This document shows positions 1 to 64,000 of a stretch of 64,000 nt of DNA, piece after piece. The first letter of the stretch is position 1. The number at the start of each line of letters is the position of its first letter. This stretch comes from Patiria pectinifera (taxonomy: Eukaryota > Echinodermata > Asteroidea > Valvatida > Asterinidae), in NCBI GenBank assembly GCA_029964075.1, contig CM057149.1, positions 9,806,465 to 9,870,464 on the forward strand, written 5' to 3'. The notes below the pieces were generated by a model, which saw only the letters and a list, made by a program, of their open reading frames with translations, had not been told where the DNA came from and did not search any database. The position numbers and the translations under genes were made by a program.

Positions 1-54
1 CCTCAAAAAAACAAAAACAAATTATAGAATTTTGATCACAGATATTGCAATAGG

Positions 55-473
55 TTAAAGAGAATATACAACAATTGCTTTTTCTGTAATTTTCAGAAAT
101 TGATGGATTTTGGGAAATCAGTATTTTATAGCAAATATTGCTACACTGAATTGTTTGAAGTTTTGTGTCGAGAAGGGACCCAGTCTAGAAGGCTTGTACC
201 CGTTCATAGATGTATAATCGACTGCAAACAAAATTCAGACTTACTAAATGTATGGTATTTAGGGGCAGTATTTGAAAAAAGCCAGTTTTTTTTTTTGGTT
301 TTTTTTTCCAGCGTTGGAAATCGAAACAAACCACTTTTCTTGAAAATGTCAGCACACCAGGTGCCATGATTTTACAAGATGCTTTAGACAGTCATTCACT
401 AACAGCCCAGTATGGTATTTCATAATAATTCGGTAGTTATATTTTTTGATGTTTGCAAATGTTATTCCTTTAA
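55..473. mobile_element. TTAA-flanked MITE, AGGGAA family, copy 1
   Basis: TTAA flanks on both sides. It shares its central region (CTTGAAAATG, CCATGATTTTACA) with 38575-39095 and 47909-48401. Small frames here are not genes. Confidence 0.65.
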
Positions 474-1314
474 GGAAAGAAGCAGACCCAGTAGAACGTT
501 AAAAAACTTTGCACATCAAAAGCCTCACCTTGAATTGAACAAAACGCTCCTGGCTTCACCGCTCTGTTTCACACCCTATCAGGTTACCATGGCAACTCAA
601 AAACAACCACATTTTGGTTAATGATTGCAGTGCCTACAATAGACATTGATTCAAAAAATTCAGCCTTCAGGCAAAGTGCACTGGTTTGATACAACAGGCG
701 GGAACTGATGAGGCATGTATTATGGCTGAACACCAATCAATACAGCTGCGCTCTCATGAATATCAGACCATGAAGCTTTTAATACCAGGGTTTATATTTG
801 GTTGTCTATACACCTCTGTTTCCAAGCCAAATATTTGTGATTTTGGATTTTAAGCCATTCCAAAGATTGGGACCTGTAACTGGGCTGTGATGAGGGATCG
901 TTGGGGATCAACTATGGGTGTCTCCAAAAAAAAATGTGGTCGTCAAACAACATTTTTTTTTCTGAGGAACTAAATCATTATTTGTGCAAAATTTACCACA
1001 AGATGAGAGTGATGATAATTTGAAGATGATAGTGTTTCTTTACCCTTGACAGTATTTTTGGTTCAGTGTGATTTGGACCTTTTGTTTAAATGTTATGGCA
1101 AAGCTTGTAAAGATTGTCAAAATTTGCTTGGGCCACTTTCTTCACCTTCTTGGTATGTGAATACCTTTCATTAGATACCAAGTAGCCCAACTTGGAATTC
1201 AAGTCCTCTCATTTCATTAGCTGCATCTCTGGACTGGGGTGTCCAAATGAGATGGGATAAAGACCATTGTGTAGAGTATCTACTATACCTTCAGATTCTA
1301 TAGAAAAGTTTTGC
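474..1314. other. No gene seen
   Basis: AT-rich sequence between two MITEs; only short open frames without recognisable similarity. Confidence 0.5.
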
Positions 1315-1529
1315 CCCAAAAAAAGAGTGCTAGTGGACAGAACTTTAAAACGGTGTTTGTGTTTAAAATTTCGTAACTTGAAAATTACATGAGTGATTTG
1401 AATGATTCTTGTACTAAAAGAAAGCTTATGAATTGGGCTTTCATATCCTAGATTTTGAAAGTGCTACATGCAGAACTTCACTTAAACAATAGTCCCGACG
1501 TTTGGCTTTCGTTTTTGTTACTCACCCTG
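1315..1529. mobile_element. Half copy of the CAGGGTGAG MITE
   Basis: Only the right arm is present, ending TTACTCACCCTG/TA. The left arm is absent. Confidence 0.65.
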
Positions 1530-2557
1530 TATGGCCATGGTTGTAAATGTATTTACATTTTTATTGTCTAGAAACAAAAACGAATTTCAAAGCTATCTTT
1601 TCAATTGTACAGTGACATTGTCACGTACGCGTACTTCAAACCTACCATCTTATTTCTCCCCAAAACAATCCCGTCTGCAAAAAAATATTCAAACAAAAAG
1701 CTTGTTTAAGGAATCCTTAAAGCTAACATTGAGATAGGAAAGTTTAGTGGGGCATGTCCAAGCAGACATTGTTGAGTGTCTCATTAAAGTGACGTGAATA
1801 TATACCAGTAAATTGAGATTTGAAGGTTTAATACCAGTAAATGTTCAGTTCATACATAGTCATGATAGTCAAAAGTAGAACAGCCAAGGTCACGTGTTGG
1901 CTTGGCGATGTTTCCACACCTACCTGGACGCACATACGTAGCGATATGCCAGTGCCCAATTTTCATCATTTTTTATCAATTGAAAAAGAGAAATAACGGA
2001 ATCCATCACATTCTGAGCGATAACTACTGTCAGCTACAAAGCACTGCCCGATTTTTCAGTCTTATGTATTCTTCATTTGTAAATCGCTCGTGGAAAACTC
2101 ATGATAAAAACGGCTGCCATGACATTTTGGAACAATTATTATGAGCCCGCGTGACGTCACACTTCTACCGTGAATGAGATTGTATCCAACATTGGCTTTG
2201 TATTGTTGTCTACAACTGAAACATTGCTGGCAAAAATTGAATATGTAGTCACCCCCAAAAAAGTTTCAGACATGGAGTCATGAAATTTTGACTCCTTTGA
2301 AATCTGATCTCTTTTACCTTATATGGATTCTAACCCTCTCATGAGACCTCTTACTTTGCGCAAGTAAATCTTCATAGGCGTGCGCAAATGAGTCCATATT
2401 TCATTGTCCAACTTCACACTACATCAGCCCTCAGAGTGTGGAATCTCTCTACAGTGACAGAATACCAGCAACTTCTATTGAGTGGTATTTCTGTGTGGCA
2501 TGGGACTAGTTTAATGTTCGCCACTCTTCTTTTTTTCCCCTCCAAATCCTTCAAATA

Positions 2558-3065
2558 CAGGGTGAGTAAAAAAAAACGAAACCCAAATGTCGGGACCATT
2601 GTTTTAGTGAAGTTCTGCATGTAGCACTTTCAAAATCTAGGATATGAAAGCCCAATTCATAAGCTTTCTTTTAGTACAAGAATCATTCAAATCACTCATG
2701 TACTTTTCAAGTTATAGAGTTTTAAACACAACCGCTGTTTTAAAGTTCTGTCCACGGATCACAAAAAAGTATGCGTTCTTTCAGCAAACGAAAACAATTC
2801 ACGCACATCCCTGTGATTTGTTTTCGTTTTGCTGAAAGAACACTGCACTTTTTGTGATCCATGGACAGAACCTTAAAATGGCAGTTGTGTTTAAGACTCC
2901 GTAACTTGAAAAGTACATGAGTGATTTAAATGGTTGTTGTATTAAAAGTAAGCTGATGACTTGGGCTTTCACATCCGAGATTTTGAAAGTGCTACATGTA
3001 CACGCAGAACTTCACTAAAACAATTGTCCCAACATTTGGCTTTCGTTTTTTTTTTACTCACCCTG
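2558..3065. mobile_element. Palindromic MITE, CAGGGTGAG family
   Basis: The ends are CAGGGTGAGTAAAA and TTTTACTCACCCTG, flanked by TA. The whole element is an inverted repeat with arms of about 240 bp. The TA duplication points to the Tc1/mariner group. Same family at 11789-12292 and 43517-44027. Confidence 0.8.
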
Positions 3066-3878
3066 TATACGTGATTAAAAATTTGAGTTCATTAGCACAG
3101 AGAGCAGCCAGAAATGTTTCTTGCATCAAAAATGGTGTCAATAATTGCAGGAAAAACAATAAAATCAACAGACATCTTTGTTTTAGTCACTAAAACAATG
3201 ACTTTTCAATCTGTTGCAAGTGAAATGTTTTGTTCCCACCCATTTAACATTAAACATGGGATTCTAAAAATAGCCTCAAGTGTAAAAAGAGAAATAAATA
3301 AACCAACTATTTCAATAGCGAATAAAATTTCGGTCAAAATGTCCAAATACAAAAGGGACTTTCTGACCCTCACTTTCTTTAAAAGTTATAAACGATGCCC
3401 CCGTCACCTTAATTTTTTTTCCCATTTTATTTTACGAAACTGAAAAAAAAATAGAAAAAAAAAGGACAGAAAAAGATAAGGAGAGATGCGATGAATACTT
3501 TCCTCACCACTACCACCATGACTCATTTAATGCCAATTATTGCTGCTGTTGGCGCGCATTTGCATACATCAATAAGATCAATGCCAGCAACATTATCAGC
3601 GATTACATATTGATCGAATATGGCCCACAGCTGGCCAAACACCCATGCTTCACAACGCAGTCAAAGATGGATCAATAAGCGGAGGTGAGATGGCTTATTG
3701 CAATGACTTAGCTGATGAATACTGGTATCCTTATTGGTATGTGTGTTGGGGGGGGGGGCGCTTGGGCCATGAATAGTATTATATGGCACAGATGGTGCTT
3801 CATGTATGGTTGCAGGACCAACATTGTCAACATCGACCAAATTCACTAACTACATGTAAATAACTGTCAATTTCTTTC
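3066..3878. other. No gene seen
   Basis: AT-rich sequence with homopolymer runs; the short open frame at 3114-3443 has no recognisable domain. Confidence 0.5.
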
Positions 3879-5097
3879 TTAAAGGTACAGTCCATCATAT
3901 GTAATTTGTGCATTATGTTTGTTTGAAGCAACAAATGTGCTCAAAATCTAAAGAAGGGTGCTGAACAACTAACCTGATGAAGTTTCAGCTCAGCTTCAGC
4001 TGTATATTTTGAGAAAAACAACATTCTGGGATCTCGATTTCAAATCAAAATTTGCTGAATCATGTTTTGAATTGGGCCTGAATTCAGCATCCGATAAATT
4101 ATGAAACTGAAGGTTAGGTTCAATGTTTTTAATTTTATCACACTTCAGTGTACCTTACTAAGTTACTGTTATAGGCTCATTAAGTTTCAGGGTCACTTTA
4201 TTGGCAAACCAAATTTTGTCATTTCAGGCTTTCAGCTTTCAGGTTTCAGGTTTATTTCTATAATGTAAGTTGAATACTGTACAATAGGTAAACATTTTAA
4301 CGGAACTTGAAATAATAGTATGGGGAGGTCAGACAAGAAGCCGAAGCTTGTACTGGGTCTGCCCCCTTCACAAAGAATACATGTAGTTATACAATTCATG
4401 ATTAACCAAATGAGATAATAATAATAATTTTTGAATAATACGTCATCATTTTTAATGCATTTCTTTTTCTTTTGTCCTCGCTAAAGTGTAATTTAATTAT
4501 GTGAACTTGAATTCAGCAGTAAAAAAGTCAAGAATGAGGAGTAAAAATGAACATAAAACTCCCCCAAAATAAAAAATTGCTCGGAGAAAACCCTAATCAA
4601 TGAACTAACATATTTTACTCTTACTTTTGAGAAGCTGAAGGGGATTAAACTCCCTGTGAAATTATTCTTTCTGGCAAGCTGTCATTTTGAAGAAATCAAC
4701 GAAAGAAGGCCTTTCCAACGGTGCTTCTTAAGATGCACCGTTGGAAATTTTCGTTAGAAGTTTGTTTTTTTATTCGGCGAAGCGCGCGCAACCGTTGACA
4801 CGGCACACACGCGCGCGCGGTTGCTATAATTCGTCGGATCGGTGCGCAACATCTCGTAGCTGCAATCGGTTCAGTGAGATCGTGTCTCGGATGCTGAATT
4901 CAGGCCCAATTCAAACATGATTCTGCAACTTTTGATTAGAAATCGAGACCCTAGAATGTTGTTTTTCTCGAAATATACAGCTGAAGCTGAGCTGAAACTT
5001 CAGGTTAGTTGTTAAGCACCCTTTTTAAGAATTTGAGCACTTTTGTTGCTTCCAAAGAACAAAATGCAAAATTGCAAATGATGGACTATACCTTTAA
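3879..5097. mobile_element. TTAA-flanked element, AGGTA family
   Basis: TTAA/AGGTACAGTCCATCAT at the left and ATGGACTATACCT/TTAA at the right, with inverted arms of about 215 bp (shared ACATTCT, CTGAATTCAGCAT and GAAACTTCA-like blocks). TTAA targets fit piggyBac/Kolobok-like families. Partial relatives lie at 37890-38440, 58440-58798 and 60300-60450. Confidence 0.7.
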
Positions 5098-6619
5098 ATT
5101 GGAAGCATGCTGAAATGCTTGTACTGAATTCCAATAAGTTATTAAGACAAGACATGGCCAAGTCACACACAATTTGATTTAATCAACTGAAAATAGAATG
5201 CAACAATCAACTCCATGACGAAGAGAAAATCATGCAAGAAGGATGATAAACAACTATGAAAACAAAATTTGACAATATCGTAAAACTGTGTAAAAGACAA
5301 TCAATGCCTAAGTTATAATAAGGAAACCCTTTCTGTATTGCTGAAAAAGAAAGGAATTTTCATGAAAACAGCAAAGGAAAAAATCAAAGAAAGGAAAATG
5401 ATTTTCTGGTTATAAAAGAATTGCCAGCCACAAGAGGGCGCTCTCACTTACTCTCTGTATGTGTAAATGTATACAGTATTATGAACGGCAATAATGTACT
5501 CATTTGTTTCTTTTTTCGTAACATTAAAGCATTTTTTTTTTGGGCAATAAAAATTTGCGGCAAAGGTTCCATTGCCACAATTTATTGACCAAAATAAAGG
5601 GCTTCTCATGCATATCTCTATGAACAAAAACATGTACCTCGAACATGGCCGCAGTGCAAAGGGCCTATACACCACGCTAGCAACTTTGTGTAGGCAACAC
5701 AAATGTGTTGATAAAAGGATTTTTATTTGGGTTAAGTCCTTAACCCTATCCCCAACCCTTCAAAATCCAACTGCATGTTTTGTTGGAATCTGTTGGATTG
5801 ATCACTCCAACAGATTCCAACAAAACATGCAGTTGGATTTTGAAGGGTTGGGGATCACTCCAACAGATTCCAACAGTATGATAGTATGAGGATTGCACTA
5901 GTAAACTGATATTGCTTTACATTGGGGCTGACATACCACCATAATCAGAGGCCAATAGTTTACATGTAGAGTTTAGGATGGTGTTGGATTTTGTAGGAGT
6001 GAGGAAGGTTCCCATTAAAATCACCCAAGGGGGTTATGATATACAAACATGAATGTTTACTCACCACATTGATTGTTGTCATGAACAAGCGAACATCCAT
6101 AGTGTTTGTGCAGTTGAGAAAAGTAGAGAAGTTTCTGGGAGAGCTCCCTACGTTGATGGCAGCAGTTTGGTTGACTTGCCTGCATAATAGTACAAATCAC
6201 ATCTAGTCTGTCAGGACACATAAAGTATCGTTAAATGTTGAGTCTTTGCTTGTCATTTGTCAGCTCAGAATGGCTTGCCCCTCCAGATGAAGAGGAGCTC
6301 ATATGAGCTTGATGTGTAACTTTTTCACTAAAGGTCACAAATAATGCATGAAGAAAGTTGTGCATGAATATCATGTTAAAGATGACAAAATACATTCATT
6401 CATTTGTTCATTCACTTTCGTGATAACTTGATGAGTTAGGCCCAACTGTCCCTGTCGAGCATAGTGTTGGCAAGAGATGGACCGCTCAGACCAGTTTCTA
6501 ACTCGATGGATGTTTTCAGGGTCATGTTAAGACGACCTCTATGAAAAGGAGCATTAGGATTCCAGAGAACATCACGATTATCTGCATTATGCACTTCTTG
6601 TACCAAAGGACTTACAATA
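5098..6619. other. Flank left of copy A, no gene seen
   Basis: Unique-looking AT-rich sequence apart from the hairpin at 5750-5853. No exon with convincing splice sites was found. Confidence 0.5.
5750..5853. repeat. Perfect 48-bp-arm hairpin
   Basis: CCCCAACCCTTCAAAATCCA and its mirror, separated by TTGATCAC. A further partial repeat of the inner arm follows at 5854-5875. Confidence 0.85.
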
Positions 6620-6928
6620 ACAATTATCTTCTAGTAATATTTTTTTTTAATTTTGAAAATGTGGCATTACTGTACCTGATGAAATTTGTGTTTGCAGTCC
6701 AAGATGGCTGCTGACAAAGGACAAACATTTCATTTCTAGCTGGTTCTTCTCAGTTTTGATGTTCAGCTAGAAATCTTCAGAGTGCTATCCTCGGTTATTC
6801 TTAAAAAAGAAAGAAATGAAATTTCATTGAATTTACAGCATAATTAAACTTTTGTAGGTATCTGATAGCAGATAAAAGTATGGAAAGTTAAGCCGGCAAA
6901 TATTCTTGAAATCACTTGTTTAAAAAAA

Positions 6929-7124
6929 AACGAAACAGGTTTGAGGGTCATTGTGTTTAAATGGTGATATTCTTTGAACGGTTTGAGCAATTTCAGCATT
7001 TTTTTCCATCTAAAAATAGCTTATGAAATTGGCTTTCCAGTCGTTATTATGTTTGGTGTTATATATTTTTTTCAATATGAAGTATATTTCGGGGGTTTGG
7101 GTTCCGTTTGTTTTAATCACCCTG
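6929..7124. mobile_element. Right-arm remnant of the second CAGGG MITE (copy A)
   Basis: Paralogous to the right arm of 39605-40277. About 600 bp including the left arm was deleted in copy A. Confidence 0.65.
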
Positions 7125-7822
7125 TACACTGATAAGTCCGTGAACTAGTCCGTCTCAAAAGACAGGAATTTAACAACAAATTGTGACTTACCAGTTGCTG
7201 CCTTCTAGGAGTATCGACATTGTGACAGACATGGAAATCTGTGACTGTATTCTTCATGAAAGTCAAAACTAAAGGTATATCCAAGCAATCAAATTTAAAA
7301 AAAGGAGAAATACACAAACTGAAAAAAAACTACTCACAGAATGAATGTAATACGTGGTAATCCACAAAACATGAACCCAGGCCATGTTAATTTGTACATC
7401 AACACACACATTAAAGGAATTCATGAATGAAAATGTTTGCTCCACAAATCATCTGACTGTGGTTTGAATTCTCTTCAAATATATCTTTAAACAGCCAGAT
7501 ATTTCAACAGAAGTCAGAGCAGTTTGCACCCAAAAACAACCAAACGAAAAACCAAGCGTTTTAGAGATTTGTAGAAAACTTCAAAGTTACGAACAATACG
7601 CAACCTATTATAGTCAAACGTTTTACTCCTCTCATATGTATTACACAGAAAATCTGTTATTTCATCCCATTTTCCAAAATGCTTTACAATCACACAATCA
7701 ATTCATAGGTATCTCACGCACGCTGACATCATTTCTTTTAAAAACAGGAAATTCCTAGAAATGAAAAAAAAAATTAAAAATTGCTTAAGGTTTTCCAGGA
7801 AGTTTCATTTTGTGATGACATG

Positions 7823-8152
7823 AACCCTAACTCCCTAGGAATTTTGGCTAGGATGTAACCTCAATCCTGCAAAATCCTCCAACTGCCTCCATGTAAAAAA
7901 TTGCTTACTGCCTCAATCCTGCAAAATCCTCCAGCAATGACTGTCAATATGTCGAGGCAGAGCCAGTGACATCCTGGAGCAGTGCGGAGGATTTCAAGTA
8001 TAATGTAGGCCTAAAATTTGTGCACGGCTGAGCAACAACACAAGGTCCGGCCCAAGACCTTGACACGGTGCATTTTGCCACGTAGCTTCAATCCTACAAA
8101 ATCCTCCATTTTTCAAAGAGGATTTTGGAGGGTTTGGGAAGGTTAAGGTTAA
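7823..8152. mobile_element. AATCCTCC MITE (copy A)
   Basis: Starts CCCTAACTCCCTAGG and ends GGTTAAGGTTA. Paralogous to 41219-41543, so it predates the segmental duplication. Confidence 0.65.
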
Positions 8153-8894
8153 GAAAACTAAACACGCACAACTGTTAAGTTAAGGGTAATTACTTGTACA
8201 AATGTAGACTACGGAGACAATCCATGCAAATTTGGAATATAAAAAACACAATCTTTTCTTTGCCTCGTTTTTAACACGTTTAATGACCATTTCATTCAAA
8301 ACCTAAAACAAATTAACTGAATCACACATAATCTTTGCTCCATATTGTAAGTATATATTACCATTCTTATCCAAACTGATTAAATCATTATACATTATGA
8401 TACTATACATCTATGATTTGAAGGACGGGATCAAAGTATTGCACAATGTTGAATAACTTACTGCACTACACAAAAAAGTATAAACGAACATGTATGGTTT
8501 TCAAGAGTGGACTGAAAATAAGTTTTTTTTCCTCCAGAAAACTGTTTTTTTAAGGATGGTGTTCTAGAGGCTTGCCAAACCAACCTATATCTAAAATCTG
8601 AGATACATTAACAAGAATATGTACATGCATGACAGGAAAAACGCTACACACATGAGGTGTTTTTCTGTAGACACTTTGCAGTGAGCTGTACTCGCGAGTA
8701 ATTTCTTTGTGAGTACTCGCCCAGGCCTAAACAGGAATGTCCATAAATAACAGAAATTTAAACCACTGATCAATCAGTATTCCCGTTTGTGTGTTTAAAT
8801 GGCATTTTGTGAGGCAGTTGCATTTGTGGGAAAACGTAATGAAAATGTTACCGTAGTACACAGGCGAAGGCTGATTGTACAGTTTTGACAATAA

Positions 8895-9573
8895 ATCATA
8901 ATGCAATAAAACGTAAAGGTGTCATTTGAAATGGAAATGTTGAGTGTTACCATACAATTACAAACGGTCTGAATCATGGAGGAAGGTCATAATTAAGTTT
9001 CAGTATTGGACTCTTCAACAAACGTAAACTTGATTTTCTTACAATTTGCTAGACCGTTTGCAAGGAAAAAGTCGATTCAACTTTTATTCAAGTTGGTTCA
9101 ATCATCTATATAACAGCAAAATGTGGTATTAAATGTAAATGAGGGATGTAGTTGAGGAGACATGCAGTTATAAAAGCAATTTCTGTGGTGGGATCTGAGG
9201 CAATTTCTGACCACTAAAACCAATTTGAGCAAAAGATCATCTTGTAAAGTTTCGAGTTTGGAGTAATTTAATCAGCTACATGTATTCTGAGCAATTGAAT
9301 CATTATTGTAGGCTACAATTTTTATTCGGGGAACACTTTTTCTTCCCCGAATAATGCAATAAAACGTGGTGTCGTTTGAAATGAAAATGTTGAGTGTTAC
9401 CATAAAATTACAAACGGTCTGAATCATGGAGGAATTATAAGGTCATAATTAAGTTTCAGTATTGGACTCTTCAACAAACGGAAACTTGAACTTCTTACAA
9501 TTTGCGAGACCGTCTGCGAGGAAAAAGTCGATACAACTTTTATTGAACTTGGTTCAACCATCTATATAACAGC
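8895..9573. repeat. Tandem duplication, period about 457 bp
   Basis: 8895-9120 recurs at 9352-9573: both contain GTTGAGTGTTACCATA, ACAAACGGTCTGAATCATGG and CATCTATATAACAGCAA in the same order. The intervening 230 bp is not repeated again. No gene. Confidence 0.8.
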
Positions 9574-9574
9574 A

Positions 9575-10541
9575 AGTTTTACTCGGCCTCCGAGAAATGT
9601 TTGCTCCTGAAAGGATCCGAGACCGCGGTCTCCCGCGACGCCAAAATGGCTCCAAGTCCGTGGGAAAATGTGGAGGGTGTCTTCCGCCGGGTTGGACACT
9701 TTTTCGTCGATTGTTTTTCGTGACTGCGTTTAAGATCGCGTTTAAGATCCTTCGATGATCCCAAACAGGCCCCCAAAATTATAACGCGACACTGAATATT
9801 ATACGTGGCGGGCAGCAAACTCACAACGCTCAGCCTTGGTGGTGGAAGCATGGAGCTGTAAACACATTATGGAAGCAACAGCACTCAATCACGCGACGTC
9901 ACATGCTTGCGCTTCAAATAGCGAGCACCGTAGACCCAACCTCGTTTCCAGGGTGTGGAGCAGGCTGCAGTACGCGTTGCCATCGACGGTTTTACGCATA
10001 GCCGGGAAGTACCACGCAGTGTAGACTTTCGATTGGTCAGACCGCGCAAGGCATACTAATGTGTAGTCCTTCTGAGTATATGTTGCACTCGGCGCAGGGG
10101 CGGCAAGCAAAGCACAGGAAAGATTGGAGCACTTGGTGGCCACGCACCATGGAGAAAAAATATTTTGCCAAGGTCACCCCATACTAACGTTTGGTGAACG
10201 CTTTTGCAGTACGGCCGAGTAGAACACGTAAACGAAACCCCTACGTTGACCTCGCTGACCTCGCACAGTCTAGACACGCAGAAAAGCCAGCACAGGGGGC
10301 GGCCAGGCAGTCAACGTGAAAGCGCACACGACGGCAAATTCCTGCGAAAAAATTCCTCACGAAAAATCGACGAAATGGATCGCCGGTCCGTACGGGAAAA
10401 TCAGGACGACCCGAAGTGTCCGACCCGGCGGAAGACACCCTCCGCATTTTTCCACGGACGTGGAGCGATTTTGGCGCCGCGGGAGCCCGCGGTCTCGGAT
10501 CCTTTCATGAGCAAACATCGTCTCGGAGGCCGAGTTAAACT
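9575..10541. mobile_element. Foldback element with about 150-250-bp arms
   Basis: TTACTCGGCCTCCGAG at the left and CTCGGAGGCCGAGTTAAA at the right begin arms that share GGGTGTCTTCCGCCGGGT and mirror. Present only in copy A. Overlapping short frames on both strands are arm artefacts. Confidence 0.75.
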
Positions 10542-10848
10542 CTCTCTTATATATATAGATGTATAAGTACTGAGAATATACCGATCCATTACCTACTATG
10601 CGCTGGGATTATTTTTGCCGAAAACTTCAATTTTTGCAAAAGGTAAAATTTTCCAGCCAACTTCTGATATACAGTCTAACGCCACAAATACTGATTCGCA
10701 ATGAGTGATTTCAACAGTATTTGTATGATATTTCTTGCCGAAACCTCATGTTTCAATACTCTACATCATGCGCTGGAGAGTAAATTGTACAACAAGAGGC
10801 CATACACAACGGCCCATTCAAGATCAAAACACCTCCGCAGACTCACCC

Positions 10849-11598
10849 ACGTTTGTTTATGGTGTAAATCGAGGATTTTCTATTGTTCCTCTTTCCTTTT
10901 CCTTTGTTTGTACTCTAAAGTTTGTAACTTTTTCGCAACAGCTCCCATTGGTTTTGTACACGTTTTCTAATCGAGGTTATTCTCGATTTCTTTTCTGTTC
11001 TCGGTTCACGTGTGTGTCCTCGATTTACACAGGTAAACAAATGCTGGCTAAGAAACGCCAAATGGTGTTAAGACCAATAAGAGCATTGATTAGTGTGTGA
11101 CACGTGTGCACAAAAGTCGGACACGAGTATTTGCCAATATGACAAGCACGGTAGGAACATGTGGTGTAGCATTAAAGAGATGTACACATGTACTTGTTGC
11201 TCAGACATTCTTGTTTTACTATACTCTCGAGGACAATGCTTTGTGTTTCCCTTTGTCCCTATAATATAACACTTTCCCACAGACCAAGCACACAAACTTA
11301 CTACAGAGGATTGTTTCCAATAAAAGACCCAACTCCCGAGGACTGAAAGGATCTGTTGTTCTCCCTTTGTGTGTCGGTCCTCAGGGGTTATGTAGCGTTT
11401 GTTTATGGTGTAAATCGAGGACACACACGTGCAACATCATCGGTGAATCGAGGACAGGAACCAAATCCAGGACCACCTCGATTAGAAAACGTGTACAAAA
11501 CCAATGGGAGTTGTTGCGAAAAAAATTAAGAGTACAAACAAAGGAAAAGGGGAGAGGAACAAAAGGAACTCCTCGTTTTACACCACAAACAAACGTCA
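10849..11598. mobile_element. Copy-A-specific foldback element
   Basis: GTTTGTTTATGGTGTAAATC at the left mirrors the GATTTACACC-like sequence at the right; the arms share AGAAAACGTGTACAAAACCA and are about 190 bp. Copy B joins directly across this place (43100-43140), so the insertion occupies about 10766-11690. Confidence 0.75.
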
Positions 11599-11788
11599 TA
11601 GAACACGTACCGGTACACGCGTGCAGTGGGCCGGTTTAATTGATCGGTGCATTGTCACTTGTTTATTTAGGCAAAAATACTTTCTAATACTATACAAAGT
11701 ACAGTTCCTTATCACTCTAAATATTAAGTTTTGGATTAACCGGGATCGAGACTTACAGTAGATTACATGTAATGAACATCTACCAGTA

Positions 11789-12292
11789 CAGGGTGAGCAT
11801 GGTGAGTCAAAAAACACGAAACCCAAATGTCGGGACCGTTGTATTAGTGAAGTTCTGCATGTAGCACTTTCAAAATCTAGGATATGAAAGCCCAATTCAT
11901 AAGCTTTCTTTTAGTAGAAGAATCATTCAAATCACTCATGTACTTTTCAAGTTAAACACAACCACCGTTTTAAAGTTCTGTCCACGGATAACAAAAAGGT
12001 AAGTGTTCTTTCAGCAAAACGAAAACAAATCACATAGGGATGTGTGCGAATTGGTTTCGTTTTGCTGAAAGAACGCACACCTTTTTTTGTGATCAGTGGA
12101 CAGAACTTGAAAACGGTGGTTGTGTTTAAAATTCCGTAACTTGAAAAGTACATGAGTGATCTGAATGGTTCTTGTACTCAAAGAAAGCTTACGAATTGGG
12201 CTTTCATATCCTAGATTTTGAAAGTGCTACATGCAGAACTTCACTAAAACAATAGTCCCGACATTTGGGTTTCGGTTTTTTGACTCACCCTG
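11789..12292. mobile_element. Palindromic MITE, CAGGGTGAG family (copy A)
   Basis: TA-flanked, with the same inverted arms as 2558-3065. It sits at the same paralogous site as 43517-44027, so it predates the segmental duplication. Confidence 0.8.
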
Positions 12293-12332
12293 TACATAAC
12301 GGTATCTGAAGGATGCTGATGGATATTTACAT

Positions 12333-12625
12333 CTACAATAATAAAGCAGTGTTTATACAGCGCTTAAAAGCAAAGGTCTCAAAGCACTTCACAATTATTA
12401 CCCCTGTTCATCAGGCAATGAGGCTAGTTTCAGCAGCAGCTCGAGATCAGCGCATTCTGGTCTCTACCTTCACAGGTACCCGTTTATACTCCTGGGTGGA
12501 GAGAGGCAATTGTAGTCAAGTGCCTTGCCCAAGAACACAAGCACCATGTTTCCCGTCAGGGTTCAAACGCACGTATCACATCACACTAGTCGAACACCAT
12601 AACCATTGGACCACAGTGCTCCAAT
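12333..12625 (-). mobile_element. tRNA-derived SINE (copy A)
   Basis: On the minus strand an A-box-like TGGTCCAATGGTTATGG is followed by a degenerate B box GGTTTGAACCC, then TGTGTTCTTGGGCAAGGCAC and a conserved 3' body. Paralogous to 44086-44355. Confidence 0.7.
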
Positions 12626-12946
12626 ATAAAACAGGAATTTTCACATCCCAAATGCAAGTCAAATTCAGGTTTAGTTCTTTGCAGTGATTTTGTAAAGCCA
12701 ATTTACCAAATCTTGAAAAGAAGACCTCTGAATGGTTTCCTTGCACTTGTGAGACCACATTTCTCAAAAACTTACACTCTCTAAGACAACATCTTCTAGC
12801 TCTTTTCAAAAATTAGTTACATATGAAGGAAGAAAGCAACAATTTGTTGGCTTTTGGTTGGAGAGATGAATATACAAAAGTGATGAGAATGTTGCCAATG
12901 GCAACAATATGACCAATAAGTACTGCACAGCAGCGCCATCAGTTTG

Positions 12947-13256
12947 GGCCAAGTTCGCGCAAGGACTATAGTTGACCAGTGGTTAACTAACGTTTGCCCG
13001 AACTCTGTCTAGTCGACGATGGTTGACTACGCTAGTCGACTATTTGGAACCAGCCTACTGGGGTTGGTTGCTTCGCTGGTAACCAATAGCCGCGCGCATT
13101 CATAACGCTAGCAGAGAGCCAGGATCCAGAAGTTTTGCGATGACATTTTGACCAGCGTTTGACTAGAGACGTTCGCACGTTGCTATCAGTGCGCAGGCGT
13201 AAGGTACGTCACAAATCAACCACTAGTTGACTAATGGTCCTTGCCCGTACTTGGCC
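12947..13256. mobile_element. Palindromic MITE, GGCCAAGTTCG family, copy 1
   Basis: The ends GGCCAAGTTCG and GTACTTGGCC, with TAGTCGACGATGGTTGACTA in the left part. Copy B (near 44670) has the empty site, so it inserted after the duplication or was lost there. Confidence 0.75.
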
Positions 13257-13393
13257 TAGGCTTAAAAAGATTACCGAATGTCAAACAAGTTTGTTTCCAT
13301 GTAGAATACAAAAGAAAAATTAATTAAATATATTAGAAAAAAGGCACTGTAGAATGTAATTGAACACAACTAAGTAGCAATTCCCAAGTTGGA

Positions 13394-13399
13394 TTTAAT
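13394..13399 (-). terminator. Possible polyadenylation signal, copy A tail
   Basis: ATTAAA on the minus strand about 350 nt past the stop at 13748. The same hexamer is kept at the equivalent place in copy B. A variant signal, so tentative. Confidence 0.3.
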
Positions 13400-13747
13400 A
13401 AATATTTCCAAATCAAACTGTGTCTTTTAACCTCATTTCGTTGTTGAAACATTGGAGAAAAGTCATGAAAAATATAGTTTTCTGGAAAGCTGCAAAGAGT
13501 TTGACGGTTGTACTTTATACAGACTCCTGCAGCTGTAAAAACATGTCAACCATTCAAAGGGTAGTTCTAGATAAGTCAAGCTTATCTCTATCTGCAGAAG
13601 ATGAGAAACATCTCTTCGATGACGTAGCAGTAATGCACTTGTAATTTCCATGTCGGTTGCAGAAACTCCTCGATGCGAAGACGCAGATATCCAATGTCAA
13701 AGGTCGCCATTTTTTTTAGAGTACACCCACCCACCTGTGTTGCCATG

Positions 13748-13843
13748 TCAACCAAACACCGTATCCTCACAGAACTTCAGCTGCCAAATCCTGCCGCCGT
13801 AGATCTTAAAGTCTTCTCGGCCCAGCAGTGCTACCAGATCAGC
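13748..13843 (-). CDS. NEK4-like exon M' (copy A) with stop
   Basis: 31 codons plus TGA after a GAAAAG acceptor, with a few substitutions from copy B: ADLVALLGREDFKIYGG and then WQLKFCEDTVFG. The length is unchanged and the stop is at the same place. Confidence 0.82.
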   Translation of the reverse strand, partial: ADLVALLGREDFKIYGGRIWQLKFCEDTVFG

Positions 13844-16800
13844 CTTTTCAAAAATAAAGAAACAATGACAGTTTAAAAGTGTTTCTGTCAAAAGTATGCC
13901 AATCGCTAAATAGGATACAATGTTGGCAAAGTGGGGCTGTGGGTTCAAATCCTATTTTTCCCAAGAGCTGGTGCAGGGAAGTAGACCTAAAGTTTTTTCC
14001 CTCGTAAGATCTCCCCCTGAGGAATGCTTTTTGTCACAGTTGACTTGAGTAGCTTGTGACTTGACATGGGATTGGAGGACTTGTGATGGACTTATGATAG
14101 ACTTGTGAGGATCAGTGACGGACTTAAGGATCTGTGATTGATGTGTGAGGATCTGTGATTGACATGTGAGGATCTGTGATTGATGTGTGAGGATCTGTGA
14201 TGGACGTGTGAGGATCTGTAATGGACCTGTGAGGATATATTGATTTATTCGGTTGAGTACCGGGACGAATTAGAATAAATCTGCTTTATCATTGATATGT
14301 AAATGAGACACGGTAGAGTGGTTAAGGGCGGGTAATTTGAATAGGGAGTGGCGCAGGAATGTGTGCGTGGTTGGATTGAAGGTAGATCACTTCACGCTTG
14401 CGAGCAGCAACGACAACACACAATTTTTAACACAGTTAAGTCTGGTTGTAATTTCATAGTTGTTCAATGTCTCAAACAGTATTTATAAGAGACGAACATT
14501 GCTACCCTTGCCTGAAGGAGTTGTCTTGCATAGTTCAGGTGTACGTTTCCATTTTTCCAAATATGGTTTTGGTTTTTCGTATCTGGCAGTCAATACAGCA
14601 ATGTTAGATGGGGTACAAATCCAGAAACAGCCATAATGTAATAGACGAGAGGTATCTTTCGATTATTCAATTAAGTATAGCTAAAGGCTCTGAAGCCTAA
14701 AGGAAAGTTTTGTAAAGCTTAAAGGTTCAAATGAAATCCACAAGTGGCAATCAAGGAACGGTCGGAGTAGTTTCTGACGGAGGTATAAAACGAGATTTGC
14801 AGGTTGGCAGTAAGATTCATAAAGATCAGATCTACTAGATGAGATGCTAGAATTGTTCTAGCGATCTAATGCGTTCAGAACGCAAACAAGTCTGAATAGA
14901 CTTGCACCATAGTATGCGTGATTTATCCTCAGCGGAAGGTATTTGCTATTGTACAAAGCCAAAAAAGATAGTTCTGAAAAGCTTGCCTTAATATAATACC
15001 AAATGTGGTACAAATATTCAGAAATAACCATAACAATTGTAAAGAGGAGGGAAGTCTCAAGGTTAATTCTATTATTGATTACGCAAATATGCTAAATGAA
15101 AGGCTCTTACGCCTAAATGATAGACCCTAGTTCTGTAAACATTGTCTCCATCAAGACGTCTTTAAGGTTCAAATTATTGAATGATCGTAATTAAAACACT
15201 GTCGTACCTGGTAGTCATCACAGCGATGACACTAAACATAATATCAAATGGGGTACGAATATTTAGAAATAACCATAACAATTGCAAAAACGAGTGTTGT
15301 CTCAGGTATAATTCTGTATAATTAATTGCAGAGTTGTAACGAGTCACTGATTTTTGTGACTCGAGTCGAGTCGAGTCATTTTAAAGAAGTGACTCGAGTC
15401 GAGTCGAGTCATTAGGTCAACAAGGTCGAGTCGAGTCGAGTCGAGTCACAGAGTGTGGTCGAGTCGAGTCGAGTCGAGTCAAGTATTTAGCTCGAGTCAA
15501 TTCGAGTCACAAATATTTGAACACTAAATTACAATAAAAAGCAACAAACACAAGAGAGAAAGAATACAAGGCACCAGTCTATTACGGAAATCCAAAGACA
15601 TAAAGTATGCTGTATGGTACCCAACCAACAGTTTCCATTGCTAGCTCACGTCACAGATAAGAAGATGTGAAACTTCGGTCTTATAACTGGTTTGGCTTCG
15701 GGTCTAGATTTTGTTGTTCGCTGATCGCTGACAACGTTAAAACCTAATTGCTTTATACAAAACTGTTTCTGATTATTTAAAGGTGGGCCCGTCCGTATCC
15801 ATTTTTGTGTGTGAAATGGGGACATGAATTTAGCCAGCGTTCCACCAAGAACTTCAAAATCGCCCGAAACCAATGATGAAACCACGGATTGAGAAATGCG
15901 TTTTAAGTCTGGTTCCGGGTTTAGCATTACATGCTATAGAACCACAGGGTGGGAGTCCGCGACACGGTGTATGTTTGTTGTTTCATTACGGAGGAAGGAA
16001 ACAGACGGCCGCTGTATATAAACGTACATTATTCGCGAACATTAACGTGACGTGAACAAAAACTGGCAACGCGAATGGCGCAGCGTAAGTCATTGCAAAT
16101 ATTTTTTGAAAGTAAGTTTTGCTTTTATTTTGGGACTCGAGTCTTATTAGCCTTCCTCGAGTCGAGTCGAGTAATTCTGATGAGGGACTCGATTCGAGTC
16201 GAGTCATTTGCTCGCAGTGACTCGAGTCGAGTCGAGTCATTTACCCGTCGGGACTCGAGTCGAGTCGAGTCGCCAAAAAATGTGACTCGAGTCGGACTCG
16301 AGTCGAGTCATTGACTCGAGTCATTACAACTCTGATTAATTGATTACTTAAATGTGTCTATAATGAAAGGCTCTTACGCCTAGATAATAGATGATAGTTC
16401 TGTAAATACTATCAAGTCTTTAAAGGTTTGAATTATTGAAAGATGTAATTAAAACATTGGGTCGTCGTACCCGGTTGCTGCTGCAAGCACAAATACCAAA
16501 ATCAGGATGATTTGATTGTTTATTGTGTAGAATGGTGTGGAAATGATAACTGTGAATGATGTGTGAGGATCTGTAGTGGACCTGTGAGTATCTGTAATGG
16601 ACCTGTGAGGATCTGTGATTGATGTGTGAGGATCTGTGATGGACGTGTGAGGATCTGTGATGGACGTGTGAGGATCTGTAATTGACATGTGAGGATCTGT
16701 GATTGACATGTGAGGATCTGTGATTGATGTGTGAGGATCTGTGATGGACGTGTGAGGATCTGTAATGGACCTGTGAGGATCTGTGATTGATGTGTGAGGA

Positions 16801-19800
16801 TCTGTGATGGACGTGTGAGGATCTGTGATTGATGTGTGAGGATCTGTGATGGACGTGTGAGGATCTGTGATGGACGTGTGAGGATCTGTGATGGACGTGT
16901 GAGGATCTGTAATTGACATGTGAGGATCTGTGATTGACATGTGAGGATCTGTGATTGATGTGTGAGGATCTGTGATGGACGTGTGAGGATCTGTAATGGA
17001 CCTGTGAGGATCTGTGATTGATGTGTGAGGATCTGTGATGGACGTGTGAGGATCTGTGATGGACATGTGAGGATCTGTAATTGACATGTGAGGATCTGTG
17101 ATTGACATGTGAGGATCTGTGATGGACGTGTGAGGATCTGTGATGGACGTGTGAGGATCTGTGATGGACGTGTGAGGATCTGTGATGGACGTGTGAGGAT
17201 CTGTGATGGACGTGTGAGGATCTGTGATGGACGTGTGAGGATCTGTGATGGACGTGTGAGGATCTGTGATGGACGTGTGAGGATCTGTGATGGACGTGTG
17301 AGGATCTGTGATTGACATGTGAGGATCTGTGATGGACGTGTGAGGATCTGTGATGGACGTGCGAGGATCTGTGATGGACCTGTGAGGATCTGTAATTGAC
17401 ATGTGAGGATCTGTGATTGACATGTGAGGATCTGTGATGGACGTGTGAGGATCTGTGATGGACGTGTGAGGATCTGTGATGGACGTGTGAGGATCTTTGA
17501 TGGACGTGTGAGGATCTGTGATTGACATGTGAGGATCTGTGATTGACATGTGAGGATCTGTGATTGACATGTGAGGATCTGTGATGGACGTGTGAGGATC
17601 TGTGATGGACGTGTGAGGATCTGTAATGGACCTGTGAGGATCTGTGATTGATGTGTGAGGATCTGTGATGGACGTGTAAGGATCTGTAATGGACGTGTGA
17701 GGATCTGTGATCGATGTGTGAGGATCTGTGATGGATGTGTGAGGATCTGTGATGGACATGTGAGGATCTGTGATTGACATGTGAGGATCTGTGATTGACA
17801 TGTGAGGATCTGTGATGGACGTGTGAGGATCTGTGATGGACGTGTGAGGATCTTTGATGGACGTGTGAGGATCTGTGATGGACCTGTGAGGATCTGTGAT
17901 GGACGTGTGAGGATCTGTGATGGACGTGTGAGGATCTGTGATAGAGGTGTGGGGATCTGTGATTGACATGTGAGGATCTGTGATTGACATGTGAGGATCT
18001 GTGAAGGACTGGTGATGCACTCGACTGCAAGACTGGAGGGCAGGAGGCTGGCCCTTCAGGTCCAGCAACAGGACTCTTACCTCCACTGACTCTTCGTCAT
18101 CGTTATCCAGGCAGTCGTAAGCCTTCTGAAGCATCTCAATCCCGATGCCGTTCATGATGTCTTTCCTCAGAGCTGCGATCTTGTCCTTCAGTCGGTCCGA
18201 ATTGTCCGATGTTGTCATTGTTGCATTACCTGGAAGGTCAAACATAAATGAAAACTGAGAAATTGTGCAAGTCTGTGTGTGTGCAAGTATTGTACTGTTA
18301 CCTTTCTGTGAGGTACTGATGAGCATGTGAATCTTTTAAGCATAGTCAAGTTTCTCTAGACATATTTGCTTGTACCTCCCATAGTAATAGTCACTCACAG
18401 TACAAGACGTTCACAAGTTGGGTCACAAAGTAATGGAAAGTAAAGGGGATGAACATTTAACAATGACTAAAGTAGGCCTCTCTTTCACATGTTTAATTTA
18501 AAAAGCTTTTAACTTGGTGAGACTGATGGCCATATAATTGAATTGTGCATATATTACGGGTAGAATGGAAACTGAGTACCCTATTGAAGCAAAACATGGG
18601 TACCCGGGTACCCGTTAAAGAACCCAACCCCAAAATTCAAATCTTGGAAGTTGTCTGAAGGGCGTTATAGCTTTACGGTGTAAACTGCAACTTTCGCGAG
18701 CATCATCTGTCCACTTTAAAATGCACATAAATATGAAATCTGTTTTGGTTTTCCAAGTCAACTGGTTTTCATTTTCAAAATTCTCCACAAATGGTATTTA
18801 TCACCTTTCTCCTTCATTGTCTGAGAAGTTACTAAGTAATTTATAAAGTTGGTTATGGGAACTCGTGTGATCTCATAATCTGGAACTGGTTCCTGACAAC
18901 AGCGGTTGGGAACTCGGGTACCCGGTTCCGATGCACAGCCCTAGTACTTAACTTTAACTGTTTTACTTTAATAGCAGCATGCAATGCATAACTCATAACA
19001 TTGGATGGATTCTACACGTAATTAATGGCTTCTACTCCATCATGTGCAATGAGACACATAGCCACCCAGATCTCCTTCCACCCAGACCTCCCCTCCCTCC
19101 CCCCTCCCTCACCCCCCCCATTTTTTTTTTTAAATAACAAATAAAAAGTTGGAGTTTGGTGTTTTGGGAAAGAATATAGTATCCAGACGCCACTTCTTTG
19201 GTTGTGTACAAAGTCTATGAAGAGTCGAGTGCATTTTCAAAGTATTATCTGACAAAACTGGAAATGTTTCTCAGTCCCAGATTCATGTCTTTTCATCAGT
19301 ATTTTTGTACTGACTGACCTTCATTGAGATGATATTTGATGAAAAGAGTGGGGTCAGGATGCAACTTCTTTCGGTGTTTTGGATTATTGGAAAAATTCAA
19401 GTTGTTTCCCTGAAAACTTGATGTCATTATGGTGCTGAGTTCCAAACGTGGATGAAAAGAGATATGAAACCTTAAAATAGTGTTCATTTTGACTAGAAAT
19501 TCAGTTTAATATTAGTGCTGGCATATGACACACATGTAAAGGTTTTCATGTTTAAAAATGAATCAAATATGGTGATTTACAAAATGCATGCTTGAGTGAC
19601 TGAAATGAAACATGCATGGGTTGCCATATAAACAAACAAAATAACAGCAACTATTGGAACAAAATTTTACCTGGTTGTGCTTTTGTAAAAATCATTCTAG
19701 CCCCCCCCCCCCAAAAAAAAACAATTAAACAAAAAACGAACAAGCAAAGACAAAATATCCACAATTGAACATTAAGAACAAATTTAAATACAAATACATT

Positions 19801-22800
19801 TCAAAAATAAACAAATTAAAAAATCAACCGAAACACAGAAATAACAAATAAAATCATTATGTTTTGTGTTCAACAACATGCCCTACGATTTGAAAAAAAA
19901 AATTGGTGTTGTTATTGTTAAAGATAATGATCTTGGAGCAAACTCATGGGCAAAAGGCATCCCTGGCGAACCTGGTTAACAAAAACGTATTAAATTTGCA
20001 AGCAGGGTGGATTCAATTATTATTGAAATGAAAGGATTTGTGGGGGAAAACAACAAACAAACAAAAAAGTGTGTAGTTTACGGTCAAGGAATGACATCTC
20101 CACATCACATGAAAAACAGAGGTATGCACCACTCATTGAACAGGCACTGTTAGAAATCTAAAATGCTTCAAGCTCAAATATCTAAACCAAGGGCGATTTT
20201 TGGTCCGTTTACAGTCATAATTTTGGGTTACATTCAGGGGTGCAAATCCTGGGGCGTGGGGGTATAAACATTTATCCCTCCCCCACACACTTTTTGGCTA
20301 GGGCAAGGGCTTATCATTCCCCCCCCCCCACGCTTTTCCGTGGTGAGAACGAAGGCAGATTTTGAGGTATTATTCAAACTTCCCGACAACCAAAATGTAT
20401 TCAAAAGCACCAGTTGATAAACAAAGAAAAAAAAGTACAAAAGCTTAAAAAGTGTCGTTTTGGTGTAAGGTTGAGGCATGTAACACAGCATAAGTATCAA
20501 GAACAGCGCTTCCTAGTGTAAGGTGGTGTACAGCCCCCACTCGAATTTCCACATCCGGGCAACTTGTTGATTTTGGTCACATCCCCAGCACATATTTACA
20601 CCACTGGTTCCACTAGGGTATCTCTAGTCTTTAGCTGGGGTTTACTTTGAGAGAAGAAAGGGGCCCACCAAATATCATACGGAGTTATTCTATCTGATAT
20701 ATTGTCATTGAAGCGACACTAATATTTTCAAGATGTTGCTCAAGCTGGCCTTGAATTCAGTCCCCAATAATGTCTCGTGTCCCATGACTCAATGAAATAT
20801 GATTGCGGTCTCATTCAGTATTGTAGTCGAGACCATCACAAGACCACCACAAGTCCATCACAAGACGATCACAAGATGATCACAAGTCTCAAGCTATCCG
20901 CTCCATTCACACGTACCCCCTCACCGGCAAAGGAAGTACAGTTCATTTTCCGCAATTCATTTTCCGCGAAGCGCTGCCACTGCGTGTACATAGTACAAAT
21001 CCCCTGGTGTACATGCGTCACACACAAGGAATGGTGCGCGTCAACCAGCGAAATGTCCCACCTATGGGACGTCGTTGGTAAGTAAAAGGGCGTTTTTTCT
21101 TTCGGTAACGCACAGAGCTCATACAAATGAACTCCAACAAAGGCATTCCTTTGTCATTGTTTGTAACCTGTTGTGGCTTGTCTTGTGGCTGGTCTTGTGC
21201 TTGCTCTACAATTGGTCTTGTGTCGTCTACATATAGTCTCGTCTACAACACTGATCATAACCTGCTAGTATCAACCCAATTCTAGAAAATCTGCAGGAAA
21301 TATTCATAAAACGGTGGGAATACCTCATGTTGATATTTTCAACCACGTGGGGAATTTCGGAGTAATACTGCGAGAAGTATTGACCGGATTTGTACAGTAC
21401 TTACCAAGTCAAAAAAATACGAAATACAGTGTAAAATGTTGTCTGAAAATTGAACCTCACAGCCGGATTCTAAACATTAGGATAATAAAAGTAATGTTCA
21501 TTTGAAGAAGGACCAAACCGAATTTGAGTGTGTATCATCACACAAATATTTTTACATTTCTTGCATATTTCTGAATCCAAACACTCACATTTATACTGAT
21601 TCATATTACTCATCCCACACAGCCCAGGTACCAAGACTCATCTCAATTAGCGTTTCACAGTCATACTGAACCAAATAGAGCGACTCATGTCATAAGACAT
21701 AATTTGGTTTCGGATAGGCAAAGTTTATGTATGAGTTTTGCATTGTCTAGGCTCGGGACGCGTTCCAGAGTCATACAACATTGAATACATAAGAACAATT
21801 TCAACCTCGTTTCCATGGGTACGATCTTGCTGCGCCATTTTGTTTCCCATCATGACTTGCGCGATCTTAACCCCTGGAATTGTCTTATTTAAATGTGTCA
21901 AAAATATGCAGTCGATGTATAAAACGCGTGCCGCCAAGTTTAAAATGTTCAAAGTTGGTGTTTTTTTTTTGAAGAATCAATCCTTTCAAACAAAAGGTTT
22001 CGGCGTTGCGTTATTTAGCAAGGATTTGTATTATATGTACGTACCTCTTCCGTCACTTAACAACCCAAGATAAAGGTTTTGTTTGGGCGAAAAACGAGGC
22101 TACCATAATCCACATCACACGGGCATCGCACAGTTTTGAAAAAAACCCACATGTTCGTATGTGACGTGACTTGCATAGCACGTGAGCGCCCGATATGTTC
22201 GTATGTGACGTGACTTGCATAGCACGTGAGCGCCCGATATGTTCGTATGTGACGTGAGTCACGTGACTTGCATAGCACGTGAGCGCCCGATAGGGCATGC
22301 AGTCTTCGAAATGCGTGAGCAGTACGCTCTGAATAGACGGTCAGCATCGCACGCGCCCATGGAGTCACGGCTGGAATAATTTAGATGGGCCCGACTCCTG
22401 AATGTCATTCCAAAACCAGAGTTTGGTTTGATTCCAGCTATACGTCTTTGTTTCTCAGTATTCTTGGGTCTTAGAAAAATACTGGTCCTCAACACAAGAG
22501 TGTACTAGGGAATGTGCAGGCTACTGCACACCACAAACACATGAATGCATTTCCTACACGTACTTGAAGTACAATTTGTGCCGCTCAGGTTGGGTACGTC
22601 TAGTTTTAGAGTCGACTCCAGGAGGGAGGGGAATGCTGACATCTCTTTCTCCTCGCTGAAAGGAACAGAGAAAAAAATGAGATGAGGACCAAAAATGTTG
22701 GAGCAGCTAAGCAGAAAATGTACCACTCAGCCCAAGAAAAGGAGTCTGAATTACTTAAAGGTAGGGTAGATCATTTGTCATTTGTGCATTTTTTTTCCGT

Positions 22801-25800
22801 TTGAAGCAACAAAACGTGAGGCCGTATAATTTTGTTGATTTGTATTTACTTAGCTACCAATATGTTACCTACTTTTTGTCTGTGTTGTGAGTCCCAATGA
22901 CCAAAGGCTTAAGGCTACTTCATAATTCATGAAATCCAATTTGAACAAGACTTTGTAACATTAAGACAAGTGTTCCTTTGCAGGAGTTAAAACACATTTT
23001 GACTGGGAATGTGTTAAAACACAAGTTTGACCGAGAATGTGTTAAGTAAGATTAGAGGCTTTGCATGGTAGAAATACTAAATAATGAAAGATTTGCGGAA
23101 ACACCATGTGCGAATAATTTCTCAACTAAGAGAATTAAAATTCCCACATCAACGACCACAAAGTTGATTGGGATGCGGCCGAACTCATCGCACCGATCCA
23201 GTTCTGGCATCCAAGACGCATACGGGAAGCCATCGAGATCCGCAAGCACAACACAGTTCCGCAAGACATCGGGTTTCACCTCAACGACATCTGGCTCCCA
23301 CTCCTCCAGACTGATGGGTCTCCTATACCCTAGGTCCTCCCTCTACTGACACTGCAACCCTACTGCTCCACTTCAGTGGGCACCAAGCTTGCTCTAAGAT
23401 CCCAGCTACCACACAGGATGCAACTTCACACTTCATCCCTTTCGCTTCTGCTACATACCGTAAGTGTTTAGTTTACGCATCCTCGTGAAGACGGTCAGAG
23501 CATACTGACCGGAACGAGTTTATACCTCTGGTCAGAAGCATTCTTTTAGTTGAGAAATTATTCGTACATGGTGTTTCCGCAAAGCCTTTCATTATTTATT
23601 GGGAATGTGTTGTTAAGTCAATTCGCTTTGCATTCAAATCATGTTTGCATGTAGTACGAACCAGCTTTTACTCGTTTCAAACAAAACCTGATACGAGAAA
23701 ACCCATCCTCACTTTTTCTTAGCCTTTTCTGGAGCATCAGTAGAATTATCTGAGTCATCATCTCCTACCCTTGGTCTATCAGAACGCCGTGATGCTGCAT
23801 TAACCTTTGACCTTTGGTGCAGATGAGCTTTGACCTTTGGTGCAGATGAATCCACTTCATTAGGACCTTTCACCTTAACCTACATAGGGACAATATCGTC
23901 AATTTAATAAAGGAACGTCTGAAAATTGGATAAAAGGTCTAAAAGATGTTTGTTTTTCTATACTGATAAGGTCGATCTCTCAAATTCAAAAAGTCTGAAA
24001 AAAGGAAATTGCAATATTTGACCCCCTACGAGAGCTCGCAAAATGGGACCCATTGTGTGTGGGCACTTGTTCACGACAGAAGGTACAACACTAATTTTTC
24101 ATCAGACAAATGCAATGCTGTGTCCTTTTATTGGTGTCTGGTATAAGGCGTCTAACTTCCTCTTTGTCACCTCGAAGGAGAATTTGTAATGGAGTTCACA
24201 GGATTGGGCTCCAGGCACAAGTACCCCTTCAATGGTAAGAAAGGGAGAGTTTGGGGAGACCACTGGGGCAGACATTTGAACAGATTGCCAACAACGCGTA
24301 ATGCTCTTGTGTTTGTGCACATTCCAAATAACATGAGTTGTGCGTACTTAGCGCCATACGCACGTGAACCTGTACACACATGCAGTGCTTTCAGTCCACT
24401 GGGCTCTCTAAAGAGGTGAAAGCGCCCTCTCTTTTTAGCACACAGAGCCCATAAGGTATAAGCTATGAAAGAATCTTATTGCTACCAAACTATGATGAAA
24501 TCATGAACTGAAGAAATCTTGACCATGGTTGTGAGGTCTAAGCAAGCAAAACCTTACGATGATACATGTAGCAACTCACCCTGTGTGGAGGGTTGGGGTC
24601 AAACTTGGACCGTGTTGCTCTTGTTTTTACTACACCGCTGCTTGACTTTCTGCCTGCTGCAGCATCAGAAGAACTGCACACTGGAAAGCAGACATGAAAC
24701 AATTTAACCAACATAACAGTCATAGATAAATTATCTTATTAAAGTAACCCGCCTATACTTGTAACTATCACAAACTGTCAAATACCTACATGTAACCCTG
24801 ACTCCTCTCAATAGCTTTTGTACAGACTGGTCACCAACTACCAGGTCCCCCTATGCATTAAGTACAAGTACCCATAGCTGCCAACTTTTCAAAATCCCAA
24901 TTAGTAATCAACCCGCGCGGTCATTTTCAACTTCTCGTTTTATCAAAAGCTGTACCAACATCGAGTACAGGTACATCTGTACATGGTTTACATGTACACA
25001 TACATGTGCATACCCTTCTTGTTGTGAATAATAATGTACTGTAGGCCAAAAGATAATTAAAAAAAATATAAAAAAATTAATATATTTTTTTTAAAATTAA
25101 TTTTGTTTTAATGTCCGTATTTGTTTAATACAACAAATAATAACAATAATAACGTGCACATATTTTTTGAGATACATGCTATCGATGTGGAGTTTCGAGT
25201 TCGTATCTTCAGATCTTGTTTTTACACACAATGATTTAGGGCCACAGTATGCAATAGAAATATCCCGCCAACATACCTTGCAAACGCATGCTGATTTATC
25301 TTTTCTGGACGTTGTGACAAACTCAAACTCTATTACCAATTATTCCAACCATACTCTTATTAAATTTCATGATTAAAATCTCGCACTGTGATGGGTCTCA
25401 TCCCGGCAATAAGCGACCAAATGTGCTCACGATCGTCACTGAAAAGTACTCACATACAGTACACACAACCACACATCTACGAGATGCACACAAATGACAC
25501 ACCATTGAAAAATAGTTTTAGTCTGGTCCTCAAGTACTCCACTGCGCACACTACATTGATGTCTATCAAGTGCTTGACTGCATTCTTATTAGACTTGTCA
25601 CCAGTCCATCCATTATTTCGACATTTCGCCAGAAGTTTTCCGTCAAAAACAATACTTTACAAGTATTATTTTTACCATTTTTTTAGAAAATGGGAAATTC
25701 GTAATGTTTTAGTGGCAAATCGTATTTTCGTAATTTAACAAACAATTCGTAATAATTACGAAAAATTCGTAACAGTTGGCAGCTATGAGTACCCCTTCAC

Positions 25801-28800
25801 CGGCAAAGAGAGTACAGTTGGGGGTGACCGACCGACGCCATCTTGCTTGACTGCAATTTTGCTGCGACGAGTGGCCGTACCATGTACCACTGCGTGTACG
25901 TAGTTCAAATCCCCTGGTGTGCGTGCGTCATTGCATCACACTCACACACAAGGAACGGTGCGCGTCAACCAGCTAAATGTCCCACCCATGGGACGTCGTT
26001 GCTAAGTAAAAGGGCCCCCTCTTTTGTTAGTGCACAGAGACCATAACTGCCACAGCCTGTTGAAGTGGTTTGATAGATTAGGGTGACCATTAATACTGGT
26101 ACAGCTTGTGTAGCAGCCATTTTAACCGTCAATTACAAAGTACCAATATGAGGCAGGCTTACGGACCTGTTAGAAATTGTAACCTGTTAGATTTTGACCC
26201 ATACCCGGTGCGGTTACTCTCTACAGATTCTCACTGCGAGAGGGAGGGATAAATAATAAAGACAAGAAATAATATTTCAGAAGTGATCAGAAATGTATTA
26301 TGTACAAAAATGCTATGCATCTGCGTATCATGTAGTGCTTTATAAGAAATGCAAAGAAATTCTGATCTAGCTTGGACAGGATAAAATTTCTTTTGAAGGA
26401 AAGGACAAGGTTCAAGATTTGTTTTGAGGTAAAAGTAAAATAAGTGGCGGAGAGTGTGGCAAAGTGGTTAGGGTTTGTGTCTCATGATCAGAGGGCCAGG
26501 GGTTCGAATCCAGCTGCTGGTCATAGGTTGTGTCCTTGGGCAAGCCACTTCACTCCAACATGCCTCTCTCCACCCAGGAGTATGGGTATTAGCATTAGCT
26601 GGCTAGTAACCTGCAATGAACAGGCATCCCATCCAAGGGAACAGAAATATTTCCAGGTCTTCCATGCCAAGGAAACTGGAGATAAACTGCAACTTTAGCG
26701 AGCATCATCTGTGGCACTTTAAAATGCACATAAATGTGAAATCTGTTTTGGTTTTTCCAAGTCAACTGGTTTTCATTTTGAAAATTCTCCACAAATGGTA
26801 TTTATCACCTTTCTCCTTCATTGTCTGAGAAGTTACTAAGTAATTTATAAGGTTGGTTATGGGAACTCGCGTGATCTCATAATCTGGAACCGGTTCCTGA
26901 CAACAGCGGTTGGGAACTCGGGTACCCGGTTCCGATGCACAGCCCTAGTACTTAACTTTAACTGTTTTACTTTAATAGCAGCATGCAATGCATAACTCAT
27001 TACATTGGATGGATTCTACACGTTATTAATGGCTTCTACTCCATCATGTGCAATGAGAAACATAGCCACCCAAATCCCCTTAATCCCCTTATATTACTAA
27101 CAGCTATAATAGGGCGACAGATTTTGCTAACTCCGTCCACAATAGGGCGACACACCTTATTAAGGCGACACATAACTGTCGCCCTTTTGTGAAAATGACC
27201 CTTAGGACAAGGAATTTTGCTGTCGCAAACCATCTAGATCGGTTCCTCATGGTCCAATTAGTAAAAATACTAAATTTCGTGGAAAAAAGATAAGGTAAAC
27301 TTGGGTTAGGTGACAGTTTAGGTTTGTGCACAAGTCTATGGGAAAGTCGCCCTATTGCAGCAAAAACAGTTATTATTATTATTATTATATTACTAACAGC
27401 TATAATAGGGCGACAGATTTTGCTAACTCCGTCCACAATAGGGCGACACACCTTATTAAGGCGACACATAACTGTCGCCCTTTTGTGAAAACGACCCTTA
27501 GGACAAGGAATTTTGCTGTCGCAAACCATCTAGATCGGTTCCTCATGGTCCAATTAGTAAAAATACTAAATTTCGTGGAAAAAAAGATAAGGTAAACTTG
27601 GGTTAGGTGACAGTTTAGGTTTGTGCACAAGTCTATGGGAAAGTCGCCCTATTGCAGCAAAAACAGTTACTATTATTATTATTATTATTATTATTGTTAT
27701 TATTATTATTATTATTAAATGTTTCTCAGTCCCAGATTCATGTCTTTTCATCACTTTTTTGCAATGACTGACCTTCACTGAGATAATATTTGATGAAAAG
27801 GGTGGCGTCAGGATACCATGTTTTTTAGTATTGAGAAAATTCCAGTTGTTTCCCTGACAACTTGATGTCATTATGGTGCTGAGTTGCAAAACTGGATGAA
27901 AGAGATACGCTACCTAAACCCTAACCTTCCCAAATCCTCTTTGCAAAACGGAAGATTTTGCAGGATTGAGGCTATATGGCAAACATGTGTAGCTGAGTTT
28001 GAAGGATACACTGTTTCAAGGTCTTGGGCTGGACCTTGTGTTGTTTATGCTCATAAATTTAGGCCTAGATTGTACTTGAAATCCTCCGCACTGCTCCTGG
28101 ATGTCACTGGCTCTGCCTCAACATATTGACAGTCATACATGTAGCTGGAGGATTTTGCAGGATTGAGGCAGTTGTCACCCCTCTAAGAGCCACATTCAAG
28201 AAATAACGGAGGATTTTGCAGGATTGAGGATATAGGCCTATGCTATTTTAATAGGAGGCAGTTGGAGGATTTTGCAGGATTGAGGCAGTGGTCACCCCTC
28301 TAAGTACCAAATTCAAGAAATAGTGGAGGATTTTGTAGGATTGGGGCTGTACATGCCGTATGCACTTTTTACATGGAGGCAGTTGGAGGATTTTGCAGGA
28401 TTGAGGTTACATACTAGAAAAAATGCCTAAGGAGTTAGGGTTAAAATTGTGTTCGATTTTGCCTAGAAATTAAGTTTAGGAAGTGCTGGCATATGACAAA
28501 GACACACATATAAAGGTTTAGATGTGTATTGTAAATTTAGGACAACGAAATACTGACTCACTGGTAGTAGGCCTACTGTGCATGCCTACTTGAGAATTGT
28601 GAACCTTCAACCAATAAAACGGTGAAAGCAACTGGATTTCATAGTTGTTCAAATTTCATGTGACACCGCTAAACTGTCTTAGGTATCGGTATTTATGAAT
28701 GGAAAATTAATTACATACACAGAGAAGACGGATTCGTTCTGTTCGTATGCCAGTATAAAAAGTCGTTCTTAGGGCATAATCTTTTATTATGTATTAACAA

Positions 28801-29459
28801 TTTAAAAGATACCGTACCTCAATGGAAATGCATGTATGCAAAGACTGGCATGATGAACATGTACATGTACATACCACATTCAAAAACAGTTTACCAAAAA
28901 AAAGAAAGAAATACCGACCCTTCAGTTTTTCGGCGATGTTACGGGAAACCGGAAAATTATTAAGGGGAAAACAAGCTCTGGATTAGTCTTAAACAAAGAC
29001 AGGTGAAACTGCTGGGTTTCACACTTCTGTTGTATCGTCATTACCTGCAGAATCACCAATCGGATTTGGTTCCGTGCACGTGATGGGTTCCCTTGACATC
29101 AGGTACCCCTCTGCGTCTTGCTCTTGCTGTTGTTGCTCATATTGCATCGGAACTCCTGACCGTTCAACCTCCTCAAGTTTCCTCACTAACAACTCATACA
29201 GATGATGGTGCCCCGAATCAAGATCTTGCAGGGATTTCACCAAGGCATCGAATGCCCTGTCGCTTCGTCGGGGTATTAACTCCAAGAGCTGGCGCACTTT
29301 CTCCTTTCGCGTCTGCTTGAATTCTACTTTCTCCTGGTCATCCCGGGTGAAGACCCTGTCCACGATGAGATAGTCCATGACATCATCGGGTTCCAAGTCT
29401 TTGACCAATGTGACGCGACATTCATCCAGCACCTGCGCATACTTCGCTGACATAGACAT
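13748..29459 (-). CDS. Predicted chimeric gene: CARD domain joined to a duplicated NEK4 C-terminal tail
   Basis: Joining 29459-29045, 24680-24580, 23879-23713, 22655-22564, 18229-18081 and 13843-13748 gives 1,020 nt, or 339 codons plus TGA, with all junctions in phase. Residues 1-138 come from one CARD exon; 139-339 match the linker and C-terminal block of the NEK4 gene at 45-62 kb. There is no kinase domain. CARDs mediate homotypic assembly in apoptosis and innate immune signalling. The role of the NEK4 tail is unclear, so no function is assigned. The five tail exons are directly visible and intact. The join to the CARD exon is inferred from shared strand, proximity (a 4,364 bp intron), donor CAG/GTAATG and phase. 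The alternatives are a CARD-only gene plus a tail driven by an unseen exon. Confidence 0.5.
14080..14235. repeat. Detached left part of the 21-bp minisatellite
   Basis: About seven units with the same consensus and variants as the main array at 16558-18003, after a few degenerate units. The array breaks abruptly at GAGGATATATTG, indicating that later sequence was inserted or amplified within it. Confidence 0.85.
14590..15320. repeat. Diverged tandem repeat, about three units
   Basis: Related blocks near 14612, 15010 and 15250 share GGTACAAAT-like and AACCATAA-like motifs and a later AAGGCTCTTACGCCTA motif (also at 16368). Spacing is irregular (about 240-400 bp). The third unit is interrupted by the hAT-like element at 15329 and resumes at 16343. 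Confidence 0.6.
15329..16334. mobile_element. Non-autonomous hAT-like element with 8-bp target duplication
   Basis: The ends are CAGAGTTGTAA inverted repeats, flanked on both sides by ATTAATTG (15321-15328 and 16335-16342). The subterminal regions are dense GAGTC/GACTC repeats in opposite orientations. The 8-bp duplication and CAGAG tip fit the hAT superfamily. No transposase frame is present. Confidence 0.85.
15640..16090. other. Internal region of the hAT-like element, no gene seen
   Basis: Moderately GC-rich sequence with only short open frames on both strands and no recognisable transposase motif. Confidence 0.5.
16558..18003. repeat. 21-bp minisatellite, about 69 units, in last intron of copy A
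   Basis: The unit is GTGAGGATCTGTGATGGAC plus two bases, with recurrent variants (TTGACATG, TTGATGTG, TGGACGTG, TGGACCTG). Because 21 is divisible by three, all frames stay open and give ITDPHTS, VHHRSSH and CDGRVRI peptide repeats. Only about three units remain at the paralogous place (45823-45872). A further seven or so units lie at 14080-14235, cut off by a 2.3 kb insertion. Confidence 0.95.
18081..18229 (-). CDS. NEK4-like exon L' (copy A)
   Basis: 149 bp, three codons longer than copy B (SDNSDRLKDK region) and otherwise nearly identical through [19 protein letters not shown] to EESVE. Donor GAG/GTAAGAG. The frame continues through the donor into a very long minisatellite reading frame, interpreted here as intron. 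Confidence 0.82.
18675..19560. repeat. Duplicated block, uninterrupted form
   Basis: 18675-19063 is almost identical to 26685-27072, and 19268-19560 matches 27718-27900 plus 28440-28530. 19064-19267 is C-rich low complexity. GGTTCCGATGCACAGCCCTA marks an old transposon end. No gene. Confidence 0.7.
19561..22563 (-). other. Intron sequence between K' and L' of copy A
   Basis: AT-rich with poly-A and poly-C runs. 19900-19990 is paralogous to 49500-49590. Holds the 44-bp repeat at 22151. No coding exon recognised. Confidence 0.6.
22151..22291. repeat. 44-bp tandem repeat, three units, with CRE-like and E-box motifs
   Basis: The units start at 22151, 22195 and 22239; the third has a 9-bp internal duplication. 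Each contains TGACGTGA (CRE/ATF-like) and GCACGTGAGC (E box). Lies in the intron between K' and L'. Confidence 0.85.
22564..22655 (-). CDS. NEK4-like exon K' (copy A), shortened
   Basis: 92 bp. It starts [19 protein letters not shown] like the native exon, but the acidic region is deleted between two CCTG sequences. A new donor CAA/GTACGT is proposed shortly after. With it the exon keeps phase 2 in and 1 out and is 135 bp (45 codons) shorter than copy B. Without that donor the frame reaches TAG about 6 nt later. Confidence 0.68.
23713..23879 (-). CDS. NEK4-like exon J' (copy A)
   Basis: 167 bp, 12 bp longer than the native exon. The difference lies at an internal repeat of a segment reading SAPKVK in the native exon. 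The frame is open and ends at donor AAA/GTGAGG in the same phase as copy B. Acceptor ATGTAG. Confidence 0.8.
24580..24680 (-). CDS. NEK4-like exon I' (copy A)
   Basis: 101 bp, phase 1 in and phase 0 out, acceptor TTTCCAG, donor AGG/GTGAGT. It reads CSSSDAAAGRKSSSGVVKTR and ends FDPNPPHR, one codon longer than its paralogue at 52959-53056. Splice sites are conserved. Confidence 0.8.
26440..26640 (+). mobile_element. tRNA-derived SINE (copy A)
   Basis: A box TGGCAAAGTGGTTAGGG, B box GGTTCGAATCC, then GTGTCCTTGGGCAAGCCACT. At the right end of the duplication block. Confidence 0.75.
27091..27670. repeat. Two nearly identical 296-bp units in tandem
   Basis: The units start at 27091 and 27387. 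Each begins TATTACTAACAGCTATAATA and ends near TCGCCCTATTGCAG, so each unit has TAATAGGGCGAC/GTCGCCCTATT inverted ends. The near identity suggests a very recent duplication. ATT microsatellite separates and follows them (27665-27717). Confidence 0.85.
27914..28444. mobile_element. AATCCTCC MITE in rearranged region
   Basis: CCCTAACC at the left and GGAGTTAGGGTTAA at the right. It interrupts a repeat whose uninterrupted form is at 19268-19560. Confidence 0.65.
28783..28788 (-). terminator. Possible polyadenylation signal for a CARD-only transcript
   Basis: A canonical AATAAA on the minus strand, 231 nt past the TGA at 29019. It would end a transcript that ignores the internal donor at 29045. 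Downstream U/GU-rich sequence was not rigorously assessed. Confidence 0.35.
29019..29459 (-). CDS. CARD-domain protein, 146 codons if unspliced
   Basis: The ATG at 29459 lies 14 nt inside an exon that begins after a good CATGCAG acceptor (29474), so a 5' untranslated or leader exon lies upstream. Residues about 5-98 form a CARD, with VTLVKDLEPDDVMDYLI at helices 1-2 and RQLLELIPRRSDRAFDAL at helices 4-5, then HLYELLVRKLEE. The closest resemblance is to the CARDs of initiator caspases and RAIDD/CRADD-like adaptors. The tail (99-146) is Gln/Glu-rich and unrecognised. The frame ends TGA at 29019. A donor at 29045/29044 would remove the last 8 codons and allow splicing to the NEK4-like exons. The ATG is chosen because the CARD starts immediately after it, although the 14 nt upstream have no stop. 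Confidence 0.85.
   Translation of the reverse strand: MSMSAKYAQVLDECRVTLVKDLEPDDVMDYLIVDRVFTRDDQEKVEFKQTRKEKVRQLLELIPRRSDRAFDALVKSLQDLDSGHHHLYELLVRKLEEVERSGVPMQYEQQQQEQDAEGYLMSREPITCTEPNPIGDSAGNDDTTEV
29045..29459 (-). CDS. First coding exon of the predicted chimera (CARD)
   Basis: 415 nt, 138 codons plus one base. The donor CTGCAG/GTAATG leaves a single G, which joins TG of the next exon to make Val 139. This is the nearest same-strand coding exon upstream of the five copy-A tail exons, and it is the one that supplies the required phase. Confidence 0.5.
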
Positions 29460-30000
29460 GCTGCTTTTGATATCTGCATGAGAAAAAGAAAATTCATGTT
29501 TTCTTAAAATGTTATTGTAACAATGTTGTATATTAGGGCCTAAAGTCTTTCTTATTTGTTAGGGAAACTATTTCCCTTTTAAAGACTGCATGTAAGTCTT
29601 GCCCACTGGCAGAACTAGGACTAAAGCTGACCAGCCATTGTGAATCTGAAACAAGGGGAGCTAGAGGCTGAGTTGGGGGAGGACTCATGATGATACTGTT
29701 GCCACTCTTCTCTTTCCCCCTTCTTTCTCTTTTCTGTCTTTCTTACAGACCTTATCTATAGCAAGCATCTCCGAGGGCAATGCCTTTGCTTTGCTGGGAT
29801 AAACAGGAGTGAAACCTGAGACCAAATAAAAAAAAAACATTTTTAGCGTCCTGCCTTTTTGAAGAAAAGGAAGGCCTGTTGGAGGCCCTTTTTTCCCCTC
29901 CTCCAAAATGGCCGCCCGACTGGGCTATTTTTCAAAATGGACCCCCTAAAAATATTGGAGTCAGAAGGACAATGGGAACAGGGAACCAGACTAGCTCATG

Positions 30001-30133
30001 GCTGGCATCAGACAGACCAATCACAGGGCGCTTCGATTGGTCACCTCAATTGGCCAATCACATGGCGTCTCGATTGAGTGTCTCCACGGTGACCAATCAA
30101 AGTGCCTTGTGATTGGTCCATCTGATGCTAGCC
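30001..30133. promoter_or_regulatory. Palindrome carrying six CCAAT boxes
   Basis: The arms 30001-30044 and 30089-30133 are inverted copies (GCTGGCATCAGA with mirror). CCAAT or ATTGG occurs at 30017, 30036, 30049, 30054, 30093 and 30112, four of the six as CCAATCA or its reverse. It lies about 530 bp upstream of the CARD exon acceptor, a plausible NF-Y-bound promoter region. It could instead be a MITE. Confidence 0.45.
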
Positions 30134-30524
30134 AGAAAACAGTGTAGCCAGAAGCCAGAAGCCATGCACAAGTCAATTTTTCCTGAATTCAAAATGGCAG
30201 TCTCAAACACGGCCCGTGCGACGAGGATGTTTCCCAAATTGAATGTGAAATTTCTCTTTTCTTCCCAAAGGTATGCGAACGTAAACACCACCATTTGTAT
30301 TTCCAGTTCCCACTGAAGCCTACAGGGTACATCAGGCAGCTTGAGGACTGTTTCAGGGGTGAAATTTGAAGATTTTGATGGGGGTACGAGTGAAAATGGC
30401 AAAAAGAAATAATTGGTAAACGCGATACAGCTATGCTTCTCGGACCCTACTATCGCCCGACCATGTCCAAATGTTAAAAAAGGCGATTTGTAGAGTCCTA
30501 GTTACTCGGACTCATGACATACTC

Positions 30525-30885
30525 ACGTTATGTGCACCAAACAAACATCGGTGGATTCTGGCCAAAATGATGAAAATATGCTCTTTCCGCACTGAGCCAA
30601 CCTGACACTTGAAACGTGCACACGCGCAGAAGGATCGCAGTCATTTTCGGTTTGATCGCTCGGAGCGCGCCGTGGGGGGTACCTTGTACGCATGCGCATA
30701 TTATTGTTCCGCTCCTACCGTATCCCCCGCGGCGCGCTTCGAGCGAGCGAACCGAAAATGACCGCAATCATTCTGTGTGTACGTTTCAAGTGTCAGGTTG
30801 GCTCAGTGCGGAAAGGGCATATTTTTCATCATTTTGGCCTAAAAACCGACAAAATCCACTGATGTTTGTTTGGTGCACATAACGT
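30525..30885. mobile_element. Foldback MITE with GC-rich centre
   Basis: The ends ACGTTATGTGCACC and GGTGCACATAACGT start arms of roughly 150 bp that pair across a CpG-rich middle. Short open frames on both strands mirror each other and are not genes. Confidence 0.8.
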
Positions 30886-31214
30886 TGGGGGCAAACTGTG
30901 CAGCGGTTCTGTGGGAAATTTCTGCATTTTGATGGACGTTTTTGTACTTAATTAGTGTTTTGTGCTGACAACAATATTGCGGGGTTCTTAATCTATGAGG
31001 CTCCACTACGTGGAGCCTCATAGTTCTAGGAGTAGGCCTATCTCACTCCCACTCCCACTGTCCCAGATTCATGTCTTTTCAACATTTTTGCAATTACTAA
31101 CCTTCATATTGTGATAATATAAATATTATGACGAAAAAGTGGCGTCAGGACAGGATGCGACATTCTTTCCAAAAAAGGGGTTACTTTCAGTTTCATGCTT
31201 TTGAAGGGTGTCAT

Positions 31215-32144
31215 GTCAACTCGCTCCCTGGCCGACTCGCCCCTTACTGACTCGCCCCTTACCGACTCGCCTCCTGAACGACTTGCCCCTTACCGACTCG
31301 CCCCCTTGCCGACTCGCCTCCTAGCTGACTCGCCTCCTGACCGACTCGCCCCCTGACCGACTCGCCCCCTGGAAAATTAAGCACCTTACAAGGACATCGT
31401 GAAAAAAAAATAATAATAACGACATGGCGTGAAACCCAAATTATTCAAACGCCATTTTGAAGGATTTCCGGTACAAATGCAAGAAACTATAGGCCTAGAT
31501 CCTTTTATGGAGATTTGGGTTGTAAACACATTAGCACAGCTGTACCGATATTCGCGAAGTGTCCGTGGGGCCTATGCGCGTATAGTCAATGACATTACTT
31601 GTAGATCTCGACTCTGGGTCCTCAGTTTCATTAAAAAGTATTTAAGAATTTGAAGGATGTATATTTTGAAGAAAAAAAAAAAAGTTATTTGTTTGGTTTA
31701 GTGGTGTTCTTATCAAACGTACCGTACCAAACTGTTTTGAAAGTGTTATAGGAGAAGCTCAGTGGAACTTTCAGAGTCAAAACCAAAACTCAGATAACGA
31801 AGCTGATTTGAACATGATTTGCTGACCCTCTTCTCTTGCGGAAAGGGATTGTCTTATTTTCACATATGACTTTTTCATTATTTATTATTGGTTATTAATA
31901 CCATTTATTATTATTATTATTGTATTGTACCATAAATCATTTTCAAATGGCGTTTGAATAATTTGGCTCCATTGAGTTTCACGACTCGACCGGGCATGCA
32001 ATGTATTCCGGATGCCGTCCACTGGGGTTTTTTTTCACGATGTCCTTGTAAGGTGCATAATTTTCCAGGGGGAGAGTCAGCTAGGAGGGGAGTCGGCCAG
32101 GGGGCGAGTCGGTAAGGGGCGTGTCGGCCAGGGGGCGAGTTGAC
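31215..32144. mobile_element. Foldback element with minisatellite arms
   Basis: The left arm (31215-31384) is a tandem repeat of CGACTCGCCCC-type units; the right arm (32060-32144) carries the reverse GGGGCGAGTC units. Inside, GCACCTTACAAGGACATCG and its reverse face each other, as do AATTATTCAAACGCCATTT and its reverse. GTCAACTCGC and GCGAGTTGAC are the tips. No clear target duplication and no gene were found. Confidence 0.75.
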
Positions 32145-32236
32145 CTGCAATCTTTTGGAGGAATAGGGGAAGAGGGCCAGGGGAGGGACTTCCCCTTTGC
32201 CAAAACAATTGCCAGTTCAGATGTTTCGTCTTGCCC

Positions 32237-32338
32237 AAGCTTGAGTAACTCCAGCTGACATGTTCCATATTCATTCACATGCATGACATATAGCATGTGA
32301 ATGAATATGGAACATGTCAGCTGGAGTTACTCAAGCTA
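32237..32338. mobile_element. 102-bp near-perfect palindrome flanked by GTCTTGCCC
   Basis: The arms are about 45 bp (AGCTTGAGTAACTCC and mirror) around a short loop near 32287. A 9-bp direct repeat flanks it (32228-32236 and 32339-32347). It shares GTAACTCCAGCT with the tips of the foldback at 33685-34700, so it may be a miniature relative. Confidence 0.7.
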
Positions 32339-32681
32339 GTCTTGCCCTTGACTGGACGGTTGTCCATCGTTGAGAGGGCTTAGATTCTAGGCCTAAATAA
32401 ATAGAAACTTACCTAGTCATTTAATAAACAGACATAATCAAGTTTGTCCGTGTCAACCAACAGACCACAGGTGTTCTTGAATCTACCGTTAAAAAGTGTA
32501 GGACGAATGGACGAACTGAAGAAAGCGTCATGAATTCTCCACGGGGTGGTGGTGTCGGACGGTCCTACTAAAGCGCGTCAACAAGCGTCAACAACCCTCA
32601 ACAAGCCCCAACGGTCGTCAACAAGCATAAACAAATTTTGTACATGCTTTTGAACATTAAACGTAGCTTTATATGATAGAA

Positions 32682-32966
32682 AAAGCAATAAAGAACATCT
32701 TCTGCATACCAATTACAGTTCAAATTATTCAAAAACCTGTTTTTTTTACGCGAAATGTACGACGAATTTGTCGATTAGTGTTGGCCGCCATCTTGTTTGG
32801 ATGGCGCTGTACACTTCACGCATGCGTGGTAGGGCTAAGCTTCACATAAACAAGATGGCGGCCAACTTTTAATCGACAAATTCGTCGTACATTTCACGTT
32901 AAAAAAACCAAGGTTTTAAATAATTTTAACTTTAATTGATATGCAGAAAATGTTCTTTGTACTGTC
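32682..32966. mobile_element. Palindromic MITE
   Basis: Arms containing GAAATGTACGACGAATTTGT and AAAATTCGTCGTACATTTC-type mirrors meet around a core with GCCGCCATCTTG on one side and CAAGATGGCGGC on the other. No open frame of note. Confidence 0.75.
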
Positions 32967-32982
32967 CTCCTTAAGGTGTATT

Positions 32983-33577
32983 GAAAAAATTCGGCTATCC
33001 GATCACCACTTTTTTCAATTAACTTTCTAGCGCCAAAAGTTACCTCTTTTATGGTTGTTCCCTCCACTTTCCCTCCTCTACTCTCACCCCCTCCTTTCCT
33101 TAATTTCTATTTATCAATCAGTCACTCACTTCATCAAGATTCGAAACTCGGACGCTTGCTTGATACACGAGTCTCTTAACCGCTAGGCCGCGCACGATCG
33201 CTGTTGCAATGATCAATCTTTGGACGTATTTGAAGTATCCATTGAAATAAACTAAACATTCATGAGAAAATAAATATTCATAATGACGTATTGCACTATC
33301 ACTGGCCGGCTCATGCGACGTCTCATGCGACGTCATGGTTATCGATGTCATGCGTATAACGTACTGCTGTTCCAGACACTTCAATCAGTTTTGACCGGCT
33401 GCTTCAACTCAGATCTGCACTACATGTGCATGCAAAATGTGCTCCAAAAACACATTTTTACCATTTTTTTTTCGCATGTCCACTCTTTCCTGGATTCCTC
33501 TTGGTTGAAATCATAAGGTGAGGTGAAAATTTGGATGTTTCGCGGCAGGTAAGTGGTGATCGGTTGGCCGAATTTTC
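32983..33577. mobile_element. Inverted-repeat element with a tRNA-like piece inside
   Basis: AAATTCGGCTATCCGATCACC at the left mirrors GGTGATCGGTTGGCCGAATTTT at the right. The interior near 33137-33195, read on the minus strand, has an A-box-like GCCTAGCGGTTAAG and GTTTCGAATC, suggesting a SINE head captured inside. No complete tRNA fold was found. Confidence 0.6.
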
Positions 33578-33684
33578 CCGTAAGGGATGTGGCTCATGGG
33601 CTATGAATGCATAGCCCTAACAGTCCTGAATCCTCCAATTTCAATATGATTTTGCACACCCCCTAGGGAGTTAAGGTTAAATAC

Positions 33685-34700
33685 TAGCTGGAGTTACCCA
33701 GCCCTGAGTTTTATCATTGGGTTGTCTATTAGGGCTAGAGCTAGTTTTTCTCGTAAACGATAGTATAGGCAAAAAATTTTGGAAAATGTTCAATTCTGTC
33801 CCCGCTACACACTAATTGCAACTGCAACTCACCCCAAACTTGCCTGGAATAACCATTACACAGGTCCTTGAAGTAAAAAACGATCCACGATGAAGATTCA
33901 GCCTACAATTGCAGTGAAAACAGGAGGAATAACCGCTAACCTGACAACCTTGCAGGCATGGCCAGGATCGCAATTGGTTTGTGCACAAAAAAAAATTGTG
34001 TACAATGAATGGCGGTCGCCGATTACCATGCACGTACAGCTCGCTGGTACTCGGCGTTTTTGCGGTCGGTGGTGCATGACGTAACGCGGAAGCGTAATAC
34101 CCGATGACTGTTTCATGCATTAATAAGAGGTTCACTCGCATCACAGTGCGGTACTGGAACGGCAGTAAATAACACTGCACTATGAATGCACGATAGCCGG
34201 CCAACTCGACGGTTGCCGTTCCAGTACCGCACTGTGATGCGAGTGAACCTCTTATTAATGCATGAAACAGTCATCGGGTATTACGCTTCCGCGTCACGTC
34301 ATGCACCACCGACCACAAAAACGCCGAGTACCAGCGAGCTGTACGTGCATGGTAATCGGCGACCGCCATTCATTGTACACACTTTTTTTTGTGCACAAAC
34401 CAATTGCGATCCTGGCCATGCCTGCAAGGTTGTCAGGTTAGCGATTATTCCTCCTGTTTTCACTGCAATTGTAGGCTGAATCTTCATCGTGGATCGTTTT
34501 TTTCTTCAAGGACCTGTGTAATGGTTATTCCAGGCAAGTTTGGGGTGAGTTGCAATTGCAATTAGTGTGTAACGGGGACAAAATTGAACATTTTCCAAAT
34601 TTTTTTGCCTATAGGCTATACTATCGTTTACGAGAAAAACTAGCTCCAGCCCTAATAGACAACCCAATGATAAAACTCAGGGCTGGGTAACTCCAGCTAC
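33685..34700. mobile_element. Foldback element with about 500-bp arms and 8-bp target duplication
   Basis: Almost the whole element is an inverted repeat: the left arm starts TAGCTGGAGTTACCC and the right arm ends GGGTAACTCCAGCTAC, meeting near 34195. TTAAATAC flanks both sides (33677-33684 and 34701-34708). The mirrored frames on the two strands are arms, not genes. Confidence 0.85.
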
Positions 34701-35424
34701 TTAAATACACAGTTTAAAGTTGACTAAACACCACATAATCTTAAATCTCAAAACATGCAATAATTAACAGATTAAGAAAAAGAGTGGTAATAAATGTCAA
34801 TGAGTGTATCTTTCCTTTAAATAAAAGACAATACCCATAAATAACAGCACGCGTAAAGCGCGAAATAAACCTAAGCGGATTTTCTATAAAACAGAAAGGT
34901 ACATGAAAAACACGCTATAATATTAACCAGTTACGATATGGCTGAGAGACATAGACGAGTTTGTTTACATAAAATCCGCGTCCAAAACTAGCCCTAAATA
35001 CCTCTATTATAGCTACAAAATGCAAGAGGAAATGGCATAAACTTACAGACAATGCTTTCACAGGTGACTACAGGGATGGCAGTTGATCGGGTGTCAATAA
35101 ATGAGTTGCAAAATGCGGGAAACTAGCATAAATTTGTCAATAACGTCTTACATGATGATGATGTGAGTCAGTATTGTGAGAAAAACCAAAGATACTAGAG
35201 AGGGGAAAAACTGGCAATACGAAATGCTGAATAGAGGGCGCTGTTTAAGAAAACCGGACAGACGGTCCAGAACATTCTTTGTTGCTTTTTCTATCATATA
35301 AAGCTACTTTTTATGTTCTTAAACCATGTACAAAATTTGTTGATGCTCTTTGACGACCGTTGTGTCTTGTTGACGCTTGTTGACGCGCATTAGTAGGACC
35401 GGACCGGCGCCCGTGTCGGACGCC

Positions 35425-35705
35425 CCGCCCCATTTCCACGTTGCCCCATTTCCACGTTGCCCCATTTCCACGTTGCCCCATGTCACTTCGCCCCTAACCA
35501 CTTCGCCCCATCCCCAACTTCGTCCCCAGGGTGTCGAGCAGTACGCGCCCAACACTACCTGCTCTCTCGGAAATTTCAACAACGTTGGAAATAAAGTAAG
35601 CACTGGGGACGAGGTTTCCCCATCCCCACTTCGCCCCATCCCCGCTTCGCCCCCTTCTCCACTTCGCCCCCATCCCCACTTCGCCCCATCCCCACTTCGC
35701 CCGTG
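35425..35705. repeat. Minisatellites of CCCCATTTCCACGTTG and CCACTTCGCCCCATC units
   Basis: About three units of the first type, then two runs of the second (35480-35515, 35625-35705) around a non-repeated middle. Long frames across it on both strands are compositional artefacts. Confidence 0.8.
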
Positions 35706-38700
35706 CATGGCGCGGGCCCCAACGTGGCGCGGTTGATTTTTCGTCTGTAGCGCCTAGCTAGAGCAAAAGTTTTAAATGAAATTTCACAGAAAGTGACATT
35801 TCATCAAGTTCTAAAGACTCCCGTTTATAAATCGCGAGTTTATTTACCCGTTACAAAGTTAGAAGAAAAATTTATTTTGGCGTGATTTTCCGATTTTATT
35901 TTCAAGTGCAAAGTGAACCCTTTGAAAATGCCCCGAAAAATAAGAAAATAATTTTTGGACATACATCTGGCTGGGTATGTAAGTAGAGATAATAATGATT
36001 TATCAGAAGTTATCAAGTTTACAGAAATTCTTAAATGATTTGGAATTTTTCGAGATTTATTCAAGTGCGCCACGTTGGGAACCTCTCCCCCAATTGTGCC
36101 CAATTTCCGGACGCCACCGTTTTTGAATTTCGGATTAAATTTATGAAACCAAAATTGTTCACAGAGGTTAAATAGCAAGCATTAATGAGATAAAAGTACT
36201 AGTATTTTACTGCATGAATTTGAGGTTTGTCAACAAAGAGGTTTGGCAACATTACACCGAACTGTTGGGCACATGCATGATTTGCATAGCGACCTGTAGC
36301 CATGGATTCAATTTCACAGGTAACACAGCAACATGTACAACCTTCAAGCTGATTGGTCTTCAATGGTACAAAGCGGGCGTGCTAATTATTGGAGAGGATG
36401 CCGACTGTGTGGAGAACACCGAGCCGTAATGCAATTTGTAATGCATATGATGAAGTTTAAAATTCCCATCTCATTCCAAATAATTTATATCATTCTCTTT
36501 TAATATTTTGTATGTGATTGATAAGTTTCTAATTCCAGATAATGTCAATTTGTATACATTATGTACTTAGCAAATTGCCGGTGCATATGGCGATTGAATT
36601 TGATAAAGTTAGAATTGCAGCCCCCATCATTTTCATTGCCTATATTTGGATATATTTATTTCAGAAGAACATGGTGAATGGATTAAAAATAAAGTGTTAA
36701 CTATGAACAGAGATTTATGAACATTGAACTTAGCTTCAAACCCCTCAGATACTTTTCAATATATGTTAAACAAAACTTGCAGTAATAGGGTGAACATTGT
36801 GAATGGATTAAAAATAAAGTGCTTACAATGAACAGAGAATAAATGAAAGTTGACTTCAGATAGATTTTATTTTGATAAAGGTCAAGGTCACAGTGGCTGA
36901 AACAATAGAAATCTTGTTTAGTATAAAATTGAAATGTGATCTTTTATTTCGCTTTACGGTATCTACATGTACAGCTGTGGGTATTTTTTTAATTCAGCTT
37001 GTTTGTACAGGATCGCTTCACATTCACTCACTCTTTTAAATCACATACAATGACTTCCCAACAGAACAGCCAAAAAAATACATTATTCATGTGTTTATTC
37101 TGACAAGTTCCATGTGATGTATGTATACATGTAAGTTGGTAGAGTAGACCTAGACCTACCTAAGCACCAAAGATGACTTTACGAAAATGTAACGTGAGTA
37201 ACCGATTTTGTGCATCTTGTTTATCATACATAACACTTTTTTTCCCTCGTAAAGTCATCTTTGGTGCTTACATGTAGAACAGTTATTAAACTTTTTTCAG
37301 TGTGGTAATTACAGCCCAAGGAAACTCAAAAGTACATCAACAATGTAACGTGAGTAACCATGGAATTGCCCATTGTTGATCTCGCAGTTTGAAAAACAGG
37401 GCTTCAATTTATCTTAAGGGAAGGTTAGGCCGATGGGAATAGGTACGATAAACCACTGGGCAAGTACCTGTACGTGAACTATGTCACAGACTGACCACCA
37501 AAGTCGTCTGGGACCAGTGACCTTGAGTCACTTGTCAAATCACATTATTCTTTGAGTCCTGAGTAAAGTTGAGTTTAATACTTAGCATTAATTTCAAGCT
37601 GACTCGATACACACACCCCATGAGAAATGAAAAAAATTCATGTATTCAGGTGAAAACACTTCATATTTCATCCTTGTGAGTAACTGGAGAGTTTAGTTCC
37701 AAACTTGCCAAAACGCTCTACATGTACCGGTATGCCATTTTGTTCCCTTTTAGAAGCTTTCCTGGCTTCCCAAAGTCAATTTCAACAGCTGTTATACATG
37801 TTTTTTTGTATATAGTTAAACACAATTTAAGAATGAAATAAAGCAAAAAAAAGTGTTTTCAAACAGCTATTGTATTGTTTATATTCTTTTTAAGCAACAG
37901 TCCATCATTTGCAGCTATCCAAAAGTAACTGACAAAATTAGTGTGGGAAGTATTTGGTTTAAAGATAATGGGACTAAACTCCCTGTGAAATTACTCTTTC
38001 AGGCAAGCTGTCGTTTTGAAGAAATAAATGAAAGAAGGCCATTTCCAATGATACGTCTTAAGACGCATTTTTTGGAAATTTCCGTTAGTACTTAGTAGTT
38101 CATTTTTTTATTTCGGTGAAGCATGTGCAAGCGTTGACACTCATGACGCACAAGTGTTGCTATAATTCATCGGTTCAGTATGCGACATCGCATAGCTGCA
38201 ATCAGCTGGATAAGTACGGGTCCCGCGCGAACGCTGCATTCGGGCGCAATTCAAAACATGACTCAGCAACTTTTGATTTGAAATCGCGATCCTAGAATAT
38301 TATTTTTCTCGGAATGTACAGCATTCACTGAGCTAAAATTTCATCAGGTTAATTGTTAAGCACCCTTCTTTAGATTTTGAGCACTTTTGTTGCTTCAAAC
38401 GAAACAAATGCACAAATTACAATTGATAGACTCTACCTTTCAAGTTGTACAAACATGCAAATGTTCACTTTTTCAAATGGATACTGGTATAACGCGTTTT
38501 GAAAATAAACTCTTCAACTCTTCAAGCCGTAATCATTTGCACTTTGCAAGCCTTCCTGTTTGATCAAGATTTTCTTAAAGGGAATGTACATTTGCTTTTG
38601 CTCCAATTTTCAGAAATAAATGAATTTGGAGGATTAGTGTTATACAATGTAGCAAATATTGTTAAAATGACTTGTTTCAAGTTTTGGGCTTGTAGATGCT

Positions 38701-39164
38701 GGAAAAACCATTTATGTTCTTGTAGTCTGGTTCCCTGACCCCACTTAAGATGAAACGGAGAACTTATAGACTTTGGGGGATTGTAAGATCAGAGAATCAG
38801 TCTAGCAGGCTTGTACCCCTTCACAGATGTCTAATCAATTGCAAAGAGGTTTTTTTCAGTTTTTGCAGCAAAGAGTTTGCAAGTAGTTTTTGAAAAAAAC
38901 CAGTTTTCTCCAACGCTGGTCGGCCGACCAGCGTTGGAAAAATACCATTTTTCTTGAAAATGGCAGCACACCGATGGGAGCCACGATTTTACAGGATGCT
39001 TTAGATTGTCATTATTAACAATCCAGTGGGGTATTTTGTGATAATTTGATCATTTAGTTTGTTTGATGTTTTCAAATGTTGTATCTTCCCTTTTATTCCA
39101 GTTATGTGTTCTCTCATGCAATATTTTCTTGTATCCACCTCAAAGTCATCCAATATCATATATT
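35706..39164. other. Spacer between CARD exon region and copy B
   Basis: No gene recognised. A 71-codon plus-strand frame at 36214-36429 has no known motif. 37140-37290 contains a facing pair of AAGATGACTTTACGA-like sequences, and 37890-38440 is a diverged AGGTA-family element. Confidence 0.5.
38575..39095. mobile_element. TTAA-flanked MITE, AGGGAA family, copy 2
   Basis: The left end is TTAA/AGGGAATGTAC; the right TTAA is mutated. It carries a perfect internal palindrome TTCCAACGCTGGTCGG with its mirror near 38910-38940. Confidence 0.65.
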
Positions 39165-39604
39165 TATCTTCTAGTATTTTTTTTTAATATTGAAAATGTG
39201 GCATCACTGTACCTGATGGAATTTGTGTCTGCAGTCCAAGATGGCTGACATAGGACAGAGGTTTCATTTCTAGCTGGTTCTTCTCAGTCTTGGTGTTCAG
39301 CCAGAAATCTTCAGAGTGCTATCCTCGATAATTCTTTAAAAAAAACCACCTAATTGAAATCACTTTTATAAGTTTTACGCTACCTTGATTTCTGTAGGTT
39401 TCTTATAACAGATACAAGTATGGAAAGTTAAGCAGGCAAATATTCTTGAAGTCAATTGTTAAAAAAAAAATGTCAAAAATGTAGTCAATTGTAAAGTAAA
39501 CTAACGAGTGGGATTTATACCAGTGACCTCCGACACTACACAATATATGCTGCTGAGCTAGATATTAAATGAACATAGTCCGTTCTCCACACTAGTTGAA
39601 TATA

Positions 39605-40277
39605 CAGGGCGAGTAAAAAAAACAGTGGAACCAAAACCCCAAAAATCATATTTCATATTAAAAAAAATATGTAGCATAAAACATAATAAAGACTAGAAAA
39701 CCAATTCCATAGGCTACTTTTAGACGGAAAAAATACTGAAATTGCTTAATCCGTTCAAAGAATATCACCATTTAAACACAATGACCCTAAAACCTCTTTC
39801 ACCCAAAAATGCGATTTCAAGAATTGTCACAATTGTCTTCAAACATCAACAGCAATACATGTAAAACCTCCGTTTAAAAGTAAATAATATTCAACAAAGT
39901 CCTTTTGAATGCCCGTCTTTTAAAAAAAGGAGATTTTATATCATATTGTTTGCCTTGCCAGGGCTGTAAATAAAGATATTGTGTACTACAGTTGTTGACA
40001 GTTGTTGAAACAAGTATTCTATGTCATTTTCTTTGTTGTTCCAAACAGACAGAATACACAATAAACTGGGGTTTTTTTTTTGGACGAGACAGGTTTTAGG
40101 GTCATTGCATATAGTAGGTGATATTTTTTGAACAGATTGAGCAATTTCAGCATGTTTTTCATCTAAAAGTAGCTTATGAAATTGGTTTTCCAGTCATTAT
40201 TATGTTTAGTGTTTTATATTTTTTTCAATATGAAGTATATTTTGAGGGTTTAGGTTCCGTTTGTTTTAATCACCCTG
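39605..40277. mobile_element. Palindromic MITE, second CAGGG family (copy B)
   Basis: TA-flanked, with ends CAGGGCGAGTAAAA and TTAATCACCCTG. Both arms carry AAACCTC/GGTTT and AATTGCTTAATC-type mirrors. The interior contains unrelated sequence (39840-40070). Confidence 0.7.
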
Positions 40278-41218
40278 TACACTGATAAGTCCATGAACTA
40301 GTCCGTCTCAAAAGACAGGAATTTAAAAACAAATTGTGACTTGCCAGTTGCTGCCTTCTAGGAGTCTCAACATTGTGTGACTGCACTCTTCATTTAAAGT
40401 CAAAACTAAAGGTATGCCCAAGCAATCAAATTTAGAAAAAGGAGAAATACACAAACTGAAAAAACTACTCACAGAATGAATGTGATACGTATTAATCCAC
40501 ATAACATGAACCCAGGCCATGTTGTATCTAATTTGTACATGAACACAAACAATAAAGAAATTCAAAACAAATGATCATTTTACACACACACACAAAATCC
40601 ACTTTGCTTTTTCTTTCAACAAGTTCATAAGGTTCACGTTTGTTTATTTGACACTTCATGAATGTTTGCTCCACAAACCATCTGACTGTGGTCTGAATTC
40701 TCTTCAAATATATCTTTAAACAGCCAGATATTTGAACAGAAGTCAGTGCAGTGTGCACCCCAAAACAAACGAAAATAAAAAAAAAATGGCAATTTGAAGT
40801 GCCATGTTTTTAGAGTTCAACTCTTGGAAAAGTAAGTTACGAACAATACGCAACACACATATAGTCAAACTTGTTATTCCGCTCACAGGTATTACGCAGA
40901 AAATCTGTTATTTCATTCCATTTTCTAAAATTCTTTACAATCACACAATCAATTCATAGGTATCTCACACATGCTGACATCATTTCTTTTAAAAACAGGA
41001 AATTCCTAGAAATGAAAAAAAAATAAAAATTGCTTAAGGTTTTCCATAGAGTTTCATTTTGTGATTCCTTGATTCAAATGAAAAGAAGAACATAATGTAC
41101 GTCACAAGTCACAAGGGATGAACAATAACACAAGAATGACTTTGCCACATTTAATTATTTGGTGACGACCTCAACTGAATGACTTGTAAATGATTTATAA
41201 TTGACTCGTGATGACATG

Positions 41219-41543
41219 AACCCTAACTCCCTAGGAATTTTGGCTAGGATGTAACCTTAATCCTGCAAAATCCTCCAACTGCCTCCATGTAGAAATTGCA
41301 TACTGCCTCAATCCCACAAAATCCTCCAGCAATCACTGTCAATATGTTGAGGCAGAGCCAGTAACATCCTGGAGCAGTGCGGAGGATTTCAACTATAATG
41401 TAGGCCTAAAATTTGTGCACGGCTGAGCAACAACACAAGGTCCAGCCCAAGACCTTTACACAGTGCTTTGCCATGTAACTTCAATCCTACAAAATCCTCC
41501 ATTTTGCAAAGAGGAGTTTGGAGGATTTGGGAAGGTTAGGGTT
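41219..41543. mobile_element. AATCCTCC MITE (copy B)
   Basis: Paralogous to 7823-8152; same interior order. Confidence 0.65.
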
Positions 41544-42171
41544 AGGAAAACTAAACACGCACACCTGCTAAGGTAAGGGCAATTACAGGTAGACCACATA
41601 GACAATCCATGCACATTTGGAATATAAAAAACACAATGTTTTCTTTGCCTCATTTTTAACACGTTTAATGACCATTTCATTCAAAACCTAAAACAAATTA
41701 ACTGAAATCACACATAATCTTTGCTCCATATTGTAAGTATATATTACCATTCTTATCCAAACTGATAAAATCATTATACATTTCGATACTATACATCTAT
41801 GATTTGAAGGACGGGATCAAATTTTTGCACAATGTTGAATAACTTACGGAACTACACAAAAAAAGTATAAACGAACATGTATGGTTTTTAAAGTGGGCTG
41901 AAAATAAGGTTTTTTTCCTCCAGAAAACTTTTTTTTAAGAACGGTGTTCTAGAGGCTTGCCAAACCAACCTATATCTAAAATCTGAGTTACATTACCAAG
42001 AATATGTACATGCATGACAGGAAAAACGCTACACACATGAGGTGTTTTTCTGTAGGCTCTTTGCAGTGAGCTGTACCCGCGAGTAATTTCTTTGTGAGTA
42101 CTTGAGTAGAAAAATCCACTACTCGCCCAGGCCTAAACAGGAATGTCCATAAATAACAGAAATTTAACCGA

Positions 42172-42665
42172 CATACAGATCCTTGTCATTTGATTGGTGG
42201 AACTCACATCACGTGGCATTCGTTATTGCTCCCATTCATGCCGCGGCTCAAAAAGTACTATCCGCCCATGGGGAATGGGAAATACTATTCAACAGTTAGG
42301 ATCATGACGCGGTATTTGTGTGCAAATGCATGCTGGTGTGCGCGTCTAGCGTTGCGCGTAGCGCGTATTGTTCCAAAGAGCCAGCGCTACAGCGTTAGGT
42401 TCAAACATTTTCGTGAAAGGGTGGCTTGGAAGAGAGAAATATATTTTCGTCCAGTTTTGTATTGAAAAAAGTTCAAAACATATCAAATGACAAGGATCTA
42501 TATGTCAGTTATATAAAACAAATATTGAGTGGCTTTAAATTGTGAAATGGGAGGAATATTAATGCTCGATAAAATCTGGACTTTTCCAGTTCACTCGGCT
42601 TCGCCTCGTGAAATGGAAAAGTCCAGATTTTACCTTGCGATAATATTCCTCCCATTCCACGCTGA
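42172..42665. mobile_element. Two adjacent inverted repeats, copy-B specific
   Basis: AGATCCTTGTCATTTGAT at 42177 mirrors ATCAAATGACAAGGATCT at 42484. Next to it, 42545-42587 and 42612-42656 pair (AAATCTGGACTTTTCCA and mirror). The equivalent place in copy A has unrelated sequence. Confidence 0.65.
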
Positions 42666-43516
42666 GCCACTCAATATTTGTATATTAACAGCACCTCAAA
42701 ACACGCTCAGAACAGTCCCAGAACCGGTCATTATTATCAGCATACATTTCCAAGAATTACCACACATATATACAAATACTCATGGTTACATACATGTATC
42801 TTCATTGTATGTAGATGTAGACATCTATTTTGTAATATTTACAAATATTCAGAACTGATACTTTTCCACTCCAAGGGAATGATAAAATGTACAAAGACAT
42901 AATCATTGGCATAATCCATTCTCCACTTTGGTTTATACATATAAGTACTGAGAATAAACCGATACGCTGGGATTATTTTTGCCGAAAATTTCAATTTTCG
43001 CAAAAAGTAGAATTTTCCAGCCAACTTCTGATATACAGCCAAACGCCACAAATACTGATTCACAAGAGTGATTTCAACAGTATTTGTATGATATTTCTTG
43101 CCGAAACCTTGTATGTTTCCATACTCAGTACAGTTCCTTGTATGACTCTAAATATTAAGTTTTGGATTGATGGGGACTGAGACTTTCTGTTTTGAGAGTT
43201 TTACATCCACAATAATTGATGACTGACAAGAAATATATGAAACAAAAGAACTGCTAGTACTGATACTCTGTAAAGTTTGAATACTTTTTAAGTCAGCAAT
43301 GAGTCACAATGCCCGTGCCACTATGTACAAAATACTAGACATGAAGGAGAAATGAATACAAGTGACTGAGAAGTCTTTGCCTGGTAACCACTGAATGCCC
43401 TAGCTAAGTCTTAAACTACACAAGTACCAGTATTTTATATTCTCTCATAGAAAACTACTTTTCATGTTTACACAATTTACACGTAGGTTACATGTAATAA
43501 TGAACATCTACCAGTA

Positions 43517-44027
43517 CTGGGTGAGCATGGTGAGTCAAAAAACACGAAACCCAAATGTCGGGACCGTTGTTTTAGTGAAGTTCTGCATGTAGCACTTTCA
43601 AAATCTAGGATATGAAAGCCCAATTCATAAGCTTTCTTTCAGTACAAGAATCATTCAAATCACCTATGTACTTTTCAAGTTACGGAATTTAAACACAACC
43701 ACCGTTTTAAAGTTTTGTCCACCGATCAAAAGAAGGTAAGTGTTCTTTCAGCAAAACGAAAACAAATCAGATATGTGTGTGAATTGGTTTCGTTTTGCTG
43801 AAAGAATGCACACCTTTTTTTGTGATCTGTGGACAGAACTTGAAAATGGTGGTTGTGTTTAAAATTCCGTAACTTCAAATGTACTAGAGTGATTGGAATG
43901 ATTCTTGTACTAAAAAAAAGTTTATGAATTGGGCTTTCATATCCAAGATTTTGAAAGTGCTACATGCAGAACTTCACTAAAACAATGGTCCCGACATTTG
44001 GGTTTCGCTTTTTTTTTACTCTCCCTG
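43517..44027. mobile_element. Palindromic MITE, CAGGGTGAG family (copy B)
   Basis: Paralogous to 11789-12292, with the same flanks (TCTACCAGTA and the TACATA side). Confidence 0.8.
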
Positions 44028-44085
44028 TACATACCAGTATCTGACGAATGCTGATGGATATTTACATCTGAAATAATACATGCGG

Positions 44086-44355
44086 TGCTTATACAGCGCT
44101 TAAAAGCAAAGGTCTCAAAGCACTTCACGATTATTACCCCTGTTCATCAGGCAATGAGACAAAGTTTCTGCAGCAGCTCGATATCAGCGCATTCTGGTCT
44201 CTACCTTCACAGGTACCCGTTTATACTCCTGGGTTGAGAGAGGCAATTGTGGTCAAGTGCCTTGCCCAAGAACACAAGCACCATGTTCCCGTCAGGGTTC
44301 AAACCCACGTACCACGGCACAAGAGTCGAACACCATAACCATTGGTGCTCCAATA
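44086..44355 (-). mobile_element. tRNA-derived SINE (copy B)
   Basis: Same site and orientation as 12333-12625, with B box GGTTTGAACCC. Confidence 0.7.
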
Positions 44356-44804
44356 TAAAGCAGGAAAATTCACATCGCAAATGCAAGTCAAATTCAGGAT
44401 TAGTTCTCCACAGTGATTTTGTAAAGCCAAGTTTCATAATCTTGCGAAGAAAACTCTGCTTGGTTTCCTTGCACGACCACATTTCTCAAAAACTTACACT
44501 CTCTAAGACAACATCTTCTAGCTCTTTTAAAAAAATTAGTTACATATGAAGTAAGAAAGTAACAATTTGCTGGCTTTTGGTTGGAGAGATGAATATACAC
44601 AAGTGATGTGAATGTTGCCAATGGCAACAATGTGACCAATAAGTACTGCACAGCAGCGCCGTCAGTTTGGCTTAAAAATATTACCAAATGTCAAACAAGG
44701 TTGTTTCCATGAATAATACAAAAGAAAATTTAATTAAATATTTTAGAAAAAAAGGCACTGTAAAATGTAATTGAACACAACTAAGTAGCAATGCCCAAGT
44801 TGGA

Positions 44805-44810
44805 TTTAAT
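44805..44810 (-). terminator. Possible polyadenylation signal, NEK4
   Basis: ATTAAA on the minus strand about 350 nt past the NEK4 stop at 45161, paralogous to the one at 13394. Tentative. Confidence 0.3.
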
Positions 44811-45160
44811 AAATATTTCCAAATCAAACTGTGTCTTTTAACCTCTTTTTGTTGTTGAAGCATTGGTGAAAAGTCATGAAAAATATAGGTTTCTGGAACG
44901 CTGCATAGAGTTTGACGGTCGTACTTTATACAGACTCCTGCAGCTGTAAAAACATGTCAACCATTCAAAGGGCAGTTCTAGATAAGTCAAGCTTATCTCT
45001 ACCTGCAGAAGATGAGAAACATCTCTTCGATGACGTAGCAGTAATGCACTAGTAATTTCCATGTTGGTTGCAGAAACATCTCGATGCGAAGACGCAGATA
45101 TCCAATGTCAAAGGTCGCCATTTGTTTTTCAGAGTATACTCACCCACCTGTGTTACCATG

Positions 45161-45256
45161 TCAACCAAACACCGTCTCCTCACAGAACTTCAGCTGCCAA
45201 ATCTTGCCGCCGTAGATCTCAAAATCCTCTCGGCCCATCAGTGCTACCAGATCAGC
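45161..45256 (-). CDS. NEK4: NEK4 exon M (copy B), C-terminus with stop
   Basis: 31 codons plus TGA after a GAAAAG acceptor, phase 0. It encodes [17 protein letters not shown] and then [14 protein letters not shown], matching the end of vertebrate NEK4 (LKF followed by acidic residues and F). It is nearly identical to the paralogue at 13748-13843. Confidence 0.9.
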   Translation of the reverse strand, partial: ADLVALMGREDFEIYGGKIWQLKFCEETVFG

Positions 45257-48200
45257 CTTTTCAAAAATGAAAGAAAAGACGACAGTTTGAAAGTGTTTCT
45301 GTCAAGAAGAATGCCAATCGCTAAATAGGATACCATCTTGGCAAAGTGGGGCTGTGGGTTCAAATCCTACTTTTTCCACGAGCTGGTGCAGGAAAGTAGT
45401 CCTGAAGTTTTTTCCCTTGTAAAATCTACCCCTTATACACGAATTGAACCCAATAAATTGGGGGGGGAAGCTAAACGTCCTTACTTGCAGCTGAGAAGCT
45501 GAATTGCGAAGGGCGTGGCTACAAGGTGGTTGAGTCGAAGGCATGTACAGGCGCCTTAGGCAGCCGCCATACGACCCATGTCTGACCACGGAGCACAGAC
45601 AGAGATCAAAAGTGTTGATTTTTGTGGAGGGAGGCAAACCAGAGACACCAGAGAAAAACCCTCGTGGCACAGGAGAGAATCAACGAACAACTCTACTCAC
45701 ACATGGCCCGAGCCGGGAATCGAACCCGGCCACAGTGGTGAGAGGCAAGCACTTTACGACTAGCCGCCCATGCCACCCTGATTTTAATGCAAGTAAAATG
45801 TGAAGAGATTTTCTATTGGTGAGGATCTGTGATGGGCGTGTGAGGATCTGTGATTGACATGTGAGGATCTGTGGACTGGTGATGCACTCGACTACAAGAC
45901 TGGAGGGCAGGAGGCTGGCCCTTCAGGTCCAGCAACAGGACTCTTACCTCGACTGACTCTTCGTCATCGTTATCCAGGCAGTCGTAAGCCTTCTGAAGCA
46001 TCTCAATCCCGATGCCGTTCATGATGTCTTTCCTCAGAGCTGCGATCCTGTCCATCAGACGTCCCGATGTTGTCATTGTTGCGTTACCTGGAATGTTAAA
46101 CATGTTAAAGGTCAAGAAGGCTTGAAGAACTTCACATGGCGTACATTGCAAGTATTGTAGAGTAGTACTTTTGAGACTTAAACCCTCCTATTGTTTGATC
46201 AGTCACAGACAAAGAGGTCTTCCACTTCCTCTGCCATGCATTTGTATACATACTTGTAAGAAGCAGCCAGATCGCATTCATGTAAACACTATGACTAGTC
46301 AAATTCCATCAACAGACAAAAGCATGTAACTGTTCAGCTGGCATACATTGTATCAATATCCTCCAGTCAAAGCATGACTTTATCAAATTCACAAGGGAAT
46401 TTGTAAGTGTTAAAAGAGACATTTGATTGATTTAGACTTTTGTAATACCAGTGTACATGTAGCTGAATTTGTCAGCCACGGAAGGAGGGTAAAAAACGTG
46501 AATATCTTAAGCACAGTCAGGTCTAGATGCATTTGATTTTTGAGATGTTGGTTGCAGCAATCACACCGGTCCTTTTCAATTGTTTATGTCATGTTTAAGC
46601 TAAAGTGTGCACGCTCAATATGACGCAAACAATGGAAAAAGGGCTGGTGTGTTTTGCTGCCACCAACGTCTCAAAAGTCTCAATGGTCCATCACAAGTAT
46701 GATCAGAAGTTCGATCACAAAGTTACATGGGATGAATAATACCAAGCGAGTGACTTGACTTTGACATGACTAACGAGGACCTGGGCCCAATTTAGCACAA
46801 AAAGTCTGGCTTGAAAACTCCATGTGATTGTCATGCCAAGCAAACAACAGCTGAATACTAAGCACGAGCGATATACATCATATGGAGTTTTGGCTGTGAA
46901 ATTGGCCCCTGATTGCAACTCTGTTTCCAGGCCAGGCACAATGCAATTCACTGACCATAGCTTTGGGTGGATTCTAATGAATATAATGGATCTATGATCT
47001 CGGTACATACGAACAGCAGATGGAATACTGTGACCACTTTTGACAGATTTTGGGCGGGACACACCACACACTGGTTTGTGAGCCGCCAAGGGAGAACAGT
47101 TCATCGACAACCGATGGGGCTGCCCATGATTTATTCATTCTAAATGTACAAATGCCATGACATCATCTTGTAGGCATCTGATGCCGCCAGCAATGCGTTC
47201 AAATGTCTCTCTCACTGGTCTGCCCAACACTCCGTTTGTAACGGTTGAGGGGTACTTTTGGAAAGAGGGGAGTGATAGGCATAGAACCCACCCAACCCCA
47301 ACCCCAACCCCCCCCCAAAAAAAGTTATTCTAAAAATCAAAATTGATTGAAGAGAACAGTAAATATTTCCTTCTAAAAAACTTGATTTCCATAAGAAGCT
47401 TTGAAACAATGTTATGAAAAAAGTGGATTTTTATAAGCTTTAATTAAATCAGTGCTGATCCTTCACTTTAATTTCTAAACAGTTATTTGCTTCGCTTTGG
47501 CCACCAAAGATTCACACTTTAAACAGCTAAACAATCATGCTCAAACATGGAAGAGGAAGAAATCAGTGTTTGTCCCATTAATGTGAGGCAAAGACACATT
47601 TATGACGATTGTTGGATGATTCAATGGCAAAATTATTTTTATAATTTAAACAAGGATTTAAATACAGGATTTCAGTGCTATTTTAAAACTTTTTCATTCC
47701 GTTTCACCAATTGTAACATTCAACTTCGTCCAAGAAGAATTTCACATACTTTTAGTAAAATCAATTTAGTCATTTACTATTCAATTTCAAAACTGGTCAA
47801 ACCTATTAAAGTACTTGGTCATGAACATTTATCAATACACATTGAATTCCTCATAGCTATTGCCCAATGATGGCATTCAGAGATTGAATTTGTCCTTTAT
47901 CAATCAATTTAAAGGGAATATACATCATTTGCTTTTGCTGTAATTTTCAGAAATGGATGGAATTTGGGGGTTGGAAATATATAGCAAATATAGTTACACT
48001 GACTTTTTTTAAGGTTTTGGGTTCGAAAATGCTATGAAAACCAAGAAAAACAATCATTTTCATGTAGTCTGGTTCCCTGACTCCATATAACAAGAAACAG
48101 AGCAGTTCACATACATTGGGGAATTGTAAGGTCAGGGAACCAGTCTAGCTGGCAAACAAGTGCGATGGCCAATTGGGGCCAGTATTTGAAAGAAAAGCCA

Positions 48201-51200
48201 TTTTTTTCCAACGCTGGTCGGCCGATCAGCGTTGGAAATTGATACAAAAATACCACTTTTCTTGAAAATGACAGTATACCAGGTGCCATGATTTTACAGG
48301 ATGCTTTACAATGCCATTCACTAACAGTCCAGCAAGGTATTTCAAAATGATTTGGTAGTTTTATTTTTTGATGTTTTGCAAATGTTGCATTTTCCCTTTA
48401 AATCTTGTGTGAAGTAAACGAGTTTGGTGTGTGCTAAAGCATGTTCCTTGCGTCCTCAAGCACAATTTGGCACATTCGTTCGCATGATGTGACCAAGTGG
48501 GTCACAATATGACGCAAACAATGGAAAAAGGGTTTCCCCACAGTGAGCAGTTACATGTACCAAAAGAAAAGTGTATAGATTACATAGAACAAGAAAACAT
48601 AAATTACTTTAAATTTATAAATGAATCAAACAACTGGTAAAATGAAAGAGGAAAATGTCAGACACTAGGATGACCCTTAGTTCCTCGTGTAACAGTTTGT
48701 GTTACACGAGGAACTAAGGGTCATCCTAGTGTCTGACATTTTCATCTTTCATTTTAACAATATTTTAAGGAGATCAAATAAAATGAAACAAACAATAAAT
48801 TAATGGGAAAAAAACGAGGAATTAATGAAGTGGAAAAATCATTCTTATTAGCATTAAGATGTCACACGGACAAAACAATGATTATATTGTCTGACATGAG
48901 ACAAATTTGTGAACTGAATGACAAAGTTCGGTATAGACAAGACGAAATTCCTTGATGAATACATGTACATGTATGTGTGCTTGTGATTTAAATATACTTC
49001 AACTTCAATAAAAAGTGTGTCATAAAGGACGAAATTAGACATTGGAAGTGCACTAGACAGATTTTGATGGACGAATTTAAACATTCAAATTGGTGAATTT
49101 GTGTAATAAATGCTTTAAAATAGCCAGAAAAAGCCATGTTAAAAACTGATGTGCTTTACAAAATGCATGCATAAGTGATTAAATTAAAAAAAAAAAAAAA
49201 TAATAATATGCTCAGGGATTAATGTACACATGCTTTAACCCTCCCCACACCCCCCCCCAAAAAAAATATTTAAAATCTTTAAACCTAGTTATATGGTTGT
49301 AACAACCCCCCCAAAAAAAAAAAATGTAAAAAAAATATAAAATAAAGAAATTACAAAAAACTAATAAACGCATCAACAAAACATGCTCCCCCCTACAAAA
49401 ACGAGACAAAAACAAAATAATAAACAGAAAAACATTGTCAGTTTGTTGTCCCTCACGTTGATTATTTTCAGTGGCGGCATGCATAATGACTGAAATGGTG
49501 CTGTAAAAAAATAAACAATGTCGGAGCAAACTCACGGGCAAAAGACATTCCTGGAGAACCTGGTTGACAAAAATGCATTAAATTGCAAGCAAATAAACAA
49601 TAAAAAATAGGATTTATGGCAAAATTCCTCGCACTTCCTATTGAATGGCTAGTTTGTTGTTTAACTGCAAGAATTGAGGGGTTATAGATCATGTGAAAGT
49701 AAATATCAGGACAAGTGACCTGCTGAAATATTTTAGAAAGAGCCTTAATTGATAATACCTTCAAGCAAGCTTGAATGCTCGATCCTGACTGGTCAATCCA
49801 TGGCAACAACAGTGTGATATTATTTCATGTCCCACGGTCCATATAACACCCTGAATAATCCGGTGCATGCAAGTGTAATGGGAATACTGCTGAAAAGTTT
49901 GTGAACAGCGTGCGTCAAGTCTGATTGAAGGTAATGTCGTTGTCCAACTTGCATTCGTGGAACACGGAAGATGTAGTGCGTCTGTGTCCATGTGCCACTC
50001 AGCCTTCGATATCGTGGTATACAGGACACAGATGCACTACATTATTCATGTTATTCCAAGTTCCGCCTCACGCTCGTGGGATAACTAATATTATACTACT
50101 TGCATGCAATATCCTGGGGAATTGTAAAGTCTGTCTTTGGCAGTTGGTTAACCTGCTTTATAAACAAACTCGAGCTGGCCTCAGATTTACTGCCTAATGA
50201 AAGTTAAGTGCCAACTAAGGCCAAAAAAAAAAGTCTCCGGTTTCTGGTCTGCGCGCCCGTCGCCATAGCCATGCGCGTCGGCAAAATGAAAAAGGTTTTT
50301 TTTCAGTGAAAGATGATGTCTCAAAACTGCCAAACTCACTGGTTTGACTGGAATCCTGCTACGCACAATTTTAACGTGTTTTTAGATTGGGTTATGGTCG
50401 AGAATAAGCTTTATGTGGCCTCTCTGGACTCCCATATATTTGCACTAAGTTTAGCCGGGCACCATATGCAGTCATCAGCCGACATTTGAAGCAAAAAAGT
50501 CAGGTAAAAAAAAAAAAAAAAGCCGCGTCGCCGCACCACTTTTTGGACAAGCTCCATACTAGAAACCGGAGACTTTTTTGTTTTGGCCTAAAGGTTCTTG
50601 TTTCATCCTTCTATGAAACTTGCCGCTGGTCTTACAACTTGGAGGCAAAACTTCATTCTTTGCCCCTCATGGAACTAGGAATAAAGAGGGGAACATTCCA
50701 AGAAAAGTGACTAACCCTGAGGGATCTTTCAGAATTCTCCAAACTCCTCCACTGTCTTAAGGAAACCAATGACACATTCCGAGGCATCAAGCCCTATGTA
50801 AAGTAATAGTGGCTGGACTCTACCTTCCTTAATCCTACAAAATCCTCCACTGTGTAGGAACCCAAATGGCACACTCTTTGTACCTACCAAGTTTCAAGAG
50901 GCATCAAGCCCCATGTAAAGTAATACTGTCTAGGCTGTACCTTCTTCAATCCTACAAAATCCTCCATGGCGAAGGAACAAAATGCCACACTCTTTGTACC
51001 TACCAAGTTTTAAGCTGCATGGAGCCCTATGTAAAGTAACAGTGGCTTGGCACTACCTTTCTCAATCCTACATAATGCTCTAAATGTGCTCATTGATTTT
51101 GAAGGACCTAGGAGGGTTTGGCGAGAGGGCACAGCATGCTAACCCAATATTCAAACCATGCAGCATATATCATGGCTGCATATACAAGTGAATGCGCAAT

Positions 51201-54200
51201 CTGTAAGAAATTCTGTGAAGATAAATGCAATTTTTGGGGTTACAATTTCAAAATAAACCAGCACGTACAATTCCCAGATAAATGAGAAAGCCATGGGAGG
51301 CACACTGACCTAGTCCCTTCGGTGCTCTCGGTGCCGCTGGCCGGATGAAGATATCGACGGTGCCGCTCAGGGGATCCATGTTGCCCTGTCCGATGGAGGA
51401 GTCAGGGGTGTCTACCCCATCGGGTGTGTCCTCCGGTTCGTCAGGGTCTTCGTTGATTTCCTCCTCCAGGTTGGGTATGTCTAGTTTTAGAGTTGACTCC
51501 AGGAGGGAGGAGAAGGCTGACATCTCTTTCTCCTCGCTGAAAGGAACAGAGAGAAAACAAAATGAGACGAGGACCAAAAATCCTGGAGCAGCTACGCAGA
51601 AAATATACGACAGAGCCCAACAAAAGAAGTCTGAATTACTTTAAAGGTAGGGTAGATCATTTGTCATTTGTGCAGTTTTTTTCGTTTGAAGCGACAAAAT
51701 ATTAGGCGTTCTCTAACTTCGAAAATTAAAGGTCAGTGCGCTGTCAAAAAGCGGAGGGGGGGTGTGTGCTATAATTATATAAGGGGCGCTATTTGCAGTC
51801 GTACATTTCTTTATGCTAGGGGGCGCTATTTGCAGATGAACATGTAATTTATGTACAGATAACAGCTTTTAGGCCATTTCTAACACAGTAACACTAACAA
51901 TTAAGTACAATACTGGCTCAGCATCATCTTTTTTAACACATCAGTGACCAGGGACTCTGAGGCAGTTTTGCTACAATGGCCAGGCTTGTCAGTTTGACAG
52001 GTGTTGCATGTTACTGCTTTTGGCAGAGTTTCGGGCCAAAATGTACCCTGGAGGCTAATGGTAGTGGCACTTGTTTGTCTTTTTTATTATTTTTTTCCTT
52101 TTTTTTAAGCATGGCGGGCAAAGAACACTGATTGGGGCGTATAATTTTGTTGATTTGTATTTACTTAGCTACCAATATGTTACCTACTTTTTGTCTGTGT
52201 TGTGAGTCCCAATGACCAAAGGCTTAAGACCACTTCATACTTCATGAAATCCAATTTGAACAAGACTTTGTAACCTCAAGACAAATGTTCCTCTGCAGAA
52301 GCTAAAACACATTTTGGCAGAGGCAAGTTTGACTGGGAATGTGTCGTTAAGCCAATTCGCTTTGCATTCAATTCATGTTTGCATGTAGGACGAACCAGCT
52401 TCAAACAACACCTGATACGAGAAAACCCATCCTCACTATTTCTTGGCTTTTTCTGGGGCATCAGTTGAATCATCTGAGTCGTCATCTCCTACGCTTGGTC
52501 TATCAGAACGCCGTGATGCTGCATCGACCTCATCGTCACCTTTGACCTTTGGTGCGGACGAATCCACTTCATCACGACCTTTCGCCTTGACCTACATAAG
52601 GACAATATTGCAATATAATATAAGAGTCTGAAAATTGGATAAAAGGTCTAAAAGATTTTTTTTCTATACTGATATGGCCAGAAACCATCCTGCCTGTTAC
52701 TGTAGCACCCAAAACTGCCCAAGCACTATACAGGGGGTTTAAAAAAAAAGCTTATTTTGTTGATTTCTCGGGTATGACTGATTATTAAGGAAATGGTAAC
52801 CATCATCTGTTACTTAAATGGCCTTGTACCACAGGCACCATAAGACCGATTGACAGTTTTCAGCATGTTGAAAATAACAAAATCTAGGACGTACATTATC
52901 AAAGTCAAATTGCTAAAACATATCAAGCAAGCAGAACCTTACGATGATAGCAACTCACCCTGTGGGGAGGGTTCGGGTCAGACTTGGACCGTGTTGCTCT
53001 CGTTTTTACCACACCGTTGTTTGACTTCCTTCCTGCAGCGTCAGTGGAACTGCGCACTGGAAAGCAAACATGAAACAATTTTACCAACATAACAGTCATA
53101 GATAAATCTTATTAATGTAAGCCTCCTATACTTGTAACTATCACAAACTGTCAAATACCTAACCATTATCTCTCTCAATAGCTTTTGTACAGAGGGCGCT
53201 GCTAAGCACAAAAATTTGCTTAGCACCAAACAAGTCTGGCTTCTAGAAGAAGGTTATCAGCCAAAAAGTCCATGTTATTTTCATGCTTAGCAAACAACAG
53301 CTGAATACTAATCACTAGCAATATACATCATGTGGAATTTTGGCTGGCAACCTGCTTTTATAAGCCAGACTTTTTTTGTGCTAAGCAAATTTTTGTGCTT
53401 AGCAGTGCCGTGAAATTGGCCCCTGGTCACCAACTACCAGAAACCCCTATGGATTACACCGTATAACTGCCAAAGCCTGTTGAAGTGGTTTGATAGATAG
53501 CTTGACCATTAATACTGGTACAGCTTGTGTAGCAGCCATTTTAACCTGTCAACTGTACCAATATGAGGCATACTTTCGGACCTGTTAGAAATTGTAACCT
53601 GACAGATTTTGACCCAAAGGGTCACTCTCTACAGATTCTCACTGTGAGAGGGAGGGGTAAATAATAAAGACAAGAAATAGTATTTCAGAAGTGATCAGAA
53701 ATGTATTATGTACAAAAATGTAATGCATCTGCGTATCATGTAGTGCTTTTAGAAATGCAAAGAAATTCTGATCTAGCTTGGACAGGATAGAAATTCTTTT
53801 GTAGGAAAGGACAAGGTTCAAGATTTTGTTTTGAGGTAAAAATAGAATAAGTGGCGGAGAGTGTGGCAAAGTGGTTAGGGTTTGTGTCTCATGATCAGAG
53901 GATCAGGGGTTCGAATCCAGCTGCTGGCCATAGGTTGTGTCCTTGGGCAAGCCACTTCACCTCCACTTGCCTCTCTCCACCCAGGAGTATAAATGGGTAC
54001 TGGCATTAGCTGGGGAGTAACTTGCGATGGACTAGCATCCTGGATATAGCCAGTTCAATCATTTATGTTTCTGTAGAAGAGATGGCATCAAGTCAAATTC
54101 GGGGGCTTGTGGCGCTTTTGTCCCTAAGCAACATGGTTTATCACAATTTGTGTGCTTACCAGTTGGACCAGTGGCTGCTCCTTCTTGTGATTCCCTCAGC

Positions 54201-57200
54201 TTTTCCCGTCTTCGCATTCTGGCGGAGGTGTTGACCGACCGTCTCTGCAAAGAATTGATGAAAGCAAGTTATAATGAGCATTTTTTTATTTAGCTTAAAA
54301 ATTGTTCTTTTTCTCCTTACAACTTTGTAATTTGTATGTTTTGTTTTAATGGAAAAACTATTTTATTCGGAACTTAGGCGTTTGTAACCCTCTAAAAAAT
54401 TAATTTGATTTTGCGCACAAATGAACGCACCCTGCAAATTATTGTCTGGCAACCAATAATTCAATTTTTGTGAAGAAATAATTCAATAACGAAAGATCGG
54501 TGGATTTTTGTTTTTGTAGGCTAATTCAAAAGTGTATAACTTTTATATTTCTAGGAAAATAGGAATTGAAAAAAAAATCTGTTTTTTGAGGTGAAAGTCG
54601 AAAATAGCACAGGAAATGCATCTTTAACTGCTACTATGGAAAATTAATCTCAAAGTACATGATGGAATTAGGGCGATTCACAATGCAGTGCGCCACCAAG
54701 AGTTTGCCATGGAGAGTTCATTTTTTAAGTTTACGGTCAACAAAACATGGCCCATTTGAAGGAGTGTCAGTAGACAACGTGAGCTAATTTGTTATAGATT
54801 GGGGCATAGCGTTCTGCCGCCTTGCAAAAAACATCATACTGATAAAAAGAAAAGAAAAGGGCAAACAGATCCTCGAATCATACGCTTACGAAACTACTGA
54901 CCAGAAAAACTAACATTTCAAATGTCCTGCGCTGCGAATTCGTCGCTTACTCCCACAATGCACTGGTAAAAATGAACTCTCTGTGGCAAACTCTTGGTGG
55001 CGCACTACATTGTGAAGCTACCATAAGCACTAGCTTAAAGGTCATCATGTGGTTATACTCTTAGCTACAGAAATGTGCCTTTGCATCAAGAGTTCAAAGA
55101 CTGTCAACCTGCTTCAAAGAGGATTCATTTGTTCGCATTTTTAATTGTCACTTTATATTCAATTTGGCCTCATACACAATACACATAGTAGCCCTCATGA
55201 TGACTGGAAAGTGCGCCATTCCAAGCTGATTTAGCAAGTCACCATGTACGAAAAAGTTCAGAAATGAAACAACGGGAAATAACGGACAATTTTTTAGTTT
55301 CACGGAAATCTCACCCCTTCCTCTTCTGTTCTGGGCGTGGCCACACTCTCCTTGGAACTGGAGACAGAACTGGACGAAGATGAGGAGGACCGGCCGACGT
55401 TACGACTGCCTGATGGGTTCTTACTGACACTGGCACTCTTGCGCGGGGTACCAGCGTTAGGGGGCGGAGTTGGGAGTGGGCGTGGCTTCCTTACAGCAGA
55501 GCTCTGTGAAGAAATCCGACAGTATGAATATTTAAATCTTTTAATGGTATCCATTTAAGGGAATAACTGTCAGCTTGGCTGGTTTTAAACACTTTGTTTA
55601 AGACTGGTTGGAGGATAATTATCAGCATCCAGACTCCAACCGGTCTTAAACAGAGTGTTTAATACCGGCCAAGCACAAATTTGTTCCCATTCATAAATAC
55701 CTTTTCAGTCAAAAAAATCAAAACTTTTCAGTCCAAAAGTCAACACAAGTCAAAAATTAGAAATTTCCAACGATTTTTTTTCTTCAACAATTTTACTTCA
55801 TGTTTTATTCGGGATGCCCCTCTAGCTATATAATGGAATGTCCAGTCTTGCAAGTAGTGGTAAACAACTCCTTACAAGGCGATTGGTGCGCGCGTCGCGC
55901 GTACTGTGCGATGTTGCGCAGAATGCAGCTGTTCCGGTGTGTTGTGAATTTAGGACTATGAAATACTGACTCACTGGTAATATTGGGCATGACTACATGA
56001 GGATTGCGAACGTTCAACCACTTAAACGGTAAAAGGCACTGGATTTCAAAGGAGTCCAAATTTCATGTGACACTGGATATGTTTTTAAGACCAGCCAGCC
56101 AGTCTTTATCATCTGTTTAAAACCGGCCACGTGACGGGCTCTCTCTTGTATTCTTAAATTGTGTTTAAGTATATAACAACCGTCAAAGTTGCTTTTGGGT
56201 AGAAAGGAGAGAGCAAGACTCTAAAAGGGAACAAAATGGCGTGTATCGCGTCTTGGAAATAAACTCTTCACTTGATTGTTCTTCTGGCTTAGGAGAAATT
56301 TGATGTAATCTTACTCTGTCTTTAGCACCATCTTTAGCAGGTTCCTTCTTGTCTTTTGAGCCTGACGACGAGGGGCGAGTCTTGGCCGACTTTTTGGCAT
56401 CGCCGCTGGAGACTCGAGGCGTTGAGGAAGGTTTCTTAAAATTAATAAAGAATTTAACAATAAGTTTAAGTAAACAAACTCGGCTGATTACTTGTACCCA
56501 AATCAAACGAAATACAAATTGAAATTCAATTGATGTTATTGAAGATGCATCATTTGGGTTTTGTTTTACACAAAACAGAATTTATATCAACATGAGAAGT
56601 TATAAAAAAAACAAAAGACAAAATGACATCTGATGACGGGATTAAAAAAAATTTAAGTTGAGTTCGCTCCTCAGATTTAGTTTGTGTAATAGGTGACCCT
56701 TTTCATTTCATTTGGTTTCATTTTGGGTTCGAGAGCCTTACAGGGTTTCAGTCAATTTTTTTCACTAAGCCTGTTGGCACAGAATGGCGACCATAAGCAC
56801 AGGATCAACATTCCATGCTAACAAAAAACTTTTGTGCTAACCACGTAAGCACAGAACCCTTAATAGACCTAAAGACATAACGGCCAAGTTTGGGCGGTCT
56901 GTTCTTGATGCGGGTATATGTGATACGATCAAGCTACAGGAGTCGTTTGTCGGGAATTTTCCTTTGGAGATACAGGCCAAAATAGGGCCACTTCATCACA
57001 TCACTTCATCACATCTCTTGGCGTTCCGACTTCTATAATTTTTTAACTAAAGATGGTATCAGCATGCGGTTTTCACAGCAGTAATGCTGAGATTGTGCTC
57101 TTTTCAAATCTGTTATAAAAAAAAAAAATTGACCGGGGTCGACAAACGACTCATTTAGCTTGTTCGCATCACATATTGTTCATGCAAAACTATTCCGAGT

Positions 57201-60200
57201 ATACCTGCCGTCAGAGTGCGAGAGTAATATACCCGTGTCAAATACAGACCGCCCAAACTCAGCCAGTGACATCATGCTTTGTTTACATGTGCACTTTCCT
57301 ATGGGAACCAGGTGGGGACACCAGCTAATCATCCCACCTGGCTCCCATAGGAAAGTGCACATGTAAACAAAGCGTTATGTCATTAGGTCATAGGTCTATT
57401 ACGGGACGTACGCATGTGCATAAGCCAAAATTGCTCAATAAAACATGAAATGTACTAACCTTAAGCACAAATTGTTCTGCTACAGTAAGCAGGAATTTTT
57501 CGCTACTGGTAAGCAGATCCATGAAATTGGGTCCTAATCTGTTATACAACATGCTTAGCAGCAAAATCAAATTGGGTCCGTTAAGCATAAGAATAAGGAT
57601 CTGGTACCCTTTTCACGATGCGTATAACCAGAATTTCATTTTCGTTTTTACTTACTAAGTAAAGATCTGCTGAGTACCAGTCATACAAAATGCACATTGC
57701 AAGGCACCTGTGCTGGTAACCCTTCTTCTGACTTAGCTAACATTTTCTATGCTTATCAAGTTTTTTTCTTTACAGCTCAAGGGAACTGGCCCCTAGTCTC
57801 GGCCTGCATACCTTTGCACTCTTGGCGGGTACTTCGGTGATCGGTGATAGAGCGCCCCCAAGAGGCACGTCGTTGACAGCTGCAGTCTGCGGTGAGAAGG
57901 ACGACACATCAACGATATCCGGCTTGGATGACCTTCTCTCTGTGCTCCCAGAATTCGGTCGTCTGACAAAAACAACATGCGTTCAAATTTGGAGTTGGTT
58001 TGCACTTGGGCAAATCCGTGAATGGGTGACGACCGGCTGAATGAGAATCATGTCCCGAATGCTGATATTGGGATTGCGTCACGAGAGGGCATAACTCAAA
58101 ATAAGCCTCGGCAACTTTGGAATTGAAATTGAGATCCAGAATATTGTGTTTATGACCAAGATCGGGCAAGGACCATTAGTCGACTAGTGGTTGATCTGTT
58201 ACGTACCTTACGCCTGCGCACTGATAGCAACGTGGGAACATCTCTAGTTAAAACGCTGATCAAAATGTCATCGCAAAACTTCTGGATCCTGGCTCCCTGC
58301 TGTACGTTACGAATGCGCGCGGCTATTGGTTACCAGCGAAGCAACCAACCCCAGTAGGCTGGTTCCAAGTAGTCGACTAGCGTAGTCAACCATCGTCGAC
58401 TAGACAGAGTTTGGGCTATCTTTAGTCGACCTATGGTTAAAGAAAAACAGCATTCTAAGATCTCAATTTCAAATCAAAAGTTACTGAATCATGTTTGAAT
58501 GTTTTGAATTGCAGCTATCGCGGACGTGCGCACTGATCCCGACGTAATTATACAAATCCGGCGTCGGGCGTCGTTCCAATACTTGCGCGCTCGCGCTGAA
58601 TAAAACGAACTACTAATTTGAATTTCCTACGGTGCTTCTTAAGAATCACGATTACTTCAAAATGACAGCTTCCCAGAAAGAATAATTTCACAGGGCGTTT
58701 AGTTCCCTTACTATCTTTCAACCAAGTATGTTTTTCGACAATAATTACGCCAGTTACTTTTCGAATGGCTGCAAATGATGGACTCTACCTTTAACCAACG
58801 GTCAACAATAGTTCTTGCGCGAAATTCCCAATGCTTGTTCTGTTTTCTTGAACTATACAGCATTCACAGAGCTAAAACTTCATTAGGTTCAAGTTACGAA
58901 GCATCTGTCTTTAGATTTGAGCACTTATGTTGGTTGAAACAAAAAAATGTACAAATTACAAATGGCCCACTCTACCTATAGCTATTCCTGAGTTGGCAAT
59001 AAACACGCTCACTTTGCAAGTCGGTAATAATACACGTGTCTCCCTAATACCAGACAGCTTGTTCCAGTCATAGGTGCCATGCCCAAGGGCACATATCGTG
59101 CTTCTGTCGGACATTTAGATGGCAGTCACAGGGCAAGTTTGCCCAAGAACTACTGTTGACCATTGGTTAACCATAGTTCGATTAAAGCTAGCCCGAACTC
59201 TGTCTAGTCGACGGTGGTTGACTACGCTAGTCGACTATTTGGAACCGAACTACTGGGGCTGGTTGCATCGCTGGTAACCAATAGCCGCGCGCATTCATAA
59301 CGTACAGCAGGGAGCCAGGACCCAAGAGTTTTGCGATGACATTTTGACCAGCATTTGACTAGAGACGTTTGCGCGTTGCTATTAGTGCGCAGGCGTAAGG
59401 TACGTCACAAATCAACCACTAGTCCACTTATGGTCCTTGCCCGAACTTGGCCACAGCTGCGGGGGCTAATGGAGTGGTCTATCCCATCATACCTTGATCT
59501 GGTGCCCTCTAGGAAGATAGCTATGTGTTTCTTGATGAAGGGATTGCGAAGGATCCGCGCTACGCTCGGACGTTTCTCCGGAGCGAGATTCAACATCGCC
59601 TTGATCAATTCAATGAGGTCCTCGCTGTAGGACTTGGGCATAGCCGGCATCTGGGAATCCAAAGAGAATAATTTAATGGAAAGTTCAAAACATAAAACAG
59701 CGAGGGCACTTAAATACCAAAAAAAATCAAAGACACTGGCATGACTGGTGACAATGGACACGAGAAAGCTTCATTTTGTGGTTGGGATGGGAGTGACAGA
59801 AATTAAGACATTTCTTATTTTCTTTTTATTTGAAGTGGGGTGGTGGTAGAAGATGCAGCTCATAATCGATATTATTCTCAGTTACAAGTTTTCTTCGATT
59901 TCTCCTTTTAATAATTGAGAACTAAATAAAATAGTTAAACATCATAAGAATAATTTGGGCATAAATTATTTCCATTTTTCTGCCCTTCGTACATGTTGGG
60001 TATCTGTTTTTGTGGGTGAATGAAAAGTCTGTTTTCTAAAGGCTAAATTACAAGGTATTTAGAAACAAACATTATACCACTTTCGGGCATAAACAATCAT
60101 TTGCCTCTATCCCAAATATAACCTACCGAATTGTTATCAAAAAGCTTACTTGGATTAAAGATTGTACTAAATAGCAAATTATTCCATTCGGTTTGTTGTC

Positions 60201-62693
60201 ATTATTAGAAGAAATCAAGAAACGTTGGTGATTTTTAATGATCAGCCACTTGACTGATTTTTGGAAAGAAAGAGTGCCATAAGCGAAAAGGCTGTCCCTA
60301 GTTTATCACTGTTTTCTCGAAAAATGCAATATCCACTGAGCTGAAACTTCAACAGGTTAGGTTTTGAACCTTCTTCTTTGGATTTTGAGTGGGATTATTA
60401 TTGGAAACAAACAAAATGCATTAAAAGCAAATGGCTCGCTATGCCTTCAAGTTCTAACGACTTGGCCAAACCAACCTTTTGCAGAAATCTGGCATTCCTT
60501 TGGAATACTCAAATTTTTTAAAATTCTCTAGATTTTGGTTAATATCACCCACCTTGCCCCTCAGTATTTTGTAGACCAATGAGTTCATATCTTTGGCGTT
60601 GAAGGCATGCTTCAGTGTTGCCATCTCATAGACACAGCAGCCGAGCGCCCAGACATCAGACTGAAAAAAAAATGAAGAAAATGTCAGGAGGTAAGAAAAT
60701 AACCCTCCCATCAGTAAAAAATGCCTCTTGCAATAAATTCCAGACGACGAGCAGGGTATACAGTCCAAAACATTGACTTTCCATTCTTTTCAGAACCACA
60801 AAAGTTCACAAAAGAGAGTAAGTGCAACTGTAAACGTGCACGTATTCCCGTGATGTTTTGATTTCAATCAAGCACATCAGAGAATGTGACAATGCATTAT
60901 TGGTAATCTGCGGAGTGTTTGTTTTTGGTGGATTCAGAAAGCTGATTAACCCTAACTCCCTAGGCCTTTTTGCCAGGATGTAGTCTCAATCCTGCAAAAT
61001 CCTCCGATCGGCCTCATGGAAAAATAGCATATAGCCTCAATCCTGCAAATTCCTCCGTTGTTTCTTGAATATGGTCCATGGAGGGGTGACCACTGCCTGA
61101 ATCCTGCAAAATCCTCCGGCTATGACTGTCAATAGGCTGAGGCAGAGGCAGTGACATCCTGGGGCAGTGCGGAGGATGTCAAGTATAATCAAGGACTAAA
61201 TTTATGCACGGCTGAGCATAAACAACACAAGGTCCGGCCCAAGACCTTGACACAGTGCGTACTCTGAAATCAGCAACGCACTTTGGCCATGTAACCTCAA
61301 TCCTGCAAATTCCTCCAATTTGCAAAAAGGATTTTGGAGGATTCAGGGCGGTTAGGGTTAAAACATGAATGTCCCATCAAACAGGACAATCTTTACGTAC
61401 CTTGTGGTTATACGGTTTATTGCTGAAGAGTTCGGGACTCATGTAGTACGGGGTACCAATCAGCGTGGTTGCCATGTCGTTGTTCCCTTCTAGCACCCTG
61501 GCTATGCCTAGATCACCCACTTTGATGATCTTGCTCTTTGTCAAGAAGATATTTTGTGTCTTCAGATCGCGATGGAGAATGTTCCTCTCGTGCATGTACT
61601 GAAATTGGAATCGGAGAAGAAGAAAAAAAATTAGAGAGAAATTCGAATGTTTATACTTATCAGGTTTTTAATGGAGTTAATTTTCTCAATTGAAACTGGA
61701 TATTTTTAAAATGTGATCACAACCACTATGTTCAAGCTCAATATCCAAAGGAAATTACACGAAAGAAAAATCAAGCTATTCAGTGGGATGAAGACCCCGA
61801 AATGATATTCTACAAAAATGGCCAACCAAAATCACAAAAACAACAAAAGTTAGGCATCTACTTGTACACAAGATTCAGACCCAGATGGCAGAAATAGAAT
61901 GCTGTTTTTACTGTCATTTTTTTTTTTTGAATATGGCTTTAAACATTAGGGAATGTTTAATTACAAATTTAAAATTATTTATTGAGGCAGACTGGAATTG
62001 ATTATTAATGAAATTGCTTTCCTTTCTCTTCGCAAGTTCAAAAAATTAATATTTTACCTAACTTTCAATTCAATATGGTCAACTCGTGAATAAGGCCCAT
62101 TGTGATGAGATCGTAGGCTGTACCCTGCATTGTTTATGTTCAGCCGTGCATAACTGAGCACTGCATTATGCTCGATATCATCCGCACTGCTTCTGAATGT
62201 CATCGGCACTGCCTCAACCCATTTACAATGATTGTTGCGGGATTTCAAAGGATTGAACAAATTTCAGAAACAATGGATGATTTTGGAGGATTGAGGCTGA
62301 ATCCAATTTCTAAATGGTGGCAATTGGAGGATTTTGCAGGATTGAGAATGGTTCCCAGCCAAAAGGGCCTAGGGGGTAGGGTTGATATGATTGAAAGAAT
62401 AAGAAGCAGATGTTTCTATGACTGACCTGTAACGCCATTGCAATCTGCACAAACCACTCCACCACCTGCTTCTCCACCAGGGCCGCTCCTTTCTGCTCCT
62501 TGAGACGACAATACATATCTCCTCCGTCACAGAAACCCATGACGATATACAAGAAGCCATCCTCGCTCTCGAAGGAGTCCTTGTAGGAGACGATGTTTGG
62601 GTGTCGCAGTCGAGACAAGAGTTTGGCTTCTTGCTCTGCTGCGGTCCTCTCTCGCCGCGAGGCATTCAGCATCTCCATCTTCTTGATGACATA
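45161..62693 (-). CDS. NEK4: NEK4-type NIMA-related serine/threonine kinase, 5'-partial gene of 13 exons in this window
   Basis: Joining 62693-62427, 61598-61401, 60660-60553, 59650-59493, 57962-57812, 56434-56315, 55503-55315, 54244-54160, 53056-52959, 52591-52437, 51536-51310, 46087-45948 and 45256-45161 gives 1,992 nt, or 663 codons plus TGA, with every junction in phase and every intron GT-AG. Residues 1-243 are most of a kinase domain: VIKK (ATP lysine 4), HRD at 98-100, DLG at 118-120, GTPYYMSPE at 137-145. DLG instead of [11 protein letters not shown] and the C-terminal tail ([19 protein letters not shown], then IWQLKFCEE) resemble vertebrate NEK4 rather than NEK1. Residues 244-585 are a low-complexity Ser/Lys/Pro and acidic linker. 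NEK4 is known as a kinase linked to cilia and microtubules and to DNA-damage responses; nothing here tests that. The glycine-rich loop exon is off the right edge. Human NEK4 is about 840 residues, so the linker is shorter here. Confidence 0.92.
45440..45778 (-). mobile_element. tRNA-derived SINE, copy-B specific
   Basis: Minus strand: GGCGGCTAGTCGTAAAG (A-box region) and GGGTTCGATTCCC (B box), followed by TTTTTCTCTGGTGTCTCTGG. It lies in the intron between exons L and M; copy A lacks it. Confidence 0.75.
45823..45872. repeat. Short form of the minisatellite in NEK4 (copy B)
   Basis: Two to three 21-bp units with the same consensus, in the intron between exons L and M. Reading on from exon L gives three TDPH repeats and then a stop. 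Confidence 0.85.
45948..46087 (-). CDS. NEK4: NEK4 exon L (copy B), conserved C-terminal helices
   Basis: 140 bp, phase 1 in and phase 0 out, acceptor ATTCCAG, donor GAG/GTAAGAG. It encodes [19 protein letters not shown] followed by an acidic DNDDEESVE, the most conserved tail block of NEK4. The frame runs on through the donor into three minisatellite units before a stop, but the strong donor and the downstream exon M argue that this is intron. Confidence 0.9.
47909..48401. mobile_element. TTAA-flanked MITE, AGGGAA family, copy 3
   Basis: TTAA/AGGGAATATAC at the left and TTTTCCC/TTTAA at the right. It has the same internal CCAACGCTGG palindrome and lies in the NEK4 intron between exons K and L. 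Confidence 0.7.
48637..48757. repeat. Near-perfect 121-bp hairpin
   Basis: Arms of about 58 bp with a 5-base loop (GTTTG at 48695-48699). The inner arm TTAGTTCCTCGTGTAACA is perfect. In the intron between exons K and L. Confidence 0.85.
50216..50590. mobile_element. MITE with GTCTCCGGTTTCT ends
   Basis: TAAGGCCAAAAAA, then AGTCTCCGGTTTCT at the left, is mirrored by AGAAACCGGAGACT and GGCCTA at the right. About 375 bp, no gene. Confidence 0.75.
51310..51536 (-). CDS. NEK4: NEK4 exon K (copy B), acidic tail segment
   Basis: 227 bp; one base completes Tyr 510, 75 codons follow, and one base carries over. It starts [19 protein letters not shown], related to an LVQLMTQTLKLD-like helix I recall in vertebrate NEK4, and continues through an acidic [12 protein letters not shown] region. 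The donor is TAG/GTCAGT. The paralogue at 22564-22655 lost most of the acidic part. Confidence 0.87.
51703..52138. other. Copy-B-specific insertion
   Basis: Copy A runs from CGTGAGGCC straight to GTATAATTTTGTTG; copy B has about 435 bp between the equivalent points, including a repeated GGGGGCGCTATTTGCAG. No gene. Confidence 0.6.
52437..52591 (-). CDS. NEK4: NEK4 exon J (copy B), acidic linker
   Basis: 155 bp, phase 0 in and phase 2 out, donor TA/GTGAGG. It encodes an Asp/Lys-rich stretch ([19 protein letters not shown]). Without splicing it would stop at TAG, and the donor overlaps that TAG. Its paralogue at 23713-23879 is 12 bp longer and in frame. Confidence 0.87.
52959..53056 (-). CDS. 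NEK4: NEK4 exon I (copy B)
   Basis: 98 bp, phase 1 in and phase 0 out, donor AGG/GTGAGT. It reads [20 protein letters not shown] and then SDPNPPHR. It has a paralogue at 24580-24680 that is 3 bp longer, which confirms the exon by conservation. Confidence 0.87.
53845..54045 (+). mobile_element. tRNA-derived SINE (copy B)
   Basis: Paralogous to 26440-26640, with the same A box and GGTTCGAATCC B box. Confidence 0.75.
54160..54244 (-). CDS. NEK4: NEK4 exon H: basic helix
   Basis: 85 bp, phase 0 in and phase 1 out, acceptor TTTGCAG, donor CTG/GTAAGC. It encodes [20 protein letters not shown], similar to a basic SARERRR-like stretch I recall in the vertebrate NEK4 linker. It is the last native exon upstream of the duplicated block. 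Confidence 0.82.
54668..55026. mobile_element. MITE with about 58-bp inverted ends
   Basis: The left arm holds CACAATGCAGTGCGCCACCA and AGAGTTTGCCA; the right arm is its mirror. In the intron between exons G and H. Confidence 0.75.
55315..55503 (-). CDS. NEK4: NEK4 exon G: Pro-rich and poly-Ser linker
   Basis: 63 codons, phase 0/0, acceptor TTCACAG, donor GGG/GTGAGA. It contains a proline-rich [10 protein letters not shown] segment and an eight-serine run. No counterpart was found in the duplicated copy upstream of the other tail exons. Confidence 0.78.
55571..55675. repeat. Short inverted repeat
   Basis: GCTTGGCTGGTTTTAAACAC at the left pairs with GTGTTTAATACCGGCCAAGC at the right, around a centre with GGTTGGAG/CTCCAACC. 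In the intron between exons F and G. Confidence 0.65.
56315..56434 (-). CDS. NEK4: NEK4 exon F: basic Ser/Lys linker
   Basis: 40 codons, phase 0/0, acceptor TTTTAAG, donor AGA/GTAAGA. It is rich in Ser, Lys and Asp ([18 protein letters not shown]) and predicted disordered. The frame runs on past the donor, but the next exon joins in phase here. Confidence 0.75.
56871..57401. mobile_element. Inverted-repeat element with an inner hairpin
   Basis: TAATAGACCTAAAG mirrors TAGGTCTATTA. GGGCGGTCTGT faces ACAGACCGCCC. The inner hairpin at 57274-57375 pairs GTTTACATGTGCACTTTCCT with its mirror. In the intron between exons E and F. Confidence 0.7.
57812..57962 (-). CDS. NEK4: NEK4 exon E: start of linker
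   Basis: 151 bp. The first base completes an Arg codon from exon D; 50 codons follow and it ends in phase 0 at AAG/GTATGC. It encodes a Ser/Pro/Thr-rich linker ([18 protein letters not shown]) without a recognised domain. The call rests on acceptor and donor quality, phase and position. Confidence 0.78.
58154..58440. mobile_element. GGCCAAGTTCG-family MITE, copy 2 (inverted, truncated)
   Basis: Begins CCAAGATCGGGCAAGGACC and reads the same CCGCGCGCATTCATAACG core in reverse. The far end is lost near 58440. Lies in the intron between exons D and E. Confidence 0.7.
59131..59452. mobile_element. GGCCAAGTTCG-family MITE, copy 3, beside exon D
   Basis: Ends CCGAACTTGGCC only about 40 bp inside the intron from the exon D donor. 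The frame of exon D remains open into this element if the donor is skipped. Confidence 0.75.
59493..59650 (-). CDS. NEK4: NEK4 exon D: end of kinase domain
   Basis: 158 bp, phase 0 in and phase 2 out. It starts [20 protein letters not shown] and includes the [10 protein letters not shown] motif that closes the kinase C-lobe. The donor AAG/GTATGA is inferred. The reading frame stays open past it into a repeat element whose edge is about 40 bp away, so a longer version is theoretically possible, but only this donor joins the next exon in frame. Confidence 0.88.
60553..60660 (-). CDS. NEK4: NEK4 exon C: kinase C-lobe
   Basis: 36 codons, phase 0/0, after a pyrimidine-rich acceptor and before AAG/GTGGGT. 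The reading [20 protein letters not shown] is the alpha-F helix region and is nearly identical to vertebrate NEK4. The downstream GT-rich sequence stays open for a few codons, but family length supports ending at RGK. Confidence 0.93.
60946..61361. mobile_element. TTAA-flanked MITE built of AATCCTCC repeats
   Basis: The ends TTAA/CCCTAACTCCCTAGG and GGTTAGGG/TTAA bracket many copies of CTCAATCCTGCAAAATCCTC. Relatives lie at 7823-8152, 27914-28444, 41219-41543, 62070-62392 and 63216-63668. The CCCTAA tips are not telomere repeats. Confidence 0.75.
61401..61598 (-). CDS. NEK4: NEK4 exon B: catalytic and activation loops
   Basis: 66 codons, phase 0/0, acceptor TTTCAG, donor AAG/GTACGT. It carries the catalytic loop [10 protein letters not shown], the metal-binding DLG, and the activation segment ending GTPYYMSPE, so the catalytic residues are intact. 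The Leu in DLG is a NEK4 trait. Confidence 0.94.
62070..62392. mobile_element. AATCCTCC MITE, degraded
   Basis: The right end GGGGTAGGGTT is recognisable and the left end is lost. It lies between exons A and B of NEK4, ending close to the exon A donor. Confidence 0.55.
62427..62693 (-). CDS. NEK4: NEK4 exon A: kinase N-lobe
   Basis: 89 codons, phase 0 at both ends, between a CCCAG acceptor and a CAG/GTCAGT donor. It begins YVIKK, with the ATP-binding lysine, continues through the alpha-C helix (AAEQEA) and the hinge ([10 protein letters not shown]), and ends [10 protein letters not shown]. Human NEK4 has a segment of the same length and boundaries. A start at the internal Met is not credible because the fold needs the upstream glycine loop. 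Confidence 0.93.
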
Positions 62694-62762
62694 CTGGGTC
62701 GGGAGGGGAGAGGGGAGGGGAACACAACATTTGAATTTAAGAAATCTTGATCAAACAGGGAG

Positions 62763-63215
62763 CAGGGTTCCCACAGAAATGATACTGATGAACCGCTGAT
62801 CTTTTGTTAGTTTTTGAAAATAAGTTTAATTAGTAATGGCCTCCTCCTCCCCTTACAGCCAATAAAAAATAACCCTTACATGATCTTGATTTCCATTACT
62901 TTTCCATCACATTTGAAGTTTTTCCAATTTTCCATGACATGACTTTTCCACGACTTTCCAGGACACCTTTTTTCCATGACTTTCCTTTATTTTTTTCCCA
63001 ATTTTCCATGACTTTTCCATGACTTTCTTTAATTTTTTTTTCAATTTTCCATTACTTTTCCATGACTTTCTTTTATTAATTTTTTTTCAATTTTCCATGA
63101 CTTTTCCATGACTTTCTTTTATTAATTTTTTTCAATTTTCCATGACTTTTCCATGACTTTCCAGGACAACTTTTTTCCAGGACTTTCTATGATTTGTCCA
63201 TGACCATGGGAACCC
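62763..63215. mobile_element. hAT-like element with TTTTCCATGACTT repeats
   Basis: CAGGGTTCCCACAG at the left and CATGGGAACCCT at the right are inverted tips. The interior (62895-63190) is a tandem run of TTTTCCATGACTTTCC-like units, a type I recall in several animal hAT elements. No transposase. A target duplication was not established. Confidence 0.6.
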
Positions 63216-63668
63216 TTAACCCTAACCCACCTCACTCTCACTCCTCTTTACTCTTGGATGGTTTTTTGGATTAGAGATGAAGGATGAATGGTGATTAGAT
63301 GAAATGAGAGATTCTGGAGAGGGAGGATTGAGGATGGTGATTAAAACACATGAGGATTTGGAGGAGGAAGGATGAGGATAAGATTGAAGCACAAGAAGGA
63401 TTTTGGAGGATTGAGATTGAATACATTTTGATTTGAGGCAGGACTGTCTGATGATTTTGGAAGGATTTGGCACATTATCCTTCATTTAAACAGGAGTGGG
63501 AAAAAGGATTTGGGAAGAGGAGGATTTTGGAGGATTGACGATGAATGCATTTTGAGGCAGGACTGTCTGACAATTTAGAAAAATTTAGGGGGAGTTGAAA
63601 AATGTTGGAGGATTTTGGAGGATTGAGGATGGTTCTAAGCAAAAAGGGCCCAGGGGGTTAGGGTTAAA
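63216..63668. mobile_element. TTAA-flanked AATCCTCC MITE
   Basis: TTAA/CCCTAACCC at the left and GGTTAGGG/TTAA at the right, with the interior made of GGAGGATTGAGG-type repeats. In the first NEK4 intron of the window. Confidence 0.7.
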
Positions 63669-64000
63669 AAGGCTTGCACAGTGGAAATAATTACAGCTTA
63701 CATTGAAGGTTTCACAGAAAAAAGTTGAAGAATTTATTTCCAAAACATGATATATCCATTTAAAAAAGTGAAAAATGTGCATGGTTGTATATAACTCTAA
63801 AGATATAAACAATATGTAAACAGCTGTTTTAAAACTTCATTCTTTGCTTTATTATTTTCTTAAATTGTATCGAAAGTGACTTTGGGCAGCCAGGAGACGG
63901 TGGGATTCCAAAAGGGAACAAAATGGGGTGTATCACGTTTTGGAAATAACCTCTTCAGTTATTCATGTGCATGAAATCTGTCTTGTTTTTTTGTTTTTTA

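Follow-up and report, generated by a model that had tools for sequence, protein, structure and literature searches.

A candidate exon-shuffled fusion of a CRADD (RAIDD) CARD exon with NEK4 tail exons in the sea star Patiria pectinifera

Introduction

CRADD, also called RAIDD, is the adaptor of the PIDDosome and combines a CARD with a death domain: the death domain binds PIDD1 and the CARD binds procaspase-2 (PMC7308375, in part). NEK4 binds RPGRIP1 and RPGRIP1L, has been observed at the ciliary base and may serve as a scaffold there (PMC4367857, in part). The locus described here lies in a window of 64,000 nucleotides, meaning the whole stretch of Patiria pectinifera DNA that was analysed; positions are given in window coordinates, also for the DNA to its right. 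With CRADD the locus has in common a CARD exon and a phase-1 donor, and an intact CRADD copy is found 10 kb outside the window. In contrast to CRADD, the window copy lacks a death-domain exon and is followed by exons of a NEK4 tail instead. These tail exons (T1 to T5) belong to the non-kinase C-terminal region of NEK4, and each has its counterpart in the complete gene, T3 matching only partly. Unlike NEK4 itself, this copy of the tail (copy A) comes without kinase exons, and its T3 is shortened.

New genes have reportedly arisen from structural change in a study of tandem duplications in Drosophila yakuba. Chimeric genes formed by local rearrangement are a known kind: in D. yakuba, rearrangements have given rise to new genes in which the 5′ ends of genes are joined to new downstream sequence (PMC6776367, in part). 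Those chimeras are documented by population and expression data, whereas the present case is argued from the genome sequence alone. Domain recombination among the cell-death genes of an invertebrate is likewise described in amphioxus, where death-fold caspases carry shuffled domains; these are caspases with DED or DD, and the available text of the paper mentions no NEK tail (PMC3196919). In the open-access library searched, no paper brings NEK4 together with a CARD domain, the titles and abstract starts among the matches listed contain no CRADD-NEK4 fusion, and RAIDD is not named among the matches listed in a further search. Within the literature searched, CRADD and NEK4 appear to be new as a parent pair.

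Table 1. Coordinates of the features discussed, in window positions (copy A, rearranged copy; copy B, the one inside the complete NEK4 gene)
Feature	Position	Strand	Remarks
Copied NEK4 3′ segment (tail copy A)	6624..26629	-	patchy homology to 39164-54040
T5, copy A, with stop	13748..13843	-	pairs with copy B exon
T4, copy A	18081..18229	-	pairs with copy B exon
T3, copy A, shortened	22564..22655	-	92 versus 227 nt; donor CAA/GTACGT
T2, copy A	23713..23879	-	12 nt longer than in B; 23-bp tandem duplication inside
T1, copy A	24580..24680	-	needs 1 base; best of 65 acceptor/donor pairs
Junction filler between NEK4-tail copy and CRADD piece	26630..28523		1.9 kb, repeat-rich
Repeat, left end of inverted block	28524..28666		common to NEK4 intron 55937-56073 and CRADD-B intron 75458-75609
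Residual 5′ part of CRADD intron	28524..29044	-	contains TGA 29019 and AATAAA 28788
CARD-A exon, putative first coding exon of duplicated CRADD copy (CRADD-A)	29045..29459	-	PF00619; donor CAG/GTAATG, 1 base left
Upstream DNA common to CARD-A and CRADD-B, presumed 5′ region	29474..30512	-	sequence match; 2-kb insertion on CRADD-B side
Inverted NEK4 5′-end relic: upstream DNA and intron 1	36877..38579		exon 1 missing at 37139
Copy B, within complete NEK4 gene	39164..54040	-	exon-by-exon pairing with copy A
T5, copy B	45256-45161	-
T4, copy B	46087-45948	-
T3, copy B	51536-51310	-
T2, copy B	52591-52437	-
T1, copy B	53056-52959	-
NEK4 kinase-domain exons	59498..62696	-	exon 1 at 64785-64693, outside window

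CRADD origin of the CARD exon

In a profile search, CARD-A matches PF00619 with 70.3 bits (E 1.5e-19; gathering score 23.9); scored together with a second copy, CARD-B, it reaches 71.2 bits, almost equal to the 73.5 bits of that copy. A search with the CARD gives a single further strong match, at 74234-74671 on the plus strand, outside the window; the CARD-B exon itself spans 74234-74648, ten kilobases to the right of the window, with 93% identity over 144 amino acids. Acceptor and donor are identical in the two copies. The intact gene to which CARD-B belongs (CRADD-B) continues with a death-domain exon (75724-76082), whose acceptor needs the single base that the CARD donor leaves, and the gene model joins the two exons in frame to encode 257 amino acids. 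The top PDB match of this death domain is CRADD (E 9e-17, with a query one residue short), and it also matches Pfam Death (4e-12). Because an identical donor of identical phase joins CARD-B to a CRADD-type death-domain exon, CARD-A is assigned, from its sequence, to a duplicated CRADD that has lost its death domain, as the first coding exon of that gene. By tblastn across 104 kb, no death-domain exon or relic is found beside CARD-A. In a death-domain search of the genome (150 of 328 candidates scored), the CRADD-B exon is the only near-identical one and all others reach at most 53%. Many of these death-domain places are located on one contig (C22), which suggests a large death-domain gene family; a genome search for the CARD profile PF00619 gives 11 places.

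Homology of CARD-A to the intact copy stops at 28524 (equivalent to 75594), 130 bp short of the start of the death-domain exon there. On the other side of the exon, the upstream DNA that both copies possess is presumed to contain the promoter and 5′ region of CARD-A. At 29474-29704 the differences from CARD-B are few, fewer than in the CARD coding exon. About 240 bp upstream of CARD-B, outside the window, a 2.07-kb element (71928-73988) is present that is absent at CARD-A; its two ends have ~9 bases in common, and a 96% identical copy occurs at 65394-67444.

The duplicated NEK4 tail

The tail copy has its counterpart at 53056-45161, within the complete NEK4 gene, and the two lie on one strand. 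In a search of the 613.5-Mb assembly (1020 contigs) in which only the best candidates were scored, T1-T3 (6 exon matches) and T4-T5 (4) match only copies A and B at E values up to 0.1. T4 matches what we take to be the C-terminus of human NEK4. A tblastn search with the kinase domain against the 104 kb matches only 62.7-59.5 kb, in copy B, in agreement with the original prediction of a product devoid of this domain.

The five tail exons had also been described as intact, a description that fails for T3. Just the first ~70 nt of this exon align with the NEK4 exon; by eye, the next 99 nt of the parent are gone, 12 bases agree, and the remainder is lost together with the native donor. The frame through T3 depends on a donor that is unused in the parent exon (Table 1), and the lost 3′ end is not found elsewhere in copy A.

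Just past the T4 donor of copy A, the minus strand carries a 21-bp minisatellite (16550-18009) with 69.5 copies, against 2.6 in copy B. All three minus frames run through it without a stop (511-628 aa), which gives rise to long spurious ORFs. Between the copies, only 2 differences fall in the T4 core together with the initial 60 bases of the following intron (18021-18170 vs. 45888-46040), fewer than in the surroundings, and gene conversion is a possible source of the T4 similarity.

Rearrangement history

The block that carries CARD-A duplicates, in inverted orientation, the DNA that separates NEK4 from CRADD-B. Its homology extends from 28524/75594 to 30512/71103, over 31041-32530/70703-69526, and from 36877/65269 to 37703/63939. 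Weaker pieces reach 38554/63669 and are followed by 28 bases (38552-38579/62762-62736) with a weak match (E 2.5e-4). Exon 1 of NEK4 falls in a stretch that is absent from the inverted copy, and the homology of tail copy A ends in the NEK4 intron preceding T1. The filler at the junction of the two pieces has no match to the expected sequence of either parent; intron sequence of the complete NEK4 gene (copy B) was searched for in it and not found. At its left end the inverted block has a repeat that occurs in introns of both parents, with the CRADD-B copy inverted relative to the NEK4 copy. A repeat-mediated inversion is attractive but not proven.

Judged from the homology blocks, the best and simplest history would combine duplication, inversion and deletion. 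A head-to-head NEK4-CRADD pair would have been duplicated, and in one copy the block comprising the 5′ part of NEK4 and CRADD would have been inverted, the breaks falling within a NEK4 intron and within the intron of CRADD. If the 5′ part of NEK4 was also deleted from the rearranged copy, the CARD exon of CRADD would come to lie upstream of the last five exons of NEK4 and share their strand. The partial duplication put forward in the original prediction stands insofar as the tail exons are copied; however, the CARD exon too has been duplicated, and inversion and deletion are required as well. In its origin and architecture, the locus is very probably what its parts suggest, a candidate exon-shuffled fusion.

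Splicing and reading frame

When the CARD exon and the five tail exons on its strand are joined, they yield 1020 nt, corresponding to the 339 codons and stop that had been predicted. The junction agrees in phase as claimed, the CARD donor leaving one base and T1, whose phase is taken from its reading frame, needing one. The chance of such a match by itself is 1 in 3. More telling are the donor shared with the intact CRADD gene model and the rank of T1 among the exons that the interval after the CARD donor could supply. Scored with a splice-site matrix, T1 ranks first among 65 acceptor/donor pairs (candidate exons of 40-300 nt, acceptor and donor scores both at least 0) and first among the 12 that have no stop in the frame that the donor imposes; its acceptor ranks third among the 231 AG sites between the CARD donor and T1. 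Of the 3801 GT sites on its strand, the CARD donor itself scores within the top 1.7%; it has no G at +5. Because this donor in its CARD-B version suits a death-domain exon of phase 1, the fusion is more plausible than the window by itself would indicate. The assembly contains no retrocopy of the joined CARD/T1 sequence, only the separate exons being matched (4 places).

Divergence and constraint

Tail copies A and B, compared at 179 well-aligned codons, have a dN/dS of 0.23 (CI 0.12-0.43), where a pairwise value of 0.5 or more is expected if copy A had been unconstrained throughout. The first runs (0.35 and 0.30) included badly aligned codons of T2-T4, which the 179-codon set drops. For the CARD exons dN/dS is 0.26, with an interval that spans 0.5 (CI 0.11-0.66). 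In simulations, survival of the tail frame under neutrality is 0.022-0.044 near the measured rates and 0.165 at half rate, and that of the CARD exon 0.08-0.14. The dN/dS and the frame survival of the tail hint at past constraint.

The tail exons are no better conserved than their surroundings: substitutions amount to 48/559 (0.086) in exons versus 387/5540 (0.070) in noncoding DNA, as counted over 13 chosen collinear blocks, with four short blocks left out. The dN of the tail, 0.051, is near the noncoding rate, and the low dN/dS stems from a dS of 0.365 in T1-T2. In these two exons 12 of 29 differences alter a CpG, and the high dS may reflect CpG decay. Indels in the exons measure 3, 12 and 9 nt in one alignment and 1, 8, 5, 7 and 3 nt under BLAST. 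The high similarity at the CARD exon and T4 may result from gene conversion, in which case their intactness becomes weaker as evidence. Part-time constraint fits these data, which cannot tell a working fusion from two once-complete genes that were lately broken.

Alternative explanations

The locus could be the remains of duplicated NEK4 and CRADD copies that were once complete and useful and have recently been broken by inversion and deletions; no meaningful fusion would exist, and the frame would still be open for want of elapsed time. We regard this as a serious possibility, a little short of an even prospect. It covers the signs of past constraint together with the divergence of the exons at the noncoding level, and it accommodates a NEK4 copy that has lost exon 1 and the kinase exons, a CRADD copy that has lost its death-domain exon, and a damaged T3. 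However, the six-exon frame survives, even through the replaced end of T3, T1 is the best exon in its interval, and the splice sites of the CARD exon are kept.

It is quite improbable that CARD-A encodes a CARD-only protein, a RAIDD without death domain, with a transcript that stops at the TGA and uses the poly(A) signal beyond it while the tail exons go unused. The TGA at 29019 comes after 146 codons and the AATAAA at 28788 follows 231 nt further on; this signal is retained in the CRADD-B intron and could bring about an early transcript end, and the donor without G at +5 also speaks for read-through. Yet the CRADD gene model uses the donor at 29045, which puts the TGA in what is intron there and weakens read-through as a rival. 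In that model the intron leads to a death-domain exon in matching phase, and the read-through frame of CRADD-B stops two codons earlier, a difference that is costless if the stretch is intronic. An assembly error, in which haplotype copies or misjoins mimic a duplication and inversion, is highly improbable. Two similar copies do lie near each other in one assembly, but they differ by 7% in noncoding DNA and in many structural features, copy A has neither the kinase nor exon 1 nor the death-domain exon, and the contig measures 40 Mb.

The putative fusion product

If the rearranged locus does act as a fusion gene, the transcript would begin in the copied 5′ region of CRADD, and the CRADD donor would be spliced to the first NEK4-tail acceptor, both being of phase 1 and in frame. 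That such an mRNA is made is, like the reading as broken copies, a little short of an even prospect. The product would consist of the RAIDD CARD minus the death domain, followed by ~200 residues of the NEK4 non-kinase tail. It would be expected to bind a caspase-2-type CARD and not PIDD1, with the tail setting its location, and the most likely effect would be competition with RAIDD or relocation of its partner. A functional protein is predicted to be unlikely. We are similarly sceptical that intron-intron recombination of neighbours has created a new gene that ties caspase-2-type signalling to a ciliary scaffold instead of PIDD1.

NEK7 acts on NLRP3 via its kinase region. A connection to this inflammasome role, raised as speculation in the original prediction, finds no support and is rejected: the CARD comes from CRADD (RAIDD) and the product has no kinase exon. 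The pathway of relevance is RAIDD-caspase-2, not NEK7-NLRP3.

If the fusion is made, the locus would be a clear example of exon shuffling, with parents, broken copies and traces of rearrangement all within ~70 kb and each step of the birth of a gene readable. A RAIDD CARD on the tail of a kinase that may be a ciliary scaffold would also bear on how caspase-2-type adaptors may be placed without PIDD1. If it is not made, the locus is a worked example of rearranged exons nearing a working fusion by chance.

Other features of the window

Rfam and tRNA scans of the window give nothing. Pfam frame scans covered 24501-39500 (three minus and two of the three plus frames), 1-14999 (one minus frame), and three plus frames each of two further stretches (L005 and L006). 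A 1-kb stretch at 33685-34699 has 93% identity to its own reverse complement. A family of palindromic elements of ~500 bp is represented at 2555-3068, 11798-12294 and 43526-44029, with a half copy at 1333-1531.
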